Assembly: GCF_037031285.1 (NCBI RefSeq) | Contig: NZ_JAYEZO010000001.1 | Span: 1,674,001 to 1,738,000, forward strand | Length of the DNA: 64,000 nt | Direction of reading: 5' to 3' | DNA from: Halobellus sp. LT62 | GTDB lineage: Archaea; Halobacteriota; Halobacteria; Halobacteriales; Haloferacaceae | Shown here: positions 1-64,000 of the stretch, in pieces | How positions within the stretch are numbered: the stretch's first letter is position 1 | Layout of the letters: every line of letters starts with the position of its first letter | Notes under the pieces: generated by a model | What the model saw: the letters and a program-made list of their open reading frames with translations, nothing else | Told to the model about the DNA's origin: nothing | The model's database searches: none | Made by a program: the position numbers and the translations under genes

Positions 1-2
1 CC

Positions 3-812
3 GGCGTCGTACTCGCCGTGGGAACACCCGGAGTCGACGTCGGACCGTCGGTCGATGGTGACTCCCCGGTTCCGGGGGTGAACGCCACAACGCCGGTCAC
101 GGACACCCCGGTGCCGACGACGACCGAATCGGGGACCTCGACGGCCACCGCGACCGAGACTCCAGATCCGTCGACGCGGACTGAAACAGAGAGTACGACC
201 GAGACAGCCACGTCGACGGAGACGACTGAATCGGACGACGACGGCGGATTCTTCGGTGGCGGCGACGGAACGCCCACTGAAACGGCCACAGCGTCGGAGA
301 CGGCGACACCCGAAACTTCCACGACGTCGGAGACTACGACGACGCAGACGTCGACGACGGACACGACGAGTTCGCCGACCACGGATACCGCGACGACTAC
401 CGAGTCCTCCACTACGGATACCGCGACTACCACTGAGTCGTCAACGACAACAACCGCAACCGCCACGGAATCATCAACGACGACTACCGCAACCATCACG
501 GAATCATCGACCACGGACACTACGACGACGACTGAATCGTCCACGACGGCTACCGCAACCATCACGGAATCATCGACCACGGATACTGCGACGCCGACGG
601 CGACAAACGAGACCACCGGAGATGGCACTTCGACAGCAACCACGACCGACTCCCCGACGACCACTGCCACGGAGACGTCCGACGGATCGCTCCTGATGAT
701 ACAGCCGCTCTCTTCGATCGGGTCTTGGTGGGCACAGACCGGAGGAACGCTGATGTACCACTCTGCGCTCTTGGGATCGATTGGGATCTTGGCCGGGCGA
801 AACCTACGGTAG
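3..812 (+). CDS. Thr-rich surface protein, C-terminal part (5' end outside window)
   Basis: The reading frame is already open at the window edge, so the GTG at position 18 is probably internal and this is the C-terminal part of a longer protein. It is dominated by Thr, Ser and Glu, with a short Gly/Asp stretch near residue 75 of the visible part. Six 11-residue repeats of the form TESSTTDTATT lie at about 399-596. The last 30 residues carry a mildly hydrophobic segment and end in Arg. Thr-rich stalks in haloarchaeal surface proteins are usually O-glycosylated spacers between an exported domain and a membrane anchor, so a cell-surface role is inferred. The functional domain is not visible. Confidence 0.6.
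   Translation, partial: GVVLAVGTPGVDVGPSVDGDSPVPGVNATTPVTDTPVPTTTESGTSTATATETPDPSTRTETESTTETATSTETTESDDDGGFFGGGDGTPTETATASETATPETSTTSETTTTQTSTTDTTSSPTTDTATTTESSTTDTATTTESSTTTTATATESSTTTTATITESSTTDTTTTTESSTTATATITESSTTDTATPTATNETTGDGTSTATTTDSPTTTATETSDGSLLMIQPLSSIGSWWAQTGGTLMYHSALLGSIGILAGRNLR
399..596 (+). repeat. six tandem 33-bp coding repeats (TESSTT units)
   Basis: Six consecutive 33-bp units each encode TESSTT followed by five Thr/Ala/Ile/Asp/Pro residues. They begin at the Thr codon at 399 and are preceded by a degenerate half unit. The protein repeat is better preserved than the DNA, which differs at many third positions, so the array is old or under selection for composition. Confidence 0.8.
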
Positions 813-902
813 CGCGTCTATCTGGTCTCGACTGACGATAGTAAAGTGACCCGTGCGACGGGAAAGGGAGTGGTCTGAAACGGGGCTTCGTGAGCGTGAT
901 TA

Positions 903-2123
903 TCAGGGCGTCGGGGCGACAGGCGTGCTTCGATGTTCGTCGAGGACATCGACGTACAGGTCGGCGATCTGCTCACAGACGGTCTCCCACGTGTACTCGT
1001 TCGCGTACGATTCGATGGCATCCTCGTCCCACTCGCGGTCAAGGGCGGTTTCGATCGCTCCCGCGAGTTCGTCGTGTGCCTCCGGCCCCTCCACGAGGAG
1101 ACCGTACTCGTCGCCCGTGATGACTTCCTCACTGCCTCCGTTCTCGGTGGCAACTACGGGCGTTCCGCAGGCCATCGCTTCCAGTTGGACGACGCCGAAG
1201 CTCTCGCTGTAGCTCGGAAGGACGAACAGGTCTGTGGCGTTCAGCCAGTCGTTCAGCACGTCCGATTCGAGGTAGCCGAGGAGGGCGGTACGGTCCTCGA
1301 TGCCGAGCTCCGCGGCGAGCGTTTCGAGCTCGCCGTACATCCCGCCCTGACCGCCGATGACGAGCCTCGCGTTCGGTTTGGATTTATGGACTCGGGTCAT
1401 TGCGCGCATCAGGTGTTGGAACCCCTTCCGGGGCTTCAGGGTCCCGAGCGCGAACACCACCGGCGATTCCTGATCGATGCCGAGTCGCTCCCGTGCCACG
1501 GCTGTGGAGATCCGCTCAAAGGTATCGGTGTCGTACCCGTTCGGGACGTATACCACGTCGTCGTTGTACGCCTCCAGCTTCGATCGGTCGCTCCGGTTGA
1601 CGCGAATGAGCCGATCGGCGTCCTCCCACGCGGTCTTTAGTCGGTCGTTGTCGGACTCGAGTTGTTGCTCGAACCAGTTCCGATTTGCGTGGACGGTGAG
1701 AACGTACGGAATGTCGAGTTCCTGCTTGAGGCGCGCGCCGACGTAGCCCGATGTCCACGTGATGTGACAGTGTATCAGGTCGAAAGACACGGGGTGCTCT
1801 TCGAGTTTTTTTTCGACTTTCCTAGCGTGCTGTTGCCCGAGGAGGTGATCGCGGTGGAAATCAACGGGGAGATACAAGAGCGGAACCTCGATGACCTCGA
1901 CGTTGTCCGGGACGTTCTTGCGGGCGATCTTCGCATCTTTGCCGAATCCCGCACCGGCGTCAATCGAGAGCCGCGACGCAACGTCTGCGAACCAATTGTA
2001 CCTGACGCAGACGGTGACAGAGTTCACGTACTCCGCGAGGACGTCCACCTGTGACTTCACGAAGTGTTTGTAGCCGTGTGAGACGACGAGCAGGTCCGTA
2101 TCGGCTAGGCGTTCTTGGGTCAT
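903..2123 (-). CDS. GT4-family glycosyltransferase
   Basis: A 406-aa GT-B glycosyltransferase of family GT4 (GPGTF/RfaG type), expected to move a sugar from a nucleotide-activated donor to a lipid- or protein-linked acceptor at the cytoplasmic face of the membrane. The N-terminal domain starts with LLVVSHGYKHF and the donor domain contains VFALGTLKPRKGFQ. The retaining E-x7-E motif is at about E307 and E315 within ESFGVVQLEAMACG, followed by TENGGSEEVI. The length is normal for the family. The start at 2123 fits a TATA-like element at 2151-2160. Specificity cannot be read from the sequence. It converges with the Thr-rich gene and lies next to a beta-helix gene. Confidence 0.9.
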   Translation of the reverse strand: MTQERLADTDLLVVSHGYKHFVKSQVDVLAEYVNSVTVCVRYNWFADVASRLSIDAGAGFGKDAKIARKNVPDNVEVIEVPLLYLPVDFHRDHLLGQQHARKVEKKLEEHPVSFDLIHCHITWTSGYVGARLKQELDIPYVLTVHANRNWFEQQLESDNDRLKTAWEDADRLIRVNRSDRSKLEAYNDDVVYVPNGYDTDTFERISTAVARERLGIDQESPVVFALGTLKPRKGFQHLMRAMTRVHKSKPNARLVIGGQGGMYGELETLAAELGIEDRTALLGYLESDVLNDWLNATDLFVLPSYSESFGVVQLEAMACGTPVVATENGGSEEVITGDEYGLLVEGPEAHDELAGAIETALDREWDEDAIESYANEYTWETVCEQIADLYVDVLDEHRSTPVAPTP

Positions 2124-2150
2124 CCGTACTCGTTGTTGCTCCCCCGAGAC

Positions 2151-2160
2151 TATGATTATC
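2151..2160 (-). promoter_or_regulatory. TATA-like box for the GT4 gene
   Basis: On the minus strand this reads GATAATCATA and ends 28 nt before the ATG at 2123, the spacing of a leaderless haloarchaeal promoter. Confidence 0.35.
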
Positions 2161-2183
2161 GGGAGGGTAAGGTCACAGTCCTC

Positions 2184-3830
2184 TCAGGCGGGAGGCAGTT
2201 CAGAGGTCTCGATGACGAACCCTTTCGCGCCGCGATCACTGTATCCACCGTAGAGCACGGAATCGGTGACGACCACGTCAGTGCCGGATTCGTACAGTTT
2301 CATCGCTTGCCGTTTACTGTACGACCGCGCGGTTATCTCGTCGAAACGGGTCCGGTTGCCCTTGTTGATGAACGGGTGATGGGTAGACGAGTAGCTCCCG
2401 CCGACGAACAGGGTGTCGTCGGAGAGAATCTCCGCACAGCGCCGGTAGTGTGACCCGGGCTGGTCGACGGTCAGGTTCTCGAACCGAGCGTTCGCACGTT
2501 CGACCCGAATGGCCTCTCGCTGCACATTGCCGGGTGCGTTCCCGGAAATCGACACCTCCTTCACAAGCACCATCGAGTCATCGGGGGCGTTTCGCCCCTG
2601 CAGGTAGATCGCGAAGTTCGATCCCCCGATCTCAATGGTGGAATCGAGAATGTTCAGGCTGCCGGCATCGGGCGTGGTCTGGATACCGCGGGCGCATCCG
2701 TTGCCGTCGTCGTTCAGGACGATCTCACAGTTCTGGACGGTCGCCGTCTCCACGTTGTTGAGGACCCGGATGGCATTCTCTGCGGGGCCGGTCACCTCGA
2801 CCGTAGTGTTCTCGACGGTGAGCTCTGCGCCGTCGTCGAGGCGGATACCGCGTTGGCTGATCCCCGGGACCAGGTCGTCGATGACGACTGTAGCGTCGCG
2901 GACACTGCTCCCGTGGCCCTTGAGACGGATCGAGGAGACGGTGCTGTTCCTGTACGTGCCGCCCTCGACGCGGACGGTGCCTTTCGCACCCGAAACGTAC
3001 AGCCCGTTGTCGGGGAATCGACCGAGTTCGCAGTCGACGATTCGGAGCGTCCCCGCGCTGTTGGGGTCGATGAGCATCCCCGTCGGGCCGAGCGAGATGT
3101 CTCCGATGGTGTTCTCGGTGAACTCACCGCCGTCTGGCGCTTTGAATCGCTCGACGGTCCCTGTTCCGTTCGCGTTCATTATGCTGAAGAGTGCCGGACC
3201 GAACGTCCCCGTGTCGTGTTGTCCGTCGATGGTGACGTCGCGGACTTCGAGTCCGTCGGTGACGTACCCCTCTATGGCGCGGATCCCCGTCTGTGTCCCG
3301 GTGAAATCGAAGGTGAATCCCTCGAAGAGGAGGTTGCGTCCGGGGGCATAGATGACGCCGAGTCGGAAGAACCGTGCCGGACCGTCGAAATCGCCTTCTG
3401 TGATGACGTTTCCGTCGATCGCGTCGATCTGCCCGTGCGCGATCGTCGCGTTCGGCCCGTAGAATCCGAGGTTGTCGAACCCGGTCTTTCGGAGTTGGCG
3501 ATTCATTAGGTACCGGCCTTCCGGGAAGACGAGGAGCGTGTCGTCGCCCACGTTCGCCGAGAGCACGGTATCGATCGGGGTGTTTCCCGTCGGGTCGGCC
3601 CCCAGATCGACGACGTTGAGGACCGAGTCGAATCGGTCGAGATACGCCTGCGGAACGTCGACCGTCATCGTATCCGCTTGGGCAGTGGGAGCGGTCACAG
3701 ACATATACCCTCCCAGTGCGAGCGCTCCGGCCGCCCCGAGGAGATAGGATCGTCTACCAAGTTTTGAGCCATCGCAGGTGTCCGGTTCGCAGTCCTCCGG
3801 GGAACGAGTTTCTCGGTTCGTCTCTTTCAT
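2184..3830 (-). CDS. Tat-exported right-handed beta-helix protein
   Basis: A 548-aa secreted protein. The Tat signal is GRRSYLLGAAG (Arg26-Arg27), a hydrophobic stretch follows, and cleavage is likely after TAQA near residue 52. The mature part opens with a pectate-lyase-3-like motif, VVDLGADPTGNTPI, then LVFPEGRYLM. A long run of beta-helix coils follows with repeated N/D-G turns such as FPDNGLYVSG, VEGGTYRNS and VQNCEIVLND. Such folds bind or cleave acidic polysaccharides. No catalytic residues can be assigned here, so a glycan-binding or structural role is equally possible. It is a close paralogue of the proteins at 5886-7400 and 38201-39658. Confidence 0.85.
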   Translation of the reverse strand: MKETNRETRSPEDCEPDTCDGSKLGRRSYLLGAAGALALGGYMSVTAPTAQADTMTVDVPQAYLDRFDSVLNVVDLGADPTGNTPIDTVLSANVGDDTLLVFPEGRYLMNRQLRKTGFDNLGFYGPNATIAHGQIDAIDGNVITEGDFDGPARFFRLGVIYAPGRNLLFEGFTFDFTGTQTGIRAIEGYVTDGLEVRDVTIDGQHDTGTFGPALFSIMNANGTGTVERFKAPDGGEFTENTIGDISLGPTGMLIDPNSAGTLRIVDCELGRFPDNGLYVSGAKGTVRVEGGTYRNSTVSSIRLKGHGSSVRDATVVIDDLVPGISQRGIRLDDGAELTVENTTVEVTGPAENAIRVLNNVETATVQNCEIVLNDDGNGCARGIQTTPDAGSLNILDSTIEIGGSNFAIYLQGRNAPDDSMVLVKEVSISGNAPGNVQREAIRVERANARFENLTVDQPGSHYRRCAEILSDDTLFVGGSYSSTHHPFINKGNRTRFDEITARSYSKRQAMKLYESGTDVVVTDSVLYGGYSDRGAKGFVIETSELPPA

Positions 3831-3883
3831 ACGAGAGAAGACTCAACGAACCGACTACCGTCTCTCCCTTCATATGTGTGCTC

Positions 3884-3895
3884 TTTAAATATAAC
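3884..3895 (-). promoter_or_regulatory. TATA-like box for the beta-helix gene
   Basis: Minus-strand GTTATATTTAAA lies 54-65 nt before the ATG at 3830, suggesting a leader of roughly 30 nt. It is the most A/T-rich element in the intergenic region. Confidence 0.4.
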
Positions 3896-3927
3896 TCGGG
3901 CCCTGATTGTTGAGTGTTAACTCGGCT

Positions 3928-4962
3928 CTATTCACCCGTCTCTATGGGTACATCAGTGTCGTATGTGTCATCGTGGACCTGCAGTTCGAGGGCTTCGTTG
4001 TCGTCGTGATCGAGCACGATGCCGATGAGGAGGAAGGCCGTTCCGAGGAGTAGGCCGATTGCCCAGCTCCCGAGTCCCGACGGCCCATCGCCGTCGTGCA
4101 TCATCCCCGATCCGACGAGACCGGCGGACGCAATCACCGAGACGACTGCTCCGAGGAAATAAAATGCGGCCAGCGGGTGGAAGTTCCGCAGCAGATACTT
4201 GTGCTTCAGCCGCCAGAAGTAGTTCCGCAACAGCATACCCGAAACGCGGGGGACGTACTCTCCGTAATCGATGTGGCTCTTCCAGTCGTCGTCGTAGAGG
4301 TACTCCGCGGAGCACGCGACGTCGGCGACGCGGAGGTTCTCGACGTTGAGTTTGACGAGCAGGTCGTTACAGTACCCGTAGTACTCGTACATATTTTCGA
4401 TATCGGCCGACGCCAGCGCCTCATAGGAGATGGCGGTGTAGCCGTTCTGCGGATCCATCGTCCGCCAGTAGCCGCTCGCGAACTTCGTCAGATACGAGAG
4501 AACCGAGTTGCCGACGAGGCGGAACCCCGGCATCGCTTCGAGGTCCTCGCGCTTCATAAACCGGTTTCCCTTCGCGTAGTCGGCATCACCTTCGGCGATG
4601 GGGTCGAGATACTTCGCGAGTTCGGTCGGATTCATCTGACCGTCGCCGCCGAGAACTGCCGTGATGTCGACTTCGTCCTCGAGTGCGCGGGCGTATCCAG
4701 TCTTGAGTGCGCCGCCGACGCCGCGGTTCTCGTCGTGTCGGATCGGGACTACGAGATCCTCGTACGCCCCCGCTTCGGGCGTTCGTTCAGCGTTGACCGC
4801 CTCAGCGTGTGTTACGATCTCATTCCACGTGTCGTCTGTCGATCCGTCGTCGACGACATACGCCACGTCGACAAACGATGGGATCGTGTCGATAACGTCC
4901 CCGACGTACCCTTCCTCGTTGTAGGCAGGCACGACGACGGCGATAGAGTTCTCCTTGTACAT
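3928..4962 (-). CDS. GT2-family glycosyltransferase with two C-terminal membrane helices
   Basis: A 344-aa GT-A glycosyltransferase of the dolichyl-phosphate-sugar synthase type. Near the N-terminus are VVVPAYNEEG and VVDDGSTDDTW (nucleotide binding), then RHDENRGVGGALKTGY and GGDGQM (metal/acceptor region) and YWRTMDPQNGYTAIS. Two hydrophobic segments near residues 265-325 should anchor it. Members usually charge a polyprenyl phosphate with one sugar or extend a lipid-linked glycan on the cytoplasmic side. A paralogue is at 47328-48473. It is transcribed alone, with a TATA-like CATAATAACG 41-50 nt upstream. Confidence 0.9.
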   Translation of the reverse strand: MYKENSIAVVVPAYNEEGYVGDVIDTIPSFVDVAYVVDDGSTDDTWNEIVTHAEAVNAERTPEAGAYEDLVVPIRHDENRGVGGALKTGYARALEDEVDITAVLGGDGQMNPTELAKYLDPIAEGDADYAKGNRFMKREDLEAMPGFRLVGNSVLSYLTKFASGYWRTMDPQNGYTAISYEALASADIENMYEYYGYCNDLLVKLNVENLRVADVACSAEYLYDDDWKSHIDYGEYVPRVSGMLLRNYFWRLKHKYLLRNFHPLAAFYFLGAVVSVIASAGLVGSGMMHDGDGPSGLGSWAIGLLLGTAFLLIGIVLDHDDNEALELQVHDDTYDTDVPIETGE

Positions 4963-5002
4963 AGAATTGGGATTCGGTACCTCTGGGTCGGACTTCCGGG
5001 GC

Positions 5003-5012
5003 CGTTATTATG
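5003..5012 (-). promoter_or_regulatory. TATA-like box for the GT2 gene
   Basis: Minus-strand CATAATAACG. The paralogous GT2 gene at 48473 has CATAACGATA at nearly the same distance (48511-48520), so the two promoters are alike. Confidence 0.4.
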
Positions 5013-5091
5013 TGTCTCGTAGCAACGAGAGGGAGACTGTCTCATAGGCAGGTGGTTCCGATTCGGAAGCCGCTTCCACGGCTTATCATCC

Positions 5092-5104
5092 GAATAATAA
5101 CCGG
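5092..5104 (+). promoter_or_regulatory. TATA-like box for the Bat-type regulator
   Basis: GAATAATAACCGG ends 27 nt before the ATG at 5131, fitting a leaderless transcript. Confidence 0.45.
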
Positions 5105-5130
5105 TATTCGTCAGTGATGATCACATACTG

Positions 5131-5799
5131 ATGCCGGTAGGACGTGATGAGGACTCGCGGCCGATCTATCTCGAACTCAGTCTCGAAGACCCGCGATTGG
5201 TACTGTCTTCGTTTACTGCTAACACGCCGAATGCAGTGGAGCTCGAGTTTCAACCGACCGATGGGCTGGGCTGGGACTGTGCTTTCGTCGTCGTCGACGG
5301 GGGGACCACCGAGTCGTTGCTAGAGACGCTGCAATCGGACACGACCGTCGAAGACGCGGATTTCCTCGGGAAAATCGGGGACGAAAGGCGGTTCAGAGTT
5401 CTCTTTCGAGACGGCGTACAACTGATTCCACAGTCGTCGACCGAGATGGGCGTCCGCATCATCTCGGTTCGCCACGAAGACGGGTCTTGGCGCGTCCAGA
5501 TGCAACTTCCCGCCCACTCGACGCTGCACCGGGTGCAATCGCACTACCACGATCGCGACATCTCGTTTCACGTCAAGCGTCTGCACGTCGCTCGTGAGAC
5601 TGACGCCGGGTCCGAGACGGGGCTGCTTCCGGCGCAGCACGAAGCACTGCTGATTGCCCACAAGAGCGGCTATTTCGACGTTCCGCGCAAAACGTCACAG
5701 GAGGAACTCGCCGCCCGACTCGGGATCTCGAAATCAGGAGTGTCACAGCGCATCCGCCGTTCCATCAGCAGGCTCATCGAATCCACGTTGTCTCCGTAA
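5131..5799 (+). CDS. Bat-type helix-turn-helix regulator (HTH_10)
   Basis: A 222-aa predicted DNA-binding regulator. The last 60 residues match the HTH_10 domain of the bacterio-opsin activator family: LLPAQHEALLIAHKSGYFD, then SQEELAARLGISKSGVSQRIRR. The N-terminal 150 residues form the beta-rich domain common to these haloarchaeal proteins, which in relatives senses or dimerises. No PAS or GAF domain is visible. It is divergent from the GT2 gene and faces a beta-helix gene, so it may control the surrounding glycan genes, but that is inferred from position only. Confidence 0.85.
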   Translation: MPVGRDEDSRPIYLELSLEDPRLVLSSFTANTPNAVELEFQPTDGLGWDCAFVVVDGGTTESLLETLQSDTTVEDADFLGKIGDERRFRVLFRDGVQLIPQSSTEMGVRIISVRHEDGSWRVQMQLPAHSTLHRVQSHYHDRDISFHVKRLHVARETDAGSETGLLPAQHEALLIAHKSGYFDVPRKTSQEELAARLGISKSGVSQRIRRSISRLIESTLSP

Positions 5800-5885
5800 G
5801 AGCGGCCGACATCCGACCGAGACACGCCCTGTGCTCTCAGATTGGTCTCCCGTGAGGCGAACTCCCGGGGACCAAAACACTACGG

Positions 5886-7400
5886 CTAGAGGAACCGGTT
5901 GTCGCTGTACGTTACGTCGACATCACCGTACTCCCAGACACCGTTGTAGACTGCCGATTCGGAGATCGAAACGTCCGCGGATTCCTCGAGGACCTTCATA
6001 CCCTCGTCGCCATCGAGCGATCGAGTGGTGATGCCGTGGAACGTCGTCCCATCGGCCTCGTTGACAATCGGGATATGGGTCGCGTAGTAGTGACCCCAAG
6101 TAAACTGACAGCCATCACCGAGGATCTTGATCGCTCGCCGGTAATCGGTACCCGTCTGTTTGACGTCGAACCGATCGAATTCACCGTTGCCTCGTTCGAT
6201 TCGTACCGCGTGGCGACCGTGAGTGCCATCCCCGCTCCCGGTGATACTCGATTTCAGGACGGACACCCGATCTGCGTCCGGGCTACTTGGCCCTTTGACG
6301 TGGAATGCGCACCCGGGCGTATTAAATTCGATCTCGGTGTTTATCAGATCGATCTTCCCTGCCTCCGGTGAGACAGAGATTGCCTTCGTCGGAACGTGTC
6401 CGTCGACGGTGACGTTGGTGTTCTGAATCCGTGCCCACTCGACGTCGTTTAGGATACTGATTGCGTGTCCGTTGGGTTCTGAAAGACGGATTTCGACGTC
6501 TTCGATCCAGTTGTACGCCCCGCCATCGAGCCGAATGGCGCGCTGATTGCTATCGTCTTCTCGGTGGCTGTCGACGACGACTGTCGCGTCGTGGATCGAA
6601 CTGTAGTCGCCTGAGAGGCGGATACACGCGATATTACAGTTTTTAAAAATCCCGCCGTCCACGACGACTCGGCCGCTGTCTGTCGAGCAGTACAGTCCGT
6701 TGTCCGGCCATAGACCGACCTCGCAGTTTCGAACCCACAGTTTTCCCTCGTGAGAGGGTGAAACGATGATGCCCGTGGGGCCGACGTCGATATCACTTGG
6801 CGTGTACTTGGAGAACTCACCACCTTCCGGGATCCGGACGTTCTCGATTGAGCCAATCCCGGAGGGATCCGTGACATCGAACAGGAACGGTCCGAATTTC
6901 CCGCTGTCGTGCTGACCGACTACTTCGAGATCTTGGACCAACAGATCGTCGCTGACCTGTGCCTGTACTGCGCGCAAGCCAGTGTGGTCCGTGGTGAAGT
7001 CGAAATCCAACCCCTCGACGTAGAGGTCGTCTCCGGGCTGATTGTACGTTCCTAGCTTGAACAGCCACCGACCGTCGTATTCAGGATCAGGAACGATCGT
7101 TGCGTCATCGCCGCTGAGACCGAACCCCTGGAAACCGACGTGGCGGTACTCGTCGTCCATCAGGTACTGCCCTTCCGGGAAATACAGTATCGTGTCGTCA
7201 TCGCGCGGCAACTCCTCCAAGACGGGATTTATCGATTCTCCGCCCGTCGGGTCGGCTCCGTACTTGACGACGTTCAACCAGTCTTTATCCGCAGAGGCCG
7301 TCCCTGCGAAGGAGGCGGCTGCGAGCACCCCTCCCAGTCCTCGAAGAACCCCTCGGCGTGTGACGATCCGGTCGCTTCCATCTCCGCGATGTTCCGACAT
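5886..7400 (-). CDS. Tat-exported right-handed beta-helix protein
   Basis: A 504-aa secreted protein and paralogue of the one at 2184-3830. The Tat signal is TRRGVLRGLGG (Arg15-Arg16), with likely cleavage after TASA near residue 37. The mature protein starts NVVKYGADPTGGESI, then LYFPEGQYLMDD, and continues through about 400 residues of beta-helix coils (CEVGLWPDNGLYCS, GGIFKNCNIACIRL). Pectate-lyase-like folds of this kind act on or bind polysaccharide, and the substrate here is unknown. A TATA-like TAAAAATA (minus strand, 7432-7439) lies 32-39 nt upstream of the start. Confidence 0.85.
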   Translation of the reverse strand: MSEHRGDGSDRIVTRRGVLRGLGGVLAAASFAGTASADKDWLNVVKYGADPTGGESINPVLEELPRDDDTILYFPEGQYLMDDEYRHVGFQGFGLSGDDATIVPDPEYDGRWLFKLGTYNQPGDDLYVEGLDFDFTTDHTGLRAVQAQVSDDLLVQDLEVVGQHDSGKFGPFLFDVTDPSGIGSIENVRIPEGGEFSKYTPSDIDVGPTGIIVSPSHEGKLWVRNCEVGLWPDNGLYCSTDSGRVVVDGGIFKNCNIACIRLSGDYSSIHDATVVVDSHREDDSNQRAIRLDGGAYNWIEDVEIRLSEPNGHAISILNDVEWARIQNTNVTVDGHVPTKAISVSPEAGKIDLINTEIEFNTPGCAFHVKGPSSPDADRVSVLKSSITGSGDGTHGRHAVRIERGNGEFDRFDVKQTGTDYRRAIKILGDGCQFTWGHYYATHIPIVNEADGTTFHGITTRSLDGDEGMKVLEESADVSISESAVYNGVWEYGDVDVTYSDNRFL

Positions 7401-7431
7401 CGAGAACCAGTCTCGACGCCCGCCTAATGAG

Positions 7432-7439
7432 TATTTTTA
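7432..7439 (-). promoter_or_regulatory. TATA-like box for the beta-helix gene
   Basis: Minus-strand TAAAAATA, 32-39 nt before the ATG at 7400. The flanking 7441-7460 is also T-rich, making the strongest A/T element in this gap. Confidence 0.35.
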
Positions 7440-7549
7440 GGGTTTTTCGTATTTTTCAGCTTGAATATTCTGAATTCAGTATGAATCTCCGCTGATTATC
7501 GTATCGACTCACCCGGGAGCGTTGAGGGGAAACGAGCGGACGAGACTGA

Positions 7550-8119
7550 TTATGTGACGTATTTAACCTTTCGGCGTGCCCACCGGATTCCCGGCATCCC
7601 GTCCATAACCCAGCGGACGGCGACGATGACGAAGATAGAGACGTATCCGAGCACTAATCCGACGTTTTCGGTGTGCATCATCTGAAGGAGGAACGTTCCG
7701 AAGTACTCGGTGAACCGCTCGAAGAACCCGAGATCGCTCTCGTACGGGGGCTGCGAGACGAGCGGCCAGAGGGCTCGAGCGACGTTCGGGCCGTTCGCGC
7801 GGAGGGCGAGCACGTCGGCGAACAGGTGGGACCCGTACCCCACGAGGACGGCGACGGCGACTCGCGTCTTACCGCGCGTCCACAGCACGGCCACTACTCC
7901 GAGCGCGATCGGTCCGGCAACGAACAGGGAGTGGGCCGGCCCGTACCCCGTGGCGACGAGCCCGAACGTCCACGAGAGCGGTTTGTCGACGAGATCGGGA
8001 AGTTGGGTCGCCACCGCGAGAGCGAGACCAGTTCCGTCTTCGATGGGCTGCTCCCAGACGAGAGCGTTCAGGGTCGAATACAGCACGTAGCCGAAGACGA
8101 GGTGCTCCCACGGCCACAT
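7550..8119 (-). CDS. YdjM/DUF457-type membrane protein (predicted metal-dependent hydrolase)
   Basis: A 189-aa membrane protein of the YdjM/LexA-controlled hydrolase family. It starts MWPWEHLVFGY and contains LPDLVDKPLSW, GYGPAHSLF and GYGSHLFADV, giving the conserved His/Asp set typical of the family. About four hydrophobic segments follow one another. The catalytic activity of this family is not well established. Its ATG overlaps by one base the stop codon of the upstream DUF1616 gene (TGATG), so the two are translationally coupled. The same two-gene pair recurs at 54179-55755. Confidence 0.8.
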   Translation of the reverse strand: MWPWEHLVFGYVLYSTLNALVWEQPIEDGTGLALAVATQLPDLVDKPLSWTFGLVATGYGPAHSLFVAGPIALGVVAVLWTRGKTRVAVAVLVGYGSHLFADVLALRANGPNVARALWPLVSQPPYESDLGFFERFTEYFGTFLLQMMHTENVGLVLGYVSIFVIVAVRWVMDGMPGIRWARRKVKYVT

Positions 8120-9195
8120 CAGGCGACCGTCCTCCTAGCCGACGACTGTCGCTGAAATTGCGTGGGGCCGTCACCGTCGACTGAAACGACGAGTTGGACG
8201 GTTCGGTAGGCGTTCTCTCGATCCACATCCTCGGGAGCCTCACCCTCGTAGACGTGGAAAACCAGTCTGAGTCCGTCGCCGGACATCGTCGGCTGCACCT
8301 CACGATCGAGATACGCCGTTTCTCCATCCTCGATCGTGTGTCGTGTCCGCGAGAGTTCGTCCTCATCCACCACTTGCGTTCCGTTCGCCGTCTGCTCTGT
8401 TCGCTGGAGTTCGGTGACGACAGTGTACGTCGTCGGTTCGTGCTCGTGGCTCTCCAGTGCGAGCGTGTACACCGTTGTCTCTCCTCGGGAGAGCTGCCTC
8501 GGGTAGTCGCTCGCGGTGTATCCGGTCCCGTTTTCTGTCACGAGGTACGCTTCGGTGAACTCGGCGTCGGGTCCCCGAGTCTCGACCATCGCGAACCCGA
8601 TGCTGCTGAGGAACACGAGGACACTCACGATAACCAGTATGTTAACCACGAAGGGGACCGGTGAACGCCGTACCGACGAAAGCGAGGAGCTCTGTCCTCC
8701 GCCGGACGACGATACGGTCCCGACGATTATCGAAAGCGCCGGGAGACCGGCACGGGCGTCCGAGGGAAGCGACGCGCGACGAGCGAAGGCGAGGGAGGTG
8801 AGGACGATCGTTACTACGAACACACCCAACCCCACGATAGCGGCGTCGAACCCGCGACCGAGCGCGTTCGTGAGCAGGGCGACGGCGGCGACGAGCGCTA
8901 AGCTTGCGGTGGCCGAGAGGACCAGTCGAACTGAGTACAGGATCCCGGCCGTGTGTCGCGCTGGACGGGTCAGCGACAGGTCGCGCCCGAGACGGTCTGC
9001 GTCCACCTCAGACCGTCTCTCCGGGAATATCACCGCCAACAGCGCGTACCCGGGGTATAGGACGATCAGCGGCACGACGAAGAGACTTCGGACGAGCGAT
9101 CCCTCGATGTCTAAGAGGATCACCGCAAGGGCGGCGATCGCCCCCGCGATGACGAGGAGTAAATCGAGTGTCCACCGGCGGTGAGACGACGTCAT
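8119..9195 (-). CDS. DUF1616 membrane protein with extracytoplasmic domain
   Basis: A 358-aa protein. The N-terminal half has four or five hydrophobic helices (LLLVIAGAIAALAVILLD, then LFVVPLIVLYPGYALLAVIF with the PGY signature). A further helix near residue 190 is followed by an exported beta domain of about 140 residues containing FTEAYLVTENGTGY and PTTYTVVTELQ. This matches DUF1616, a haloarchaeal and methanogen family of unknown function often found with glycosylation genes. It forms an operon with the downstream YdjM-type gene and has a paralogue at 54179-55174. Confidence 0.85.
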   Translation of the reverse strand: MTSSHRRWTLDLLLVIAGAIAALAVILLDIEGSLVRSLFVVPLIVLYPGYALLAVIFPERRSEVDADRLGRDLSLTRPARHTAGILYSVRLVLSATASLALVAAVALLTNALGRGFDAAIVGLGVFVVTIVLTSLAFARRASLPSDARAGLPALSIIVGTVSSSGGGQSSSLSSVRRSPVPFVVNILVIVSVLVFLSSIGFAMVETRGPDAEFTEAYLVTENGTGYTASDYPRQLSRGETTVYTLALESHEHEPTTYTVVTELQRTEQTANGTQVVDEDELSRTRHTIEDGETAYLDREVQPTMSGDGLRLVFHVYEGEAPEDVDRENAYRTVQLVVSVDGDGPTQFQRQSSARRTVA

Positions 9196-9497
9196 CGCCT
9201 GCGGCTTTCGCCTCCGCCCTCAAAAATGGACGAGACCGTTCACGCCGGAATATCCGGCTTATCGGGCCTTATACGACTGCTAAGCCGGTTCTAAACCGCC
9301 CGCATACTGCCTCTCGTCGCAGATAGTTCGAAAATTCGGAGAATCGGGGTGGGAGGAACGGCGGTGGCACACGCTATCACATAGCCAAACGCGCGCTGGC
9401 CCCATAGAGAGGCCGCTTACCGTCCAGATAATAATGTCCGTCTCGCGTGACCTGCGTGCTGAACCGCGGGTCACATCGACCCGCGTGTGATCACCGT
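9196..9497 (+). other. divergent intergenic region
   Basis: This gap lies between the divergent DUF1616 gene and the plus-strand operon starting at 9498. The only clear element is AGATAATAATGTCC at 9426-9439, a TATA-like sequence about 60 nt before the small gene. I see no convincing coding sequence. Confidence 0.5.
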
Positions 9498-9626
9498 ATG
9501 CGCACCAAAACGAAAATTCTCGCGTCACTCGTCGCACTGTTCGTGCTCGTCATCGTTCCCCGGTTGGTCCGCGGAACGGCTCCATCGGACGAGGTGAGGA
9601 CGACTGTAGAGGCATCGTCCGTATGA
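9498..9626 (+). CDS. 42-aa single-span membrane peptide
   Basis: A short gene opening the acyltransferase/dehydrogenase operon. It encodes a basic N-terminus (MRTKTKI), one hydrophobic segment (LASLVALFVLVIVP) and a short tail ending SSV. Its stop overlaps the ATG of the following acyltransferase (ATGA at 9623-9626), the same coupling seen between the next two genes, which argues that it is translated. It could be a membrane tether or assembly partner for the sugar-modifying enzymes. I do not recognise a family. The basic N-terminus plus single span also resembles a signal anchor. Confidence 0.6.
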   Translation: MRTKTKILASLVALFVLVIVPRLVRGTAPSDEVRTTVEASSV

Positions 9627-10204
9627 ACACGTACGTCACAGGGACCGGCTGCGAGATCGATGAGGACGTCACGATCGGCTACCCGGCGGGAGACGATCCC
9701 GGGAAGGCGGTCATCGGCGACGACGCCCGCATCCGCTCGGGGACGATCGTGTACAGCGACGTAGATATTGGGGATAGGTTCGCCACCGGCCACAACGCGC
9801 TCGTTCGAGAAAACACTCGAATCGGCGACGACGTCGTCGTCGGGACCGATACGATCGTCGACGGAACGTCCGTCGTCGGCTCTAACGTTAGCCTCCAAAG
9901 CCGCGTCTACGTGCCCACGAACACGTACGTGGGGAGCGACGTGTTCGTGGGCCCCGGCGCAGTCCTGACAAACGATCCGTACCCGGTCAGGCGGGACGTC
10001 GACCTGTCGGGACCGACGCTCGAAGACGGCGTCTCGATCGGAGGGAACGCGACGATTCTCCCCGACGTGACCGTCGGTGAGGGAGCGTTCGTCGCCGCCG
10101 GTGCCGTCGTCACCGACGACGTCCCAGCCCGTACCCTCGCAGTCGGCGCACCGGCAGAACATCGCCCGCTACCGGCCGCACTTAGCGGAGAGAACACGAT
10201 ATGA
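9623..10204 (+). CDS. left-handed beta-helix (hexapeptide) acyltransferase
   Basis: A 193-aa hexapeptide-repeat acyltransferase, expected to move an acetyl group from acetyl-CoA to an amino- or hydroxyl-sugar. Hexapeptide repeats of the form I-G-D-D run through the whole protein, with the insertion loop VLTNDPYPVRRD and a final GAFVAAGAVVTDDVPART/VGAPA block typical of the WbbJ/WbpD-like group. It overlaps the 42-aa gene upstream and the UDP-sugar dehydrogenase downstream by 4 nt each. In this setting it is a candidate N-acetyltransferase for a 3-amino-uronic acid nucleotide, but the substrate is inferred. Confidence 0.85.
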   Translation: MNTYVTGTGCEIDEDVTIGYPAGDDPGKAVIGDDARIRSGTIVYSDVDIGDRFATGHNALVRENTRIGDDVVVGTDTIVDGTSVVGSNVSLQSRVYVPTNTYVGSDVFVGPGAVLTNDPYPVRRDVDLSGPTLEDGVSIGGNATILPDVTVGEGAFVAAGAVVTDDVPARTLAVGAPAEHRPLPAALSGENTI

Positions 10205-11589
10205 GCTCGAAATCCACCATCAGGGCGGTCTACGGATCCACGCGACCTGAAGACGAACAGATCGACGCACTGACGTCGGGGCAGGTACCTGTCGGCGTCT
10301 ATGGTCTCGGCAAGATGGGGCTTCCCCTCGCCTCGGTCTACGCCGAAACCACGGGTAACGTGGTCGGCGCGGACGTCGATCCTCACGTCGTCCGGGAGGT
10401 CAACGCCGGTCGCAGTCACGTCGTCGGCGAGCCAGGACTGGAGGACCTCGTCGAGGAACAGGTCGAACGAGGGTCGCTCGTCGCCGACACCGATCCCGGT
10501 GACGTCGCAGCGGAAACGAACGTGCACGTGGTCATCGTCCCGACGCTCATCGACGACCGCGGCCGCCCCGACCTCTCGATAATCGAGGCGGTGACGGAGA
10601 ACATCGCACGGGGGCTCGACGAGGGCGACCTCGTCGTCTTCGAGTCGACGCTCCCCCCGCGAACCTGCGCCGACGAACTCCTGCCGAAACTCGAAGCCGA
10701 GAGCGGGCTCTCCCTCGGAGAGTTCGGGCTCGCGTTCTGCCCCGAGCGGACCTCCTCTGGACGGGCGTTGAAAGACATCCGGGGCGCGTATCCGAAGGTC
10801 GTCGGCGGCGCGGACGCCGAAAGCACACGCGCCGCGGCGCTCGTCTACGAGCAGATCACCTCGAACGACGTCATAACCGTTTCTGACACCACGACTGCGG
10901 AGGCGGTCAAGGTCTTCGAGGGCATCTACCGCGATGTCAACATCGCGCTCGCGAACGAACTCGCGAACCACGCCGAGGAGTTCGAAATCGACGTCACGGA
11001 GGCGATCGACGTCGCCAACACGCAGCCGTTCTGTGACGTCCACGCGCCCGGCGCGGGCGTCGGCGGGCATTGCATCCCGTACTATCCGAAGTTCCTCATC
11101 GAGCGATTCGATGCGGAGTCGTCGCTTATGGAGACGGCCCGCGAGATCAACGACGAGATGCCGCACGTCACCGCGCAGGCGACGCTCGACCGACTGGAGG
11201 GGCAGGGCGTCGATCCCGCGGATGCGACCGTCCTCGTCCTCGGATTGGCCTACCGGGCCGGCGTCGAAGAGATCCGAAAGACGCCGGCGCTGCCGGTCGT
11301 CGAACACCTCGACGACGCCGGTGCCGACGTCATCGCCACCGACCCTGTCCTCGACGACACCGCCGCGTTCGAGAACGCTGGCGCGACGGTGGTCGACGAT
11401 CCGACCGGCGACGAACTGTCTGTCGACGCCGTCGTTCTCGTGACCGCCCACGACTCGTTCGACCGCCTCGACGTTCCGGCGCTCGGCGAGGGCGAACGCC
11501 CGGTCGTGTTCGTCGACGGCCGCCAAGCAGCGACGAAGTACCGAGACGACGACGATGTTGTCTACGAGGGGATCGGCCTCTATGACTGA
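10201..11589 (+). CDS. nucleotide-sugar (UDP-GlcNAc/ManNAc-type) 6-dehydrogenase
   Basis: A 462-aa NAD-dependent dehydrogenase that should oxidise C6 of a UDP-hexose or UDP-HexNAc to the uronic acid in two steps. It has an N-terminal Rossmann motif (VYGLGKMGLPLA, about residues 33-44), the central domain, the catalytic Cys291 in GGHCIPYYP, and the C-terminal domain with VLGLAYRAGVEEIRKTP. The IPYYP in place of the usual IPVDP marks a subfamily distinct from the next gene. It carries about 30 extra N-terminal residues. It overlaps its upstream and downstream neighbours, so it sits inside the operon. Confidence 0.9.
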   Translation: MSSKSTIRAVYGSTRPEDEQIDALTSGQVPVGVYGLGKMGLPLASVYAETTGNVVGADVDPHVVREVNAGRSHVVGEPGLEDLVEEQVERGSLVADTDPGDVAAETNVHVVIVPTLIDDRGRPDLSIIEAVTENIARGLDEGDLVVFESTLPPRTCADELLPKLEAESGLSLGEFGLAFCPERTSSGRALKDIRGAYPKVVGGADAESTRAAALVYEQITSNDVITVSDTTTAEAVKVFEGIYRDVNIALANELANHAEEFEIDVTEAIDVANTQPFCDVHAPGAGVGGHCIPYYPKFLIERFDAESSLMETAREINDEMPHVTAQATLDRLEGQGVDPADATVLVLGLAYRAGVEEIRKTPALPVVEHLDDAGADVIATDPVLDDTAAFENAGATVVDDPTGDELSVDAVVLVTAHDSFDRLDVPALGEGERPVVFVDGRQAATKYRDDDDVVYEGIGLYD

Positions 11590-12868
11590 GACAGTCTGCG
11601 TCGTGGGGCTCGGCTACGTCGGCCTCCCGCTGGCGGTCGAGTTCGATCGGGCGGGGAAGGAAGTAATCGGATACGACGTCGACGCAGTGAAAATCGACGA
11701 ACTCGCGTCGGGGACCGATCCGACCGGCGACCTCACCGACGACCGCGTCGCGGCTTCCGATGTGTTCTTCACGGCGGAACCCTCGCACATCTCTGATGCG
11801 GACTTCGTCATCGTGACGGTTCCGACACCGGTCGACAGTATGGAAAACCCCGACCTCCGATTCGTCGAATCGGCGGCCGAGACCATCGGGGAGTACATCG
11901 TGCCGGGAGTTACTGTCGTGCTCGAATCCACCGTCTACCCCGGTGCGACCGAGTCCGTCCTCGTTCCCGAACTCGAATCTGCGTCCGGTTACACCGTCGG
12001 CGAAGACATCTTCGTCGGCTACTCGCCGGAACGCGCCTCGCCGGGGGATGCCGGACGAAACGTCCGGGACGTGGTCAAGGTGATCGGCGCAAACTCCGAG
12101 TCAGTCCGCGATGACCTCGCAAAGCTCTACGGAAGCATCGTCGACGCCGGTATCCATCGAGCGCCCGACATCGAGACCGCAGAGGCGTCGAAGGTCATCG
12201 AAAACGTCCAGCGGGACATGAACATCGCCCTCGTCAACGAACTGGCCATCGCGTGCGACCATATGGGCCTGACGACGGAAGACGTGCTCGAAGCTGCCGG
12301 GACGAAGTGGAACTTCCACGACGGCTACTCACCGGGATTCGTCGGCGGACACTGCATTCCGGTCGACCCGTTCTACCTCACGTACCGCGCCAAGCGTGAG
12401 GGGTTCTCGCCGAAGCTCGTGTTACAGGCCCGCGAGATCAACGAGTACGTCCCCGTCCACGCAGCGCGAAAGGCTGTCAAGACGATCAACGAGTCCGGCC
12501 GCGTCCTGAAGGACACGCGGCTCCTGATCCTCGGGCTGGCCTACAAACCCGGGGTCGGAGACATCCGCAGCTCCAACGTCGGGACGATGATAGACGAACT
12601 CGCCGAGTACGACGTCGAGTGCGTGGGATACGATCCGCACGCCGCCCCCTCCGAGTCACGGGCGGAATTCGACATCGAGGTGGTCGAAGCGGTCGACTTC
12701 GAGGCGTACGACGGCGTTGTCGTCTCGACGGCACACGAGTCCTTTGGCGACTACGACCTCGAATCGATGGCCGCCTCCCTCGGACCGGACCCGGTAATGG
12801 TCGACGTGGCCGACGTGTTCGACGCTGACACGGCGACTGACCTGAGCTTCCACTACGCGCAGTTGTGA
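11582..12868 (+). CDS. UDP-N-acetyl-mannosamine/glucosamine dehydrogenase-like (WecC/WbpA family)
   Basis: A 428-aa NAD-dependent UDP-sugar 6-dehydrogenase. The Rossmann motif is VVGLGYVGLPLAVEF at the N-terminus, the nucleotide-sugar region has VGYSPERASPGD, and the catalytic Cys258 lies in GGHCIPVDPFYL. The C-terminal domain has ILGLAYKPGVGDIRSS. I chose the ATG at 11582, which overlaps the previous stop by 8 nt and starts exactly at the family N-terminus. The downstream DUF354 gene overlaps or abuts its stop. The product would be a UDP-HexNAc uronate or UDP-glucuronate. Confidence 0.92.
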   Translation: MTETVCVVGLGYVGLPLAVEFDRAGKEVIGYDVDAVKIDELASGTDPTGDLTDDRVAASDVFFTAEPSHISDADFVIVTVPTPVDSMENPDLRFVESAAETIGEYIVPGVTVVLESTVYPGATESVLVPELESASGYTVGEDIFVGYSPERASPGDAGRNVRDVVKVIGANSESVRDDLAKLYGSIVDAGIHRAPDIETAEASKVIENVQRDMNIALVNELAIACDHMGLTTEDVLEAAGTKWNFHDGYSPGFVGGHCIPVDPFYLTYRAKREGFSPKLVLQAREINEYVPVHAARKAVKTINESGRVLKDTRLLILGLAYKPGVGDIRSSNVGTMIDELAEYDVECVGYDPHAAPSESRAEFDIEVVEAVDFEAYDGVVVSTAHESFGDYDLESMAASLGPDPVMVDVADVFDADTATDLSFHYAQL

Positions 12869-12876
12869 GTGTGACG

Positions 12877-13953
12877 ATGGACATCCTCATCACGATCCAG
12901 CACCCGGCGCACGTACACTTCTTCAAGCACGCTATCGACGAGTTCGAGGCGTGCGGCCACGAGGTGTACGTCCGCGCCCTGGATAAAGACGTCTCGCTGT
13001 CGCTCCTCAAAGAGTACGACATCGAGCACGAGGTCATCGGCTCGCCAGGTGAGTCTTTGCCTGCCCTCGCGCTCTCGACGCTAACGATCGAATACCGTCT
13101 CTACCGCGAGGCTAGGCGGATCGAACCAGACGTGATAACTACCGTCGGCGGCTTCTATGCCGCCCACGTCGCGCGGCTCGTCGGCACGGACTGCGTTGTT
13201 TTCACCGACACTGAGCACGCGACGCTCTCGAACGCGCTGACGTTCCCCTTCGCCGACGAGGTCGCGACGCCGGAGTGCTACCGCGACGACACCGGAGCGA
13301 ACCAGTACCGCTATCCAAGCTATCACGAACTCGCGTACCTACACCCGGACCGGTTCGATCCGGACCCGTCGGCGCTCGATGGATTGCCGGTCGGCCCCCA
13401 CGACTCCTACGCAGTCGTACGGCTGGTCAGTTGGGGCGCGGCTCACGACGTCGGCGACGAGGGGATCGAAGACCTCTCGGCGCTGATCGACCGCCTCGAA
13501 CGAGCGGGTGCGACGGTGTTGGTCTCGGCCGAAGACGACGCGCTTCCGTCAGAACTCCACGGATACGCCCTCGACGTCGCCCCGCACCTCATCCACCACG
13601 TCCTCGCGTACGCCGACCTGTTTGTCGGCGAGAGCGGGACGATGGCCGCCGAAAGCGCCGTTCTCGGAACACCCACTGTGTACGTTCACAGCGCGGAGCC
13701 GGGTCTAATGCAGGATTTGGAAACCCACGGGCTGTTGTTCGGCTATCACGGAGAGCGGCGGAACGAGCGCGCCGTGAATCGAGCGGACGACATCCTGCGA
13801 TCGACTGATGTCGACTGGGAGGAACGACGACAGCGCCTCCTCGAGGAGAAGGTCGACGCGACGGACGTCGTCGTCCGGCGCGTTCTCACGGCCGCCAGTG
13901 AGGTCAGAACCCGAGAGCGGCGCGTTCCCGCCACCGACCCCCAGCGCTCCTAA
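12877..13953 (+). CDS. DUF354 GT-B-fold protein
   Basis: A 358-aa protein of family DUF354, an archaeal group with the GT-B fold related to UDP-GlcNAc 2-epimerases and MurG-type transferases. It opens with ILITIQHPAHVHFFKH, then PDVITTVGGFYAAHVAR and FTDTEHATLSNAL. The second domain has VGESGTMAAESAVLGTPTVYV, the usual donor-binding loop. It ends the overlapping operon after two UDP-sugar dehydrogenases, so it may act as the epimerase or as a transferase for their product. GTG codons at 12865 and 12871 are alternative starts, and the first overlaps the preceding stop. Confidence 0.8.
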   Translation: MDILITIQHPAHVHFFKHAIDEFEACGHEVYVRALDKDVSLSLLKEYDIEHEVIGSPGESLPALALSTLTIEYRLYREARRIEPDVITTVGGFYAAHVARLVGTDCVVFTDTEHATLSNALTFPFADEVATPECYRDDTGANQYRYPSYHELAYLHPDRFDPDPSALDGLPVGPHDSYAVVRLVSWGAAHDVGDEGIEDLSALIDRLERAGATVLVSAEDDALPSELHGYALDVAPHLIHHVLAYADLFVGESGTMAAESAVLGTPTVYVHSAEPGLMQDLETHGLLFGYHGERRNERAVNRADDILRSTDVDWEERRQRLLEEKVDATDVVVRRVLTAASEVRTRERRVPATDPQRS

Positions 13954-14297
13954 ACGGTATCTCCGAAACGGCCGAACGCACCTGTTTCACGGGGCTCTCC
14001 GTCGGCTCTCTCGAGGACGCGCTCGCACGAGATCGGTGACAGATTTGGCTCGGACGCGTACTCGACGTCGCGAAGCCGTTCGTCCCACGGGATCGGGTCC
14101 ACGAAGCTGTCCTCGGCTGTGGTACTGTTCCCGTTGGCCGCTCCGTTGCTGATGCCGTTTCCAGCCGTTCGGCTCCGTTGGTGGGCTGTCGAGTCCCACT
14201 AACAGTGAGACAATCGGGAGGCCACCGGTACGATGGGCGCGATTCCGCCGAATTCGGCCGTTTATTGGCTTTATAATAAGGGCAGTTTGGTCGCTAC
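13954..14297 (+). other. intergenic region with promoter for the ATP-grasp gene
   Basis: No credible gene is seen in this 344-nt gap. The short frames crossing it are Arg-rich and lack initiation signals. The last 30 nt become A/T-rich, with a TATA-like TTATAATAAG at 14271-14280. Confidence 0.5.
14271..14280 (+). promoter_or_regulatory. TATA-like box for the ATP-grasp gene
   Basis: TTATAATAAG ends 17 nt before the GTG at 14298 and 26 nt before the ATG at 14307. The second distance fits a leaderless promoter better, favouring the ATG. Confidence 0.45.
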
Positions 14298-15410
14298 GTG
14301 ACTTTGATGACACTGCTGGATACCGTTCGGCCCTCGATCCGGGACGGCGACGTGACCGTATTGGTGGCAGGCGTTGGGACGCTGGGGGCGTCGGGGATCC
14401 TCAAAGCCCTCCGACAGACCGACGCGTTCGACGCCCACATTGTCGGGGTCGACGCGAATCCGAACGCACGCGGGTTCAGTCTGGTCGACACTGCAGCGAC
14501 CGTTTCGCAAGAAGAACCCGGAGCCCTCGTTGCCGAGATACACGAAATCGCTTGGACCGAGAACGTGGACGTAATCTTCCCGCTCGGAACCGAGTATCTC
14601 CGCCCGCTCTCAGAATCGAAACCGACCTTCGAGAGCGAAGGCATCCGAGTGATGGTTGCTGATCCGCGTGCCCTCGCAATCGCCCGGGACACGGGGCGTC
14701 TCTACGGGGAACTCGTCAAGCAGGGACACCCCGCAACGCCTGAGTTCTACCGCGTTTCGACCCACGACGAGTTCGTCGATGCGGTTCACGCGCTCGGGTA
14801 TCCGGACCGATGCGTCTGTTTCAAGCCTCCCATCGGCACCGACCTCTCCTGTCTGCACATCCTCGACCCGGAAATAAACCGATTCAACGCCCTGCTGAAC
14901 AAGCAGTCGAACAGCATCCGAACCACATTAGACGGAGTATTGCCGGCGTTCGCCGAGACGACGGAGTTTCCAGACCTCATCGTGACAGAGGACCTCCGAG
15001 GGGAGAAATACAGCGTCGACGCGTTGGTCCGGACGGAGGACGAACCGATTCTCGTCACTCGATTGCACACCGAGACCGACGAGAATCGGTCGTTCACCGG
15101 AACCGTCGAGGAGGATTTCGAGCTGATGGAGTACTCCCGGGAAATCTGTGACCTGATCGGGGTAGAGTACAACGCCACGCTTCGGTTCAAGCGTGGCGTC
15201 GACGGGACGCCGAAGCTCCTCGGCGTCCACCCTCGGATATCGAAGAGCATCACCGCCTGCGTCGGAGCGGGAGCGAACATACCCGCACTCAGCGTTCAGT
15301 ACGCGCTCGGCCACGAACTCCCGGACGTCGACGTCGAGTGGGGGACGCACGTCACGCGCGACTGGCAGGACGTGTTCTACGGGCCGGACCGGGAGCCGAG
15401 TACGATCTGA
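14298..15410 (+). CDS. ATP-grasp family protein (CarB/PylC-like)
   Basis: A 370-aa protein (367 aa if it starts at the ATG at 14307). The N-terminal pre-ATP-grasp domain has VLVAGVGTLGASGILKAL and VGVDANPNARGFSLVD. The central ATP-grasp region includes CVCFKPPIGTD, the loop with SVDALVRTEDEPIL, and the metal-binding C-terminal part with ATLRFKRGV and GVHPRISKS. These enzymes join a carboxylate to an amine or thiol through an acyl-phosphate. In polysaccharide loci they often attach amino acids or make sugar amides, so modification of a uronic acid is possible but unproven. Confidence 0.85.
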   Translation: MTLMTLLDTVRPSIRDGDVTVLVAGVGTLGASGILKALRQTDAFDAHIVGVDANPNARGFSLVDTAATVSQEEPGALVAEIHEIAWTENVDVIFPLGTEYLRPLSESKPTFESEGIRVMVADPRALAIARDTGRLYGELVKQGHPATPEFYRVSTHDEFVDAVHALGYPDRCVCFKPPIGTDLSCLHILDPEINRFNALLNKQSNSIRTTLDGVLPAFAETTEFPDLIVTEDLRGEKYSVDALVRTEDEPILVTRLHTETDENRSFTGTVEEDFELMEYSREICDLIGVEYNATLRFKRGVDGTPKLLGVHPRISKSITACVGAGANIPALSVQYALGHELPDVDVEWGTHVTRDWQDVFYGPDREPSTI

Positions 15411-15462
15411 TTGAGCCGCCGGGCCGCTCCCGAAACGGCTCGACGGTCACCCATCTCACGAG

Positions 15463-17427
15463 ATGAATCCAATATCTTCCGCCTACGATCGGTTGCAACG
15501 CGCAGAGTTAGACGTACTCGCCGCAGCTGTCGGACTTGCGCTCGCGCTCGCACTGTTCCCGCTCCGGTTCCTGTCGTCACAAATATTCATTGTGACGCTC
15601 CCAGTGATCCTCGGGGTCGCGTGTCTGTTGTACCTCGCCGCAGCGCGCGGAACGGGGACGACAAACGGTCTGCCGACGGTGACGCCGTGGGTCAGTCGAC
15701 TCCTCTCGGCCGGCGTCTTCCTCGGCCTCGCTGTGATGGTCGCACTCGCCGTCCTCCAAGGCAAGCGGACCATCCTGTTTATGGACGTTGGCGGCGTCAT
15801 CGGCGTGATCCTCCTGCTGCAGATCCTGCTCTCGCCTGACGAGGAACTGCGGCCGGCGGTGTATCTCGCCCAGTTGCTGGCGTACTCCTTCGTCGTCCGC
15901 TTCGCCGCCCTCTATACCGCGCCGGGATACATCGGAATCGACATTTGGTCGCACACGACCTTCGTCGAATCGATACTGCAGACCGGATCGCTGTCCGCGC
16001 TCAATGACATCAAGTACTACGCATCGCCGCTGTTCCATTTGCTCGCGGCGGCGGCAACGAATCTATTGGATCTGTCCCTCCGAAACGGCCTGTACCTCTC
16101 TCTGGGGGTCGTGATGCCGCTCGCGCCGCTCTTCGTCTACGGGACGACGCGGCTGCTGATTCCCGTGCGGTGGTCGCTCGCCGCGGGAGCGCTCTACGCG
16201 ATGGGGGATCAGGTGATCCGCTGGGGGATCCACCTCATCCCGACGAGTCTTGGCCTCCTGTTCTTCCTCGCGTGTCTGTACTGTCTCGTTCGGATCACGC
16301 ACGCGAGCGAGCGGTGGCGCGACTTCGGGCTACTGGTTCTGTTCAGCAGCGCGGTTATCCTCACTCATCAAATCTCGTCGTTTATTATGCTGGTACTTCT
16401 GTTCTCCGGGCTGCTCGCGCAGGTCCTGCTTCGGTTTAACTTCTTTTCGGCAGAGCCGAACCCACTGTCGTTCATCGGTGGGGGTTCCAATCCGGTGAAT
16501 TTGGGCGGCCTCGTCGTCTTCAACCTCGGCCTCATCGTGTTCACGTGGTCGTTGACGCCGTACAAGGGAGAGACCTTCCTCGAAACGGTGCTCAACTACC
16601 TCTACATCAACCTGTTCAACGCGGGCTTCCTGAGCGGCGTCAGCGGGAGCGGTGGATCGACCGGTGCGTCGGGCACGGCGGGATCCGCCGGACAGACGTT
16701 CCTCTCGCAGGTGTCTACCTACGTGACAGAGGCCGGGTTCCTCCTGCTCATCTTCGCCGCAGTCCTTGGGTGTCTCACCGTTCTCAAGCGGTCGCGGGCG
16801 ACGCAGACGACGTACACCATTCTCGGTGCGATCGTCGCGATGCTGTTCGTCGTCCTCGGATTGCCCCTGTTCGGCATCGAGAGCTTCGTACCGGGTCGCT
16901 GGATCGCGTTCCTGTACGCGCTGTTGGCGATCGTCGGTGCCCTCGGGTTCCGTCATCTCGCAAACCGGACCTCGCTCAAAATCGTCGGCGTGGTTTTGCT
17001 CCTGTTCGTGCTGGTCTACCCGAACGTGATGATTATGTCGAACGACGGGGCGATGGACAATCCCGCCTTCCCAGACCAACACGAGCGGCTCTCGTACACC
17101 GAACAGGAACTCGCCGCAGTGGAGACGTTCGGCACCGTTCGGCCGACTGGACGGGGCGGAGAGATCTACACCGATCTCCCTTATGGGACCGTGTGGGAGC
17201 GGACGAATGCCTATCCCGCCGAGCCGTTACCGGCCGAGGGAGGACGGCCAGTTCCCCAGGGGATAACCGCCCACCGGGAGTACCAATCCGAGGGTGCGTC
17301 CTACTTCCCGAACGAGCAGGACGTCACGCAGAACCTCAATCCCACGAAGACCGAAGTCTGCCCCCCGACGACCAACCACGTCTACGCGAACGGTGAGGTC
17401 ACGGTCTGCACGCTCCCGGGATCCTGA
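15463..17427 (+). CDS. polytopic GT-C-like membrane protein
   Basis: A 654-aa integral membrane protein with about a dozen hydrophobic helices in the first 530 residues and a soluble C-terminal domain of about 110 residues. The first large outside loop carries GIDIWSHTTFVESIL followed by YYASPLFHLL. An acidic residue in this loop is the hallmark of GT-C transferases that use lipid-phosphate sugars. A Gly/Ser-rich loop lies near residue 395. It follows the ATP-grasp gene by 52 nt. A paralogue with GPGDSLSHLGW in the same place is at 39847-41688. Transferase activity is inferred; a flippase or polymerase role is also possible. Confidence 0.7.
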   Translation: MNPISSAYDRLQRAELDVLAAAVGLALALALFPLRFLSSQIFIVTLPVILGVACLLYLAAARGTGTTNGLPTVTPWVSRLLSAGVFLGLAVMVALAVLQGKRTILFMDVGGVIGVILLLQILLSPDEELRPAVYLAQLLAYSFVVRFAALYTAPGYIGIDIWSHTTFVESILQTGSLSALNDIKYYASPLFHLLAAAATNLLDLSLRNGLYLSLGVVMPLAPLFVYGTTRLLIPVRWSLAAGALYAMGDQVIRWGIHLIPTSLGLLFFLACLYCLVRITHASERWRDFGLLVLFSSAVILTHQISSFIMLVLLFSGLLAQVLLRFNFFSAEPNPLSFIGGGSNPVNLGGLVVFNLGLIVFTWSLTPYKGETFLETVLNYLYINLFNAGFLSGVSGSGGSTGASGTAGSAGQTFLSQVSTYVTEAGFLLLIFAAVLGCLTVLKRSRATQTTYTILGAIVAMLFVVLGLPLFGIESFVPGRWIAFLYALLAIVGALGFRHLANRTSLKIVGVVLLLFVLVYPNVMIMSNDGAMDNPAFPDQHERLSYTEQELAAVETFGTVRPTGRGGEIYTDLPYGTVWERTNAYPAEPLPAEGGRPVPQGITAHREYQSEGASYFPNEQDVTQNLNPTKTEVCPPTTNHVYANGEVTVCTLPGS

Positions 17428-17489
17428 GAGGCCAGTCGTACCGCGTTATACGAGTGGGGAGAATACCCGCGCCCTCGCCGAGGGGGATG

Positions 17490-18476
17490 TCAATCGACGA
17501 CCGCCGAACGCGCCGACGGCTCGCCGGAGTCCCACCCGTCAAAACCCGTGCCATCCGCCTCGTCCGAATCCTCTCGGTCGGTGTCGTCTTCGCTGTCTGA
17601 TGTGTTCCCCGCTGGAGAGTCGTCGGGTGTCCCGTGTTCGGTCGATCCGTCTTCCGACGCTGATTCGTCGTTCGCTGCGCGTTCGAACTGCGCCCGCGTC
17701 GCCTCGGGCTCCACCGTCGGCGCGGTCACGGTATCGTCGTAAACGACGCGTGGGACGGTGCTGATCCCGACCTCGTTCGCTCTCTCGGCGGACGTTTGTA
17801 CGTCCCGGGCGTACGTTCGGTTTCGAATCGCCTGCCGAATGCGATCGATGTCGTCCACGCCCGCCCGCTCGGCGAACCGGACGAGGGTCTCGGTGGACGC
17901 CCACTCGTACCGCTCTTGTGGTTGATTCGCGAAGACGTACGATAGGTACGTCCAAAACGACTCGGGGTCGACGTTCCACACGGCAAGACCAGCCTCGCTC
18001 GCCCTCGGCGCGTCCGAACCGAGGTACGGGTCCTCGTTCAGATATGCGACGTTGCGGAGTTCAATTGCCACATCGCCGGTGGTGACGAAGTCGTCGATCA
18101 GGACGCCCAGTTGCCCCCTGACGAACTCTTGGGTGTACGGACATTTCCAGTTTCCGTACAGTGTGAGGGTCATCTCCGCCGTTCCGATGGTCGGATACCG
18201 CGGATTCGTCGATCCGTTCGGTATCGGGGCTGATGGGAGCTCGAAGCCCGGTTCGTCGATTGATCGCGGGTGGACCTCGGCCGACGTGTCGTCACTCGTC
18301 CGATTGGCGCTGGCGTCTGTCGTCCGTTCGGTCGATCGCTCGGTTCCCGATCCCGTCTGTCGATCCGAATCGGAGTTCGCCTCCTGAGCGATGCTCGCAC
18401 AGCCGCTGAGCGACGCGATCGCTGCGGCACCGGTCAGGCTGAGCACTCGTCGTCTGTCTACTTCTCTGTCACCCAT
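17490..18476 (-). CDS. DsbA-like thioredoxin-fold lipoprotein with a single active-site Cys
   Basis: A 328-aa exported protein. The start is DRRRVLSLTGA, a Tat-type signal, with a lipobox LSGC placing the lipidated Cys at residue 26. A Ser/Thr/Asp-rich linker precedes a DsbA-like domain with TLTLYGNWKCPYTQEFVR, a helical insertion, and the cis-Pro loop GISTVPRVVYDD. The usual CPxC is CPYT here (Cys112), so the resolving cysteine is missing. The C-terminus is a low-complexity acidic tail. I placed the start at the ATG at 18476 because the signal begins there and a TATA-like CCGATAATAATGG lies 24-36 nt upstream. Likely an oxidoreductase or thiol-binding protein at the cell surface. Confidence 0.82.
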   Translation of the reverse strand: MGDREVDRRRVLSLTGAAAIASLSGCASIAQEANSDSDRQTGSGTERSTERTTDASANRTSDDTSAEVHPRSIDEPGFELPSAPIPNGSTNPRYPTIGTAEMTLTLYGNWKCPYTQEFVRGQLGVLIDDFVTTGDVAIELRNVAYLNEDPYLGSDAPRASEAGLAVWNVDPESFWTYLSYVFANQPQERYEWASTETLVRFAERAGVDDIDRIRQAIRNRTYARDVQTSAERANEVGISTVPRVVYDDTVTAPTVEPEATRAQFERAANDESASEDGSTEHGTPDDSPAGNTSDSEDDTDREDSDEADGTGFDGWDSGEPSARSAVVD

Positions 18477-18499
18477 ACGACACACACCGGCCGTAACGG

Positions 18500-18512
18500 C
18501 CATTATTATCGG
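18500..18512 (-). promoter_or_regulatory. TATA-like box for the DsbA-like gene
   Basis: Minus-strand CCGATAATAATGG, 24-36 nt before the ATG at 18476, supports that start and a leaderless transcript. Confidence 0.45.
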
Positions 18513-18832
18513 CTCGGTAAGGCAGTTCCTCGCGGGTCCCCGCCGTTGGTCGATGGCTAAACCGGCCGATCGTCGTAACTAGGCGAGACCGTCGAAACCG
18601 CATCTCCGAGCGCCGAATTTCGTCGATCCTCTCGGCGTGCGTCTCCTTAGCGCGTCTATAGTAATGCCGGCGTCTCTGCATTGGGGTCTGTAGGGGCAAC
18701 TCGTCCCCGCAGCCACCCTACCAACAATGACACAACAGAGATACGCTTCGAAGGAAATGAGCACTTCCGCATCGGACGCACCTCACGACGTGCGAACTGC
18801 CAACGGCAGCCGTCATCCGGAGGTGTGCTGAT
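18513..18832 (+). other. divergent gap upstream of glmS
   Basis: This 320-nt gap separates the DsbA-like gene and glmS. Apart from the short frame at 18727-18831 I see no coding sequence. No riboswitch- or ribozyme-like structure was recognised upstream of glmS. Confidence 0.4.
18727..18831 (+). CDS. possible 34-aa leader/small protein before glmS
   Basis: A short ATG frame (MTQQRYASKEM... ending HPEVC) stops one base before the glmS ATG. The tight spacing suggests translational coupling, but the peptide has no hydrophobic segment or family I know, and chance open frames are common at this GC content. Treat as tentative. Confidence 0.25.
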   Translation: MTQQRYASKEMSTSASDAPHDVRTANGSRHPEVC

Positions 18833-20641
18833 ATGTGCGGTATCATCGCACACGCGGGGGATCGCGAAGCGCTCGATCCGCTCGTAACGGGTCTCGAAAA
18901 GCTCGAATACCGCGGGTACGACTCCGCCGGGATCGCGGTGAAGAACGGACACGGGCTGGACGTCTGGAAGTGCTCCGGACAGGTCTCGGATCTGAAGAGG
19001 ACCATCAACACCGTCGACTCCAGCGCGACTCTCGGTATCGGTCACACTCGATGGAGTACGCACGGACCGCCAACCGACGAGAACGCACACCCGCACACAG
19101 ATCACTCGGACCGCGTCGCCGCGGTTCACAACGGCATCATCGAGAACTACGAGACGCTCAAAGAGAAACTCTCCGAGGACGGGTACGAGTTTACGAGTGA
19201 CACGGACACCGAAGTCATCCCGAACCTCATCAGATACTACCTCGATCACGGAAACGAACCGCTGGCTGCCTTCGAACACGCGGTGAGCGACTTGGACGGA
19301 AGCTACGCGATCGCGACCGTCATCGAGGGGAACGACTCCATTTTCGCCGCCCGACAGGGGTCGCCGCTCGTGCTCGGTCTCGAAGAGAACAGTTACTATC
19401 TGGCGAGCGACGTGCCGGCGTTCCTCAGTCAGACGGACACCGTTCTCTACCTCGAGGATGGTGACGTCCTCGAGGTTCGTTCCGACGGCGTCGAAATCAT
19501 CGATGAGGAGGGACAGCTGGCGCAACGCGAGGTCGAGCAGGTCGACTGGCAGCCCGGTGAGACTGAGAAGGCACAGTTCGACCACTATATGCTCAAGGAG
19601 ATCCACAGCCAACCAGAGTCGCTTCAAAAGACGCTCGAGGGGCGTTTCGACCGCGAAAAGGACGAGATCGATCTCGACTTGGGACTCGATCTCTCCGGGA
19701 TCGACTCCGTCCAACTCGTGGCCTGCGGCACCTCCTACCACGCTGCGATGTTCGGCGCGAGCCTGCTGAACCAGTGCGGCGTCCCGGCACGGTCGATTCG
19801 CGCGAGCGAGTACGACGTCTCCGCGGGCACCCCGTCCGAGAGAACTCTCTTTATCGCCGTCACACAGAGCGGCGAGACGGCCGATACGCTCACTGCACTG
19901 AGTAGCGCGAAAGAGGCTGGTGCCTCCACTCTCGCGGTGACGAACGTCGTCCAGTCGACGGCCGCACGCGAGGCGGACGAGCCGCTCTACATCCGCGCGG
20001 GTCCCGAGATCGGCGTCGCGGCGACGAAGACGTTCTCCTCGCAGGCCGTGACGCTCACGCTCCTCAGTCAGTTCCTCGCTGAGGTCACAGACGACGGCTC
20101 CCCGTTGGACACACTCCCGGAACTCGTTTCGGACCTGTCCGAGCTCTCCAACGCTGTTGAGCAGGTGCTTCAAACGAGCGACGCGGAGCGTCTTTCCCGG
20201 GAGTACCTCAACGAAAGGGCGTACTTCTTTATTGGGCGCGGACTCGGATGCTCCGTCGCGAAGGAGGGCGCACTCAAGTTCAAGGAGGTGACGTACGAGC
20301 ACGCAGAGGGATTCGCGTCCGGCGAGCTCAAACATGGTCCGCTGGCACTCGTTACTGAACGAACGCCGGTATTCACAATCTGTGTGGACGGTAGTCGGAA
20401 GACGGTGACGAACGCCGAAGAGGCGAAGACCCGAGGTGCGCCCATCGTCGCGGTCTCCCCGCCGGATCACGGGATCGTGGATACAGCCGACGAACACCTC
20501 TACGTCCCGGAGATGCATCCGATCTGTACGTACCTCCTCGCGAACGTCCAGTTGCAGTTGCTCTCGTACTACAGCGCGACGGAACTGGACCGCGCGATCG
20601 ACAAGCCGCGTAACCTCGCCAAGAGCGTGACGGTCGAATAA
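18833..20641 (+). CDS. glmS: glutamine-fructose-6-phosphate aminotransferase
   Basis: A 602-aa GlmS that makes glucosamine-6-phosphate from fructose-6-phosphate and glutamine, the first committed step to UDP-GlcNAc. The N-terminal glutaminase begins MCGIIAHAGDREA with the catalytic Cys2 and LEYRGYDSAGIAV, GHTRWSTHGPP and HNGIIENY. The two SIS domains contain ACGTSYHAA, TQSGETADT and LKHGPLALV, and the C-terminus ends KSVTVE as in the family. Full length. It supplies the amino-sugar precursor for the glycan genes on both sides and is followed 30 nt later by an asparagine-synthase homologue. Confidence 0.97.
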   Translation: MCGIIAHAGDREALDPLVTGLEKLEYRGYDSAGIAVKNGHGLDVWKCSGQVSDLKRTINTVDSSATLGIGHTRWSTHGPPTDENAHPHTDHSDRVAAVHNGIIENYETLKEKLSEDGYEFTSDTDTEVIPNLIRYYLDHGNEPLAAFEHAVSDLDGSYAIATVIEGNDSIFAARQGSPLVLGLEENSYYLASDVPAFLSQTDTVLYLEDGDVLEVRSDGVEIIDEEGQLAQREVEQVDWQPGETEKAQFDHYMLKEIHSQPESLQKTLEGRFDREKDEIDLDLGLDLSGIDSVQLVACGTSYHAAMFGASLLNQCGVPARSIRASEYDVSAGTPSERTLFIAVTQSGETADTLTALSSAKEAGASTLAVTNVVQSTAAREADEPLYIRAGPEIGVAATKTFSSQAVTLTLLSQFLAEVTDDGSPLDTLPELVSDLSELSNAVEQVLQTSDAERLSREYLNERAYFFIGRGLGCSVAKEGALKFKEVTYEHAEGFASGELKHGPLALVTERTPVFTICVDGSRKTVTNAEEAKTRGAPIVAVSPPDHGIVDTADEHLYVPEMHPICTYLLANVQLQLLSYYSATELDRAIDKPRNLAKSVTVE

Positions 20642-20671
20642 CGATATTCCACCGAACAGCACCCGTATATA

Positions 20672-22381
20672 ATGAACAAAGAACTGTTTGGCGTTCTCGA
20701 CGGCGACGGCGCGTTCGACGATCTCGTTTCCCGGTCGAGTTTCGACTGGGCCACCGAGGGCGAGCGCGCCACCGTCGCCATCCGGGATCCCGCACTCGGG
20801 TTTCCCGGACGCTCTGCGACGTATCACGACGAGCGAGGCCACTGCGTCCTCTGGGGCGAGGTGTATCCTCCAGACGGCGTCTCCGTCTCCGCAGCCGAAT
20901 ACACACTCGACAGGTACGCCGCGGTCGGGACTGATGCGTTCTCGGAACTCAACGGATCGTTCCTCGTCTTCGTCGAATTCGACGACGATGTCGTTGTCGC
21001 AACTGACCCGGTCCGGTCGTGGCAGTGTTTCTATACGGACACCGCCGACGGACGGGTATTCGGGACGAATCCACATCGCGTGCTCTCGGCTGCGTCGGAC
21101 CCCAACGTCGACACGCGCGGACTACTCGAATATGTCCATATGGGCGTCGTCGTCGGTGACCGAACGGTGTACAAGAGCCTCAAGAATGTTCCGTTCGACG
21201 GCTACATTACCGCCGACGACGCCGGGACCCTCTCCCGGTTCGTCTACGACCCGGCGGACCCCGAAGAGTTCGATTACGTGAGCGAACTCGCCTCGCGCCT
21301 CAAACGCGCGATCGGACGGAGAACGAGCAACCCCGGCTCGCACGGCGTCCTCCTCAGCGGCGGGTACGACTCGCGAGCGCTCGTCGCCCAACACCCGGAC
21401 ATCGACATCTGTTACACGCTCGGGTCATCGGGCCATCCGGAGGTGGAAGTGGCCAAGCGGATCGCTCACCAGTACGGCGCAGCGCACGAAACGCTGGTGG
21501 CAAACGACGAGTACCTCAACGTGGACAAAGACGTTATCGAGTACTCTATCGGGACCCGCGAATCGATCCACATCCACCACGCCGGGTGCGACGACAAGAT
21601 GACCGTTGACACGATCTTCCACGGTTTGCTCTTCGATACGTTCCTCCGCGGTCACTTCCTGCCGCGAAACGTCGTCGACATCTTCGGCAACAAATTTCCG
21701 CTGGACGGGCTCGACCCTGATCCGGACCCGACGGAAGTGTTGTCGTCGAAGTTCGGCTATCATCCGGCGTGCGATCACGTCTTCCCCGAGTGTTACGACG
21801 AGTTCGACACCAGTATGGACTTCATCGACGACGTCGTCTGTGAACAACTGGATAAGTGGTCGGAGCGGTACGATAACGTTTACGACAGCATCGCACTCGT
21901 GGGAATTCAGAATCAGCCGTCGGTCCCGTTTCACTTCGAGCTGGCGGACAACTACGTCGAATCGTTCGTCGCGGTGGACGCCGAACTCCTCGAATGGCAC
22001 CTGAAGACGCCGCCGGAGGAGCGGAACACGGAGACAGTGAAACGAGCGATGCGGAAACTCAACCCGAACATCTTCCGCCACCAACCTCCGGACAGGCCAC
22101 ACCATTCCTTCCAGAAGAACCAGATCGAAAAGTTCCTCCGCAAGAAGCTGCCGGGCCTCGAACCGTTCAGCTCGCCGTGGCCCGATATGGAGGCGCAGTA
22201 CGAGCAGAACGAACTCGACCGCAAACTCTTCCCGAAGTACCCCAGCATCCACGACCTACCCGTCAGGGTGAAACTCCGAATCAACGACATCACAACGTGG
22301 ATGAACGCTGCATCCGACGAGAACGCGTTCACGCCGGACGACGTGCTGTGTCCGCGATCGAGACTTTCGATGGGCATTTGA
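20672..22381 (+). CDS. asparagine-synthase-family protein lacking the N-terminal Cys
   Basis: A 569-aa homologue of glutamine-dependent asparagine synthase. An N-terminal Ntn-like domain of about 200 residues (GFPGRSATY, FVEFDDDVVVATDPV) is followed by the ATP-pyrophosphatase domain with the P-loop LLSGGYDSRAL near residue 228. The protein begins MNKELFG, so the nucleophilic Cys2 needed for glutamine hydrolysis is absent. It may use ammonia or another amine, or act in a glycan-linked amidation. Location just after glmS (30 nt) and within a uronic-acid locus makes uronamide formation an attractive but untested idea. Confidence 0.8.
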   Translation: MNKELFGVLDGDGAFDDLVSRSSFDWATEGERATVAIRDPALGFPGRSATYHDERGHCVLWGEVYPPDGVSVSAAEYTLDRYAAVGTDAFSELNGSFLVFVEFDDDVVVATDPVRSWQCFYTDTADGRVFGTNPHRVLSAASDPNVDTRGLLEYVHMGVVVGDRTVYKSLKNVPFDGYITADDAGTLSRFVYDPADPEEFDYVSELASRLKRAIGRRTSNPGSHGVLLSGGYDSRALVAQHPDIDICYTLGSSGHPEVEVAKRIAHQYGAAHETLVANDEYLNVDKDVIEYSIGTRESIHIHHAGCDDKMTVDTIFHGLLFDTFLRGHFLPRNVVDIFGNKFPLDGLDPDPDPTEVLSSKFGYHPACDHVFPECYDEFDTSMDFIDDVVCEQLDKWSERYDNVYDSIALVGIQNQPSVPFHFELADNYVESFVAVDAELLEWHLKTPPEERNTETVKRAMRKLNPNIFRHQPPDRPHHSFQKNQIEKFLRKKLPGLEPFSSPWPDMEAQYEQNELDRKLFPKYPSIHDLPVRVKLRINDITTWMNAASDENAFTPDDVLCPRSRLSMGI

Positions 22382-22540
22382 TGCGGTGGAGACTGCAGAG
22401 CGGAAAGAGCGCGCAATCGCCCACGTCGTCAACTGCTGCGTGCTCGGGGCTCTTGATTCGTTCACGGACGTCGTAGAGAGCACCGTCACCGGACATTCCT
22501 GTTCACTCCGAAGTCTCCTCCTCGGTGTCGGTGGTCGCTG

Positions 22541-22840
22541 GAGCGTGTCGACGCCGGTGTGCAGGGCAACAGCGGCGGCTTCGCGTTCGGCCCCGCCGCC
22601 GTTCGCGTCGACCCCGGGACCACGGTCGTCTGGGAGTGGACCGGCGGCGTCGAACACAGCGTGGCGGCCGTCGACGAAAGTTACGCAAGTCCCGAACAGG
22701 GGAGGGGCACGTGGGGGCTCGTATTCGACGGAATCGGTATCAGCAAGTACGTCAGTTCCGCGGACGGGGCTGAGATGCGGGGTACGATCGCCGCCGGAGA
22801 TGTCTTCGGAAGCCCCCGCGCCCGCGACAAGCCCGCCTGA
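22541..22840 (+). pseudogene. halocyanin (blue copper protein) remnant
   Basis: The reading frame ERVDAGVQGNSGGF, then FGPAAVRVDPGTTVVWEW, then VEHSV matches the first half of a halocyanin copper-binding domain, including the first His ligand. After that the expected closing block with the Cys and second His (usually Y-x-C-x-P-H) is missing and reads KYVSSADGAEMRGTI. No signal peptide or start codon fits upstream: in-frame sequence before 22541 does not resemble the family, although GTG at 22559 could start a short frame. I read it as a decayed or truncated gene between the asparagine-synthase homologue and an SDR. Confidence 0.65.
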
Positions 22841-22928
22841 CACCGGTTGGACGGCCGCAGTTGCGTAACTAAACGCGACCACGTTAGCGTTGTCAACGCT
22901 TTTGTTCACGCCCGAACAGCAAACGGGT

Positions 22929-23726
22929 ATGGACCTCCGACTGGACGGCAACGCGGCGCTTGTGACCGCATCGAGCAGCGGCCTCGGGAAGGCCTCCGCA
23001 CGGGCGCTCGCCGCCGAAGGTGCGAACGTCGTACTCAACGGCAGGGGCGAAGAGCGTCTCGAAGCGGCCGTCGACGACGTCCGCGACGATGCGGTCGCCG
23101 GCGCGACCGTCGTCGGACACGCCGCGGATCTGACTGACGCCGACGCGGTGGAGTCGCTCGTCGACCGTGCCGTCGCGGAGTTCGGCGGCCTCGACCACCT
23201 CGTCACGTCCGCGGGCGGCCCGCCCGCGAAACCCTTCCTCGAAACGACCGACGAGGAGTGGTACGCGGCGTTCGACCAACTCGTGATGAGCGTCGTACGG
23301 ACCGTCAGAGCCGCCGAACCGCACCTGCGCGACTCCGATCACGGGACCCTCGTCACCATCGCGTCGGTGAGCGTCAAGGAGGCGGTCGACGGTCTCGTTC
23401 TCTCGAACGCCGTGCGAGCGGGCGTTGTCGGGCTGGAGAAGACGCTCTCGAAGGAACTCGCACCGGAGGTCCGCGCGAACGCGGTCCTTCCGGGGACGCA
23501 CGAGACCCCGCGCGTGGAAGAGCTCGTCGAGCACGGCGTACAGGACGGGACGTACGACTCCTACGAGTCGGGGATCGAAGCGTGGGCCGGAGAGATCCCG
23601 GTCGGGCGGATCGGCGATCCGATGGAGTTGGGTCGGACGGTCGCGTTCCTCTCCTCGCCGCAGTCGGCGTACCTCTCGGGCGCGGCGATCCCGATCGACG
23701 GTGGCGAGAGCGCGTCGAACCTATGA
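22929..23726 (+). CDS. short-chain dehydrogenase/reductase family protein
   Basis: A 265-aa SDR with the N-terminal cofactor motif LVTASSSGLGKASARALA and an NAD(P)-type fold (VNAG-like position reads LVTSAGGPPAKP). The catalytic region reads TIASVSVKEAVDG, then LVLSNAVRAGVVGLEKTLSKEL, so the usual Tyr-x-x-x-Lys is not visible at the expected place. The C-terminus PQSAYLSGAAIPIDGG is standard. I chose the ATG at 22929, where family homology begins, over the one at 22890. Substrate unknown. It is followed 16 nt later by trkH. Confidence 0.85.
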   Translation: MDLRLDGNAALVTASSSGLGKASARALAAEGANVVLNGRGEERLEAAVDDVRDDAVAGATVVGHAADLTDADAVESLVDRAVAEFGGLDHLVTSAGGPPAKPFLETTDEEWYAAFDQLVMSVVRTVRAAEPHLRDSDHGTLVTIASVSVKEAVDGLVLSNAVRAGVVGLEKTLSKELAPEVRANAVLPGTHETPRVEELVEHGVQDGTYDSYESGIEAWAGEIPVGRIGDPMELGRTVAFLSSPQSAYLSGAAIPIDGGESASNL

Positions 23727-23742
23727 GCCGGCGCGCACCGCA

Positions 23743-25239
23743 ATGACGCTCCGCGTCGACTGGCGCGTCAGCGTCGGTCTCGTGGGGACGATCCTCAAGT
23801 GGCTGTGGGTCCCACTCTCGCTCCCTCTTGCGCTCGCGCTCTACGACGGGACGACGGTTCTCCCGTTTCTCGTCCCGATGGTCGGTACCGCCGCGGTGGG
23901 TGCCGGTCTCGAACGACTGCCGGAGACGCGCGATCTACGGGCCAGAGAGGCGTTTCTGATGGTCGCGCTGACGTGGCTGAGCATCGCGCTCGTCGGGACG
24001 ATACCCTTCCTGATCGCCGGGAACGGCGTCCTCGCAGAGCCGGTCAACGCGCTCTTCGAGAGTATGAGCGGGATCACGACGACCGGCGCGACCGTGATCG
24101 TCGACTTCGAGGTGCACTCGCGGGCAATCCACCTGTGGCGCTCGACACTGCAGTGGCTCGGCGGCCTCGGGATCCTCGTGCTCGCAACCGCACTGCTCTC
24201 ACAGCTCTCCGTCGGTGGCGCACAGCTGATGGAGACGGAGACACAGACGCGGGATCTCAACAAACTGACGCCGCGGATCTCCGAGACGGCCGCGCTCCTC
24301 TGGAAGCTCTACGTCGGGCTCACGGGGCTGATGGTCGCCGTCCTCGTCGGCCTTCGCATCGTCGGACTCGCCCCGGAGATGACGGTTTTCGACGCCGTTG
24401 CACACGCGTTCACCGCGGTATCGACGAGCGGGTTCTCGCCTCGCAGCGACAGCATCGCGGCGTTCTCTCCGGCCGTCCAGTGGGCCGTCATCCCGTTTAT
24501 GGCTCTCGGTGCGACGAGCTTCATCCTGATGTACTTCGCTCTGCAGGGAGACTTCTCACGGCTGCGGCGGAGCGACGAGTTTCGGTTCTACCTCACGATC
24601 CTGGGGGTGTTTACCGCCGGGATCGCCGCGGTACTCGCCACCAGCGCGTCCCCTCGATTCACCGTCGAGGAGACGGTCCGTCACTCGCTGTTCCAAGTCG
24701 TCTCGATCGTGACGACGACGGGCTATGCGAGCGTCGACTTCGACCTCTGGTCGCCCGCGGCGAAGCACCTGCTCTTCGTCGCGATGTTCACCGGCGGGAT
24801 GGCCGGTAGCACGACCTGCTCGATCAAGGCGCTCCGCTGGCTCGTCGTGCTGAAGGCGTTTCGCCGCGACCTCTTCGTCGCGACGACGCCGAGCGCGATC
24901 CGCCCCGTCAGGCTGAGCGGACGGGTCGTCGACGAGGAGACGGTCCGCGACATCTACGCATACACGCTCGTAAGCTTGGTCTTCTTCATCATCGGGACCG
25001 TGTTCGTCGTCATCGATGCCTCCCGCGCCCGGGTCGCTGTCACCGAGTTCGAGGCGATGAGCGCCGTCTCGGCGACGTTTTTCAACGTTGGACCCGCGTT
25101 CGGCATCGCCGGACCGCTCGCGAGTTACGAGTCGTTCCCGGCGTCGACGAAGCTCGTGATGGTCTTTCTGATGTGGATCGGTCGGATCGAGATCATCCCG
25201 GTGCTCGTCCTTCTGACGCCCTCGTTCTGGCGCTCGTAG
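23743..25239 (+). CDS. trkH: TrkH-type potassium uptake membrane subunit
   Basis: A 498-aa channel-like subunit for K+ uptake, working with a cytoplasmic TrkA nucleotide-binding protein not present here. The four selectivity-loop regions can be seen: SGITTTGATV, FTAVSTSGFSP, VSIVTTTGYASVDFD and SATFFNVGPAFG. About ten or more membrane helices surround them, and MFTGGMAGSTTCSIKALR is the conserved block after loop 3. The ATG at 23743 follows the SDR stop by 16 nt. High internal K+ is the osmotic strategy of haloarchaea, so this is a core function. Confidence 0.93.
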   Translation: MTLRVDWRVSVGLVGTILKWLWVPLSLPLALALYDGTTVLPFLVPMVGTAAVGAGLERLPETRDLRAREAFLMVALTWLSIALVGTIPFLIAGNGVLAEPVNALFESMSGITTTGATVIVDFEVHSRAIHLWRSTLQWLGGLGILVLATALLSQLSVGGAQLMETETQTRDLNKLTPRISETAALLWKLYVGLTGLMVAVLVGLRIVGLAPEMTVFDAVAHAFTAVSTSGFSPRSDSIAAFSPAVQWAVIPFMALGATSFILMYFALQGDFSRLRRSDEFRFYLTILGVFTAGIAAVLATSASPRFTVEETVRHSLFQVVSIVTTTGYASVDFDLWSPAAKHLLFVAMFTGGMAGSTTCSIKALRWLVVLKAFRRDLFVATTPSAIRPVRLSGRVVDEETVRDIYAYTLVSLVFFIIGTVFVVIDASRARVAVTEFEAMSAVSATFFNVGPAFGIAGPLASYESFPASTKLVMVFLMWIGRIEIIPVLVLLTPSFWRS

Positions 25240-25246
25240 GCGCGCT

Positions 25247-26491
25247 GTGAGGCGCTTTGGCACACTCTCGCGGCCACGAATCGGAACTCACGTAACCGTC
25301 CATCTCTCAGCCGAGCGTGTGACGGCCTCGACGACTTCGACGGCGACGACGCGTTACGCGCGACGGATGCTCGTGACCGTCTCGCTCGGGTGGGCGCTGC
25401 TGCAGACCGGCCGGTATCTCCTCTCGCCGCTCCTCCCGACGATCATCGTCGATCTCGGCATCACCGAAGCGACCGCGGGCATCGCGCTCGCGGTGTTTCA
25501 GGGGTCGTACGCGCTCGTCCAGTATCCCAGTGGCGAGTATTCGGACCGCTGGAACCGGACGACGCTGATCGTTCCCGGACTGATCGTGATCGCCGGGGGT
25601 TTCGCCCTGTTCGGGCTGACGACCGGACTGGCGATGTTCCTCGTCGCCGCGACGGTCACGGGGATCGGAAAGGGACTGTTCGCGATTCCCTCGCGAGCAC
25701 TGCTCTCGGATCTGTTCACGACGAACCGGGGTCGAGCGCTCGGAATCTACGCCGCCGGGACCGACCTTGGCGGCCTCGTTTCGTCCGGGATCGCGGTTCT
25801 GGCGCTCACTTACGCGACGTGGCGGACGCCGTTTTTCCCCGTCGCTATCGCGCTGGCGCTGCTCACGGTCGCCTACGCGTCGATGACGCGGGAACCGTAC
25901 GACGTCGGGAGCTCCTCGCTCGAGCTCCGAAGCACGGTGGGTCGACTCGTCCAGAGCGCCCGACAGCGCGAGACGATCCTCGCGTTCTCGCTGTTTTACT
26001 TTATGGTCGGCGGCTTCATCAACTTCGCACCGACGTACCTCGCGCAGTCGAAGGGGTTCTCCGAGAGCCTCGCGGGGCTGACGTTCGCCATCGTGTTCGC
26101 CGTCGGGTTCGCGGTGAAACCCGCCGCGGGAACGCTCGGAGATCGGTTCTCTCGGCGGGGGATCGCCGTGAGCGGTCTCCTCTTGGCCGCGGTTTCGCTC
26201 GTCGCACTCGTCGTGGCCGCATCGAACGTCGCGATCTGGGTCACGGTCGCGCTCCTCGCGCTGGGGTACAAGACGGGCTTCCCGCTGGCCGACGCGATCA
26301 TCCTCGACGGCGCGCCGTCGGACGGGATGGGCGCGGATCTCGGGGCCGCGCGGGCGATCTTCCTGAGCGCGAACGCGCTCGGGCCCGCCTACGTCGGGAT
26401 CGTCGCCACGTACGGCAGCTACGACGCCGCCTTCGGCGGGTTCGTCGTCTGTCTCGTGGTCGCGGCGGCACTGTTGTTCAGAAGCCGGTAG
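25247..26491 (+). CDS. MFS transporter
   Basis: A major facilitator superfamily carrier with twelve predicted helices (414 aa from the GTG at 25247). The loop 2-3 motif appears as GEYSDRWNRTTL, and the second half repeats it as GTLGDRFSRRGI. The first helix begins near LVTVSLGWALLQTG, so the GTG at 25319 or ATG at 25367 may be the true start; the extra N-terminal residues are polar and unlike the family. Substrate not predictable. It starts 7 nt after trkH and converges with another MFS gene, to which it is only distantly related. Confidence 0.85.
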   Translation: MRRFGTLSRPRIGTHVTVHLSAERVTASTTSTATTRYARRMLVTVSLGWALLQTGRYLLSPLLPTIIVDLGITEATAGIALAVFQGSYALVQYPSGEYSDRWNRTTLIVPGLIVIAGGFALFGLTTGLAMFLVAATVTGIGKGLFAIPSRALLSDLFTTNRGRALGIYAAGTDLGGLVSSGIAVLALTYATWRTPFFPVAIALALLTVAYASMTREPYDVGSSSLELRSTVGRLVQSARQRETILAFSLFYFMVGGFINFAPTYLAQSKGFSESLAGLTFAIVFAVGFAVKPAAGTLGDRFSRRGIAVSGLLLAAVSLVALVVAASNVAIWVTVALLALGYKTGFPLADAIILDGAPSDGMGADLGAARAIFLSANALGPAYVGIVATYGSYDAAFGGFVVCLVVAAALLFRSR

Positions 26492-26498
26492 ACGATCC

Positions 26499-27737
26499 TC
26501 ACAGCGACGCCGGTTCCGGAGCCCGCCACGCGAGGACGAGTCCCACGACGGCGAGCAGACCGACGAGGAGGAACGCGACGTCGAACCCCGCGTTATCGAC
26601 GACCGCGCCGCCGGCGATGGGCGAGAGAAACGCGCCCGCCAGCCCGACGCTCGTCTGAAACGCGACCGCGGTGGCCGCGACGTGGGGGTCGACGACCTCG
26701 CGGACGTACGTGAACGAGAGCCCGAGGGTCAACTGGATCGCAAAGCCCGACAGGAGCAGCGCGCCGACTAACAGCCAGATCGATCCGAGATGCGTGAACG
26801 CGAAAAGCAGCGGCGCGGCGACGGCGAACGATCCGACGAGCACCGGTTGTCGCCGACCGCCGAACACCCGATCCGAGAGGAGGCCGCTGCTGATCCGCGA
26901 GAGGACGCCCACGGCCGGGAAGATCGCCACCACCGCACCGCTCACCGCGAGCGAGAGCCCTATGTCATCGGTGAGATACGACGATCCCCAGCTGTTGATG
27001 AACAGATAGAGCGCGTAGCTGAGAAACCCGAGCGTGCCGACGAGCCAGACGGTCCGGTTGCGGAGGACGGCCCCGAAGTCGGCCGCTGAAGGCGCGTCCC
27101 TGCGAGCAGCGCCGAGCCCGCGACTCGCCGGCCAGAAGACGAGCAGTCCGACGAGCGCGACGCCGGTGAACGCCACAAAGATCGCTGGCCAGCCGAATCG
27201 GGCCGCGATGAGCGGGCCGGTCCCCTGTCCGATCGCGAAGCCGACGGGGCCGCTCGCTGTGAAAATCCCGACGGCGGTCGCGCGGTGCTCGGCGCTCACC
27301 GCGCGGCTCACGATGTCGATTCCGGCGTTCCAGACGACGACGTAGGCGACGCCGCCGACCGCCCGCGAGGCGATCACCGACCAGTAGTTCCCGTTTCGTC
27401 CGGCGATCCACCCCCAGACACCGGCGACGAACAGCGCCAGTACGGCCAACGCCATCGCTCCCCGCGTGTCAGTCCGATCCAGTAGCGCACCCGCGGGGAG
27501 GCTCGCGACGACCGCGGTTCCGAACATAACGCTGACGAGGAGGCCGGCGACCGTCGAACTGACGTTCAGCGACTCCTTGATGAGCGGCGTCACGCTGGCC
27601 GGAACGATCTCGTAGGCGGCCAATCCGGTGGACATCAGGCTCGCACCGGCGACGAGGCCGATCGTCCGCCAGTCGGTCGCGTCTCCGCGAGCCGACTCAC
27701 CCCCGTCGAGTCGAGCGCTTTCGGATCCCGTCGTCAT
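26499..27737 (-). CDS. MFS transporter
   Basis: A 412-aa MFS carrier with twelve predicted helices. The conserved loop 2-3 motif reads AGALLDRTDTRGAMAL and the second-half copy SGLLSDRVFGGRRQP. I placed the start at the ATG at 27737; upstream in-frame residues are Arg-rich and unlike a transporter N-terminus. The substrate is unknown. It converges with the preceding MFS gene with a 7-nt gap and is divergent from the dihydrofolate reductase gene. Confidence 0.88.
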   Translation of the reverse strand: MTTGSESARLDGGESARGDATDWRTIGLVAGASLMSTGLAAYEIVPASVTPLIKESLNVSSTVAGLLVSVMFGTAVVASLPAGALLDRTDTRGAMALAVLALFVAGVWGWIAGRNGNYWSVIASRAVGGVAYVVVWNAGIDIVSRAVSAEHRATAVGIFTASGPVGFAIGQGTGPLIAARFGWPAIFVAFTGVALVGLLVFWPASRGLGAARRDAPSAADFGAVLRNRTVWLVGTLGFLSYALYLFINSWGSSYLTDDIGLSLAVSGAVVAIFPAVGVLSRISSGLLSDRVFGGRRQPVLVGSFAVAAPLLFAFTHLGSIWLLVGALLLSGFAIQLTLGLSFTYVREVVDPHVAATAVAFQTSVGLAGAFLSPIAGGAVVDNAGFDVAFLLVGLLAVVGLVLAWRAPEPASL

Positions 27738-27853
27738 CAATACAGGAACGTGTCTGCTACCGTCTCTAGAAGCCACCGATCGGCCACTAATGGGACGCCG
27801 CCGCGCGCTCGACGGGGCGGCAGTTTTGTATCGGCGAGGCGTAGCCCACACTG

Positions 27854-28336
27854 ATGGAACTCGTCTCAGTCGCCGCAGTCGCCGAGAACGGCGTCATCGG
27901 ACGCGACGGCGATCTACCCTGGGAGAGCATCCCCGCAGACAAGCGTCAGTACCGCCGACGCGTCGCTGACGCGCCCGTCGTCCTCGGCCGGCGAACGTTC
28001 GAGTCGATGCGCGAGGATCTCCCGGGCAGCCACCAGATTGTCCTCAGTCGGACCGAACGCGCTTTCGACGTCGACACCGCGTTTCACGCGAGCAGCGTGG
28101 ACGAGGCGGTCGCTATCGCCGAGTCGCTCGGTGCCGACACGGTGTACGTGCTCGGCGGCGCTGCGATCTACGAACTCTTCCAACCGCACGTCGATCGGAT
28201 GGCGTTGAGTCGAATTCCGGGGGCGTACGACGGCGACGTGCGATACCCCGAGTGGGAGGAGTCGGAGTGGCGGTTGGCGTTGTCGGAGCAGTGGGACGGG
28301 TTCACGCTCGAAGAGTGGGTGCGACGAATCCGATGA
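27854..28336 (+). CDS. folA: dihydrofolate reductase
   Basis: A 160-aa DHFR that reduces dihydrofolate with NADPH in one-carbon metabolism. Family motifs are visible: [20 protein letters not shown] at the N-terminus with the substrate-binding [22 protein letters not shown], and [13 protein letters not shown] for NADPH binding. The length is typical and the protein is acidic as in halophilic DHFRs. It stands alone, divergent from the MFS gene. Confidence 0.95.
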
Positions 28337-28503
28337 AATAGCGAGCAGTCGGGTTGCACTGAGCGAGCCGTATCCTCGGCGTACGGCCACATCTCGATCC
28401 CGCGTCGGTTGTCCCGAACTCCCGCCGTGTTCCGACGCGGCTCTCTGTCAGGTCACGGGGGCGTTGGCCGCTCATTAGGATATAAACCTTCGTCGTCCTT
28501 TCG

Positions 28504-28576
28504 ATCGCCCCCGGCCCCGTCAGCTGCGTCGCGTCATTCGTCCAATCGCCCCCGGCCCAGTCATCTGCGCCGCGCC
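28504..28576. repeat. imperfect 32-bp direct repeat before msrA
   Basis: Two copies, 28504-28535 and 28545-28576, begin ATCGCCCCCGGCCC and agree at about 28 of 32 positions, with a 41-bp period. They lie 50-120 nt before the msrA start. No coding frame explains them. Confidence 0.6.
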
Positions 28577-28625
28577 GATCGCGCGCCCGCGTCAGGTACA
28601 TACGAATCGACGTCCAATACCGGGT

Positions 28626-29162
28626 ATGACACTCGAAACGGCCACGTTCGGCGGCGGATGCTTCTGGTGTACCGAGGCGGCGATGAAGGAGCTGGCGGGC
28701 GTCGAGTCTGTCACGTCGGGGTACGCGGGGGGCGAGACGGCGGACCCGACGTATCGGGAGGTCTGTTCCGGCTCGACGGGCCACGCGGAGGTCGTGCAGG
28801 TCGAGTTCGATCCCGACGAGATCACGTACGCCGACCTGCTGGAGGTGTTCTTCGCGACTCACGACCCCACGCAGCTCAACCGACAGGGCCCGGACGTCGG
28901 GTCGCAGTACCGCTCGATCGTCCTCTACCACGACGACGAGCAGCACCGACAGGCCGAAGCCTACGTCGAGGCGCTCGATTCGGAGTACGCCGACGAGGTA
29001 GTCACCGAGATCGAACCCCTCGAACGCTTCTGGCCCGCCGAGGAGTACCACCAAGACTACTTCGAGAAGAACCCCTCGGACGCCTACTGCCGGATGCACG
29101 CCGCGCCGAAGGTCGAGAAAGTGCGCGAGAAGTTCGAAAAGCTGGTTCGGACGACCGCGTAA
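28626..29162 (+). CDS. msrA: peptide-methionine (S)-S-oxide reductase
   Basis: A 178-aa MsrA that repairs oxidised methionine. The active-site motif TFGGGCFWCTEA places the catalytic Cys12 with Cys15 two residues on, and VTSGYAGG, YREVCSGSTGHAEVVQV and FWPAEEYHQDYFEKNP complete the family pattern. Full length. It ends 38 nt before the convergent proA stop. Confidence 0.96.
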   Translation: MTLETATFGGGCFWCTEAAMKELAGVESVTSGYAGGETADPTYREVCSGSTGHAEVVQVEFDPDEITYADLLEVFFATHDPTQLNRQGPDVGSQYRSIVLYHDDEQHRQAEAYVEALDSEYADEVVTEIEPLERFWPAEEYHQDYFEKNPSDAYCRMHAAPKVEKVREKFEKLVRTTA

Positions 29163-29199
29163 TTCGGACGACTGCGTAAGGCCGCGTTCTCGCGCGTCG

Positions 29200-30555
29200 C
29201 TACGAGCGGTTCCCGGCGAGTCGCCCCGGGATCCACTCGCCGTCGAAGTCCTCGTGAAGATACGGCTTCGCGTTCTCGCCGGCGTAGGTCGCGACCAACT
29301 GCCCGTCGCCTTCGAGGTGGTACTTGTACGTCGTCAGTCCTTCGAGACCGACGGGGCCGCGGGCGTGCGTCTTGCCGGTGCTGATTCCAACCTCCGCGCC
29401 GAGGCCAAAGCGGTACCCGTCCGCGAACCGCGTCGAGGCGTTGTGGAAGACGCTGGCGGCGTCGATGCGTCGCATAAACTGCTCTGCGTGCTCCGGCGTC
29501 TCGGTCACGATCGACTCGGTGTGCTTCGAGCCGTGCGCGTTGACATGATCGATTGCGTCCTCGAGCGAGTCGACGACCTTGATCGCGAGGATCAGATCGC
29601 CGTACTCGGTGTCCCAGTCGGCGTCGCTCGCGGCGTTCATCTCGGTGATCTCGCGCGCCCGATCGTCACCGCGGAGTTCGACGTCGGCCTCGCGGTAGCG
29701 ATCTGCGAGTCCGGGCAGGAAGTCGGCGGCGACCGACTCGTGGACGAGCAGCGTCTCGACGGCGTTACACACCGCGGGGTACTGCACCTTCGCGTCGAAG
29801 GCGACGTCCGCGGCCATCTCGAGGTCGGCGTCGTCGTCGACGTAGACGTGACAGATCCCCTCGGTGTGGCCGAGGACCGGGATCTTCGTGTTGTCCTCGA
29901 CGTAGCTGACGAATTCGGAGCTTCCGCGGGGCATCAGCAGGTCGACGGCGTCGTCGCGTTCGAGCAGCGTCTCGACGTCCTCGCGGGCCTCGATGAGCTG
30001 GGCCCAGCCGTCGGGGACGTCAGCGACGGCGTCGACGATGACGTCGTAGAGGATCCGGTTCGAGTGTGCGGCCTCGCTGCCGCCTTTCAGGATCACGCTG
30101 TTCCCGGACTTGAGGCTGAGCGCGGCGATCTGGACCAGCGCGTCGGGTCGGGACTCGAAGACGGTCCCGAGCACGCCGATCGGGACCGCAAGCTTGTACA
30201 GTTCGAGGTCCTCATCTAGCCGACGGGCCGCGAGCGTTCGACCCAGCGGGTCCTCCTGCTCTGCGACGCTGCGGACCATCTCGGCGATGCTTTCGAGCTT
30301 CGACTCCGAGAGCTTCAGCCGGTCGACGAACGCCTGGGTGTACTCGCCCGCTTCGAGGAGCTCCTCGCCCGCCTCGACGTCCTTCGCGTTGGCTTCGAGG
30401 ATTGCGTCGCTGTGTGCCTCGATAGCGTCTGCGATGGCGTACAGCGCGTCGTTCCGCGTCGATTCCGAGAGGTTCGCGAGTTCAAGCGCCGCGGACTGTG
30501 CTTCCGTCACTTTCGTTTCGGCCGATTTCTCGGTCGTGGTGGTGGGTTCGGTCAT
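29200..30555 (-). CDS. proA: gamma-glutamyl phosphate reductase
   Basis: A 451-aa enzyme that reduces gamma-glutamyl phosphate to glutamate semialdehyde with NADPH in proline synthesis. The aldehyde-dehydrogenase fold shows IGVLGTVFESRPDALVQ, GNSVILKGGSEAAHSN, LLMPRGSSEFV, and the active-site Cys in VQYPAVCNAVETLLVH. The C-terminus has FGLGAEVGISTGKTHARGPVGL. It lies immediately downstream of proB (about 47 nt), giving the order proC-proB-proA on the minus strand. Confidence 0.96.
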   Translation of the reverse strand: MTEPTTTTEKSAETKVTEAQSAALELANLSESTRNDALYAIADAIEAHSDAILEANAKDVEAGEELLEAGEYTQAFVDRLKLSESKLESIAEMVRSVAEQEDPLGRTLAARRLDEDLELYKLAVPIGVLGTVFESRPDALVQIAALSLKSGNSVILKGGSEAAHSNRILYDVIVDAVADVPDGWAQLIEAREDVETLLERDDAVDLLMPRGSSEFVSYVEDNTKIPVLGHTEGICHVYVDDDADLEMAADVAFDAKVQYPAVCNAVETLLVHESVAADFLPGLADRYREADVELRGDDRAREITEMNAASDADWDTEYGDLILAIKVVDSLEDAIDHVNAHGSKHTESIVTETPEHAEQFMRRIDAASVFHNASTRFADGYRFGLGAEVGISTGKTHARGPVGLEGLTTYKYHLEGDGQLVATYAGENAKPYLHEDFDGEWIPGRLAGNRS

Positions 30556-30602
30556 CGTTGAGTTGGGTCAGTAGTTGTCGGGGAGCAGTGTGTATCGGTC
30601 GT

Positions 30603-31430
30603 TCAGTGGTCGTTGATCGGGATAAAGATGGTTCCGACGGGCTGTTCGGTGGCGATCCGTTCGAGCACGTCCGGTTCGGTCGAGCGAGCGATGATTGCGG
30701 GACGGCCGTGTTCGCTCATCGTCCGTGCCCCCCGAACTTTGGTCCGGATGCCGCCGAACGAGTCGCTGGCGCTGTCCTCGATGATCCGCTCGACCGCGTC
30801 ATAGTTCCGGCCGACCGCATCGATGAGCTCCGCCTCCTCCTCGTGCTTGGGGTTGCCGGTGTAAACGCCGCCGACGTCGGTGAGCGTCACCAGCAGGTCC
30901 GCCCCGATGCCGACCGCGATCGACGAGGAGATCATATCGTTGTCGCCGATGCGGATCTCCTCGGTCGCGACCGCGTCGTTCTCGTTGATAATGGGAACCA
31001 CGCCCCACTCCAGCAGCGTGTCGATCGTGTTCTTGAAGTTGGTGAACCGATCGGTGTCGTCGAGATCGTGCTCGGTCACGAGAATTTGGGCGACCGTCAA
31101 GCCGTAGCGCTCGAAGCTCTCGGTGTACCGGCGCATCAGGTGGCTCTGGCCGATCGTCGACAGGGCTTGAGACTCCTCGACGGTGTCGTCGGGGGCGAAG
31201 CCGATCCGGCCCTTTCCGGCACCGACCGCGCCGGAGGAGACTAAAATGACGTCTTTCCCGCGCTCGACGAGCCCGGCGACGTCGTCGACGAGTTTGTCGA
31301 GTTTCTCGTCGTCGAGGTTCGACGTCTCGTCGGTGAGCGAGTTCGTCCCGGCCTTGACGACGACCCGTCCGGCCTCAGCGGCGAGTCGGCGCGCGTCGGC
31401 GACCTCCGAGGACGTGACGGCCTCGCTCAT
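30603..31430 (-). CDS. proB: glutamate 5-kinase
   Basis: A 275-aa kinase that phosphorylates glutamate, the first step to proline. It has the amino-acid-kinase fold: [13 protein letters not shown] at the N-terminus, [32 protein letters not shown] and [23 protein letters not shown]. There is no C-terminal PUA domain, unlike E. coli ProB, as is common in archaea. The ATG at 31430 overlaps the proC stop (ATGA), so the two are coupled. Confidence 0.95.
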
Positions 31431-32200
31431 TTTTCGGCTTCCTCTGCGAGCTCGGCGGAGCGCCGTGACGCGGCGCTCAGCGCGTCGCCGACGACGGCTT
31501 CGACGTCGCTGTCCCACAGCACCTCCATCCCTTCGATCGTCGTTCCGCCGGGCGAGCAGACGGCGTCGATGAGGTCCTCGATCGACTCGTCGGAGCGGAG
31601 GACCGTCTCCGCGGCACCCTTGAACGTCTGTGCGGCCAATACACGGGCGTTTTCGGCATCCATTCCCTCGTCGACGGCCCGCTTTTGCATCGCGCCGATG
31701 AGGTAGAAGACGAACGCGGGCCCACTGCCGTTCAGCGCCGTGGCGACGTCCATCAGGTCCTCGTCGATGACGACGAACTCGCCGAGATCAGAGAGCATCT
31801 GTTCGACGTTCTCGTCGGGGGCGTCCCAGGCGACCGCGGCCGCCATATTGCGCGTTCTCGCCGCGAGGTTCGGCATAATGCGGACGACCGTCGCCTCGGT
31901 TTCGGCCTCGACGACGGCCCGCGAGACGCCTGCAGCGATCGTGACGAGCGTCTGGTCGGCCCGAAGGTCGAGGTCTTCGAGCACCAGCGGGACGATGTCC
32001 GGCTTGACGGCGACGACGACGACAGACGAGTCGCGGACGTCGTCGATATCGGTCGTCGTTCGGTCGGCGTACTCCTCGATCCGCTCGAAGGCGTCGGGGT
32101 CCACGTCGTACGCCGTGATCCGGTAGCCTCCGGCCTGTGAGAGCCCCGCGATGATGGCTCCTCCCATATTTCCGCTGCCGATTACGCTGACGTCGATCAT
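31427..32200 (-). CDS. proC: pyrroline-5-carboxylate reductase
   Basis: A 257-aa enzyme performing the last step of proline synthesis. The Rossmann motif is [15 protein letters not shown], followed by [51 protein letters not shown] and [15 protein letters not shown], all family signatures. It is the first gene of the proC-proB-proA operon, with the AT-rich island upstream. Confidence 0.96.
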
Positions 32201-32747
32201 CTTAGTTACCTCTACGCGTCTGGTTCGATATACGAACTTTGGTTTTCAGCCGGGTTCTCGGCGGGGTCGGCCGACTGTCTCCCAGCGAGCAGTAGCCACC
32301 CGAGAACGGGCATCTCGTCCGTTTCGCTCGGCATTGCTAAGATATTCAGTAGTTGTGTTCAGTGGATTCATTCAGTGATGAATATTATTGTGTGAAAACG
32401 GGTCAGCCAGCGAATTGGACCGGAGTGATCCCGAAGCCGCCGCGAGTGGTGACAATATCGGGCCCGAAGCACGTACGCCGTGTCGCGCGTGCGAAAGCAC
32501 GAACCGCAAAAATGACTAAAACTGTATAAATATATTTAAGTTATATTTTGTCGCTCCCAAACTCAGTATATTTTCTAATACTACGTGAACAAGGTAGATA
32601 TTGCTTTTATATGCGTTTTAAATAACAAAATAAAGTCATAGTTGATATTGAAAAAGCAACTTAATACAGTATATCTAAATTTCCCGTTATATTGGGATAC
32701 GGTAAAAAAAACGGAACCGTCGGAACGATGCGAGCGTCTCGGTAGCG
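32201..32747. other. AT-rich intergenic island
   Basis: This 547-nt gap lies between the proC start and the hsp20 stop. From about 32510 to 32712 the sequence is strikingly A/T-rich in an otherwise GC-rich window, with runs such as TATAAATATATTTAAG. I found no open frame of useful length. A CGTGC-GAAA-GCACG hairpin lies at 32488-32501 and an ATTCAT/ATGAAT inverted repeat at 32367-32384. The run of eight A at 32704-32711 would be a T-run terminator for the hsp20 operon. Part of the region must hold the proC promoter. Confidence 0.65.
32704..32711 (-). terminator. T-run terminator of the poly-Q/hsp20 operon
   Basis: Eight consecutive A on the plus strand give a T8 run in the minus-strand transcript 37-44 nt after the hsp20 stop. 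Archaeal transcription ends at such T-runs. No stem-loop is needed or obvious. Confidence 0.5.
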
Positions 32748-33236
32748 CTACGGGGAACGGATATCGATCTCTCGGTACCGCTCGCTCGCCGCCTTCGGGA
32801 CCGTGATCTTACAGACGCCGTCGTCGAAGACGGCATCGATTTCGTCCATCTCGACGTCAGTCGGGAACTGGATCACGCGGTCGATCTGTACGGTCCGCTC
32901 GTTGATCAGGACGTTCCGGCCGTCCTCGATCTCCGAGGGTCGAGTCGCGCTGACGTGGAGCGTCCGCGGATCGCCCTCGAGTTGGATCTCCTCGGGCTTG
33001 AATCCCGGCAGATCGATGAACACCCAGATTTCGTCCGTGTTCTCGATGAGATCGATCGAGGGCGTCGGAGCCATCGGGAGCCCACCGACAGCGGACCCCG
33101 GGGCGGTCTCCATCTGCGGTGACGGGGTCAGCGCCTCCGGACCCGCCGATTGCGGCGACTGGCCCGATACCTGTTCGGTCGACCAGCCCCTCGATGGCGC
33201 GTACGGTGCTTGTGATCCGTAGGGTTCTGAAGACAT
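32748..33236 (-). CDS. Hsp20/alpha-crystallin small heat-shock protein
   Basis: A 162-aa chaperone with an alpha-crystallin domain in the C-terminal 100 residues: IDLIENTDEIWVFIDLPGFK, then TLHVSATRPSE, NVLINERTVQIDR, and FDDGVCKITVPK. The final I-x-I-type tail is DIRSP. The N-terminal 60 residues are Ser/Pro/Gln/Gly-rich, resembling the neighbour's composition. Small Hsps hold unfolding proteins. It begins 5 nt after the stop of the Gln/Pro-rich gene, so both come from one transcript. Confidence 0.92.
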   Translation of the reverse strand: MSSEPYGSQAPYAPSRGWSTEQVSGQSPQSAGPEALTPSPQMETAPGSAVGGLPMAPTPSIDLIENTDEIWVFIDLPGFKPEEIQLEGDPRTLHVSATRPSEIEDGRNVLINERTVQIDRVIQFPTDVEMDEIDAVFDDGVCKITVPKAASERYREIDIRSP

Positions 33237-33241
33237 CTTAC

Positions 33242-34612
33242 TTACGAGAGTGACCCCGATTGGAGCCGGGGAATGCTCTGTTCGATAGAACCGTTCGTCT
33301 GTTGGATCCGGCTCAAGACCTCTTGGATTTCGGGTTCGTTGGAGTGCTGCTGGAGCTCTCGGCTCGCGCCTTGGATGGTCCGCTGGAGTTCTCTGGCGGC
33401 TCCAGAAGCGAACGGCGAGTCGCGCAGCATGAACTCCTTGGTCATCTCCGCGCAGTCGTGGACGTCCTCACAGGCTCGCGCTGCCGATCCGTTTCCGCGC
33501 TGTGTGAGTCGCGTCTTCGCCCAGTCGAGGACGTTGTTGAGGTGGTTCACGTCCTCGATGGCGGCCCGCACCTCCTGTGGGACCGACTGCTCGTACTGGC
33601 TGCCGAGGAGCATCGTCTGTTGCCCCGCCGTCGGGCTCCACTCGGAAGCGCCGGGCTGCTGGCTCGACTGCTCGAACTGACCCGATAGTCCCTGTCCCGG
33701 TGTGCTCTGTCCGTACTGTCCCAACGTCTGTTGGGTCTGGGCGAGCGGAATCTCGGACGGCTGGGTCTGCATCGCCGCACTGGGCTGTGCCTGCGTCGAC
33801 GAAGACCGCTGTTGCATCGCCGCAACGGGGCTCACTTGGACCGGCTGTGATCCCGATTGTGACGTCCCTGAGACCGATTCAGGCGTCTGCATCGCTGCGC
33901 CCTGCGACTGGGATCCTGCCGGCTGTTGCGGCGCGAACGACTGCGGCTGGATCGCTGCGGGCGGAGAGTACTGCTGTGTCCCTTCGGACGGCCGGGACTG
34001 TTGCTGTGCTGTCTGTGACTGCCCGGAGGGAGACTGTGCTGGCTGCTGCTGCGGCTGCCCTCCCTGTCCCTGTTGTCCCGAGATCGACTGCCGCGGTTGC
34101 GACTGCTGTGACGGCTGCTGTCCGAACGACTGCTGGGACGGCTGCTGTCCGGACTGGTAGCCACCGGCAGTCGCTTGCCGACCATACGGCTGCGATTGCT
34201 GCTGCGGCTGCTGCGATTGCTGCTGCGGCTGCTGCGATTGCTGCTGCGGCTGCTGCGATTGCTGCTGCGGTTGCAGTTGTTGCGGCTGTTGCGGCTGCTG
34301 CTGCGGTTGCAGTTGTTGTGGCTGCTGCTGCGGCTGCTGCGATTGCTGTGTCGGCGGCTGTTGTGGTTGGGTCTGTGCCTGTTGCGGTTGCGCCGGGGAC
34401 TGCTGTGGGTGCGTCTGCGGCTGTTGGGTGTACGCCGAGATCGGCTGCTGGGGTGATTGAACTGGTGCCTGTGTGGGCTGGCTCCCTTGTGTCTGTGTGG
34501 GCTGCGCCTGCACGGGCTGCCCCCCTGCGGGCTGCTGTGACGGCAGCTGCTGATACTGGCTCTGTTGCTCCACTGGTGACGGTTGTGGTTGGTTCGGATC
34601 TACCATAGTCAT
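33242..34612 (-). CDS. Gln/Pro-rich prion-like protein with C-terminal helical domain
   Basis: A 456-aa protein that is unlike its acidic neighbours. About the first 340 residues consist almost wholly of Gln, Pro, Ser, Ala and Gly, including QQPQQQSQQ repeats. The last 115 residues form a folded, probably all-helical domain (VPQEVRAAIEDVNHLNNVL, CEDVHDCAEMTKEFMLRD, EIQEVLSRIQQTNGSIEQS). No signal peptide or membrane span is seen, so it is cytoplasmic. ATGs at 34612 and 34606 are both possible starts. It leads an operon with hsp20. I do not recognise the family. The composition suggests a disordered region able to self-associate or bind, tethered to a helical domain. Confidence 0.75.
   Translation of the reverse strand: MTMVDPNQPQPSPVEQQSQYQQLPSQQPAGGQPVQAQPTQTQGSQPTQAPVQSPQQPISAYTQQPQTHPQQSPAQPQQAQTQPQQPPTQQSQQPQQQPQQLQPQQQPQQPQQLQPQQQSQQPQQQSQQPQQQSQQPQQQSQPYGRQATAGGYQSGQQPSQQSFGQQPSQQSQPRQSISGQQGQGGQPQQQPAQSPSGQSQTAQQQSRPSEGTQQYSPPAAIQPQSFAPQQPAGSQSQGAAMQTPESVSGTSQSGSQPVQVSPVAAMQQRSSSTQAQPSAAMQTQPSEIPLAQTQQTLGQYGQSTPGQGLSGQFEQSSQQPGASEWSPTAGQQTMLLGSQYEQSVPQEVRAAIEDVNHLNNVLDWAKTRLTQRGNGSAARACEDVHDCAEMTKEFMLRDSPFASGAARELQRTIQGASRELQQHSNEPEIQEVLSRIQQTNGSIEQSIPRLQSGSLS
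34191..34274 (-). repeat. four tandem 21-bp repeats encoding poly-Q/P
   Basis: Four copies in exact 21-bp register (34191, 34212, 34233, 34254), each TGCGATTGCTGCTGCGGCTGC on the plus strand except one mismatch in the last. They encode QQPQQQS. Degenerate copies continue to about 34350. Confidence 0.85.
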
Positions 34613-34942
34613 TCCCCGAGGGTGACCCCGGGACAGAAACAGCGTTGATCTGGAACCAGTATTGTAATTCAGTGTGTATTCAAAATTCCGGCAGCCGTAC
34701 TGAGAAGCCCGTTCACGCGTGGTTTCGCCTATTTCACGTGAAGGGAGAACTTACCGGTCGGGGGCGAGTCGCCGGCGTCGTCGGATACACCGAAATTACT
34801 GCGAACGTGACACAGACTACCCGTCAGCGAATTTATGCCACCGAACCGACGAACCGCGCCTCCCGACCAATCCTCGAAGCGAACGTTCGGACCACTTCGA
34901 TAGCGGGGCCAAGGCTGTCTTCGACCGAGAGACGTACCGGGG
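34613..34942. other. intergenic region upstream of the poly-Q/hsp20 operon
   Basis: The gap holds the operon promoter. ATTGTAAT at 34661-34668 reads ATTACAAT on the minus strand, 49-56 nt before the ATG at 34612. A GGGTGACCCC palindrome at 34620-34629 overlaps the likely leader and could be an operator. No gene is seen. Confidence 0.4.
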
Positions 34943-36229
34943 TTATCCCCATCTGGTGACGGCGAGTGCGCCGGCGAACAACGCGACAACCAAGACGGAG
35001 AGGCCCGGATTCGGTCCCCGCCACGAGGAGTCCGGCGCGGAGGTGGACGGTTCTGCGGTCTCCGTGTCCGGAGACTCCGGCGTCGAGGTGGCAGTCGTCG
35101 GTGGGTCGGCCGTCGCCGTGGGCGTCGGTTCGAACACGGTGACCGTTCGAGAGACGTTGTGTTCGGCCGCGCCGACGGTGACGTTTAGCTCACCCGTCAT
35201 CCAGACGTTGCTCCGATACTGCAGTTCGACCGTCGACGATCCGTTCTCGGCGACATCCGTTCGCTGTTCGTCGATGAAGTGACCGTCGATCGTCAGCCGA
35301 ACGGGGACTGTTCCGGAGATATCGCCGACGTTGCCGACGGTCGCGTCAACGATCAGTGGCTCTCCTGCGGGCACTCTTTCGGGAATATCGACCGACTGTA
35401 CCTCGAATTCGGGTTCGGGTTCGACGAACTCGACGCGCTCGCTCACGACGTCGTCGGAGGTGTTCGCCGTGATACGGTGCGCTCCGGCGTCCTCGATCGA
35501 CGTGTTGAGTTCGGTCGTCACCGTCTTCGAATCCCCTTCGGGCAGTTCGATGATGGTTTCGTTGACGGTGTCGCCGTCGAGGGTGAACCAGACAAGTTTC
35601 TCGCCGAGATCACGACCGGTGTTTTCGACGGTCGCGTTCATCCTGAGGGTATCGCCCGCGAGAACCGATTCTTCGACGTGCATATCAGTGATCTGGAAGT
35701 GGGGGTGTCCGTCGGATCCGGTGGGCCCTCCGGAACTGCCCCGCGACGTGCGAGTCTGCGCCGGCTCTTCGATTGTTACGGTCTCCGTATACCGATCGTC
35801 CGGTGTATCGACTCGCAGCGTCCAGTCCTTCGCGTTCTCGCTCTTGCTGACGTACGTGAGCGTTACCGTCTCCGACTCGCCGGGAGACAACTGGAATTCA
35901 GCGTCGTCCTTGTAGTACTGGTCGAGGTGGAACCACACCTCCTTTTCCCCGGTTTCGTTACCCACGTTTTCGACGGTAACGGTTACTTCGACGGTCTCAC
36001 CGGCCTTTATCGGCGTGTTTGTCTCCACCTCTTGAATCTGGAAAAACGGGCCGATTCGCTCCGGCTCGGTCTCGTTCTCCGCGACCTGTAGGTGGACCTC
36101 GGACGCACCGATGTCTGCTGGGGCCGCCACGGCGACGCCGACGCCGCTTGCTCCCGCCATCGCGAGCACGAGCACGCACCCGAACAGCGCAGCCCAACCG
36201 AACAGCTCCGGTCGTGATATGTTGACCAT
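34943..36229 (-). CDS. secreted three-CARDB protein with PGF-CTERM-like tail
   Basis: A 428-aa surface protein. A Sec signal (LFGWAALFGCVLVLAMAG) precedes three CARDB-like beta-sandwich domains starting near FFQIQEVETNTPIKAGETVEV, FQITDMHVEESVLAGDTLRM and FEVQSVDIPERVPAGEPLIV. A Thr/Pro/Ser/Glu-rich stalk leads to GPNPGLSVLVVALFAGALAV and a short basic end, close to the archaeosortase PGF-CTERM pattern but with PGL. CARDB domains mediate adhesion or binding at surfaces. I chose the ATG at 36229 because TAGTATAC at 36258-36265 sits 29-36 nt upstream; a GTG at 36244 is possible. Confidence 0.82.
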   Translation of the reverse strand: MVNISRPELFGWAALFGCVLVLAMAGASGVGVAVAAPADIGASEVHLQVAENETEPERIGPFFQIQEVETNTPIKAGETVEVTVTVENVGNETGEKEVWFHLDQYYKDDAEFQLSPGESETVTLTYVSKSENAKDWTLRVDTPDDRYTETVTIEEPAQTRTSRGSSGGPTGSDGHPHFQITDMHVEESVLAGDTLRMNATVENTGRDLGEKLVWFTLDGDTVNETIIELPEGDSKTVTTELNTSIEDAGAHRITANTSDDVVSERVEFVEPEPEFEVQSVDIPERVPAGEPLIVDATVGNVGDISGTVPVRLTIDGHFIDEQRTDVAENGSSTVELQYRSNVWMTGELNVTVGAAEHNVSRTVTVFEPTPTATADPPTTATSTPESPDTETAEPSTSAPDSSWRGPNPGLSVLVVALFAGALAVTRWG

Positions 36230-36257
36230 ACGAATGAGATTCACGTCCGTACCGCAA

Positions 36258-36265
36258 TAGTATAC
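36258..36265 (-). promoter_or_regulatory. TATA-like box for the CARDB gene
   Basis: Minus-strand GTATACTA, 29-36 nt before the ATG at 36229, supports that start. Confidence 0.4.
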
Positions 36266-36443
36266 ATTCGATATCTGATATATGGTGGTCCTACGCAGAA
36301 TTCGGTGAGTCTATCCACGTCGGGTGCCTATCTCCGGTAAGGCTAACAAAATCGGGGAGTAGAAAGCGTTTATTCAGCTAAAGCGGGAAGATTCCCGGAC
36401 AGGTGGAAAATAGCGTCTTACGTGTTCTCTCCCAGACACCGGT

Positions 36444-37346
36444 ATGGTGCACACGCACCTCAGTAGACGGCAGTTCGTTGGTACAGTCACCGCCGTAACC
36501 ACCGTTGGCCTCGCAGGCTGCGGTGGCGACGGAACCGGAAACGGTGGAGAAGACGACAGCGGCGGGACCGAGGAGACGAACGGTTCCCCGACAACGACTG
36601 AGACGGACGCCCCCACAGAGACTGAGGCCACGACAGAGGCCGAAGAAACGACGACCGAAGGCGGCGATGGCGACGCACTCGTACGCGTGGTGCACGCCGC
36701 GCCCGACGCGCCGAACGTCGACGTCTACGTCGACGACGAGGCCGCGCTGAGCGACGTCGCCTTCCGAAGCGTCAGCGAGTACCTCTCGCTCGCGGCGGGG
36801 TCATACCAAGTGCAGATAACCGCCGCGGGAGACCAAGAGACGGTCGTCTTCGACGACGAGGTCGAGGTTTCGGAGGGATCGGCGACGTCACTCGTCGCGC
36901 TCGGCGAACTGGAGGCCGAGACGTTCGAGGTCCAGGCCTTCGAGGACGACGTCTCCGCCGCGGGCGCGGAGGAGTCTCGAGTCCGTGCGTTGCACGCGTC
37001 GCCTGACGCTCCGGCGGTCGACGTCGCCGTCGAAGGCGAGGAGGAACCGCTGATCTCCGAACTCGCGTTCGGCGAGGCCAGCGACTACGCCACTGTTCCG
37101 TCCGGCGCATACACCCTTGAGGTCCGAGCCGCCGGCGAGAGCGAAGCTGTCGCCTCCTTCGACGTCGAACTGGCGTCGATGACCGGCTACACGGCGTTCG
37201 CTATGGGGTATCTGAACCCGGACGAGGCGGCGGCGGACGAACCGTTCGACCTCACACTCGCGACCGACACGGTCGAGAGCGAAGCGACTGCGACCGCCAA
37301 CGGAACGGAGATGACCGAAGAAACGACTGCAGCCACGACGGAGTAG
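36444..37346 (+). CDS. DUF4397 lipoprotein with two repeats
   Basis: A 300-aa exported lipoprotein. The start SRRQFVGTVTAVTTVGLAGC has a Tat-like RR and a lipobox ending at Cys. A Thr/Glu/Gly-rich linker follows, then two copies of DUF4397: VRVVHAAPDAPNVDVYVDD and VRALHASPDAPAVDVAVEG, each with SEYLSLAAGSYQVQI- or SDYATVPSGAYTLEV-type strands. The C-terminus is again Thr-rich. DUF4397 proteins are surface beta-domain proteins of unknown function. It is divergent from the CARDB gene. Confidence 0.88.
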   Translation: MVHTHLSRRQFVGTVTAVTTVGLAGCGGDGTGNGGEDDSGGTEETNGSPTTTETDAPTETEATTEAEETTTEGGDGDALVRVVHAAPDAPNVDVYVDDEAALSDVAFRSVSEYLSLAAGSYQVQITAAGDQETVVFDDEVEVSEGSATSLVALGELEAETFEVQAFEDDVSAAGAEESRVRALHASPDAPAVDVAVEGEEEPLISELAFGEASDYATVPSGAYTLEVRAAGESEAVASFDVELASMTGYTAFAMGYLNPDEAAADEPFDLTLATDTVESEATATANGTEMTEETTAATTE

Positions 37347-37438
37347 CGGAACAGGGAGACCCCACTAGCGGAATACGGCTATGGCAGTGGAGAGACGCGA
37401 CGGCTGCGGAACGCTCGTTTGTGGGGGCTTTTGCGGTC

Positions 37439-37618
37439 TTACTGACACCTCTCGAGCGGTACGTAGGAGCCTTCTCGGGCAGTGATCCACTGCGTGGTTC
37501 GGCCCGATTCGGGCGGGTCGAGCGGGTGAATCGTGCACTCGTCCGGACTCTGTTCGTACTCGACGACCGTCGCCCGGAGGGGGTACAACTCCTCGCCCAC
37601 GTCCACTTTTGATGGCAT
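37439..37618 (-). CDS. DUF7511-type small protein
   Basis: A 59-aa minus-strand gene with the haloarchaeal DUF7511 pattern: LRATVVEYEQSPDECTIHP, then TTQWITAREGSYVPLERCQ. The key conserved features are the VEY-x4-PD-x-CT core and the T-x-W-I/L-T/S-A block. The function is unknown; these miniproteins are widespread in haloarchaea and sometimes lie beside regulators. It is divergent from the winged-helix regulator at 37921. Confidence 0.75.
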   Translation of the reverse strand: MPSKVDVGEELYPLRATVVEYEQSPDECTIHPLDPPESGRTTQWITAREGSYVPLERCQ

Positions 37619-37920
37619 TTCGATGATGCGTGCGGAACGAGAGGAACTTGTAATACGGTACCTACTACCTGTTCAGTCAGTGTTACGTTTCGTTACTTGT
37701 GCGTTGCTTTGGGCTGCCTAGCTTTACATCTATATGTGTGTAATAGCGTATAAGTAAAGCAGTGCTTGAAACGGGATCGAATCGAATCGGTTGAGAGAAC
37801 GGACCGCGGTGAGAACCATCCGGACGTGCGCTCTCCCACGACCGCTCTCTCACTGAGTAAGGAGTGGCGAAAGCTGTAGCAGGCGAATACCAAAGAGCGT
37901 TCTGCGGGAAGGAGAACCCG
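37619..37920. other. divergent regulatory gap with 7-bp inverted repeat
   Basis: The gap lies between the DUF7511 gene and a winged-helix gene. GCTTTAC (37721-37727) and GTAAAGC (37754-37760) form a perfect inverted repeat around an A/T-rich core with TCTATATGTG and GTATAAG, so the arms could be an operator around one or both promoters. No gene is visible. Confidence 0.4.
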
Positions 37921-38199
37921 ATGTCATCACAGTGGGACGCGATCGGGTTCATCATCTCCTCGAAGTACCGCTTGGCGGTTCTGAACGTCCTTCAAGACGG
38001 TCCGGCGACGACGACCGAAATCGCGAACGCCGAGAGCCTCTCTCCGTCGCACGTCTCTCGCGCGTTACGACGGCTTCGCAACCGCTCGATCGTCGAGCTC
38101 GTCGTCCCAGAAGAGCAGCGAAAGAATCGCAGGTACGACCTCACGACGAAGGGAGATCGAATGTGGCAGAAGATACAGTCAGCCGGATTAGCCGATTGA
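37921..38199 (+). CDS. winged helix-turn-helix regulator
   Basis: A 92-aa predicted DNA-binding protein of the MarR/ArsR-like winged-helix type. It starts WDAIGFIISSKYRLAVLNVL, then GPATTTEIANAESLSPSHVSRALRRLRNR (recognition helix), and a wing with VVPEEQRKNRRYDLTTKG. The ATG at 37921 fits the family start. It ends one nt before the beta-helix lipoprotein gene, so the two form an operon and it may regulate it. A paralogue is at 53102-53383. Confidence 0.88.
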   Translation: MSSQWDAIGFIISSKYRLAVLNVLQDGPATTTEIANAESLSPSHVSRALRRLRNRSIVELVVPEEQRKNRRYDLTTKGDRMWQKIQSAGLAD

Positions 38200-38200
38200 G

Positions 38201-39658
38201 ATGACTGATCCAGAAACGCCCGATCGCCTCCCATCGAGGGGATCGCCATCCGGCGAGTCCGGTGAAGGTCCCGGTTCGGACGGCTGGCGGCGTCGAACGC
38301 TCCTCCGGCGAGCACTGGCGGGAACGGTAGGCATCCTTTCGCTTTCGGGGTGCGGCGGTCAGCGAGATCGCGATCGGTCGACAGACGAACTCGCCTCGCC
38401 GCCACGGGGAGACGTCGATCCCCCGGCGACGCCGGTCCCGCCGCCGTTCGATTCGGTGACGGATCTGACCGACCTCGGCGTCGATCCCACGGGAGGGGAG
38501 CCGATCGGCGACGTGATCAGCGACGCAGCGAGCGACGGAGAGTTGTTGTTTCTGCCATCGGGGGAGTATCCCATCGAGGAGAGCCTCGATCTCTCGGGGC
38601 TCGACCGCTTCGGAATCGTGGGAGACGGCGCGACGATCGTGCCGATGGAAGACGCCTCTGGAACCCTCTTTTTCGTCGGCGGCGACGGGGCCATTCATAT
38701 CCGAAACCTCCAGTTCGATTTCACCGAAAACAACACCGACATCCGCGCACTCGACGTGCGGGCACCGGACGATCTGCGTATCAGCGACGTGACCGTAAAC
38801 GGGCAGATCGAAGGCGGACGCGGGGCGGTCCGCGTCGACGTCACGGACTCCGACGGTTCTGGGGTCGTCGAGCGGCTTCGGCTTCCGGACGGCTCCGTTC
38901 CCGAAGAGCAGGTCACGGGCTGTTACGTCGGTGACGACAACCGGGGAGAGATCACGTTCTCCGACTGCCACATCGTCGGGTTCGGCGACAACGGCCTGTA
39001 CGCCGACCCCGCTGTCGGGCGAATCATCGTCGACGGGGGCTACTACGCGAACAACGGTATCGCGAACGTCCGGGTACGCGCCGGATCCGTCGTCAGGAAC
39101 GTACACGTGCGTTGTGACGACGCCTCGAAGGGGTTCGAGAACATGCGGGGCATTCGGCTGACCAATTCCGAACCGGCGGCGGACGCCGAACCGCCGCTGG
39201 TCGAGAACTGCCGCGTCGAAATGATCGACGTCTCGTCGAGCGACGGCGGAATCACCCTGTCGTCGGAGCTCCCATCGATGACGGTTCGAGACACCGAGAT
39301 ACGGATCGACGCCGACGACGTTCACGGGGTCTGGGCGAAGACGCCGGCGGACTCCCTGCGCGACGCCACCGAGAAACTGTGGGTCGACTGCGAGGGAGTG
39401 ACGGTGACGGGCGAGGCCGACAACGAGTTCGCGATCAAGATCGACGGCCGCGGCGGCTGCACCCTGAGCGGAATCGACGTCTCGCACGCGGCTACGAACC
39501 GGAACGGTGTCGGGTTCCAGCGCTCTCACGACAACGTCCTGCGAGATGCGACCGTCGACGTCGGCGGCGCGGCGATTGTACTCCAAGAGGCGACGCTTGA
39601 GACGATCGATACCAACGTCACACCCGACGAAATACGAACGCTGACCGAGGACGAGTGA
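38201..39658 (+). CDS. beta-helix lipoprotein (Tat/lipobox)
   Basis: A 485-aa exported protein. The signal RRRTLLRRALAGTVGI ends at a lipobox LSLSGC, so it should be lipid-anchored, unlike its two Tat-released paralogues in the left arm. A Pro-rich spacer is followed by TDLGVDPTGGEPIGDVI, LFLPSGEYPIEES and about 380 residues of parallel beta-helix coils (NGLYADPAVGRIIVDGG, VENCRVEMIDVS). The PTGG opening is shared with the proteins at 2184 and 5886. A polysaccharide-binding or -cleaving role is likely from the fold only. One nt separates it from the regulator upstream. Confidence 0.83.
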   Translation: MTDPETPDRLPSRGSPSGESGEGPGSDGWRRRTLLRRALAGTVGILSLSGCGGQRDRDRSTDELASPPRGDVDPPATPVPPPFDSVTDLTDLGVDPTGGEPIGDVISDAASDGELLFLPSGEYPIEESLDLSGLDRFGIVGDGATIVPMEDASGTLFFVGGDGAIHIRNLQFDFTENNTDIRALDVRAPDDLRISDVTVNGQIEGGRGAVRVDVTDSDGSGVVERLRLPDGSVPEEQVTGCYVGDDNRGEITFSDCHIVGFGDNGLYADPAVGRIIVDGGYYANNGIANVRVRAGSVVRNVHVRCDDASKGFENMRGIRLTNSEPAADAEPPLVENCRVEMIDVSSSDGGITLSSELPSMTVRDTEIRIDADDVHGVWAKTPADSLRDATEKLWVDCEGVTVTGEADNEFAIKIDGRGGCTLSGIDVSHAATNRNGVGFQRSHDNVLRDATVDVGGAAIVLQEATLETIDTNVTPDEIRTLTEDE

Positions 39659-39758
39659 CGGGAAACAGTTAATCGACGACTGACGAGAAGCACGTTGATA
39701 CGACAGATTCCCGAGCGCACCGCTTCTCACGGATCGCCCCGTCCGCCGGTAAATCACA

Positions 39759-39772
39759 CCATAACAAAACCG
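39759..39772 (+). promoter_or_regulatory. CATAACAAA-type promoter motif
   Basis: CCATAACAAAACCG lies 75 nt before the GT-C-like gene and resembles the elements at 51604 and 55838. Its distance leaves room for a leader of about 50 nt. Confidence 0.35.
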
Positions 39773-39846
39773 ATCTCGGGAATACCGAGCAGTGTCGCGC
39801 GGGCCCTGTGCCGTGACAGGACGGACGCGTCCGACCGACTGTGATA

Positions 39847-41688
39847 ATGAACGCAAACGAAACTGCGGAGCGATCCACAGAGGGATACTGGCAGAAGATA
39901 GCGCTGATCGGCGGGTATCTCGCTCTCGCTGTCGGGCTGCTTTCGGTCGTACAAACCCCGGTAACGGACTATCAACTCTCAATCTACACCGAAGTTCCCG
40001 CCGGATTCTGGGCCGGTGTTACTGTCGCCGTCCTCGTCGCCGTCGCGGTCGCGGTACGGACGGACGCACGGTCGCGGACGCGGGATGCGGGGCTCCTCCT
40101 CTCGACGCTCGGCGTGCTCTCGATCGTCGCCCTCCCGGTTCTTCGGTCGTACTACTTCTACGGCCCTGGCGACTCGCTGAGCCACCTCGGGTGGGCACGG
40201 GAGATCCAAGCCGGCGTGATTCCTCCCGACGGCATCGTCTATCCGGGAATCCACCTCCTATCGGTGCAGTTTGCTGTGGTGACCGGACTTCCGATCCGGA
40301 CGGCGATGCTGACGCTCGTCGCGCTCGTGGTCCCGCTGCTGTTCGTGACCGCGTTCGCCGCGTGTGCGTACTACGTCTCCGAGAGCCGTCGAACGGCGGC
40401 TGTCGGGGCCGTCGTCGGATTGATGTTCATCCCGATCAACAACGTCAGCGTCCACCCGGTCCCGCACGCGTCGAGCCAAGCGATCCTCCTGTTTCCGATC
40501 GTCCTGTTCTGTCTACTGTTGTTTCTCACCACCGACGACGAGGGGTTCGCGCTCGCGACGCCGACGGGCGCGCTGTTGTTGTTCGTCTCGGCGGGACTGC
40601 TGTTCGTCCACCCGCAGGAGGCGATGACGTACCTCTCGATGCTCGGCGGCATCGTGCTCCTTCAGTTCGTCGTGCGTCGGTACCGATCGTCTCACCCGAT
40701 CGCGTCGTTTCGCCCACTGTACGCCCACACACTCGTCATCGGGACGCTGTTCGTTGGGTGGATCCGTCGACAGGGACGCGCCCGATCTCGCGTGACGTCG
40801 GTGCTCGATAGTCTCCTCTCGCGCGATCCGACAGTGCTCCAAGAGACCGACACTCGTGGGGCGTCGCTCGTCGACCTCGGCGGGAGCCTCACTGAGCTGT
40901 ATCTCAAGCTGTTCTCGGTGAGCACGCTGTTGATGATTCTCGCCGGTGCGCTCGCCCTCGCGCTGCTCGTCCGCGCGGTCGACCACCGAGAGAGCCGTCA
41001 AAACGCGTTGTCGTTCCTGTTGTCGGCCGCACTGGTCCTTCCGACGCTCGGGTTTGTCGCGATCTTCTTGGCCGATCAGGGGGATCACTACTTCCGGTTC
41101 TACGGGTTCATTATGGTAACAGTGAGTCTCCTCGCGGTCATCGCGATCTCGCTTCTCGCCGACCGACTGGAGCGCTCGAGCGGGTGGCTCGGAGGGCTGC
41201 TCACGCGCCAACGCGTGTGGACCGCCCTGAGCTTCCTGTTCGTCGCGATGATCGCGCTGCAGCTCGCGACTATCCATCCCTCGCCGTACATCTATCAGGC
41301 GAACGATAGAGTGACCGAGACGGTGATGGACGGGTACGAGCAAACGTTCCGGTATCACGACGGAGAAACACCGCTGACTGCCGTCCGATCGGGTTCGAGT
41401 CGCTACGTCGACGCCATCTACGGCACGACCACCGCCCAACGAATCAATTACCCGGGATACGAGGACGCCGTCCCCGAAACCGTCTTCAACAACAACGTGA
41501 CGTCGCACTACGAGGAAGATCGGTATCTCATCGTCACGACGAAAGATCGGAAGAAGGAGGTGGAGTTGTACGATGGGTTCCGGTACAGCGCCGCCGGATT
41601 CGAGGCGCTCAACACCGAACCCGGATCGAATCGGATCCGGGACAACGGCGGGTACACCCTCTATCGGCTGCGCGGTACCGACGAGTAA
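39847..41688 (+). CDS. polytopic GT-C-like membrane protein
   Basis: A 613-aa membrane protein with about twelve hydrophobic helices in the first 480 residues and a C-terminal exported domain of about 130 residues. The first outside loop carries GPGDSLSHLGWAREIQAG and PDGIVYPGIHLLSV, in the same place as GIDIWSH in the paralogue at 15463-17427. The Asp and SH may form the acidic GT-C site, but no family assignment is certain. The ATG at 39847 is preferred over a GTG at 39841. Probably acts on lipid-linked sugars at the cell exterior. Confidence 0.65.
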   Translation: MNANETAERSTEGYWQKIALIGGYLALAVGLLSVVQTPVTDYQLSIYTEVPAGFWAGVTVAVLVAVAVAVRTDARSRTRDAGLLLSTLGVLSIVALPVLRSYYFYGPGDSLSHLGWAREIQAGVIPPDGIVYPGIHLLSVQFAVVTGLPIRTAMLTLVALVVPLLFVTAFAACAYYVSESRRTAAVGAVVGLMFIPINNVSVHPVPHASSQAILLFPIVLFCLLLFLTTDDEGFALATPTGALLLFVSAGLLFVHPQEAMTYLSMLGGIVLLQFVVRRYRSSHPIASFRPLYAHTLVIGTLFVGWIRRQGRARSRVTSVLDSLLSRDPTVLQETDTRGASLVDLGGSLTELYLKLFSVSTLLMILAGALALALLVRAVDHRESRQNALSFLLSAALVLPTLGFVAIFLADQGDHYFRFYGFIMVTVSLLAVIAISLLADRLERSSGWLGGLLTRQRVWTALSFLFVAMIALQLATIHPSPYIYQANDRVTETVMDGYEQTFRYHDGETPLTAVRSGSSRYVDAIYGTTTAQRINYPGYEDAVPETVFNNNVTSHYEEDRYLIVTTKDRKKEVELYDGFRYSAAGFEALNTEPGSNRIRDNGGYTLYRLRGTDE

Positions 41689-41758
41689 CGTCGCAGACGA
41701 CGCCCGGCGCGATCCGAGGGGAAGCTAGTCTCCCGGTAACGTGGCTCGAATCCGCGTT

Positions 41759-41980
41759 TCAGCGGTGTTCGAGCGTGTCACTGATCGCGTTTGCCGAGGC
41801 GACGATGTAGGCTTCCCGATCGAACGCGTCCTCGTCGGCGGGGACGAACACGAACCGATCGCCGTCGCGGTACGAGACTCGGTGTGACTTCCATTCGGCG
41901 AGGTCGTATCCCAAATCCCGGACCGGGTCCGGATCGGCCGCGAGTCGCTTCCAACCGTCTGACGAGTACACGGGCGTCAC
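41759..41980 (-). CDS. 73-aa acidic protein of unknown function
   Basis: A small GTG-start gene one nt after the stop of the large beta-helix gene, hence in its operon. It encodes a mixed alpha/beta-looking polar protein (DGWKRLAADPDPVRDLGYDL, then GDRFVFVPADEDAFDREAYI) without signal peptide or membrane span, so it should stay in the cytoplasm. I do not recognise the family. The coupling to an exported protein gene is the main argument that it is real. Confidence 0.6.
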   Translation of the reverse strand: MTPVYSSDGWKRLAADPDPVRDLGYDLAEWKSHRVSYRDGDRFVFVPADEDAFDREAYIVASANAISDTLEHR

Positions 41981-41981
41981 C

Positions 41982-43958
41982 TCACTGCCCGTCGATGGTG
42001 ACGGCCGCGGAACCGTCGAACTCGATTTCGACGATCTGACCGGTGTAGCGGTATCCGTCTATGCCTTTGCTGAGAACGCCCTCGACGGTGTCGCCGTTGA
42101 CGTAATCTTCGAGGTTGTCGATGCGGGTGTCCTCGGGGTTCGTGCTGATCGAGGAGTCTCGCGTGACCTCGCCGGAAACCCGGAAGGTGTACGTCGCGAT
42201 CCCGTCGGCGGTCGTGCCGTCGAAGACGACGGTCTTCTCGCGGGACTGAGCCGGCTCGTCGCCGCCCGAATCGGAGTCGTCCGATCCCGACGGTTCCTCG
42301 TCGCTGTCATCGCCCGAGTTATCCTCCGGCGGCTCGGCCGCCAGCAGGTCCTCCGTCGTCACCTCTTCGCCGTCGGCGAGCAGCGTCATCTGGTTGACGT
42401 CGCCCGACGCGGAGAAGTTCTCCATCGCGCCCTCGTAGTAGAAGGCGTCGCCGCTGGCGCTGCCGCCGCCGGTCGATCCGGTCGCCGTCCACGTGCCGTC
42501 GCCGTTTTCGACGGCCTCGTCGACGGGATCCGCCGTGTCCGCGCTGTACTGGCTGCGGTCGTACAGGGGCTCGATTTCGCCGGTCGTGGTGAACTCGTAG
42601 TCGACGCCGTCGGAGTTCCGCGAGAGGACGACGAGCTCCGTGCCGTCGGTTCCGACCGGCGTCTCCGATCCGGACGAATCGTCCGAACTGTTGGAGTCCG
42701 AGTCGTTCGATCCGGAATCGCTCGAATCGTCTCCGTCCGAGCCGTTCGACCCGTCGTCCGAGCCGTCGGAGTCGTCTCCGCCGGGGTCGGTCGAGCCGTC
42801 GGAGCCGCCGTCAGTCGAGTTGTCGTCGCCCGAGCCGTCGTCGGTCGAACCGCCGCTACCGGCACTGTCCTCGCCCTGCGGGTCGTCGCCGGTCGGAACG
42901 GGACAGTCGTCGCCGACGCAGACGCCGTCGAAGTTCGACGGGTACTCGAGGTCACCGTCGCCGGTGATCGAAACGTTCTCGGCGCTCCAGCTGCCCGCCG
43001 CGCCCTTATCGTGGATCGCCGCCGTTCCGGTGTTGTTCTCGATGAGCGTGTTTCGGATCGTCCCGCTTCCGCCCGAGGCTCCGTCGTGGAGCTCGATCGG
43101 CGCGCCCGCGCCCTCGTAGGAGTGAATGACTTCACAGCCTTCGATCGTGATGTTATCTCCGGGCTCTCGGATGCGGATACCGCGCATATTGACGTCCCCG
43201 CCCTCGTCGATCGTCGGCGGGCTGCCGTCGTTGAGCACGAGGCAGTTCCGGGCCACGCTGTCGGTGGAGCCGAGTCGGATGCCGGTGATATTGTTGTTGT
43301 GCAGGAAACAGTTCTCGACGATCACTTGCCCCCCCGCACCGCCGTCCTGTCCGGGGCCGTCCGCGTAGATGCCGTTGTTCGAGAAATCGGCGATGTAACA
43401 GTTGCGGATCTCGACCACGCCGGCGTGGCCCCCGGGGACGTAGAACGCGCGCGCGTCGCCGGGATCGACGTTCCCGTCGGGCAGGTTGAAGTTGTCGATC
43501 AGAACGTGTCCGTCAGACTGGGCTTCGAGCCGGAAGCGCGTCTTCTCGGGACCGGATTCGCCCCGGAGCGTGAGGTTTCGGACCTCCACGACGCCGCTTT
43601 CGGCCTCGATGGTCTCGCCGTACGCGCCCGCCTCGTTCGTGAGGATCACCTCGCCCTCGCCGACGACGGCGGCGTCGCTGCGCGTGCCGTCGAACCCGGA
43701 ACCGTGGTATTCGTACTCGCCCTCGGGAATCCGGACTTCCACGCCGCTCTCGAAGTACTCCTCGAGGTAGTCGTCGATGACGTCGCCGTCGGTCAGCCCC
43801 TGTTCGCCGAGGTTGACGACGGAGTCGGTCTCCGCGGACTGTGCGACCGCACTCCCCGTTATCGAGGCCATACCGACGGCCCCACCGAGAAGCTTCAGGT
43901 ACGATCGTCGACCGACACCCGAACTCGCTTCGTCGTTTCCGTTATGGCTGTTTGCCAT
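41982..43958 (-). CDS. large Tat-exported beta-helix protein with Asp/Ser-rich linker
   Basis: A 658-aa secreted protein. The Tat signal GRRSYLKLLGGAVGM is cleaved near SAVAQ. A short VVNLGEQGLTDGDVIDDYL-type opening precedes beta-helix coils to about residue 350 (FSNNGIYADG, VENCFLHNNNITGIRLG). An Asp/Ser/Gly-rich linker of about 75 residues comes next, followed by two copies of a beta-module common at the C-terminus of haloarchaeal exported proteins: LVVLSRNSDGVDYEFTTTG and KTVVFDGTTADGIATYTF, each ending in an F-x-G-x-A-type strand. The linker probably keeps the coils and modules apart. It is the most divergent of the four paralogues. Confidence 0.85.
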   Translation of the reverse strand: MANSHNGNDEASSGVGRRSYLKLLGGAVGMASITGSAVAQSAETDSVVNLGEQGLTDGDVIDDYLEEYFESGVEVRIPEGEYEYHGSGFDGTRSDAAVVGEGEVILTNEAGAYGETIEAESGVVEVRNLTLRGESGPEKTRFRLEAQSDGHVLIDNFNLPDGNVDPGDARAFYVPGGHAGVVEIRNCYIADFSNNGIYADGPGQDGGAGGQVIVENCFLHNNNITGIRLGSTDSVARNCLVLNDGSPPTIDEGGDVNMRGIRIREPGDNITIEGCEVIHSYEGAGAPIELHDGASGGSGTIRNTLIENNTGTAAIHDKGAAGSWSAENVSITGDGDLEYPSNFDGVCVGDDCPVPTGDDPQGEDSAGSGGSTDDGSGDDNSTDGGSDGSTDPGGDDSDGSDDGSNGSDGDDSSDSGSNDSDSNSSDDSSGSETPVGTDGTELVVLSRNSDGVDYEFTTTGEIEPLYDRSQYSADTADPVDEAVENGDGTWTATGSTGGGSASGDAFYYEGAMENFSASGDVNQMTLLADGEEVTTEDLLAAEPPEDNSGDDSDEEPSGSDDSDSGGDEPAQSREKTVVFDGTTADGIATYTFRVSGEVTRDSSISTNPEDTRIDNLEDYVNGDTVEGVLSKGIDGYRYTGQIVEIEFDGSAAVTIDGQ

Positions 43959-44588
43959 ATCCGGGTAGAGTGCGATTACCGAAAAGAGCGTTTTTGTGGG
44001 TTCGTTGGACGAACGAGTAAGCTGTTCTTACTTGCGTAATCGATATTTAACGGATAGTTATTGATTGCTTACGAGTGGTTATGGACTGGCTGTGTCTGGC
44101 CGTAATATCTGCCTACTGGGCGCGCGCGACAAATCGTCGAAGTAGGATTCGATTACGGAGCCGATACACGACGCCCTGAGAGAGACAGCGTATTCCGGGT
44201 CGGTCTCATACAAAGAGATCGGGAGTAGGACCGCCATACGCCGTGTGGCGCGCGAAGACGTTGAATAAGGAGGGAAAAGAGGGACGTGGTACGAGGTGTG
44301 AGAGTCCGAACCCGCCGTCACTCGGTCACCGGTAAGAAGAGTGATTCGAGCGTTAGGAGCCGACTACTAGGCCGATTTCGGTCTCATCAGGGAGAACTAG
44401 TACCGAAGTCGGGATCGCGGCCAGCGCGATCTCGCGACGTCGGCGACGACTCACAACAGTTGGTGGGCGCTGATTGGGGAGTGCCCGGAGAAGCGGGGAT
44501 TTCTCACGACGCCGCTGCGTTCGAGAGCGCCTTCGAGATGAGGGTTGAGACGTCGAGGTCGAAAGCGACAGCCACTGCCGGAGGAGAA
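43959..44588. other. intergenic region without convincing genes
   Basis: A 630-nt gap between two minus-strand genes. Near 44030-44075 it is A/T-rich (TAATCGATATTTAACGG), the best candidate for the promoter of the beta-helix gene, though about 75 nt upstream. Short open frames such as 44079-44321 (minus) have poor composition and no context. No RNA gene or repeat was recognised. Confidence 0.5.
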
Positions 44589-45692
44589 TCAGTCTTGGGC
44601 GGCTTCCGCGGCTATCGCCTCGTCTTCGGTCGCGACGCTCTCTCTGATCTCCTCCATCAGAGCGATCGTCCACCGCGCCTCTTCGAGTGGGACCGCCGGA
44701 TCGTCGCCGGTGAGGAGCGCTTCGGCCTCGCGGTCGAGCTGGTAGTACAGCGAATCGAGCGCTGTCGCGACCTCCCAGCTGTCGTCGCGCGACCGCCGGA
44801 GGACCGATACGGCGTTCTCGACGGTGCCGGTGAATCGGTCGACGGCCTGATCGACGTTGTTCAGCGCGCGGCCGGCTGCCGAACCCTTGTAGTCGCGGTC
44901 GAACTCGACGAGCGTCTGTGAGACCACATCGGCCGCGAACGACGTCTCGGTCCCATGAACGTAGAGCACGCGGATCGGGATCGTCCCCGAGAGCATCGTG
45001 ACGTTGCAGACCACGCCGTCGTCGGTGACGTACCCGACCTGTGCGCCGTCGTATCCGAACGACTGCTCGTACTCGCCGCACAGCGCCGTGTGTGACGATA
45101 CCCGGGAGCGGTCGTCCGGATACCCGCCGACGCGAAGGCCGAGATACAGCGGGTGCGGGAGCCCCTCCTCGAACTCGCCGCCGAGCAGATCGAACGCCCA
45201 GCTGCCGCGGTTGGGCGTGTCCGGCGGCGTCGACCCGGTGTACTGGAGGTCGATTCCACGCATCTCCCCGAGATCACCCCGATCGATGCGGTCGCGCAGC
45301 TTCCTGATGACCGGATCGAACACGTGATTGTGAACCACGGAAACAGAGACATCGGCTTCACGCGCGGCCGTCGCCAGTTCCTCCACTTCGCTGACCGTTT
45401 CCGCGACGGGCTTTTCGATGAGGACCGGAACGCCCGCGTCGATCGCTTCGAGCGCGATCGGTACGTGGGTCGCGACGGGCGTACAGACGTGCACCCAGTC
45501 GAGATCCGCCTCCTCGAACAGCGAAGTCGTATCGTAGTACGCCTTGACTCCGTACTTCACTGCTTTCTCGCGGGCGCGTTCCTCGTCGCGGTCGCAGATC
45601 GCGACGAGATCGGTCCGCGGATTCTTTTCGAGTCCAGAGAGGTGCCGTTCGGAGACGACACCCGCACCAACTACCGCCGAACGTAGCGTCAT
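44589..45692 (-). CDS. Gfo/Idh/MocA-family oxidoreductase
   Basis: A 367-aa NAD(P)-dependent dehydrogenase, expected to oxidise or reduce a sugar or sugar nucleotide. The N-terminal Rossmann motif is AVVGAGVVSERHL and the conserved EKP is at residues 93-95 (VLIEKPVAETV). The second domain contains VVHNHVFDPVIRKL. The C-terminal half is less typical. I placed the start at the ATG at 45692 because the family N-terminus begins there and a TATA-like CTTCATAACTATTG lies about 25-38 nt upstream. It is one of three paralogues in the right arm and follows an MBL-fold gene. Confidence 0.87.
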   Translation of the reverse strand: MTLRSAVVGAGVVSERHLSGLEKNPRTDLVAICDRDEERAREKAVKYGVKAYYDTTSLFEEADLDWVHVCTPVATHVPIALEAIDAGVPVLIEKPVAETVSEVEELATAAREADVSVSVVHNHVFDPVIRKLRDRIDRGDLGEMRGIDLQYTGSTPPDTPNRGSWAFDLLGGEFEEGLPHPLYLGLRVGGYPDDRSRVSSHTALCGEYEQSFGYDGAQVGYVTDDGVVCNVTMLSGTIPIRVLYVHGTETSFAADVVSQTLVEFDRDYKGSAAGRALNNVDQAVDRFTGTVENAVSVLRRSRDDSWEVATALDSLYYQLDREAEALLTGDDPAVPLEEARWTIALMEEIRESVATEDEAIAAEAAQD

Positions 45693-45717
45693 CAGTAAGA
45701 GGGGGTCGAGGAAGCTC

Positions 45718-45730
45718 AATAGTTATGAAG
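45718..45730 (-). promoter_or_regulatory. TATA-like box for the Gfo/Idh gene
   Basis: Minus-strand CTTCATAACTATTG spans about 45718-45731 and contains CATAAC, 26-35 nt upstream of the ATG at 45692. Confidence 0.4.
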
Positions 45731-45803
45731 CGCCAAACGTCCGATCGGCGGCGTCGCGAGGAGACTTGTCACCGGTCCCGTCGAGCACTCACTCCCGAGT
45801 GAC

Positions 45804-47150
45804 TCACGCGTGGAACGAGCCCAAGCAGTTGTACAGCTGCCGCTCGTAGATGTCGGGCTGCTTGCTGATGCCGAGATGCGAGCCGATCTTCGCGTCCGCC
45901 CAGTGGACCGCGTCGGGCCCCGAGAGGAGCCGACCGAGGAGCCGCGGATCGAGCTCGAACTTCACGTAGCCGTCGTACGTCGACAGGTCGGGATCCGTGA
46001 CGAAGTCGTACCCGTCACCGGTGAACGAGAGTTCGACGTACTCCTCGGGCGCGAGGCCGATCAGCACGGTAGTTTCGGTCTCGTAGCCGAGCTGTTTGCG
46101 CTTGCGCTCGAACCGCTCGAACGCGGGTCGGACCTGTTCGCGTAGCTCCGAGACGTCGGGGATCGGGTCGCGTTCGTACGTGAACGTACGGTTCGCCAGT
46201 TCCGCCTCGATATACTCGCGTTTGGCGGCCTGATCGACCGGTTCGTACGGCTTCGAGACGCGACCGGCGGCGAGATCGAGGTGTTCGCCCGAGTTGAGGA
46301 AGACGCACCGGTGTTCGTCGGGATCGACGTGCGCTTCGAACCATTCCAGCGCCTCGATCCGCGGCGGGTTCGCCGTATAGCGGTTGAGCGGAGCGAGCCG
46401 ACCGGCCAAGACGTACTCGCCGGCGAACGGCATGTAGTAGTCGGGGTCGAACAAATCGATGAACTCGGTCGCGAGCTCGTGTTTCTCCTCGATCACGTCA
46501 TCGCGTGCCCGCAGCTTCTCCTCGTGGGTGTAATCCTCCATACACTGCGGGTAGAACTGCGCGGCGCTGTACTGGTGACACACCAAGTCGATGTTGCCGT
46601 ACCCCTCTTTGACCTGTCGCATACTCCGTTCGACCATCGGGTACGGGCAGTCGTTCATATTGACGACGGTGTACTCCCCGTCGTCGAACACCGCGAGCGA
46701 GTCGACCTGCGTCGAGCCGAGTTCGGGGTTCTCTTCGACCCACGAACAGCCGAAGTAGTTGCCGCACACCTCCGGATCGCAGGCGTCGGCCGCGAGGATG
46801 TTGACGTGGAGGTCGCCCGCGAGGTGCGTCCGGCTGTTGTGATCGAGTTCGATCACCTCGAATCCGAGCGCGGAGATCTCGTCTTTCAGGTAGTCCCAGC
46901 GGTAGTCGTGGATCAACACCGGGATCTCCGTGTTCAGTCGGCGAAGCGTCGCGGGGTCGAAGTGATCGGGATGAATGTGCGAGATGTAGATGTAATCGAC
47001 GTGATCGAAATCCTCCGGGTCGACGTCGAGCGGCGGATAGTGACACCACGATCCCTCGAACGCGCCGTCGACGAGCCACGGATCGCACAACACCGACGCG
47101 CCCTCGGTTTCGACGACGATCGCAGCGGAGCTGAGGTACGTAACCTGCAT
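45804..47150 (-). CDS. metallo-beta-lactamase-fold protein (CMAH/UlaG-like)
   Basis: A 448-aa MBL-fold protein. The metal motif is IYISHIHPDHFD, giving His58, His60, Asp62 and His63. LCDPWLVDGAF precedes it and YMPFAGEYVLAG lies near residue 245. The long form with this spacing resembles the family that includes CMP-N-acetylneuraminate hydroxylase but without a Rieske domain. It lies between a Gfo/Idh gene and a GT2 gene, so it may act on a nucleotide sugar or glycan. No published function can be assigned from the sequence. A TATA-like GATATTAAGTA (minus strand TACTTAATATC) is 24-34 nt upstream. Confidence 0.8.
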   Translation of the reverse strand: MQVTYLSSAAIVVETEGASVLCDPWLVDGAFEGSWCHYPPLDVDPEDFDHVDYIYISHIHPDHFDPATLRRLNTEIPVLIHDYRWDYLKDEISALGFEVIELDHNSRTHLAGDLHVNILAADACDPEVCGNYFGCSWVEENPELGSTQVDSLAVFDDGEYTVVNMNDCPYPMVERSMRQVKEGYGNIDLVCHQYSAAQFYPQCMEDYTHEEKLRARDDVIEEKHELATEFIDLFDPDYYMPFAGEYVLAGRLAPLNRYTANPPRIEALEWFEAHVDPDEHRCVFLNSGEHLDLAAGRVSKPYEPVDQAAKREYIEAELANRTFTYERDPIPDVSELREQVRPAFERFERKRKQLGYETETTVLIGLAPEEYVELSFTGDGYDFVTDPDLSTYDGYVKFELDPRLLGRLLSGPDAVHWADAKIGSHLGISKQPDIYERQLYNCLGSFHA

Positions 47151-47173
47151 ACGATTCGGCGTCCGACAGGGAC

Positions 47174-47184
47174 GATATTAAGTA
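47174..47184 (-). promoter_or_regulatory. TATA-like box for the MBL-fold gene
   Basis: Minus-strand TACTTAATATC, 24-34 nt before the ATG at 47150, typical of a leaderless promoter. A second A/T element, TAATAAC at 47209-47215, is further upstream. Confidence 0.45.
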
Positions 47185-47327
47185 CCGACCGGTTACGAGA
47201 AGCGACGGTAATAACGTCCGACTACCCGAGCGGGTGGGTGCGCGTCATCGAACGTGGGGAGACGTTACCGACAGATTGGGACGGTTCACGCGAGTCTCTG
47301 AGCGACGCACGCCTCGCCCGGAGCCGA

Positions 47328-48473
47328 TCACTCCTCGATGCGCCGTTCCTTGTCCGCGTTCTCCTCGAGGTCGAATATCATCGCGAGAATCATCGCGATC
47401 CACCCGATCGCGATCAACAGAACGCCGGACGTCGAATCCCCGCTCGTAGATGCCGAGTCGCCGCTCTCATCCGATCCCCGTCCACGGATTCGTGACTGCA
47501 CAGCGCGCAGCAGAAACGCCGATCCGTAGGCGGTCGCACTCGCGCCGACGCCGTAGAGGAGAACCAGCGGGTGAAATCGGCGAACGAGGTACTTCACGCG
47601 GAGTCGCCAGAGGAAGTCGCGCAGCAGCATCGCGGAGACGCGGGGGATGTACGTGTGATACCGGATGCTGCTGGTCTCGTCGCCGTAGTTGGCCCGCCGG
47701 GGCACATCGCCGACCCGAAGGTCGGCCACGTTCAACCGGACGAGGAGGTCGTTACAGTAGCCGTAATCCTCGTACATCCGGTCGATGTCGACCGCTTCCA
47801 AGGCCTCTCGCGAAATCGCGGTATAGCCGTTCTGGGGGTCCATCGTCCGCCAGTAGCCGCTCGCGACCTTGGTCAGGAAGGTGAGAATCCAGTTCCCGAA
47901 CAGCCGCCACGTCGGCATCGTCTCCCGGAACTCCCGGTTGAGGAGCCGGTTCCCTTTCGTGTAGTCGACGGTTCCCTCAACGATCGGGTCCACGTACTTC
48001 GGGAGTTCCTCGGGGCGCATCTGCCCGTCGCCGCCCATCACCGCGACGACGTCGATCTCGTCTCGGAGGGCGTGCTGATAGCCGGTCTTTATCGCGCCCC
48101 CGACGCCCCGGTTGCGCTCGTGCTGAATGGGGCAGATCCGATCCTGAAAGGCCAGGGTGTCCTCGACGGTCCCGTTCGGGGCGTCTCGGTAGTCCGTACT
48201 GACGGTGCCGCCGTCGCTTCGATGGTCGTTCGGGGCCGAGTGCCCCGCACCCTCGTCGTTCGCGCGGCCGATCTCGCTTGGGTCGTCGTCCGCATCCGCG
48301 GCGTTGACGCGTTCGGCGACCGACAGTATCTCCTCCCACGTTCCGTCGGTCGAGCAGTCGTCGATCACGTACGCGCGGTCGACGAACGGCGGAAGCGTCT
48401 CGATCACCCTGCCGACGAGTCCCTCCTCGTTGTACGCCGGGACGACGACGCCGACGACGTTATCCTTGTACAT
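47328..48473 (-). CDS. GT2-family glycosyltransferase, paralogue of 3928-4962
   Basis: A 381-aa GT-A enzyme with VVVPAYNEEGLVG, VIDDCSTDGTW, RNRGVGGAIKTGYQHAL, GGDGQMRPEELPK and YWRTMDPQNGYTAIS, colinear with the left-arm GT2. It differs by about 40 extra polar residues around residues 60-100, between the nucleotide-binding strand and the acceptor region, rich in Asp, Asn and Gly. Two hydrophobic segments near the C-terminus should anchor it. Polyprenyl-phosphate-sugar synthesis or chain extension is the likely role. It is transcribed from its own promoter (CATAACGATA, 48511-48520). Confidence 0.88.
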   Translation of the reverse strand: MYKDNVVGVVVPAYNEEGLVGRVIETLPPFVDRAYVIDDCSTDGTWEEILSVAERVNAADADDDPSEIGRANDEGAGHSAPNDHRSDGGTVSTDYRDAPNGTVEDTLAFQDRICPIQHERNRGVGGAIKTGYQHALRDEIDVVAVMGGDGQMRPEELPKYVDPIVEGTVDYTKGNRLLNREFRETMPTWRLFGNWILTFLTKVASGYWRTMDPQNGYTAISREALEAVDIDRMYEDYGYCNDLLVRLNVADLRVGDVPRRANYGDETSSIRYHTYIPRVSAMLLRDFLWRLRVKYLVRRFHPLVLLYGVGASATAYGSAFLLRAVQSRIRGRGSDESGDSASTSGDSTSGVLLIAIGWIAMILAMIFDLEENADKERRIEE

Positions 48474-48587
48474 AGCTGTGAGATCCGTTCTCGGGTACTT
48501 CGCACCGGCCTATCGTTATGCGCACTCAACGGAGTCGCACCCCCGTAACGAGTCTATACCTTAGTATCTCGGCGGGCGTCGCAGCGT

Positions 48588-49115
48588 ATGAGTACTGAAA
48601 CAACTGGGGAAGCGGATACGACGGACCTACCGCGCGTGATCGAGAACTGCCGCTTCGGCGACGGCACCGAGGTCGCTCCCTTTGCCGTACTCTCCGACTG
48701 CAGGTTCGGACGCGACTGTCGGGTGTGGCGCTTCGTCAACTGTTACGGGGCGACGTTCGGCGACGAGGTAATGATCGGTTCCTTTGTCGAAGTCCAATCG
48801 GACGTCGTCGTCGGCGACCGGACGCGAATCCAATCGCACGCGTTCGTCCCCTCGCTGACCGAACTCGGCGACGACGTCTTCTTCAGTCACGGCGCGGCGA
48901 TCGTGAACGACGTCTACCCGCCGAGCGGCGATTCCGGGAAGTGGGAGGAGACTGCCGTCGGCGACGGTGCCGTGATCGGAACCAACGCGACGCTGTTGCC
49001 CGTCGAGGTCGGCGAGAACGCGCTGGTCGGTGCGGGGGCCGTGGTGACCGAAGACGTTCCGCCGAACGCGATCGTCGCCGGAAACCCGGCCGAGGTCGTC
49101 GGCTATCGAGAGTAG
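48588..49115 (+). CDS. left-handed beta-helix (hexapeptide) acyltransferase
   Basis: A 175-aa hexapeptide-repeat acyltransferase, most like the WbpD/WlbB group that acetylates UDP-2-acetamido-3-amino-uronates. Repeats such as FGDEVMIGSFVEVQS and VVVGDRTRIQSHAF are followed by FFSHGAAIVNDVYPPSG and the C-terminal block VGENALVGAGAVVTEDVPPN plus VAGNPAEVVGY. A short N-terminal tail precedes. It is divergent from the GT2 gene and convergent with a Gfo/Idh gene, which would supply the 3-keto substrate for the aminotransferase preceding it in that pathway. Confidence 0.87.
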   Translation: MSTETTGEADTTDLPRVIENCRFGDGTEVAPFAVLSDCRFGRDCRVWRFVNCYGATFGDEVMIGSFVEVQSDVVVGDRTRIQSHAFVPSLTELGDDVFFSHGAAIVNDVYPPSGDSGKWEETAVGDGAVIGTNATLLPVEVGENALVGAGAVVTEDVPPNAIVAGNPAEVVGYRE

Positions 49116-49170
49116 CGGGAGTCAGAATCGGGGCCGTGCTGTCGTCGGTGAACGCCCTTCGCAGACGACG

Positions 49171-50199
49171 CTACTCGTGAGAAACGCGTCCGCGAGCGGG
49201 CCGCGACCCCGCCGACTCGACCCGGAGCGTCTCGTTTCGGTCTGCCGATCGCTCCGCGAGCTCCAGCAGATCGACCGCGTGCGCGCCGACGCTGCCCGGC
49301 GCACTCAGCGTCGATCGACCCTGCGAGGCGGCGACGAACTCCTCGACCTCGGCGCGGAGCGGTTCCGTCTTCGGAGTCTCATACACCTGCTTTCCCTCTT
49401 CGCGCGCGTTGAGCGAACCGTCGCGCTCGACGATCCGACTGTCGTACAGTTCGAGGACGGTGTCGTCGAGGTAGTCGATGTACGCGGACTTCTCGGAGCC
49501 GACGACGACGAGATCCCGGCGTTTGCCGAACACGGGGACCTGCCACGACTCGTTGATGACGCTCGTTGCGCCGTCGTATTCGAGCACCACCGTCGCCGTC
49601 TCGTCGATGCCCTCGCGCACGATCGAGTCCGTCGAGCAGAAGAGCCACTCCGGGTGATCGTCGAGGAGGTAATTCGAGATATCGACGTCGTGAACGGCCA
49701 GCGAGTACAGCACGCCGGTCGTCGCTCGCGGCGTCCGAAAGGAGAACCGGTTCGTCGCGAGATACTTCACGCGTCCGAGTTCGCCGCGGTCGATACGCCG
49801 CTTCAACTCACAGAGTGCGGGATGATGTCGGAAGATGTGTCCGACCGCGAGCGTTCGATCCTCCTCGTCCGCCGTGGAGACGAGGTCCCACGCCTCGGTG
49901 CTGTCGAGCGCGAGCGGCTTCTCGACGAGGGCGTCGACCCCGTCGCGGAGCAGCGTCGTCGCGATCTCGTGGTGCGTCGTCGACGGCGTCGAGACGGTCG
50001 CCGCGTCGACGCCGAGCGATGCGAGCTCCGCGTAGTCGGTGGCCGCCCGGACGCCGTAACTCTCCGCGAGCTCCGTGACTCGCGACTCGTCGACGTCGCA
50101 CAGGACGACCTCGTCGATCACTCCTTCCTCGGCCAGTTCTGCGGCCACGCGGGCGTGATTGCTTCCCCAGTAGCCGGTTCCGATGACGGCGTAGTGCAT
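49171..50199 (-). CDS. Gfo/Idh/MocA-family sugar-nucleotide 3-dehydrogenase candidate
   Basis: A 342-aa NAD-dependent enzyme with Rossmann motif VIGTGYWGSNHARVA, the EKP at residues 93-95 (LVEKPLALDS), and VGHIFRHHPALCELKRRID typical of the subfamily related to UDP-N-acetylglucosaminuronate 3-dehydrogenases. I placed the start at the ATG at 50199, where the motif begins and a GATTGTAATGGG element (minus strand CCCATTACAATC) lies 25-36 nt upstream. It follows the DegT aminotransferase gene on the same strand with 163 nt between them, suggesting co-function. Confidence 0.9.
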   Translation of the reverse strand: MHYAVIGTGYWGSNHARVAAELAEEGVIDEVVLCDVDESRVTELAESYGVRAATDYAELASLGVDAATVSTPSTTHHEIATTLLRDGVDALVEKPLALDSTEAWDLVSTADEEDRTLAVGHIFRHHPALCELKRRIDRGELGRVKYLATNRFSFRTPRATTGVLYSLAVHDVDISNYLLDDHPEWLFCSTDSIVREGIDETATVVLEYDGATSVINESWQVPVFGKRRDLVVVGSEKSAYIDYLDDTVLELYDSRIVERDGSLNAREEGKQVYETPKTEPLRAEVEEFVAASQGRSTLSAPGSVGAHAVDLLELAERSADRNETLRVESAGSRPARGRVSHE

Positions 50200-50223
50200 C
50201 GGCGGGAACTCCGCTCGAACGGT

Positions 50224-50235
50224 GATTGTAATGGG
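50224..50235 (-). promoter_or_regulatory. CCCATTACAATC promoter motif
   Basis: The minus-strand 12-mer CCCATTACAATC ends 25 nt before the start at 50199. The identical 12-mer stands at the same distance before the aminotransferase gene (51485-51496). Confidence 0.55.
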
Positions 50236-50362
50236 GAATGTACCCGATGTGGTCGGATGCGCGACAGCGAACGGACGGATAGGGCACGACTTACGGAACG
50301 TTGGACGTACAGGATGGGGTAGGGACCGGACGCACTCGATGACGCTCGGACGGCGGTCGGGG

Positions 50363-51460
50363 TTACCGGTAGAACTCCTCGACCGCCGCACAGACGTAGT
50401 CGACCTCCTCGTCGGTGAGTCGTGGGTGCATCGGCAGCGAGAGGATCCGATCGCAGAGCGCTTCGGTCACCGGAAGCTCGGGCGTCTCGACCCGGGAGAC
50501 GATCGCCGGGTGCCGGTGCGCGGGCGTCGGATAGTGGACCCCGGTGTCGACGCCCCGATTCGAGAGGTAGTCCGCAAGCGCCTCCCGGTCGGGCACTTGG
50601 ATCACGTAGAGGTGAAAGACGTGGTCGACGTCAACCGGGACCCACGGCGTCGTCACCTCGTCGACGTCGGCGAGTCGGTCCGTGTATCGCTGCGCTGCCC
50701 GCCGACGCATCTCGCTCCAGTCGCGAACCCGGTCGAGTTGGTTCAATCCGACCGCGGCGTTAGTCTCGTCGAGGCGGTAGTTCAGTCCGAGCCGTCGGTG
50801 GACGCCCTCGTCACCGCGACCGTGGTTGCGGAGCATCCGTATATTCTCCGCGAGGTCGGCGTCGTCAGTCGTCACCATCCCCCCGTCGCCCGCGACGGTC
50901 ATGTTCTTCGAGGGGTAGAAGCTGAACGCGCCCGCGTCGCCGACGCTCCCCGCTGCCGATCCGTTCCGCGTCGCGAAGTGCGCTTGACAGGAGTCTTCGA
51001 GAACGAACAGATCGTATTCGTTCGCGATGGCGTCGATCGCGTCCATATCGGCCATCCCGCCGTAGATGTGAACCGGAACCGCCGCCGCGGGTCGCTCGAC
51101 CTCGGCGGCCGCGGTCGCGAGCGCGTCGGGGTCCATCGTGTACGTCTCTGGGTCGATATCGACGAATACCGGCGTCGCGCCGAGTTCGAGCACGGGACTC
51201 GCGCTCGCGAAGAACGTGTGTCCCGGGACGAACACCGAGTCGCCTTCGCCGACACCCGCTGCCGCGAGCGAGAGGAGGATCGCCGCGGTGCCGCTTGAGA
51301 CCCCGACGGCGTGGTCGACGCCGCAGGCCGCGGCGAATCGGTTTTCGAACTGTTCTACCAGCGGGCCCTTCACGAACCGACCGCTCTCGAGGACGTCGAC
51401 GACGTCTTCGATCGTCTCGTCTGCGATGCGAATGTCGGTGAACTCGACGCTGTCGACCAT
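50363..51460 (-). CDS. DegT/DnrJ/EryC1/StrS aminotransferase
   Basis: A 365-aa PLP-dependent sugar aminotransferase, which would transaminate a 3-keto (or 4-keto) nucleotide sugar. The catalytic Lys185 lies in FYPSKNMTVAGDGGMV, the PLP ring residues Asp156 and Gln159 in LEDSCQAH, and SSGTAAILLSL is the phosphate loop. The N-terminus is complete. It precedes a Gfo/Idh gene on the same strand, the usual pairing in pathways to 3-amino-sugars. A second member of the family is at 55999-57084. Confidence 0.93.
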   Translation of the reverse strand: MVDSVEFTDIRIADETIEDVVDVLESGRFVKGPLVEQFENRFAAACGVDHAVGVSSGTAAILLSLAAAGVGEGDSVFVPGHTFFASASPVLELGATPVFVDIDPETYTMDPDALATAAAEVERPAAAVPVHIYGGMADMDAIDAIANEYDLFVLEDSCQAHFATRNGSAAGSVGDAGAFSFYPSKNMTVAGDGGMVTTDDADLAENIRMLRNHGRGDEGVHRRLGLNYRLDETNAAVGLNQLDRVRDWSEMRRRAAQRYTDRLADVDEVTTPWVPVDVDHVFHLYVIQVPDREALADYLSNRGVDTGVHYPTPAHRHPAIVSRVETPELPVTEALCDRILSLPMHPRLTDEEVDYVCAAVEEFYR

Positions 51461-51484
51461 CGTCTCCGGCTCTCGGCCGCGGCA

Positions 51485-51496
51485 GATTGTAATGGG
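51485..51496 (-). promoter_or_regulatory. CCCATTACAATC promoter motif
   Basis: Identical minus-strand 12-mer to 50224-50235, also 25-36 nt upstream of its start codon (51460). Confidence 0.55.
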
Positions 51497-51603
51497 TCGA
51501 CTGCGACGGTAACGTACTGACTACCCCGAGAAACCGGGGCGACCGGCTTCAGTGGGCGACGGGTTCAGTGGGTGCGATTACTCCGCACACAGCGAAACGG
51601 GAT

Positions 51604-51615
51604 CATAACAAACCC
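51604..51615 (+). promoter_or_regulatory. CATAACAAACCC promoter motif
   Basis: The element ends 23 nt before the ATG at 51638, matching leaderless spacing, and shares CATAACAAA with 39759-39772 and 55838-55852. Confidence 0.5.
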
Positions 51616-51637
51616 GTGTCCATCCGCCCGTGCAGGT

Positions 51638-52375
51638 ATGCAAGCCGTCGTACTCGCGGCCGGGAAGGGAACGAGACTCCGCCCGCTGACCGAGACCAAA
51701 CCGAAGGGGCTCGTCGAAGTGAACGGCAAACCGATCCTGACGCACTGCTTCGAGCAACTCACGGAGTTGGGTGCGGAGGAGCTCTTGGTGGTCATCGGCT
51801 ACCGCGGCGAGGACATCGAGGAGTACTACGGAGACGCCTTCGCGGACGTCCCGATCCGGTACGCCCGGCAGGACGAACAACTCGGCCTCGCGCACGCGCT
51901 CAACACTGTCGAACCGCACGTGACGGACGATTTCATGCTGATGCTCGGCGACAACATCTTCCAAGCGAACGTCGAGGACGTCGTCCGCAGACAGCGGGAG
52001 AGCCGCGTCGACGCCGCGTTCCTCGTCGAGGAAGTGCCCGAATCGGAGGCCTCTCGATACGGCGTCTGCAACACGAACGACTACGGCAAGATCGTGGAAG
52101 TCGTCGAAAAACCGGACGATCCGCCGTCGAACCTAGTTATGACAGGGTTCTATACGTTCTCGCCCGCGATCTTCCACGCGACGCGGCTCGTCCAACCGTC
52201 CGATCGCGGCGAGTACGAGCTCTCGGACGCGATCGATCTGCTGATTCGATCGGGACGGACTATCGATGCGGTCGAACTCGACGGTTGGCGGATCGACGTG
52301 GGATATCCCGAAGACCGGGCTGAAGCGGAGCGCAGGCTGCAGCGGCGAGCCGAACAGACGACGTCACGCGTATGA
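51638..52375 (+). CDS. sugar-1-phosphate nucleotidyltransferase
   Basis: A 245-aa nucleotidyltransferase that should activate a sugar-1-phosphate with NTP (dTTP or UTP). It begins QAVVLAAGKGTRLRPLTETK, then KGLVEVNGKPIL, and includes MLGDNIF for metal binding and VGYPED in the C-terminal part. It is the short, single-domain kind, with no hexapeptide domain. The start at 51638 is set by the promoter spacing and the family N-terminus. It may provide UDP- or dTDP-sugars for the neighbouring enzymes. Confidence 0.9.
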   Translation: MQAVVLAAGKGTRLRPLTETKPKGLVEVNGKPILTHCFEQLTELGAEELLVVIGYRGEDIEEYYGDAFADVPIRYARQDEQLGLAHALNTVEPHVTDDFMLMLGDNIFQANVEDVVRRQRESRVDAAFLVEEVPESEASRYGVCNTNDYGKIVEVVEKPDDPPSNLVMTGFYTFSPAIFHATRLVQPSDRGEYELSDAIDLLIRSGRTIDAVELDGWRIDVGYPEDRAEAERRLQRRAEQTTSRV

Positions 52376-52438
52376 CAGATGTCATACGAAAGCGGGAACT
52401 ATTTGTATAAGCACCCGTAACGGAGCGGTGACGATTGG

Positions 52439-52732
52439 ATGAAACAAGCACAACCAGACGAACTATCGGATTCTACGCTGTCGACGAATAGCACAACGTT
52501 CCAGTTCGCGCCCGAACGCGACACCATTGTAGTCGATGTGGTAGAAGCTGTTTCGAGGATGGCTGGCGTTGAAGCGATGCGTTTCGAACCGCGGTTGTAC
52601 GACGTCGTCGATCCTGACGCACTGTCACAGTGCATCCAATCGGGTGGAGACGACGTCAGCGTTTCATTCCAGATGGGGGCGTATGACGTTACTGTTCGGG
52701 GGTGCGGAGAGATAGAGGTTGCCGAATTGTAA
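52439..52732 (+). CDS. HalOD1 output-domain protein
   Basis: A 97-aa protein almost wholly made up of a HalOD1 domain, found in haloarchaeal signalling proteins. The core pattern is IVVDVVEAVSRMAGVEAM, then PRLYDVVDPDALSQCI, with a final FQMGAYDVTVRGCGEI. It has no DNA-binding motif. It follows the nucleotidyltransferase by 63 nt on the same strand. Such stand-alone domains probably bind a partner in a regulatory circuit, which one is not known. Confidence 0.85.
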   Translation: MKQAQPDELSDSTLSTNSTTFQFAPERDTIVVDVVEAVSRMAGVEAMRFEPRLYDVVDPDALSQCIQSGGDDVSVSFQMGAYDVTVRGCGEIEVAEL

Positions 52733-52792
52733 GCGTCGCAGATGTGTGACCGGCGGTATATTTATTACCGTCTTCTTTGAATTAACTAGTGG

Positions 52793-52921
52793 ATGTCAGA
52801 ATGGTTCACTGACGAGGAGATGGAGCGTATCGTTCGGTTTGCACAATCGTCTGGGTACGCTCGGGACCCGACTATGTTGCTACCAGACGAGGAGACGCTG
52901 ACCGAGGAGGAAGCGAAGTGA
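52793..52921 (+). CDS. 42-aa acidic protein
   Basis: A short ATG frame encoding MSEWFTDEEMERIVRFA followed by an acidic tail ending EEEAK. Composition is strongly halophilic and acidic, and TATTTATTACC about 30 nt upstream could be its TATA box, which together suggest a real gene. No family recognised. A helical N-terminal part is likely. Confidence 0.5.
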   Translation: MSEWFTDEEMERIVRFAQSSGYARDPTMLLPDEETLTEEEAK

Positions 52922-52981
52922 AAGATCGAGAGAGATCCCAGCGAGGTCGTCTAGCGGTAACGTCAACCAAGTGAAAGATCG
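52916..52981. repeat. 13-bp direct repeat flanking a tRNA-like fragment
   Basis: AAGTGAAAGATCG occurs at 52916-52928 (overlapping the end of the small gene) and again at 52969-52981. Between them lies GTCGTCTAGCGGTAACGTC, which resembles the D-arm end of a tRNA gene but has no partner for a full cloverleaf. A short duplication or a trace of integration are possible. Confidence 0.5.
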
Positions 52982-53101
52982 GGGCGGGGATCAAAAGGAA
53001 ACTCGTCCGTTTTCTCTACTGTTGCTGTGTCGACGTGAGTGACTGAATCACGTTGCTCGGGGACGTCAACCGGATCACAGCGTCAGATCAGTGCGGTCGG
53101 A

Positions 53102-53383
53102 TCACTCGTCAAGGAGGCCCTGTTGTTCGATCTCCTGCCAGAGGTCTTCACCGCGTTCTGTGATCCCGTAGACGCGACCCTTTCGGCGGTCTTCGGAGAC
53201 CAGAAGATCGACGAAGCCTCGGTCGCGCAGACTCGTGAGCGCGTGTGAGACCGCAGCGATTCCGATTTCCTCGTCCTCTGCGATCTGCGACGGCGTGGCT
53301 GGTCCCTCGGCGAGTCGACTCAGTACCGCGACGCGGTACTGTGAGCTTATCACGAATCCGATGTGGTCCCACGTATCTGTCAT
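53102..53383 (-). CDS. winged helix-turn-helix regulator
   Basis: A 93-aa winged-helix protein, paralogue of 37921-38199: WDHIGFVISSQYRVAVLSRL, GPATPSQIAEDEEIGIAAV, SHALTSLRDRGF and the basic wing SEDRRKGRVYGITERG. The order of conserved positions is the same. It lies 6 nt downstream of a DUF7344 gene on the same strand, so the pair is one operon. Target genes are not known. Confidence 0.88.
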   Translation of the reverse strand: MTDTWDHIGFVISSQYRVAVLSRLAEGPATPSQIAEDEEIGIAAVSHALTSLRDRGFVDLLVSEDRRKGRVYGITERGEDLWQEIEQQGLLDE

Positions 53384-53389
53384 TGGCGC

Positions 53390-53947
53390 TCACTCATTGT
53401 GGTTCGAATCGTTTTCCAGCGGGATCGTCGCCGAGTTAGTAAGCAAGCGGTTCGCGTAGGCGTAGTGCAAGACGCTCACGAGGACGAGACCCACGAGGAT
53501 GACCACTGCGACGTATTCCGGACGAACGACAGAAAAGTCGAGAAGCGACGAGAACAGATAGCCAGCGAGCCCGACGACGGCCACGGACGCGTAGATCAGT
53601 TGCCACGGGATCGGTTCCCGCTCATCCTCGAAATACTGTGCGAGTTCGTCGACGTGACGCGTTGAGTATACCATTCCTGTCTCCGAGTCGTAGCGGACCA
53701 CGTTGGCGTCGGCGAGTTTGGGGATGTGTGTTTGATACAGAGAGACGTACGTTCGCTTCCGTTGCTGTGCGGACAGTTCGGGAGGGGCGAGTCCGTTCTC
53801 CTCGGCGGCGAGCTCTTCGGCGAGATCACTGAGTTCGATCCCGCCTCGCTGCTGTTGTAAGCGTCTGAGTACGAACCGCCGTCGTGCGTTGCTCAACAGA
53901 TCGAATGCGGTATCCTGCGACAGCGTTTGGGGTTCATGTGGTGACAT
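53390..53947 (-). CDS. DUF7344 winged-helix protein with two membrane helices
   Basis: A 185-aa protein. The first 120 residues form the DUF7344 winged-helix domain: FDLLSNARRRFVLRRLQQ, then LSDLAEELAAEEN, YVSLYQTHIPKLADANVV and a wing. Two hydrophobic helices follow (LIYASVAVVGLAGYLFSSL and YVAVVILVGLVLVSVLHYAY), so it may be a membrane-bound regulator. It is followed by the wHTH gene and is divergent from the DUF1616 gene. Confidence 0.87.
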   Translation of the reverse strand: MSPHEPQTLSQDTAFDLLSNARRRFVLRRLQQQRGGIELSDLAEELAAEENGLAPPELSAQQRKRTYVSLYQTHIPKLADANVVRYDSETGMVYSTRHVDELAQYFEDEREPIPWQLIYASVAVVGLAGYLFSSLLDFSVVRPEYVAVVILVGLVLVSVLHYAYANRLLTNSATIPLENDSNHNE

Positions 53948-54067
53948 CAGAATCTCGCGACCGCGGGGAGCAGTGATACAGCCTTCCGGAGGTATGCGCT
54001 TTGTTAGATGTTCGTTATCCGATGACAGCGATGGCGTGTTTACGGTAGCCGGGTCATTACAATGCCC

Positions 54068-54145
54068 ATTTCTCGGTGATCAGCGAGACATGCAACAGCG
54101 CCGGATTTCTCGTTCGATAGCGACGATTTCTCATACGACAGCGAC
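54068..54145 (+). repeat. 21-bp tandem repeat, possible operator
   Basis: GATTTCTCGTTCGATAGCGAC (54104-54124) and GATTTCTCATACGACAGCGAC (54125-54145) are head-to-tail and agree at 18 of 21 positions. A further degenerate copy (ATTTCTCGGTGATCAGCGA, 54068-54086) lies 37 bp upstream. The array is 34-111 nt before the DUF1616 start. A two-helical-turn period is what stacked dimers of a winged-helix regulator would use. Confidence 0.55.
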
Positions 54146-54178
54146 GAATAGACGCGGATCGACGTTCTCCGCACGATA

Positions 54179-55174
54179 ATGCGCGGGGACGGAGTGGGAC
54201 ACGGCTCGTCGTTCGGACGAATCAGCTACGCGCCGGTCGATCTGCTGTTGACCGGACTCGTCGGGACCGTGGCGTACCTCCTCGTTGCCGTCGACAGCGG
54301 TGCGCTACGGCTTCTCGCCGGGGGCGTTCTGCTGTGGGTTCTTCCGGGGTACGTCACGCTCGCAGCGCTGTTTCCGCGGATCAGCGTCGATGTCGACCGG
54401 TCGGACTCGGGCGCACGGACGGGTTTGTCACTGCGTCAGCGTGGGATGCTGACGCTCGGGGTGAGTCCGTTCGTACTCGTCCTGATCGGGCTGGTCGTCG
54501 GGACCGTCTATCCGACGATCACCGCGGACCTCGTGAGTCGGGCAGTGTTGGCATACGTGCTAATCGGCGGAGGGATCGCCGCCGTCAGGCGGTACCGAAT
54601 TCCACCCGGAACCAGGTTTTCGCTGCCGGTGCAATCGTGGGTCGACGAAGCCGTCGAAGCCTTCACTCGGGGGTCGCTGACGAATCGGGTGCTGACAGTG
54701 GGTGTGGTCTGTAGCGTACTCTTGACGGTCGGCGCGTTCGGGTTTGCGGTAGGCACAGGCCCCGCCGAACAGACGTACACCGATTTTTACCTCGTCACAC
54801 CTGACGGAGACGGAGAGTACATATCCGGTGGATATCCGGAGAACCTGACCGTCGGACAGGAAGCGACGCTCACGTGGGGGATTCACAACGCCGAGTCGGA
54901 GCCGACGAGTTACACCGTCGTCGTCGTCTTGGAACGAGTCGTCGAAAGCGGAGGGGACTCCAGAGTGATCGAAAGCGAGGAGCTCAACCGAACGGCTGTA
55001 GACCTCGACAGCGATGGGGCGGAACGACGCAACCACACGGTGAGGCCGTCGATGGTGGGTGAGGACCTTCGGCTCGGGTATTACCTCTACCGCGGTGAGG
55101 CCCCCGACCGGGTCCGCGCGGAGACGGCGTACCGACACCTGCACGTCTGGACGACGGTCTCCCCCTCCTCCTGA
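54179..55174 (+). CDS. DUF1616 membrane protein with extracytoplasmic domain
   Basis: A 331-aa protein colinear with the DUF1616 protein at 8119-9195. The membrane half contains LAGGVLLWVLPGYVTLAALF (PGY signature) and about five helices, and the exported beta domain of about 140 residues begins YTDFYLVTPDGDGEY and includes PTSYTVVVVLERV. It is followed 2 nt later by a YdjM-type gene. Function unknown; the pairing is the same as in the left arm. Confidence 0.86.
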   Translation: MRGDGVGHGSSFGRISYAPVDLLLTGLVGTVAYLLVAVDSGALRLLAGGVLLWVLPGYVTLAALFPRISVDVDRSDSGARTGLSLRQRGMLTLGVSPFVLVLIGLVVGTVYPTITADLVSRAVLAYVLIGGGIAAVRRYRIPPGTRFSLPVQSWVDEAVEAFTRGSLTNRVLTVGVVCSVLLTVGAFGFAVGTGPAEQTYTDFYLVTPDGDGEYISGGYPENLTVGQEATLTWGIHNAESEPTSYTVVVVLERVVESGGDSRVIESEELNRTAVDLDSDGAERRNHTVRPSMVGEDLRLGYYLYRGEAPDRVRAETAYRHLHVWTTVSPSS

Positions 55175-55176
55175 CG

Positions 55177-55755
55177 ATGTGGCCGTGGGAACACGCCGCC
55201 GTCGGGTATCTCGCGTGGTCGGTCCTCGTGCACGTGCTTCGACGACGACCGCCGACCGGAGTGGAAGCCGTCGTCGTCGTCCTCGCCTCGGTGCTCCCCG
55301 ATCTCGTCGACAAACCGCTCGGGTGGGAATTCGGCGTCTTCAGTTCTGGGTACGGAGCGGCGCATTCGGTGTTTTTCGCTATCCCCGTGGCCGTCGGCGT
55401 CACGCATCTACTCGACGAGCTCGGTCGGCGGGAGATCGGAGCGGCGTTCGCAGTGGGATATCTGAGCCATCTCCCGGGAGACCTTTTCGTCGGATTCGTC
55501 CGCGAGGGTCGCCTCCCCATCGAGCGCGTCCTCTGGCCGATTCGGACCGTCGAATCGTCGTATCCCGGAGGGTTTTCTGGGACGCTTCGGGAGTATCTGC
55601 GCGCGTACGCCGGCGAACTCCTCGAGGGTGACCTCGGGACGGCTGCCGTCGTCGGGAGCGGTGCCCTAGCCGTGTGTGTGGCCGTGTGGCTCTACGACGG
55701 CGCACCCGTTCTCAGAGAGATATTCGCATTCGTATCTCCGCGTAACCGGGAGTGA
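55177..55755 (+). CDS. YdjM/DUF457-type membrane protein
   Basis: A 192-aa membrane protein, paralogue of 7550-8119: MWPWEHAAVGY, LPDLVDKPLGWEFG, GYGAAHSVFF and GYLSHLPGDLF, the shared His/Asp ligand set. About four hydrophobic helices. It is in an operon with the DUF1616 gene upstream. Its activity is unproven; a hydrolase acting on a membrane or glycan substrate is possible. Confidence 0.82.
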   Translation: MWPWEHAAVGYLAWSVLVHVLRRRPPTGVEAVVVVLASVLPDLVDKPLGWEFGVFSSGYGAAHSVFFAIPVAVGVTHLLDELGRREIGAAFAVGYLSHLPGDLFVGFVREGRLPIERVLWPIRTVESSYPGGFSGTLREYLRAYAGELLEGDLGTAAVVGSGALAVCVAVWLYDGAPVLREIFAFVSPRNRE

Positions 55756-55837
55756 GGCGAACGAGGGCCACGCCGGCGGTGAGCGATGACAGCTGTCGTT
55801 CACCTGCCGAAGCCGGGATGTACCGCCGACACGCCAG

Positions 55838-55852
55838 CCATAACAAAGCCCG
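55838..55852 (+). promoter_or_regulatory. CATAACAAA-type motif upstream of the aminotransferase operon
   Basis: CCATAACAAAGCCCG is the third copy of the CATAACAAA type in the right arm. Here it lies 147 nt before the ATG at 55999, too far for a leaderless start, so either the leader is long or another element (CATACGATTATG, 55880-55891) is used. Confidence 0.3.
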
Positions 55853-55998
55853 AATCGGCGCGTTATCGCGATACGCCTCCATACGATTATGTCACCGCGT
55901 CAGAATACGGCAAGACCACCCCGACAGATAGCCTTCCGTACCCCCGAAAACACGGCTGAGGGATGCCCACAGTCGGGGGAAGGATGGGAGGATAACCG

Positions 55999-57084
55999 AT
56001 GAGTATTCCGATCGCTTCCCCCGAGCTCGGAATCGGCGCGCTCGGCGACGTGATAGAGACCGTCGAGGGCGCACGGCTCGCCGATGGTCCGCCGGTTAGA
56101 GCGTTCGAGGCCGCCTTTGCCGACTACTGCGGGCGCACACACGGCATCGCGACGTCGAACGGGACGACGGCGTTGCACGCGGCGCTCCGCGGCCTCGAAA
56201 TCGGTCCGGGCGACACCGTCGTCACAACGCCGTTTTCGTTCGTCGCGACGGCGAACGCGATTCGCCTCTGCGGAGCCGATCCCGCCTTCGCCGATGTCGA
56301 CCCGCGGACGCTGAATATCGATCCCGACGCGGTGCGCGCCGCGATCGAAGTGTGCGACGGCGACGTCGACGCGATCCTCGCAGTGCATCTGTACGGACTG
56401 CCCGCGGAAATGGACGAACTGCGAGAGATCGCCGAGGAGAACGGGATCCCGCTGATCGAGGACGCCGCGCAGGCACACGGCGCGAGTTACCGCGGCGATC
56501 CCGTCGGGTCGCTCGGAGACGTCGCGTGCTTCTCGTTTTACCCGACGAAGAACATCACGACCGGCGAGGGCGGGATAGTCGTCACCGACGACTCGGAGGT
56601 CGCCGATCGCGTGGCCCGATTCATCAACCACGGCAGGTCGGGCCGCTATGACCACGACATCGTCGGGCACAACTTTCGGCTCACGAGTATCGGAGCGGCG
56701 ATCGGCAGCCAACAGCTCCGACGGCTCGACGACTTCGTCGAGATCCGCCGCCGGAACGCCGCCGCGTACGACCGGGCGCTCGCGGACCACCCGTCGGTCT
56801 CGGCACCGATCGAGCCGAGCGGGACGCATCACGCGTACCATCAGTACACGGTGCAGTGCTCGGCGCGTGCGGCGTTGCAGGAACACCTCGCCGACGCCGA
56901 CGTCGACACCGGCGTCTACTATCCGACGCCGATCCACCGCCAACCCGCGTACGCGGACGTCGAGGCGGACGCTCCGGAGGCGGAACGGGCCGCCGATCGC
57001 GTGCTCTCGGTCCCGGTCCACCCCACGCTGAATCGATCCGAGGTTCGAGCGATCGCGGACGCTCTCGCGGGGTTCGAGCCGTGA
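55999..57084 (+). CDS. DegT/DnrJ/EryC1/StrS aminotransferase
   Basis: A 361-aa PLP-dependent sugar aminotransferase, like WbpE. The catalytic Lys184 lies in FYPTKNITTGEGG, PLP-binding Asp155 and Gln158 in IEDAAQAHGASY, and SNGTTALHAALRGL is the phosphate loop. Its stop overlaps the GTG of a Gfo/Idh gene, the same pairing as the other aminotransferase, but from a different subgroup (the PLP loop differs). Together they should convert a 3-keto-uronic acid nucleotide sugar into its 3-amino form. Confidence 0.93.
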   Translation: MSIPIASPELGIGALGDVIETVEGARLADGPPVRAFEAAFADYCGRTHGIATSNGTTALHAALRGLEIGPGDTVVTTPFSFVATANAIRLCGADPAFADVDPRTLNIDPDAVRAAIEVCDGDVDAILAVHLYGLPAEMDELREIAEENGIPLIEDAAQAHGASYRGDPVGSLGDVACFSFYPTKNITTGEGGIVVTDDSEVADRVARFINHGRSGRYDHDIVGHNFRLTSIGAAIGSQQLRRLDDFVEIRRRNAAAYDRALADHPSVSAPIEPSGTHHAYHQYTVQCSARAALQEHLADADVDTGVYYPTPIHRQPAYADVEADAPEAERAADRVLSVPVHPTLNRSEVRAIADALAGFEP

Positions 57085-58025
57085 CGATCGACGTCGGCGT
57101 CATCGGCGTCGGAAGCATGGGCCGACACCACGCCCGGGTGTACCACGAACTGCCGGGTGCGAACCTCGTCGGCGTCGCCGACGAAGATTTGGAGACCGCC
57201 GAATCGATAGCAACCGAATACGACACCGAAGCGACGACGACGACGGCGTTGCTGAATCGGGTCGACGCGGTGTCGATTGCCGTGCCGTCGCGATACCATC
57301 ACGACGTCGGACACCGAGCGATAGACGCCGGCGTCCACACCCTCGTCGAAAAGCCGATGGCCCCGACCATCGCGGAGGCGAGTTCCCTCGTCGACGCCGC
57401 GGAGGACGCCGGGGTCACGCTTCAAGTCGGACACATCGAGCGGTTCAATCCCGCGGTGATCGCCGTCCGAGAGTTCGTCGAGGATCTCGATCTCATCGCC
57501 GTCGAGGCCAGACGACTCGGTCCGCCCGTCGGCGAGAAGCGAGACGTGAGCAACGACGTCGTCTTCGATCTGATGATCCACGACATCGACGTGATCCAGT
57601 CGCTCGTCGACGGTGGGGTTCGGACGGTGACCGCGACCGGAAGTCCCGATAGGGAGTACGTGAACGCCGCAGTGCGGTTCGAGAACGACGTCGTCGGATC
57701 GCTGACTGCGAGCAGAGTGAGCCAGCGGAAGGTCCGGGAACTCACGCTTACCGCGACCGACTGCCTCGTGACGGTCGATTACAGCGACCGGGCGGTCTGG
57801 ATCGACCGCCGAACGCGACCGACGTACCTCACCGACGACGGCGACCTCCGCTACCGCAGCGAACGCGTGGTCGAGCGGCCGACGGTGGACAACGGCGAAC
57901 CGCTGAAAAAAGAGCTTCGCGCTTTCATCGACGCCGTCGAGAACGGGACTATTCCGGTCGTCACCGGCGAAGACGGGATCGAAGCGCTCTCGCTCGCGGC
58001 GCGGATTCGCGAGGCGATGAGATAA
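57081..58025 (+). CDS. Gfo/Idh/MocA oxidoreductase, UDP-sugar 3-dehydrogenase candidate
   Basis: A 314-aa dehydrogenase with Rossmann motif VIGVGSMGRHHARVYHEL, EKP at residues 90-92 (LVEKPMAPTIAEA), VGHIERFNPAVIAV, and DLMIHDIDVIQSLV. It is most like the WbpB/GnnA group that oxidises C3 of UDP-HexNAc uronates or UDP-GlcNAc. The GTG at 57081 overlaps the aminotransferase stop by four nt, so the two are translated together. A T-run terminator follows 44 nt after the stop. Confidence 0.9.
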   Translation: MTIDVGVIGVGSMGRHHARVYHELPGANLVGVADEDLETAESIATEYDTEATTTTALLNRVDAVSIAVPSRYHHDVGHRAIDAGVHTLVEKPMAPTIAEASSLVDAAEDAGVTLQVGHIERFNPAVIAVREFVEDLDLIAVEARRLGPPVGEKRDVSNDVVFDLMIHDIDVIQSLVDGGVRTVTATGSPDREYVNAAVRFENDVVGSLTASRVSQRKVRELTLTATDCLVTVDYSDRAVWIDRRTRPTYLTDDGDLRYRSERVVERPTVDNGEPLKKELRAFIDAVENGTIPVVTGEDGIEALSLAARIREAMR

Positions 58026-58068
58026 GGCCTGTCACCCGAGCGAGACGGTATCGCGCCGAGAAACCAAC

Positions 58069-58075
58069 TTTTTTT
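58069..58075 (+). terminator. T-run terminator
   Basis: Seven T in a row, 44 nt after the Gfo/Idh stop and just before the convergent PKD gene, typical for archaeal termination. No stem-loop is needed. Confidence 0.5.
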
Positions 58076-58079
58076 CGAG

Positions 58080-61000
58080 TCAGGACGATCGCGACCGACT
58101 GACGGCTGCCAGTGTCGCGAGTGCCACGGCGAGGATCGCGGTGAAGACTCCAAACCCGTCGACGGCCCCCAACGTTTCCGTGGGACCGTCTGCCGTTGCA
58201 CCGGAGTCGTCGCCCGCGTCGCCACCGGTCTCGTCGCCCTCGACGGTGAGCTCCGCGGACCGATCAGCGACGGAGACGTTGTAGGTTCCCGGGGCCTCGA
58301 ACCGTTGTGTGAGCCTGATTCGTTCGGTTTCGCCCGGCATCACTCGGACCACCTCGACCGCCGACAGCGACCCGGAGACCGCGAGCTCCGCGCGGTACTC
58401 GCCGGGGATCGTCCCGTCGTTTCGGACCGTCGCGAGAACGACCGCGTCGTCACCGACAGCGATGCGATCGCGTTGCAGTTGCATCGCCGTGACTTCGAGA
58501 TCGACCTCCGCCGGGGCGACCGACGTTGTCGTCGTTCGGTTCCCGGCTTCGATATCGACGGTCCCCGACTCCGAGACGGTCGTCGTAACCGTTCGCGTGA
58601 CGTTCTCACCCGGCGAGAGAGAGACAGAGATCGTCTCCCGCTCGTCGCCGTCGACCGTGATCGGGATCTCCGTGTTACCTTCGAGGTCCCCGGTGTTGCC
58701 GACGGTGACGGTGATCTCGAAGGGACGGTCGACGACGGCGGCGGCGGCCTCGAGATCCGTCACGGTGAAGTTGGGTCCGGCAGGTTCGGGAGTGCTAGCG
58801 CCGCCACTGGAGCCGCCACCGCTCGATCCTCCCCCTCCGCCACCGCTCGAACCACCGCCGCTCGGCGCGCCGCCACCGGATCCGCCGTTACTCGGCGGAC
58901 CCCCGCCCGGATCTCCGCCGGGGTCGCTGTCGTCGTTACCCCCCTCAGTCCCGTCGTTTCCGCCGCTCTCGTCGTTGCCGTCCTCTCCGTCGTTCCCGTC
59001 GTCCGTCTCCTCGTCGACCGATATCGTCGTCGAGTCAGTGGACGTCTCGTCACCTCCGGTCACAGTCAGGATCACCGTGTAGTTCCCGGACGCACCGTAC
59101 GTGTGTGTAACGGCCGAGCCCTCAGCCGTCCGGTTTGCCGATTCGTTGTCGGACTCGTTCCCGTCGGAGCGCTCGGCGTCGACGAGCGTCCACTCGTAGC
59201 TGTCGATCTCGCCCGTCGAGTTGCTCGCGTCGAACGTCACCGACTCGTTGATCGTCGGTTGGGCGGGTCGCGTCTCGATCACCGCGGTCAGCGCCGGCGC
59301 GACCGACACCTCCGTCGAGGCGGTGTCCGATCGGGTCGTGCCGTCGGTGACGACGACCGAGACGGTGTAGCTTCCCGAGTCGTTGAACTGGGCCTCGAAC
59401 GCGGGGTCGGACCCGTTCGCGACCGTCTCGCCGTCGACCTGCCACTCGTAAGTCAGGTTGCCCGCCGCGGCGACCGAGTCGCTGGCGTCGACAGTGACGG
59501 TGTCGCCAGCCGTCACCTCGTCCGGCGCGTCGATCGCCGCCGTCGGGCTCGGCTCTTCGACCAGCACTGTCCCGGTCGCCCCCGCGGTGTCACCGCCTGC
59601 GTCGCTGACCGTCAGGGAAACCGTGTACTCACCCGCCGAGTCGTAGCTGTGTTCGACGGTCGATTCGTTGGTCGTCGACTCGTTTCCGTCCCCGAACGAC
59701 CACGCGAACGACGACACGTCACCGGTCGACTCGCCCGCATCGAACGTGACCGGCTCCCCGACGGCGACCGGATCCTCGGGCACCGAGAGCGCCGCAGAGA
59801 GGGGTTCGTTAACCGCCACTTCGGCGGTCGCCTCGCCGGTCCGGCCGATGGCGTCAGTCACGACCACCTCGACCGTCCGCTCGCCCGACGACTCGAAGGT
59901 GTACTCGAGAGTCGACCCGTTGGTCGTCGTCACCGTCTCGCCGTCGACGCGCCACTCGTACGTCGCCGGCGGTTCGTCGACGGTACTGGCGTTGGCGTCG
60001 AACAGGACCGTCTCGTCGACGGTCGCGTTGTCGGTGACGTTCAGCGCGGCCGCGGGCGCACCGCCCGCACCGACGGACACGGACGCGTTGGCCGTCCCCG
60101 TGCCGTTCGCCTCATCGACGACGGTGACCGAGACGTCGTACGTCCCCGGGCTGTTGAAGGCGTTTTCGAGCGTCGGTTCCGCAGTGGTCGAATCGGCGGT
60201 CCCGTCGCCAGTCAGATCCCAGCGGTACTCCCGTATCGGGCGCACCGACGTCGTCGCCGACGCGTCGAGCGTGACAGTGTCACCGACGCCCGTGGCCGAC
60301 GGCGTCACGTCGAGCGACGCGTCGGGACCGGGACGCTCCTCACAGGAGCCGACCCAGATGTACACCGGAGCGCTGAGGCTCGATAGCTCCCGGCGCTCGA
60401 ACCCGTCCTCGGTGTTGTCGATCGCCTGCCACGAGGAGATCACGCCCTGCTCCCCCTCGAATTGCCGTTCGAGCGTGGCGTCCTCGTTGAATGCCGGGTC
60501 GATTCGGATCGTCGAGCCCGGTTCCAAGCCGGTAAACGCCGCGCCGTCGTTACGGCCGTCCGACCAGACCCAATCGAGTTCACTCTCTGTACCCTCGTGG
60601 CTGAACTGATCGGTTTGGTCGTCGTAGTCGTCGTCCTCGACGGTCCATTCGCCCTCCGTCGGCAGCCCGCTCACGTCGAAGGAGGCAACGCCGCCGTCGG
60701 TTCCCGAATCGTTCGCATCGCCGGGGTACCGATCGTGAACGACGACGAGACTGAGCCCGTCGGGACCGTCGTGAAACAGGAGAATGCTCGTGTCGTTCCG
60801 CTGGTATTGGACCGTGCCGTGAGAGCTATACGGACTGGATCCGCCCGTGTAATCGTAGAATTCCGCAGCGGTCTGATCTGTCGATACGGGATCGACGACG
60901 CGACAGACGCCGTCCTGCTCGACAGCGACAGTGCCGTGCTCGTTCGCGAGCGAGACGCCGGACAGAAGCGAGACCGCGAGAACGAGCGCGAGCACACCGA

Positions 61001-61088
61001 AGACGAGCCAGCGTGCGCGGACCGTCCCGATACCGGACGACCGTTCCGACGAACCGTTGCTCTCGGCCCGCTGTTTCGGTCGCGTCAT
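58080..61088 (-). CDS. secreted five-PKD, CARDB-like adhesin-type protein with PGF-like tail
   Basis: A 1002-aa exported protein. A hydrophobic signal (LVFGVLALVLAVSLLSGV) near residue 30 is followed by a haloarchaeal N-terminal domain (VCRVVDPVSTDQTAAEFYDY). Five PKD domains then follow, from about residue 260 to 690, recognised by WDLTGDG, WSFGDGNES and the T-Y-x-V-S-V-T-V strands. A Gly/Asp/Ser-rich linker of about 70 residues separates two CARDB-like domains (FTVTDLEAAAAVVDRPFEI; VDLEVTAMQLQRDRIAVGD). The C-terminus DGFGVFTAILAVALATLAAV with basic end resembles a PGF-CTERM sorting signal. A cell-surface or adhesion role fits. It converges with the Gfo/Idh gene. Confidence 0.85.
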   Translation of the reverse strand: MTRPKQRAESNGSSERSSGIGTVRARWLVFGVLALVLAVSLLSGVSLANEHGTVAVEQDGVCRVVDPVSTDQTAAEFYDYTGGSSPYSSHGTVQYQRNDTSILLFHDGPDGLSLVVVHDRYPGDANDSGTDGGVASFDVSGLPTEGEWTVEDDDYDDQTDQFSHEGTESELDWVWSDGRNDGAAFTGLEPGSTIRIDPAFNEDATLERQFEGEQGVISSWQAIDNTEDGFERRELSSLSAPVYIWVGSCEERPGPDASLDVTPSATGVGDTVTLDASATTSVRPIREYRWDLTGDGTADSTTAEPTLENAFNSPGTYDVSVTVVDEANGTGTANASVSVGAGGAPAAALNVTDNATVDETVLFDANASTVDEPPATYEWRVDGETVTTTNGSTLEYTFESSGERTVEVVVTDAIGRTGEATAEVAVNEPLSAALSVPEDPVAVGEPVTFDAGESTGDVSSFAWSFGDGNESTTNESTVEHSYDSAGEYTVSLTVSDAGGDTAGATGTVLVEEPSPTAAIDAPDEVTAGDTVTVDASDSVAAAGNLTYEWQVDGETVANGSDPAFEAQFNDSGSYTVSVVVTDGTTRSDTASTEVSVAPALTAVIETRPAQPTINESVTFDASNSTGEIDSYEWTLVDAERSDGNESDNESANRTAEGSAVTHTYGASGNYTVILTVTGGDETSTDSTTISVDEETDDGNDGEDGNDESGGNDGTEGGNDDSDPGGDPGGGPPSNGGSGGGAPSGGGSSGGGGGGSSGGGSSGGASTPEPAGPNFTVTDLEAAAAVVDRPFEITVTVGNTGDLEGNTEIPITVDGDERETISVSLSPGENVTRTVTTTVSESGTVDIEAGNRTTTTSVAPAEVDLEVTAMQLQRDRIAVGDDAVVLATVRNDGTIPGEYRAELAVSGSLSAVEVVRVMPGETERIRLTQRFEAPGTYNVSVADRSAELTVEGDETGGDAGDDSGATADGPTETLGAVDGFGVFTAILAVALATLAAVSRSRSS

Positions 61089-61360
61089 CGATGGGTCTCC
61101 GAATGGAACGCCTCACCGAGGCCTGTCACCGCGGTTCGAGCGCGTTTTCTCACGGGTGAGCGAGTCGCAAAACCTGATGGGCGAGTCTCGGAACGGACGG
61201 GGATCGCTGCCGACGGTCGTCGTGTAACGGTGTCTGTAAACATAGTATGATTTGCTGAACCGTCTACGGTGGGGTCGTAGGCGTACAAACGCCGTCCGGT
61301 GGGCATTGTTATATTCGGTGAAACAGCGGGTGAGGACGGTAGCGAGGGGTTTACGGGCCG

Positions 61361-62356
61361 TTACCGCAACCAGTCGTACGCCGCGGCGACGAGCGACCGC
61401 GGAACGGGGCTGCGAGTCAGTTCGTAGTACGGCGCGACGTCGGGCGCGAACTTCGATTTGTACTCACAGAGGCGGGGGTTGTTGGCACCGACGAGGTCGT
61501 AGCGGTCGCAACCGCGTTCGATCCCCCGTTCGATGAGGTGCCAATCGAGGAGGTCGTGTGCGGGGACCGGCGACTCGACGTCGACGACGCTCTGCCAGCG
61601 GTAGACGGTGTCGTCGTCGACGAGCACGATCGCGCCGCCGGCGAATTCGCCCGCCGCGGTACAGACGTACGCGGCCAAGTGTTCGGGGAGCGCGCGCGCC
61701 AGATCGTGGACGAAGGGAACGGTCACGCCGTAGGAGACGTCCTGTTCGGCGTGGCGTTCTTGGGCGAACTCCACCACGTGGGAGATACCGGAGCGACCGA
61801 CAGTGTCGATCTGATAGCTCGTTTCGTCGGTGTTTCGGACGTTCGATCGGAGATCGCTGCTGACCGCCGAGAGAATCTCGTCGGTCGGTCGGTCCAAGTC
61901 GACGTGATACGTGTACCGGGGCGTCGCGTCGAACCCCGTCCAGAGGAACGGACGCGGGTCGTGGTACGCTACCGGTGGGCGGACGTTCACGTAGCGAGGG
62001 TTGATCTCGTCGTCGAGGTACGCGAGCGCGGCATCGACGAATCGGCGGTGGGACTTCTCGTGAGTGCGCTGTTTCGCGCCGGCCTTTCGCAGTACGACGG
62101 GGCCGAGATACGGGATCTTCCGCCCCGGTGGCGGGGAGAACGCCGCCGTGAGCGGACCCTTCCGGAGTTCGAAAATCGGCAAGAGGCCGACGGGTTCTTC
62201 TCCCTTGTAGCCGACGAGCGGGTGTAACGTCGTCCCGGTGTGGTCCGCGAAGACGTCAAGCGCCTCGCGGCGGTGAAACGGCGTGGCTCCGCCGGCGCGG
62301 TCGACGAGGCGGTTCCACGCTTCGTCGTCGTGGAGGGTGCGGACGTCGATACTCAT
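61361..62356 (-). CDS. FemAB/BioF2-like GNAT acyltransferase
   Basis: A 331-aa protein of the FemAB/BioF2-like GNAT superfamily. The N-terminal half has TPFHRREALDVFADHTGTT and GYKGEEPVGLLPIFEL; the second GNAT domain shows ILSAVSSDLRSNVRN, FAGGAIVLVDDDTVYRWQSV and DLLDWHLIERGIERGCDRYDLVGAN. Members move amino acids or acyl groups onto glycans or peptidoglycan, so glycan decoration is plausible. Its ATG overlaps the stop of the AlkP-family gene upstream by 4 nt, making one operon. Confidence 0.85.
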   Translation of the reverse strand: MSIDVRTLHDDEAWNRLVDRAGGATPFHRREALDVFADHTGTTLHPLVGYKGEEPVGLLPIFELRKGPLTAAFSPPPGRKIPYLGPVVLRKAGAKQRTHEKSHRRFVDAALAYLDDEINPRYVNVRPPVAYHDPRPFLWTGFDATPRYTYHVDLDRPTDEILSAVSSDLRSNVRNTDETSYQIDTVGRSGISHVVEFAQERHAEQDVSYGVTVPFVHDLARALPEHLAAYVCTAAGEFAGGAIVLVDDDTVYRWQSVVDVESPVPAHDLLDWHLIERGIERGCDRYDLVGANNPRLCEYKSKFAPDVAPYYELTRSPVPRSLVAAAYDWLR

Positions 62357-63981
62357 TCTAGATATCCGATATCCGCCAGACGCGTCTCGACGTCGGCGTC
62401 GTCCGTCGCGACGGTCTCACCGCGGTAAGGCGGATACGATTCGGTTCCGGGCGGCTCGACGATCGGGAGGACCGTCCCGTCCATCCGGTCACTGACGGGA
62501 ACGCCGAGCGTCGCCAGAACCGTGGGAGCGACGTCGAACAGGTGTGCGCCCTCGATGGTCTCCGACTCGACGTCCGATCCGGCGACGCCGATGATGCCGT
62601 GGCGTTTGTGTGTCCACGGTTCGCGCGGCGAGCCGAAGGTATCCTCGCGGAGCGACGCCGAGAGCGTGTGCTCGAATTCCCTCGGGACGAGTATGATATC
62701 TGGGGCCTCCTCGATGTAGGGGCCGTGAAACACCTCTTCGCGCGGGATCACACCATCAAAAACAGGCTCGCTCTCGGGCGTTTGAAGCGATTCGAACGTC
62801 TCGATGAGTTCGGCGCGGACGTCCCGATACTCGTCGGGGCTCACCGTCCCGTCGGGCTCGCGTCCTTCGAGATTGAGTCGGAGTCCGAGTTCGATTCGAT
62901 CGCGGAGGTACGCCGTCGAATCCGGGAAGTCGACCGTCTCTTCGGCGGCCGCGGCGAGATCGGGCGGAACGACGCGTAACACGAGTCCGTCGAGTCGGAG
63001 TCGCCGCAGAACGGCTTCGATCCGCTGGCTGGTGATCCCAACGTTCGCCGCGGCGGCGAGGGCTCGGATGGCTAGCGAAGAGTCGTCGGGGGACGCGACC
63101 TCGCCGGTGTCACCGGTCCGGAGCCGCTCCGTCGAGATCTTCGACCACGACGGTTTCTCACCGTCGGTGGTCGTCTCGACGTACCCGCGGTCACGAAGGA
63201 GCACGTTCGGACGGACCTCATAACCCGAGCAGGGGCCGATCCCGTGATCGCTGACGATCACGACCGTCTTGGGCGGAAACGCCTTTATCGTGGCTTCGAC
63301 CTCCGCGTCGATCGCGGCGTACACCCGATCTGGCGCGTCGCCGTCGGGGAACTCGTGGAAGACGGTGTCGCTCTGTTGGAACTGCACGAACGCGAACTCC
63401 GGGTCTTCCCGGTCGAGCAGGTAGCGAAACGCCTTCCCGCGCATTCCGATCAGTTCCTCGTAGCCGTCTACGCGTTCGTCTTTCGAGGCCCCCTCGCGGA
63501 GTTGCCTGTTGTAGAGTCGGTACTCGCCGATCGCGTCTCGGACCTCCTCGAGGAGCCCGGACGGGTGGCACTCGGGGTCCTCCGGCGCAATGTAGCCCGG
63601 AATCAACGCCCCCTCGAACGACGAGGGCGGATGCGTGACCGGCACGTTCACGACGACGCTCGTGAGCCCCTGTGCGGAACAGAGATCCCAGAGCGTCCGC
63701 TCTCTGACGTCCGTCGAGTTGACCACGTCCCAGTCGTAGCCGTCGAACCGAAGAAACCCGTAGACGCCGTGTTTCCCCGGGTTGACACCGGTGTAAATCG
63801 ACGGCCACGCACTCGGCGTCCACGGCGGCAGTTGCGATTCGAGCGGACCGCTCGCTCCCGACGCCAAAATCGACTCGATCGTCGGCACGGTCCCGCGAGA
63901 GAGTCGGGAGAGCACGTCCCCGCTGAGCGCGTCGATCCCGATCACGAGCGTTCGGGGACCCGCTGCACCTGTCTCAGACAT
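62353..63981 (-). CDS. AlkP-superfamily phosphodiesterase/nucleotide pyrophosphatase
   Basis: A 542-aa alkaline-phosphatase-superfamily enzyme. The metal/nucleophile region is VIGIDALSGDVL and PWTPSAWPSIYTGVNPGKHGVYGF, with the nucleophilic Thr/Ser in TPSAWPS. The second metal-binding block is TVVIVSDHGIGPCSGYEV, and KRHGIIGVAGSDVES gives a further His. Members hydrolyse phosphodiesters or pyrophosphates. I placed the start at the ATG at 63981, where the family begins, with 18 nt of the window upstream. It overlaps the FemAB-like gene and probably acts in the same pathway on a phosphorylated glycan or lipid. Confidence 0.88.
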   Translation of the reverse strand: MSETGAAGPRTLVIGIDALSGDVLSRLSRGTVPTIESILASGASGPLESQLPPWTPSAWPSIYTGVNPGKHGVYGFLRFDGYDWDVVNSTDVRERTLWDLCSAQGLTSVVVNVPVTHPPSSFEGALIPGYIAPEDPECHPSGLLEEVRDAIGEYRLYNRQLREGASKDERVDGYEELIGMRGKAFRYLLDREDPEFAFVQFQQSDTVFHEFPDGDAPDRVYAAIDAEVEATIKAFPPKTVVIVSDHGIGPCSGYEVRPNVLLRDRGYVETTTDGEKPSWSKISTERLRTGDTGEVASPDDSSLAIRALAAAANVGITSQRIEAVLRRLRLDGLVLRVVPPDLAAAAEETVDFPDSTAYLRDRIELGLRLNLEGREPDGTVSPDEYRDVRAELIETFESLQTPESEPVFDGVIPREEVFHGPYIEEAPDIILVPREFEHTLSASLREDTFGSPREPWTHKRHGIIGVAGSDVESETIEGAHLFDVAPTVLATLGVPVSDRMDGTVLPIVEPPGTESYPPYRGETVATDDADVETRLADIGYLE

Positions 63982-64000
63982 ACGCCGGAAATCGCACACA

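Follow-up and report, generated by a model that had tools for sequence, protein, structure and literature searches.

A recurrent DUF1616-YdjM gene pair in haloarchaeal glycan islands: a possible outward-facing membrane hydrolase with an N-glycosylated partner

Why should a DUF1616 gene and a YdjM-type gene lie side by side twice in one region of a haloarchaeal genome, each time among genes for sugar metabolism? The window analysed here, a stretch of 64,000 nucleotides from Halobellus sp. LT62, carries one such pair at 7550-9195 and another at 54179-55755, on the opposite strand and in the same order. A first-pass annotation had drawn attention to this recurrence, and coordinates, strand relation and Pfam matches all agree with it. 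To our knowledge, the release, polymerisation or anchoring of haloarchaeal surface polysaccharides outside the membrane is largely unknown. The reading that we prefer, with a probability of about 0.4, is that the genes form a recurrent module acting at the outer face of the membrane, where an outward-facing membrane hydrolase and an N-glycosylated partner would make or finish surface polysaccharide. The four genes are the following:

8119-9195, minus strand: DUF1616 copy 1, 358 amino acids (PF07760, E 1e-61, 209.3 bits); predicted N-terminal membrane helices and C-terminal exported Ig-like domain with two N-glycosylation sequons, from the PF07760 match, the model of the copy 2 homologue and the sequons.
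7550-8119, minus strand: YdjM-type copy 1, putative membrane metal hydrolase, 189 amino acids (PF04307, E 4.3e-12, 46.3 bits).
54179-55174, plus strand: DUF1616 copy 2, 331 amino acids (PF07760, E 1.8e-70, 238 bits); AlphaFold2 model; three sequons in the exported domain.
55177-55755, plus strand: YdjM-type copy 2, putative membrane metal hydrolase, 192 amino acids (PF04307, E 2.1e-14, 53.8 bits).

All four proteins score above the curated Pfam cut-offs (31.6 bits for DUF1616, PF07760; 29 bits for YdjM, PF04307). The one-base overlap claimed for copy 1 is seen in the junction TGATG, where the DUF1616 stop meets the YdjM start; in copy 2 there is no overlap, stop and start being separated by 2 bases. 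The copies are colinear, as had been proposed, with near-full-length alignments of both partners (29% identity and E 8e-33 for DUF1616, 37% and E 4e-32 for the YdjM-type protein). Because identity is this low, and because the window copies sit in different subclades on the DUF1616 and YdjM trees alike, a recent tandem duplication of the pair is ruled out; as judged from their sequences, the two pairs are old paralogues. The genome holds two DUF1616 genes, both within the window, and seven YdjM matches, six of them above the cut-off.

Both families are common in the class, DUF1616 being found in 160 of 194 genomes and a relative of the YdjM partner in 166. Among the 148 matches listed, own genome excluded, at least 23 haloarchaeal YdjM places lie within 300 bp of a DUF1616 gene, for which the chance expectation is, roughly, well under 1, and at least 21 of these 23 show DUF1616 followed by YdjM on one strand; the pair is conserved outside this locus, as its description as a module had supposed. 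Gene order was read from a sample of 100 regions chosen around matches (20 because the genes were adjacent), 8 related loci and the window, with genes called by our own scripts and a few starts uncertain (L040, L147). A YdjM-type gene stands directly 3' of DUF1616 for 33 of the 80 DUF1616 genes, a ratio that is no frequency, since regions were picked around matches and 20 of them for adjacency. The paired loci represent at least 16 genera and nine families, the window's genus not counted; one of them (L110) is doubtful, with a 118-base gap and a YdjM protein on a long outlying branch. Coupling is as tight as had been suggested: the order is conserved, in 19 of 33 pairs the intergenic gap falls between -10 and +10 bases, and named plasmid pairs have a 1-base overlap (Halomicrococcus, Halorussus, Haladaptatus) or a 2-base gap (Halobaculum). 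In the plasmid records the pair lies inside glycan clusters or, in one record, beside a GT2 gene. Each gene is also found without the other, no partner occurring within a few genes for 35 of 79 YdjM-type and 35 of 80 DUF1616 genes in the sampled loci. The pair, recurrent and widespread among haloarchaea, is therefore not obligate. No fusion of the two families was present among these 80 DUF1616 and 79 YdjM-type genes. Outside Halobacteria, YdjM was directly downstream of DUF1616 in none of 20 sampled loci, and a short YdjM match just upstream in one.

Two further arrangements may be recorded here. Four non-haloarchaeal genomes of the phylum, apparently of the class Methanosarcinia, have a YdjM match in the vicinity of DUF1616, at a distance of roughly 0.25-0.93 kb and differently oriented (G213:C2, G333:C1, G424:C24, G408:C1). 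At another locus (L085, genes 7 and 8) DUF1616 is split into open reading frames of 179 and 150 amino acids, followed by an intact YdjM-type gene; this is either a broken gene or a sequencing error.

The genes that flank the two pairs in the window are these:

5886-7400, minus strand: secreted pectate-lyase-like/beta-helix protein (PF12708, E 4.1e-05, under the cut-off), immediately 3' of copy 1; start uncertain (7400 from the longest open reading frame, 7328 from the coding score).
9623-10204, plus strand: hexapeptide acetyltransferase (Pfam), divergent from copy 1.
10201-11589, plus strand: UDP-sugar dehydrogenase-type gene (Pfam), in the 9623-12868 block divergent from copy 1.
11582-12868, plus strand: UDP-sugar dehydrogenase-type gene of the same cluster as 10201-11589, in the same divergent block.
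53102-53383, minus strand: ArsR/HVO_A0261-type HTH protein, adjoining the DUF7344 gene.
53390-53947, minus strand: DUF7344 winged-helix protein with C-terminal hydrophobic segments (PF24035, E 3.5e-29), divergent from copy 2.
55999-57084, plus strand: DegT/DnrJ/EryC1 sugar aminotransferase (PF01041, E 2.7e-121), immediately 3' of copy 2.
57081-58025, plus strand: Gfo/Idh/MocA sugar dehydrogenase (PF01408, E 9.7e-29), in the same gene run as DegT, after copy 2.

We take the acetyltransferase, UDP-sugar dehydrogenase, DegT and Gfo/Idh set near the pairs to resemble a route to diacetamido-uronic acids. The DUF7344 protein is a possible regulator, and in 14 of the 33 paired loci DUF1616 is closely preceded by a regulator-like gene (cluster 3 or 22). 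A beta-helix protein of the same cluster as 5886-7400 lies directly 3' of YdjM in 8 of 33 paired loci versus none of the 35 YdjM-only loci. Some other features of the window deserve mention. It contains three secreted beta-helix/pectate-lyase-like paralogues of one cluster (2184-3668, 5886-7400 and 38456-39658), possibly polysaccharide lyases or epimerases. Between its two sugar-gene arms, none of the 14 genes called at 22559-37346 (clusters 219-232) clusters with other glycan loci, and the arms look as if they flank unrelated DNA. At 58080-63945 lie genes for a PKD protein, a GNAT-domain (Acetyltransf_6) protein and a phosphodiesterase-family protein, in an order retained 3' of the pair in two other loci (L040, L041).

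The glycan context attributed to the pair is borne out by counts over seven clusters (GT2, GT4, Gfo/Idh, UDP-sugar dehydrogenase, DUF354, DegT aminotransferase and hexapeptide acetyltransferase) within 8 genes. At least two sugar or glycosyltransferase clusters are present in 26 of 33 paired loci, versus 11 of 35 DUF1616-only loci, and in 16 of 35 YdjM-only loci. Four of the latter (L043, L044, L045, L047) share the order acetyltransferase, DegT, YdjM, an unnamed gene, GT2 and an ATP-grasp-cluster gene; since this order is retained, the YdjM-type protein keeps its sugar company without DUF1616. One could envision, though we consider it somewhat unlikely, that the YdjM-type protein alone is the glycan-pathway enzyme and DUF1616 a general envelope scaffold, co-transcribed in some lineages, the two sharing a pathway and forming no complex. 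Its position between the DegT aminotransferase and the glycosyltransferase run in those four loci speaks for such an arrangement, as do loci in which it precedes hexapeptide, DegT, Gfo/Idh and UDP-dehydrogenase genes without DUF1616 (L090, L099, L100), and the case of Halobellus inordinatus (G095), whose YdjM-type gene follows regulators, alone, with no DUF1616 there. The 1-base overlaps and short gaps described above, together with the conserved order, argue against it, and the only DUF1616 gene of H. inordinatus is still in the same region, on the same contig and some 13 kb away from its YdjM-type gene. Neither gene strictly needs the other next door, because many glycan operons contain a YdjM-type gene and no DUF1616, and most DUF1616 genes have no YdjM beside them; that the paired genes share a pathway is well supported.

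The partners also show signs of a common history. Their distance matrices correlate in 30 of the 33 pairs, the other three having been dropped as too short (r 0.73, none of 5000 permutations as high), with the shared species history, from which such a correlation can stem, still included in r. The nearest neighbour is concordant between partners in 9 of 30 pairs, and for copy 1 the nearest relatives of the DUF1616 protein and of its partner do not match. On trees from which short proteins were omitted (5 of 80 DUF1616, 6 of 79 YdjM-type), the paired label takes 9 changes versus 24.5 when shuffled for DUF1616 (0 of 500 as low) and 10 versus 23.7 for YdjM. Among 70 genomes of the window's own family, 17 are without DUF1616, 16 without a YdjM relative and 11 without both (Fisher p 1.5e-5, with genomes counted as independent despite phylogeny).

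DUF1616 itself is not new to the literature. Makarova, Galperin and Koonin (2015) and Makarova et al. (2019), in passages of PMC6393860 and PMC5898192, describe it (HVO_2173, arCOG02884) as membrane helices plus an extracellular Ig-like domain and predict for it a place in a secretion or membrane-remodelling complex with a MoxR AAA ATPase and a vWA protein; the 2019 list of top uncharacterised archaeal targets includes arCOG02884, present in 293 of 524 genomes (PMC6393860). The likeness to the window proteins lies in the same DUF1616 family and the same layout of membrane helices and extracellular Ig-like domain. The context differs: it is MoxR/vWA in the published case, and in the window pairs it consists of the YdjM-type partner and sugar genes; the passages of PMC6393860 and PMC5898192 that concern us name no YdjM-type partner. 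In the part of the matching open-licence full-text literature that we consulted, we found no description of a DUF1616-YdjM pairing. The pair could nonetheless belong to the predicted arCOG02884 complex of MoxR ATPase, vWA and DUF58 proteins, and lie in glycan islands because islands collect surface genes. This reading, which appears improbable to us, draws on the published prediction for HVO_2173 and on a Halorussus limi plasmid pair with MoxR, DUF58 and DUF4129 genes nearby. At least two DUF58/MoxR-associated clusters (DUF58 and DUF4129 named by Pfam, MoxR from sequence and plasmid annotation) occur within 8 genes in 14 of 35 DUF1616-only loci, but in just 1 of 33 paired loci; the figure for YdjM-only loci is 0 of 35, and none of the five clusters is present among the 51 genes called in the window. 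The best-scoring DUF1616 proteins belong to this separate DUF58/MoxR-type context, while on the DUF1616 tree the paired proteins are mostly outside the MoxR-type clade. The DUF1616-only loci thus fit the published MoxR/vWA context and the paired loci do not.

Another point of comparison is offered by the exopolysaccharide clusters of Haloferax mediterranei and Haloarcula hispanica, which are likewise haloarchaeal polysaccharide clusters with amino/uronic sugars, according to part of PMC5467301. An H. mediterranei plasmid has a DUF1616 gene among sugar genes, in a locus that we do not equate with the published cluster; for the locus tag of that cluster nothing was found in the open-licence full-text literature. 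Unlike in the window pairs, no YdjM-type gene is listed beside this DUF1616.

What the YdjM-type partner might do is suggested by its conserved residues. Sixteen positions do not vary across the 58 aligned proteins, whether these are paired or not: P3, W4, H6, Y11, D42, D45, K46, H63, S64, H98, D102, W120, P121, W171, D174 and P177. The His/Asp residues that the first-pass annotation took for ligands are contained in this set and form in copy 2 (H6, D42, D45, H63, H98, D102) an H/D/D/H/HxxxD pattern. The AlphaFold2 model of copy 2, a helical membrane bundle with a mean pLDDT of 92.8, places H6, D42/D45, H63 and H98/D102 near the same face, as judged by helix ends. The loops opposite this face are positive (2.26 and 2.59 K+R versus 1.21 and 0.60 D+E per protein), which does not hold for the loops on the side of the motif; under the positive-inside rule the motif should therefore be outside the cell, and the conserved His/Asp site is predicted to face outwards. 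Relatives are annotated as 'metal-dependent hydrolase' in RefSeq-derived plasmid records, and a sequence search for solved structures gave none. Both window partners fall within the YdjM/DUF457 family (PF04307) by their scores. The haloarchaeal set has the additional residues P3, W4, K46, W120, P121, W171, D174 and P177, invariant in the haloarchaeal alignment, which may set it apart from that family at large, and it differs in its glycan-island context. The YdjM of E. coli is annotated as SOS-induced.

A weak link to zinc-dependent phospholipase C (PF00882) emerges from two sides. No second Pfam family other than PF00882 matches more than 2 of the 58 YdjM-type members; PF00882 matches 9 of them, weakly (best E 0.013), and a search with its profile gave no match to either window copy. 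The top three VIA rows for the YdjM-type model are zinc-phospholipase-C-fold entries, with Z of 4.8 (rmsd 4.7 over 118 residues), 4.6 and 4.4, in a range (Z under 5) that is noise for helical proteins, and a Foldseek search stayed empty at E <= 0.001. An archaeal membrane protein of 136 residues (L196:1510-1917) matches PF00882 at 31.9 bits (cut-off 26.8) and PF04307 at 31.1 bits (cut-off 29) over the same residues, which suggests that the two families are related. From the other side, several proteins found with PF00882 match the YdjM-type profile, the best with E 8.4e-13 in a tiny database; a profile comparison with soluble archaeal PF00882 relatives aligned just 13 columns, around GxxxHxxxD. 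Such likeness as there is comprises the GxxxHxxxD segment, the double-matching protein and the best VIA rows, whereas the YdjM-type protein is integral to the membrane and much shorter. This weak, two-sided link makes kinship a lead and not membership. A role for the YdjM-type protein in envelope stress, as a phospholipase or lipid phosphatase acting on membrane lipids with the sugar genes as mere neighbours, seems very unlikely. This weak kinship, the further YdjM-family genes elsewhere in the genome and the SOS annotation in E. coli would favour such a role; against it stand the sugar-pathway genes, which are common in paired loci and turn up again, in varying company, across many genera.

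The exported beta domain claimed for DUF1616 is supported by model, sequence and a glycosylated relative. In the AlphaFold2 model of copy 2 (mean pLDDT 88.4), the membrane helices give way at residue 201 to a beta sandwich that resembles Ig/FnIII/CARDB-type domains (Z 10.7 for the best VIA row; Foldseek E 1.8e-6); such matches are many, and they give the domain a fold name and no function. A sequence search for solved structures yielded one non-significant row (E 0.48). Sequons are in excess in the beta part, with 154 observed versus 52.7 expected in 67 proteins; in the 31 paired DUF1616 proteins the figures are 53 and 21.6. HVO_2173 of Haloferax volcanii is an AglB-dependent N-glycoprotein, as reported in part of PMC8241124; by our comparison its peptide is most like an unpaired DUF1616. 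The sequon excess and the N-glycosylation of HVO_2173 make it very likely that the beta domain is extracellular. As a separate observation, the column of residue 237 of the 54179-55174 protein (alignment A2) keeps its Asn in 66 of 67 DUF1616 proteins and falls in the segment of a non-canonical N-glycosite peptide of HVO_2173 reported in the same part of PMC8241124.

In the module that we favour, the YdjM-type protein would be an integral-membrane hydrolase whose His/Asp site faces outwards and probably binds zinc, like members of the zinc-dependent phospholipase C superfamily; the orientation, which we read from loop charges, the zinc and the superfamily kinship are all inferred. Its target might be a phosphodiester bond, or one of similar kind, in a glycan that is linked to a lipid or anchored in the membrane, and the outcome could be release of the glycan, recycling of its carrier or re-anchoring. 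DUF1616 would be the membrane-bound, N-glycosylated partner, in which a helical domain is joined to an exported Ig/CARDB-like domain that may hold the glycan or the hydrolase or keep either in position, and the paired proteins would be a side branch of their family recruited together with the YdjM-type hydrolase. One might go so far as to imagine an unrecognised archaeal polysaccharide-finishing machine, in which an outward membrane relative of zinc phospholipase C, with a glycosylated Ig-domain scaffold, cuts or transfers a lipid-carried amino/uronic-acid polysaccharide at the surface, but we regard this full picture as speculative and rather improbable. On this view one branch of arCOG02884 has a putative enzyme as its partner and a setting among sugar-pathway genes, which brings its role within reach of deleting the two genes in a haloarchaeon amenable to genetics.

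Follow-up and report, generated by a model that had tools for sequence, protein, structure and literature searches.

The window, the whole stretch of 64,000 nucleotides of Halobellus sp. LT62 DNA that was analyzed, contains on its minus strand two adjacent genes separated by 5 nt: a gene encoding a glutamine (Q)-rich protein (33242–34606, 454 aa) and, downstream of it, hsp20 (32748–33236, 162 aa). The sequence-only reading, which had placed a Q-rich ORF of 456 aa 5 nt ahead of hsp20, described a real gene. Its longer frame spans 33242–34612, and when the upstream DNA was aligned among four Halobellus species, the second ATG (34606), which begins the conserved sequence MVDP, proved to be the conserved start. 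About 55 nt upstream of this start lies the block ATTACAATAC (34659–34668, minus strand), which is invariant in the four species and is probably a promoter element or part of one; a promoter at this position agrees with the 330-nt gap between the Q-rich gene and its upstream gene. Orthologs of the Q-rich protein are present in the three other Halobellus species (63–83% identity), and distant relatives were found in other families.

Most of the Q-rich protein is a low-complexity tract of about 335 residues (33602–34606, minus strand) composed of Q, P, S, A, and G, with 36% Q, 15% P, and 14% S. Its first 336 residues include 11 charged residues, 10 aromatic residues, 1 Asn, and 50 Pro. With 30% Q, the whole ORF is by far the richest in the window, the runner-up among ORFs of at least 150 aa having 8.5%, and its codon-position GC resembles that of coding sequence. 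Both the unusual Gln richness and the low-complexity region, previously put at about 340 residues, were thus borne out. Four exact 21-bp repeats had also been reported. There is indeed a tandem array of QQP/QQS units inside the tract (34189–34360, minus strand; 8.2 copies at 78%), in which three exact repeats can be seen by eye, the fourth having one mismatch. No family match to the Q-rich protein was obtained in Pfam or NCBIfam. A SEIPL motif (33743–33757, minus strand), kept in three of the four Halobellus partners, is speculatively a possible I-P-[VLI] motif for docking into the groove of the small heat-shock protein (sHSP).

Prion domains of the Q/N type are Q/N-rich, with low Pro and low charge. 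Because the tract is nearly devoid of Asn and about 15% of it is Pro, classical amyloid-type prion behavior is doubtful, and the earlier label "prion-like" holds only loosely, for a Q/P-rich tract in which the longest Q run is 3.

The identity of the downstream gene is firm, since its product matches PF00011 with 56.2 bits (cut-off 20.8; E = 4e-15); its score of 70.7 bits against the archaeal Hsp14 equivalog NF041799 is below the 100-bit cut-off of that model. As the sequence-only reading had stated, the N-terminal arm (63 aa) is biased toward Ser, Pro, and Gln. The alpha-crystallin domain (ACD; 32760–33047, minus strand) ends with an I-x-I-type motif, EIDI, and an I-x-[FVI] C-terminal motif is found in most of the Hsp20 clade described below. 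Cys142 (codon 32811–32813, minus strand) replaces the Leu of the canonical nGVL, giving the clade signature GVC; a Cys in this position was found in 26 of the 28 Hsp20s of the linked set and in 0 of 94 other Hsp20s. Downstream of hsp20 there is a strongly AT-rich intergenic stretch (32520–32700), and L040 has a comparable stretch in the downstream position.

The module is flanked in the window by genes for a CARDB-domain surface protein (34943–36244, minus strand) and, divergently, a DUF4397 lipoprotein (36444–37346, plus strand). The Q-rich gene and its hsp20 co-occur in the same 4 of 17 Halobellus genomes, which are also the four with the upstream CARDB gene; these genomes may share descent, so that their co-occurrence is weaker than the order-wide test given below. 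In one genome (G015), the order of the module block is kept and the outer flanks differ.

Ancestry of the C-terminal domain

The Q-rich tract is followed, after about residue 338, by a C-terminal domain of 115 residues (33245–33601, minus strand), in which Pfam did not detect DUF326. The AlphaFold model of this domain is an antiparallel four-helix bundle (pLDDT 89.7), and the list returned for it by Foldseek was dominated by chains of the copper-storage proteins (Csp), with TM values of 0.5–0.7. VIA aligned the model to Csp with Z of 12–13, and at similar Z also to pectin methylesterase/invertase inhibitors and designed bundles. Because four-helix bundles are common, the predicted fold is supportive of a Csp ancestry and is no proof by itself. 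A PDB sequence search with the profile of the domain returned mostly designed helical proteins and reached Csp only at E values of 2–4, which we did not count as support.

Profiles made the ancestry visible. In a single-sequence search, a Cys-rich DUF326 paralog of the same genome matched the domain weakly, with an E value of 0.0025. A profile of seven domains found matches in 217 of 392 haloarchaeal genomes, the upper layer of which consists of proteins mostly with Q-rich flanks, while the lower layer includes Csp-like proteins (E = 1e-12 to 1e-19); examples of the Cys-rich ones belong to DUF326, the copper-storage family. When a Halobellus-only profile was compared with a Csp-only profile by hhalign, the E value was 3e-6 and the probability 88. 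By these profile comparisons, the C-terminal domain descends from the DUF326/Csp copper-storage proteins.

The core of the Csp3 bundle contains 16–19 Cys (PMC10155185). In the haloarchaeal Csp-like proteins we counted 14–17 Cys, in many of the stand-alone Q-rich forms 4–9 (1–2 in a few), and in the hsp20-linked domains 0–2, namely 2 in the window, 1–2 in Halobellus, and 0 in Halobaculum. Because the linked domains keep so few Cys, copper storage is unlikely to survive in them. The question that the sequence-only reading had attached to this domain, whether it belongs to a well-known family of clear function, therefore has a divided answer: the family can be traced, and its function was probably not inherited along with the fold, the copper-binding Cys being gone. 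Several haloarchaeal families commonly have stand-alone proteins in which a Csp-like domain, mostly with 4–5 Cys, sits between Q/G-rich flanks, with no hsp20 nearby (L036, L037, L038, and L044–L071).

Distribution of the gene pair among haloarchaea

To define the distribution of the pair, 392 haloarchaeal genomes, a sample of a larger order, were searched with a profile built from the Hsp20s of the four Halobellus genomes (E ≤ 1e-17), and neighboring ORFs were called Q-rich at a threshold of 15%–18% Q set by us. The 28 matches comprised 21 with a Q-rich ORF upstream, 4 in which a Q-rich tract and an ACD are fused in one ORF (L147, L153, L154, and L158), and 3 with neither. In all 21 linked cases, the Q-rich ORF is directly upstream on the same strand, at −4 to +17 nt from the most plausible hsp20 start, and the stop and start codons often overlap. 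The Q content of the upstream ORFs is 20%–46%. This clade of linked or fused Hsp20s is represented in 25 genomes, which belong to 13 genera and five families, so that the idea of a pair confined to Halobellus was rejected once the search had been made from the Hsp20 side.

As a control, we surveyed 98 Hsp20 ORFs from 35 genomes; the linked Hsp20s of two of these genomes (G049 and G050), part of the first set, were outside the survey. The Hsp20 of the window was the sole positive, and none of the other 97 had a Q-rich ORF within about 1.5 kb. Although the search profile included the Q-biased arm, the neighboring genes had no part in the selection, and a tree and a search made with the ACD only agree with it. 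In the tree, all the linked Hsp20s are on one side of a single branch (support 78), and linkage as a trait requires 1 change, compared with 25.4 in shuffles. The branch that also includes L155 has a support of 96. This Hsp20 ORF (L155, 775–1971), at the base of the linked clade, has a long N-terminal arm rich in Arg and Glu instead of Q, and its start codon is uncertain. In the ACD-only search, the 25 linked members scored 111–134 bits and the next best match 94.5 bits; as the profile was built from linked members, their high scores are expected, and the informative part is the gap from 94.5 to 111 bits, into which no unlinked genome fell among the 392.

The C-termini of the partners vary. Some have the Csp-like domain, others a short helical motif or no evident domain, and the Csp-like domain is absent from most partners outside Halobellus and Halobaculum. 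Because the C-termini differ while the Q-rich tract persists, the tract, and not a folded domain, is the common element of the partners. In the 25 partners, IP[VLI] motifs were observed 10 times (2.6 expected), in 7 of the proteins, a count that IP-containing repeats may inflate; no enrichment of I.[VI] motifs was found in the same partners.

In Halobaculum, the pair is located on megaplasmids beside orc1/cdc6 in several species (L249, L250, L253, and L254), where the partner is annotated as a hypothetical protein and keeps the Csp-derived domain without any Cys. A TRAM protein lies beyond orc1/cdc6. A peroxiredoxin is often nearby, and in several species an FAD oxidoreductase accompanies it near the module.

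Interpretation and comparison with known systems

The proposal of the sequence-only reading that chaperone and Q-rich protein form a module is strongly supported by the one-to-one linkage in 25 genomes, the spacing typical of translational coupling, and the natural gene fusions; homologs retain both the tract and the hsp20 neighbor. Linkage alone does not distinguish a scaffold from a client or a regulator. The explanation that we rate highest, at about even chances, is that the two genes are co-expressed and that the disordered Q-rich protein co-assembles with its dedicated sHSP, as a split sequestrase condensate similar to that of Hsp42. The ACD and the C-terminal I-x-I motif would build the sHSP oligomer, and its Q/S/P-rich arm would mix with the tract of the partner by like-with-like low-complexity contacts, the tract being in effect a low-complexity arm of the sHSP, separate from it or, in certain species, joined to it. 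IP[VL] motifs of the partner could help by docking into the sHSP groove; a role for SEIPL and the IP[VLI] excess in such docking, as in BAG3, is speculative. The Csp-derived four-helix domain, no longer storing copper, might serve as a multimerizing or anchoring end. Under stress, which may also induce the module, the condensate would collect misfolded proteins and keep them refoldable. Against reading the tract as an arm stands the window itself, where it is a separate gene and not part of the sHSP chain.

The same evidence has to be weighed against four other explanations. The pair could be a dedicated chaperone and its client, the Q-rich protein having a non-proteostatic function of its own (for example, as part of an assembly for structure or storage) and the Hsp20 merely keeping an aggregation-prone protein soluble. 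The tight operon arrangement, in which stop and start codons overlap, the expected aggregation-prone nature of the partner, and lineage-specific C-terminal domains suited to different jobs would all fit such a relationship, which we nevertheless consider rather unlikely: in four genomes the tract is fused to the ACD, for which an arm or a partner is the better description, and stand-alone Q-rich Csp-like proteins are common without a linked hsp20, so that the tract alone demands no chaperone. Because the tract can belong to the sHSP chain itself, the Q-rich protein is less likely a client than a co-assembling partner. A module for sensing copper or thiol stress, or for responding to it, would account for the DUF326/Csp ancestry, for the Cys conserved in 26 of 28 Hsp20s, and for the peroxiredoxin and FAD oxidoreductase genes in Halobaculum; it is improbable, though, given that the loss of Cys implies the loss of copper storage and that most partners outside Halobellus and Halobaculum have no such domain at all.

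The surface of a polyhydroxyalkanoate granule would suit, on general grounds, a phasin-like protein that is helical, Q-rich, and Cys-poor, together with an sHSP. The PHA synthase (TIGR01836) was found in just three Halobellus genomes, all without the module, and in none of the four that bear it, which largely refutes a granule coat within this genus and makes it a very improbable explanation. Finally, repeat slippage readily lengthens Q-rich tracts, and the 21-bp tandem repeats could be taken as a sign that a functionless ORF happens to precede hsp20; with linkage seen in 13 genera and in none of the 97 controls, and with the fusions, coincidence is refuted and hardly deserves any credence.

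The near-constant pairing of a distinct sHSP branch with a Q-rich disordered protein points to a system of two parts, as yet unreported in prokaryotes, by which damaged proteins would be collected in condensates. Nothing turned up when the literature was searched for DUF326 in archaea or for haloarchaeal glutamine-rich proteins connected with Hsp20 or with disorder, an absence that is weak evidence. More tentatively than the co-assembly itself, we propose that an sHSP clade evolved with a dedicated Q-rich scaffold, in some cases on a decommissioned copper-storage fold, as a genetically encoded system for stress-responsive membraneless bodies in haloarchaea. If so, the natural fused and split forms would show how Hsp42-like sequestrases can arise.

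Most of the chaperones known to gather misfolded proteins by means of low-complexity arms come from yeast and animals. An archaeal version with two genes or one, tightly linked across 13 genera, would be a simple prokaryotic model for the cooperation between sHSPs and glutamine-rich disorder, operating at molar salt concentrations, which should change the usual chemistry of condensates. The partner domain would also illustrate clearly how a copper-storage fold can be put to another use.

Compared with the archaeal Hsp14/Hsp20 proteins, the Hsp20 of the window has the same PF00011 ACD and I-x-I-type C-terminus, but it belongs to a separate clade, with GVC in place of GVL, a Q-biased arm, and a Q-rich partner gene. 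The partner domain shares its fold with the Csp/DUF326 bundles (Csp1 and Csp3) and has a detectable sequence ancestry in them, including the motif around R-D/Q-S, whereas its Cys were lost (2 in the window and 0 in Halobaculum against the 14–17 of haloarchaeal Csp-like proteins), a Q-rich tract is joined to it, and hsp20 is the neighboring gene. BAG3–sHSP pairs resemble the module in that the partner has I-P-[VL] motifs, candidates for docking into the sHSP groove, although there is no homology and only 7 of the 25 archaeal partners have the motif. In yeast Hsp42, the nearest precedent, the prion-like domain is required for the sequestrase function (PMC6813348, PMC13287201). Because its tract is encoded by a separate gene, the pair of the window is outside the Hsp42 family and would at most work like Hsp42. 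Compared with Hsp42, the archaeal tract is Q/P-rich with almost no Asn, the ACD carries the signature Cys, and the system is usually split into two adjacent genes, as in the window; both combine an sHSP ACD with a long low-complexity tract, and in four archaeal genomes these form one chain, as they do in Hsp42.
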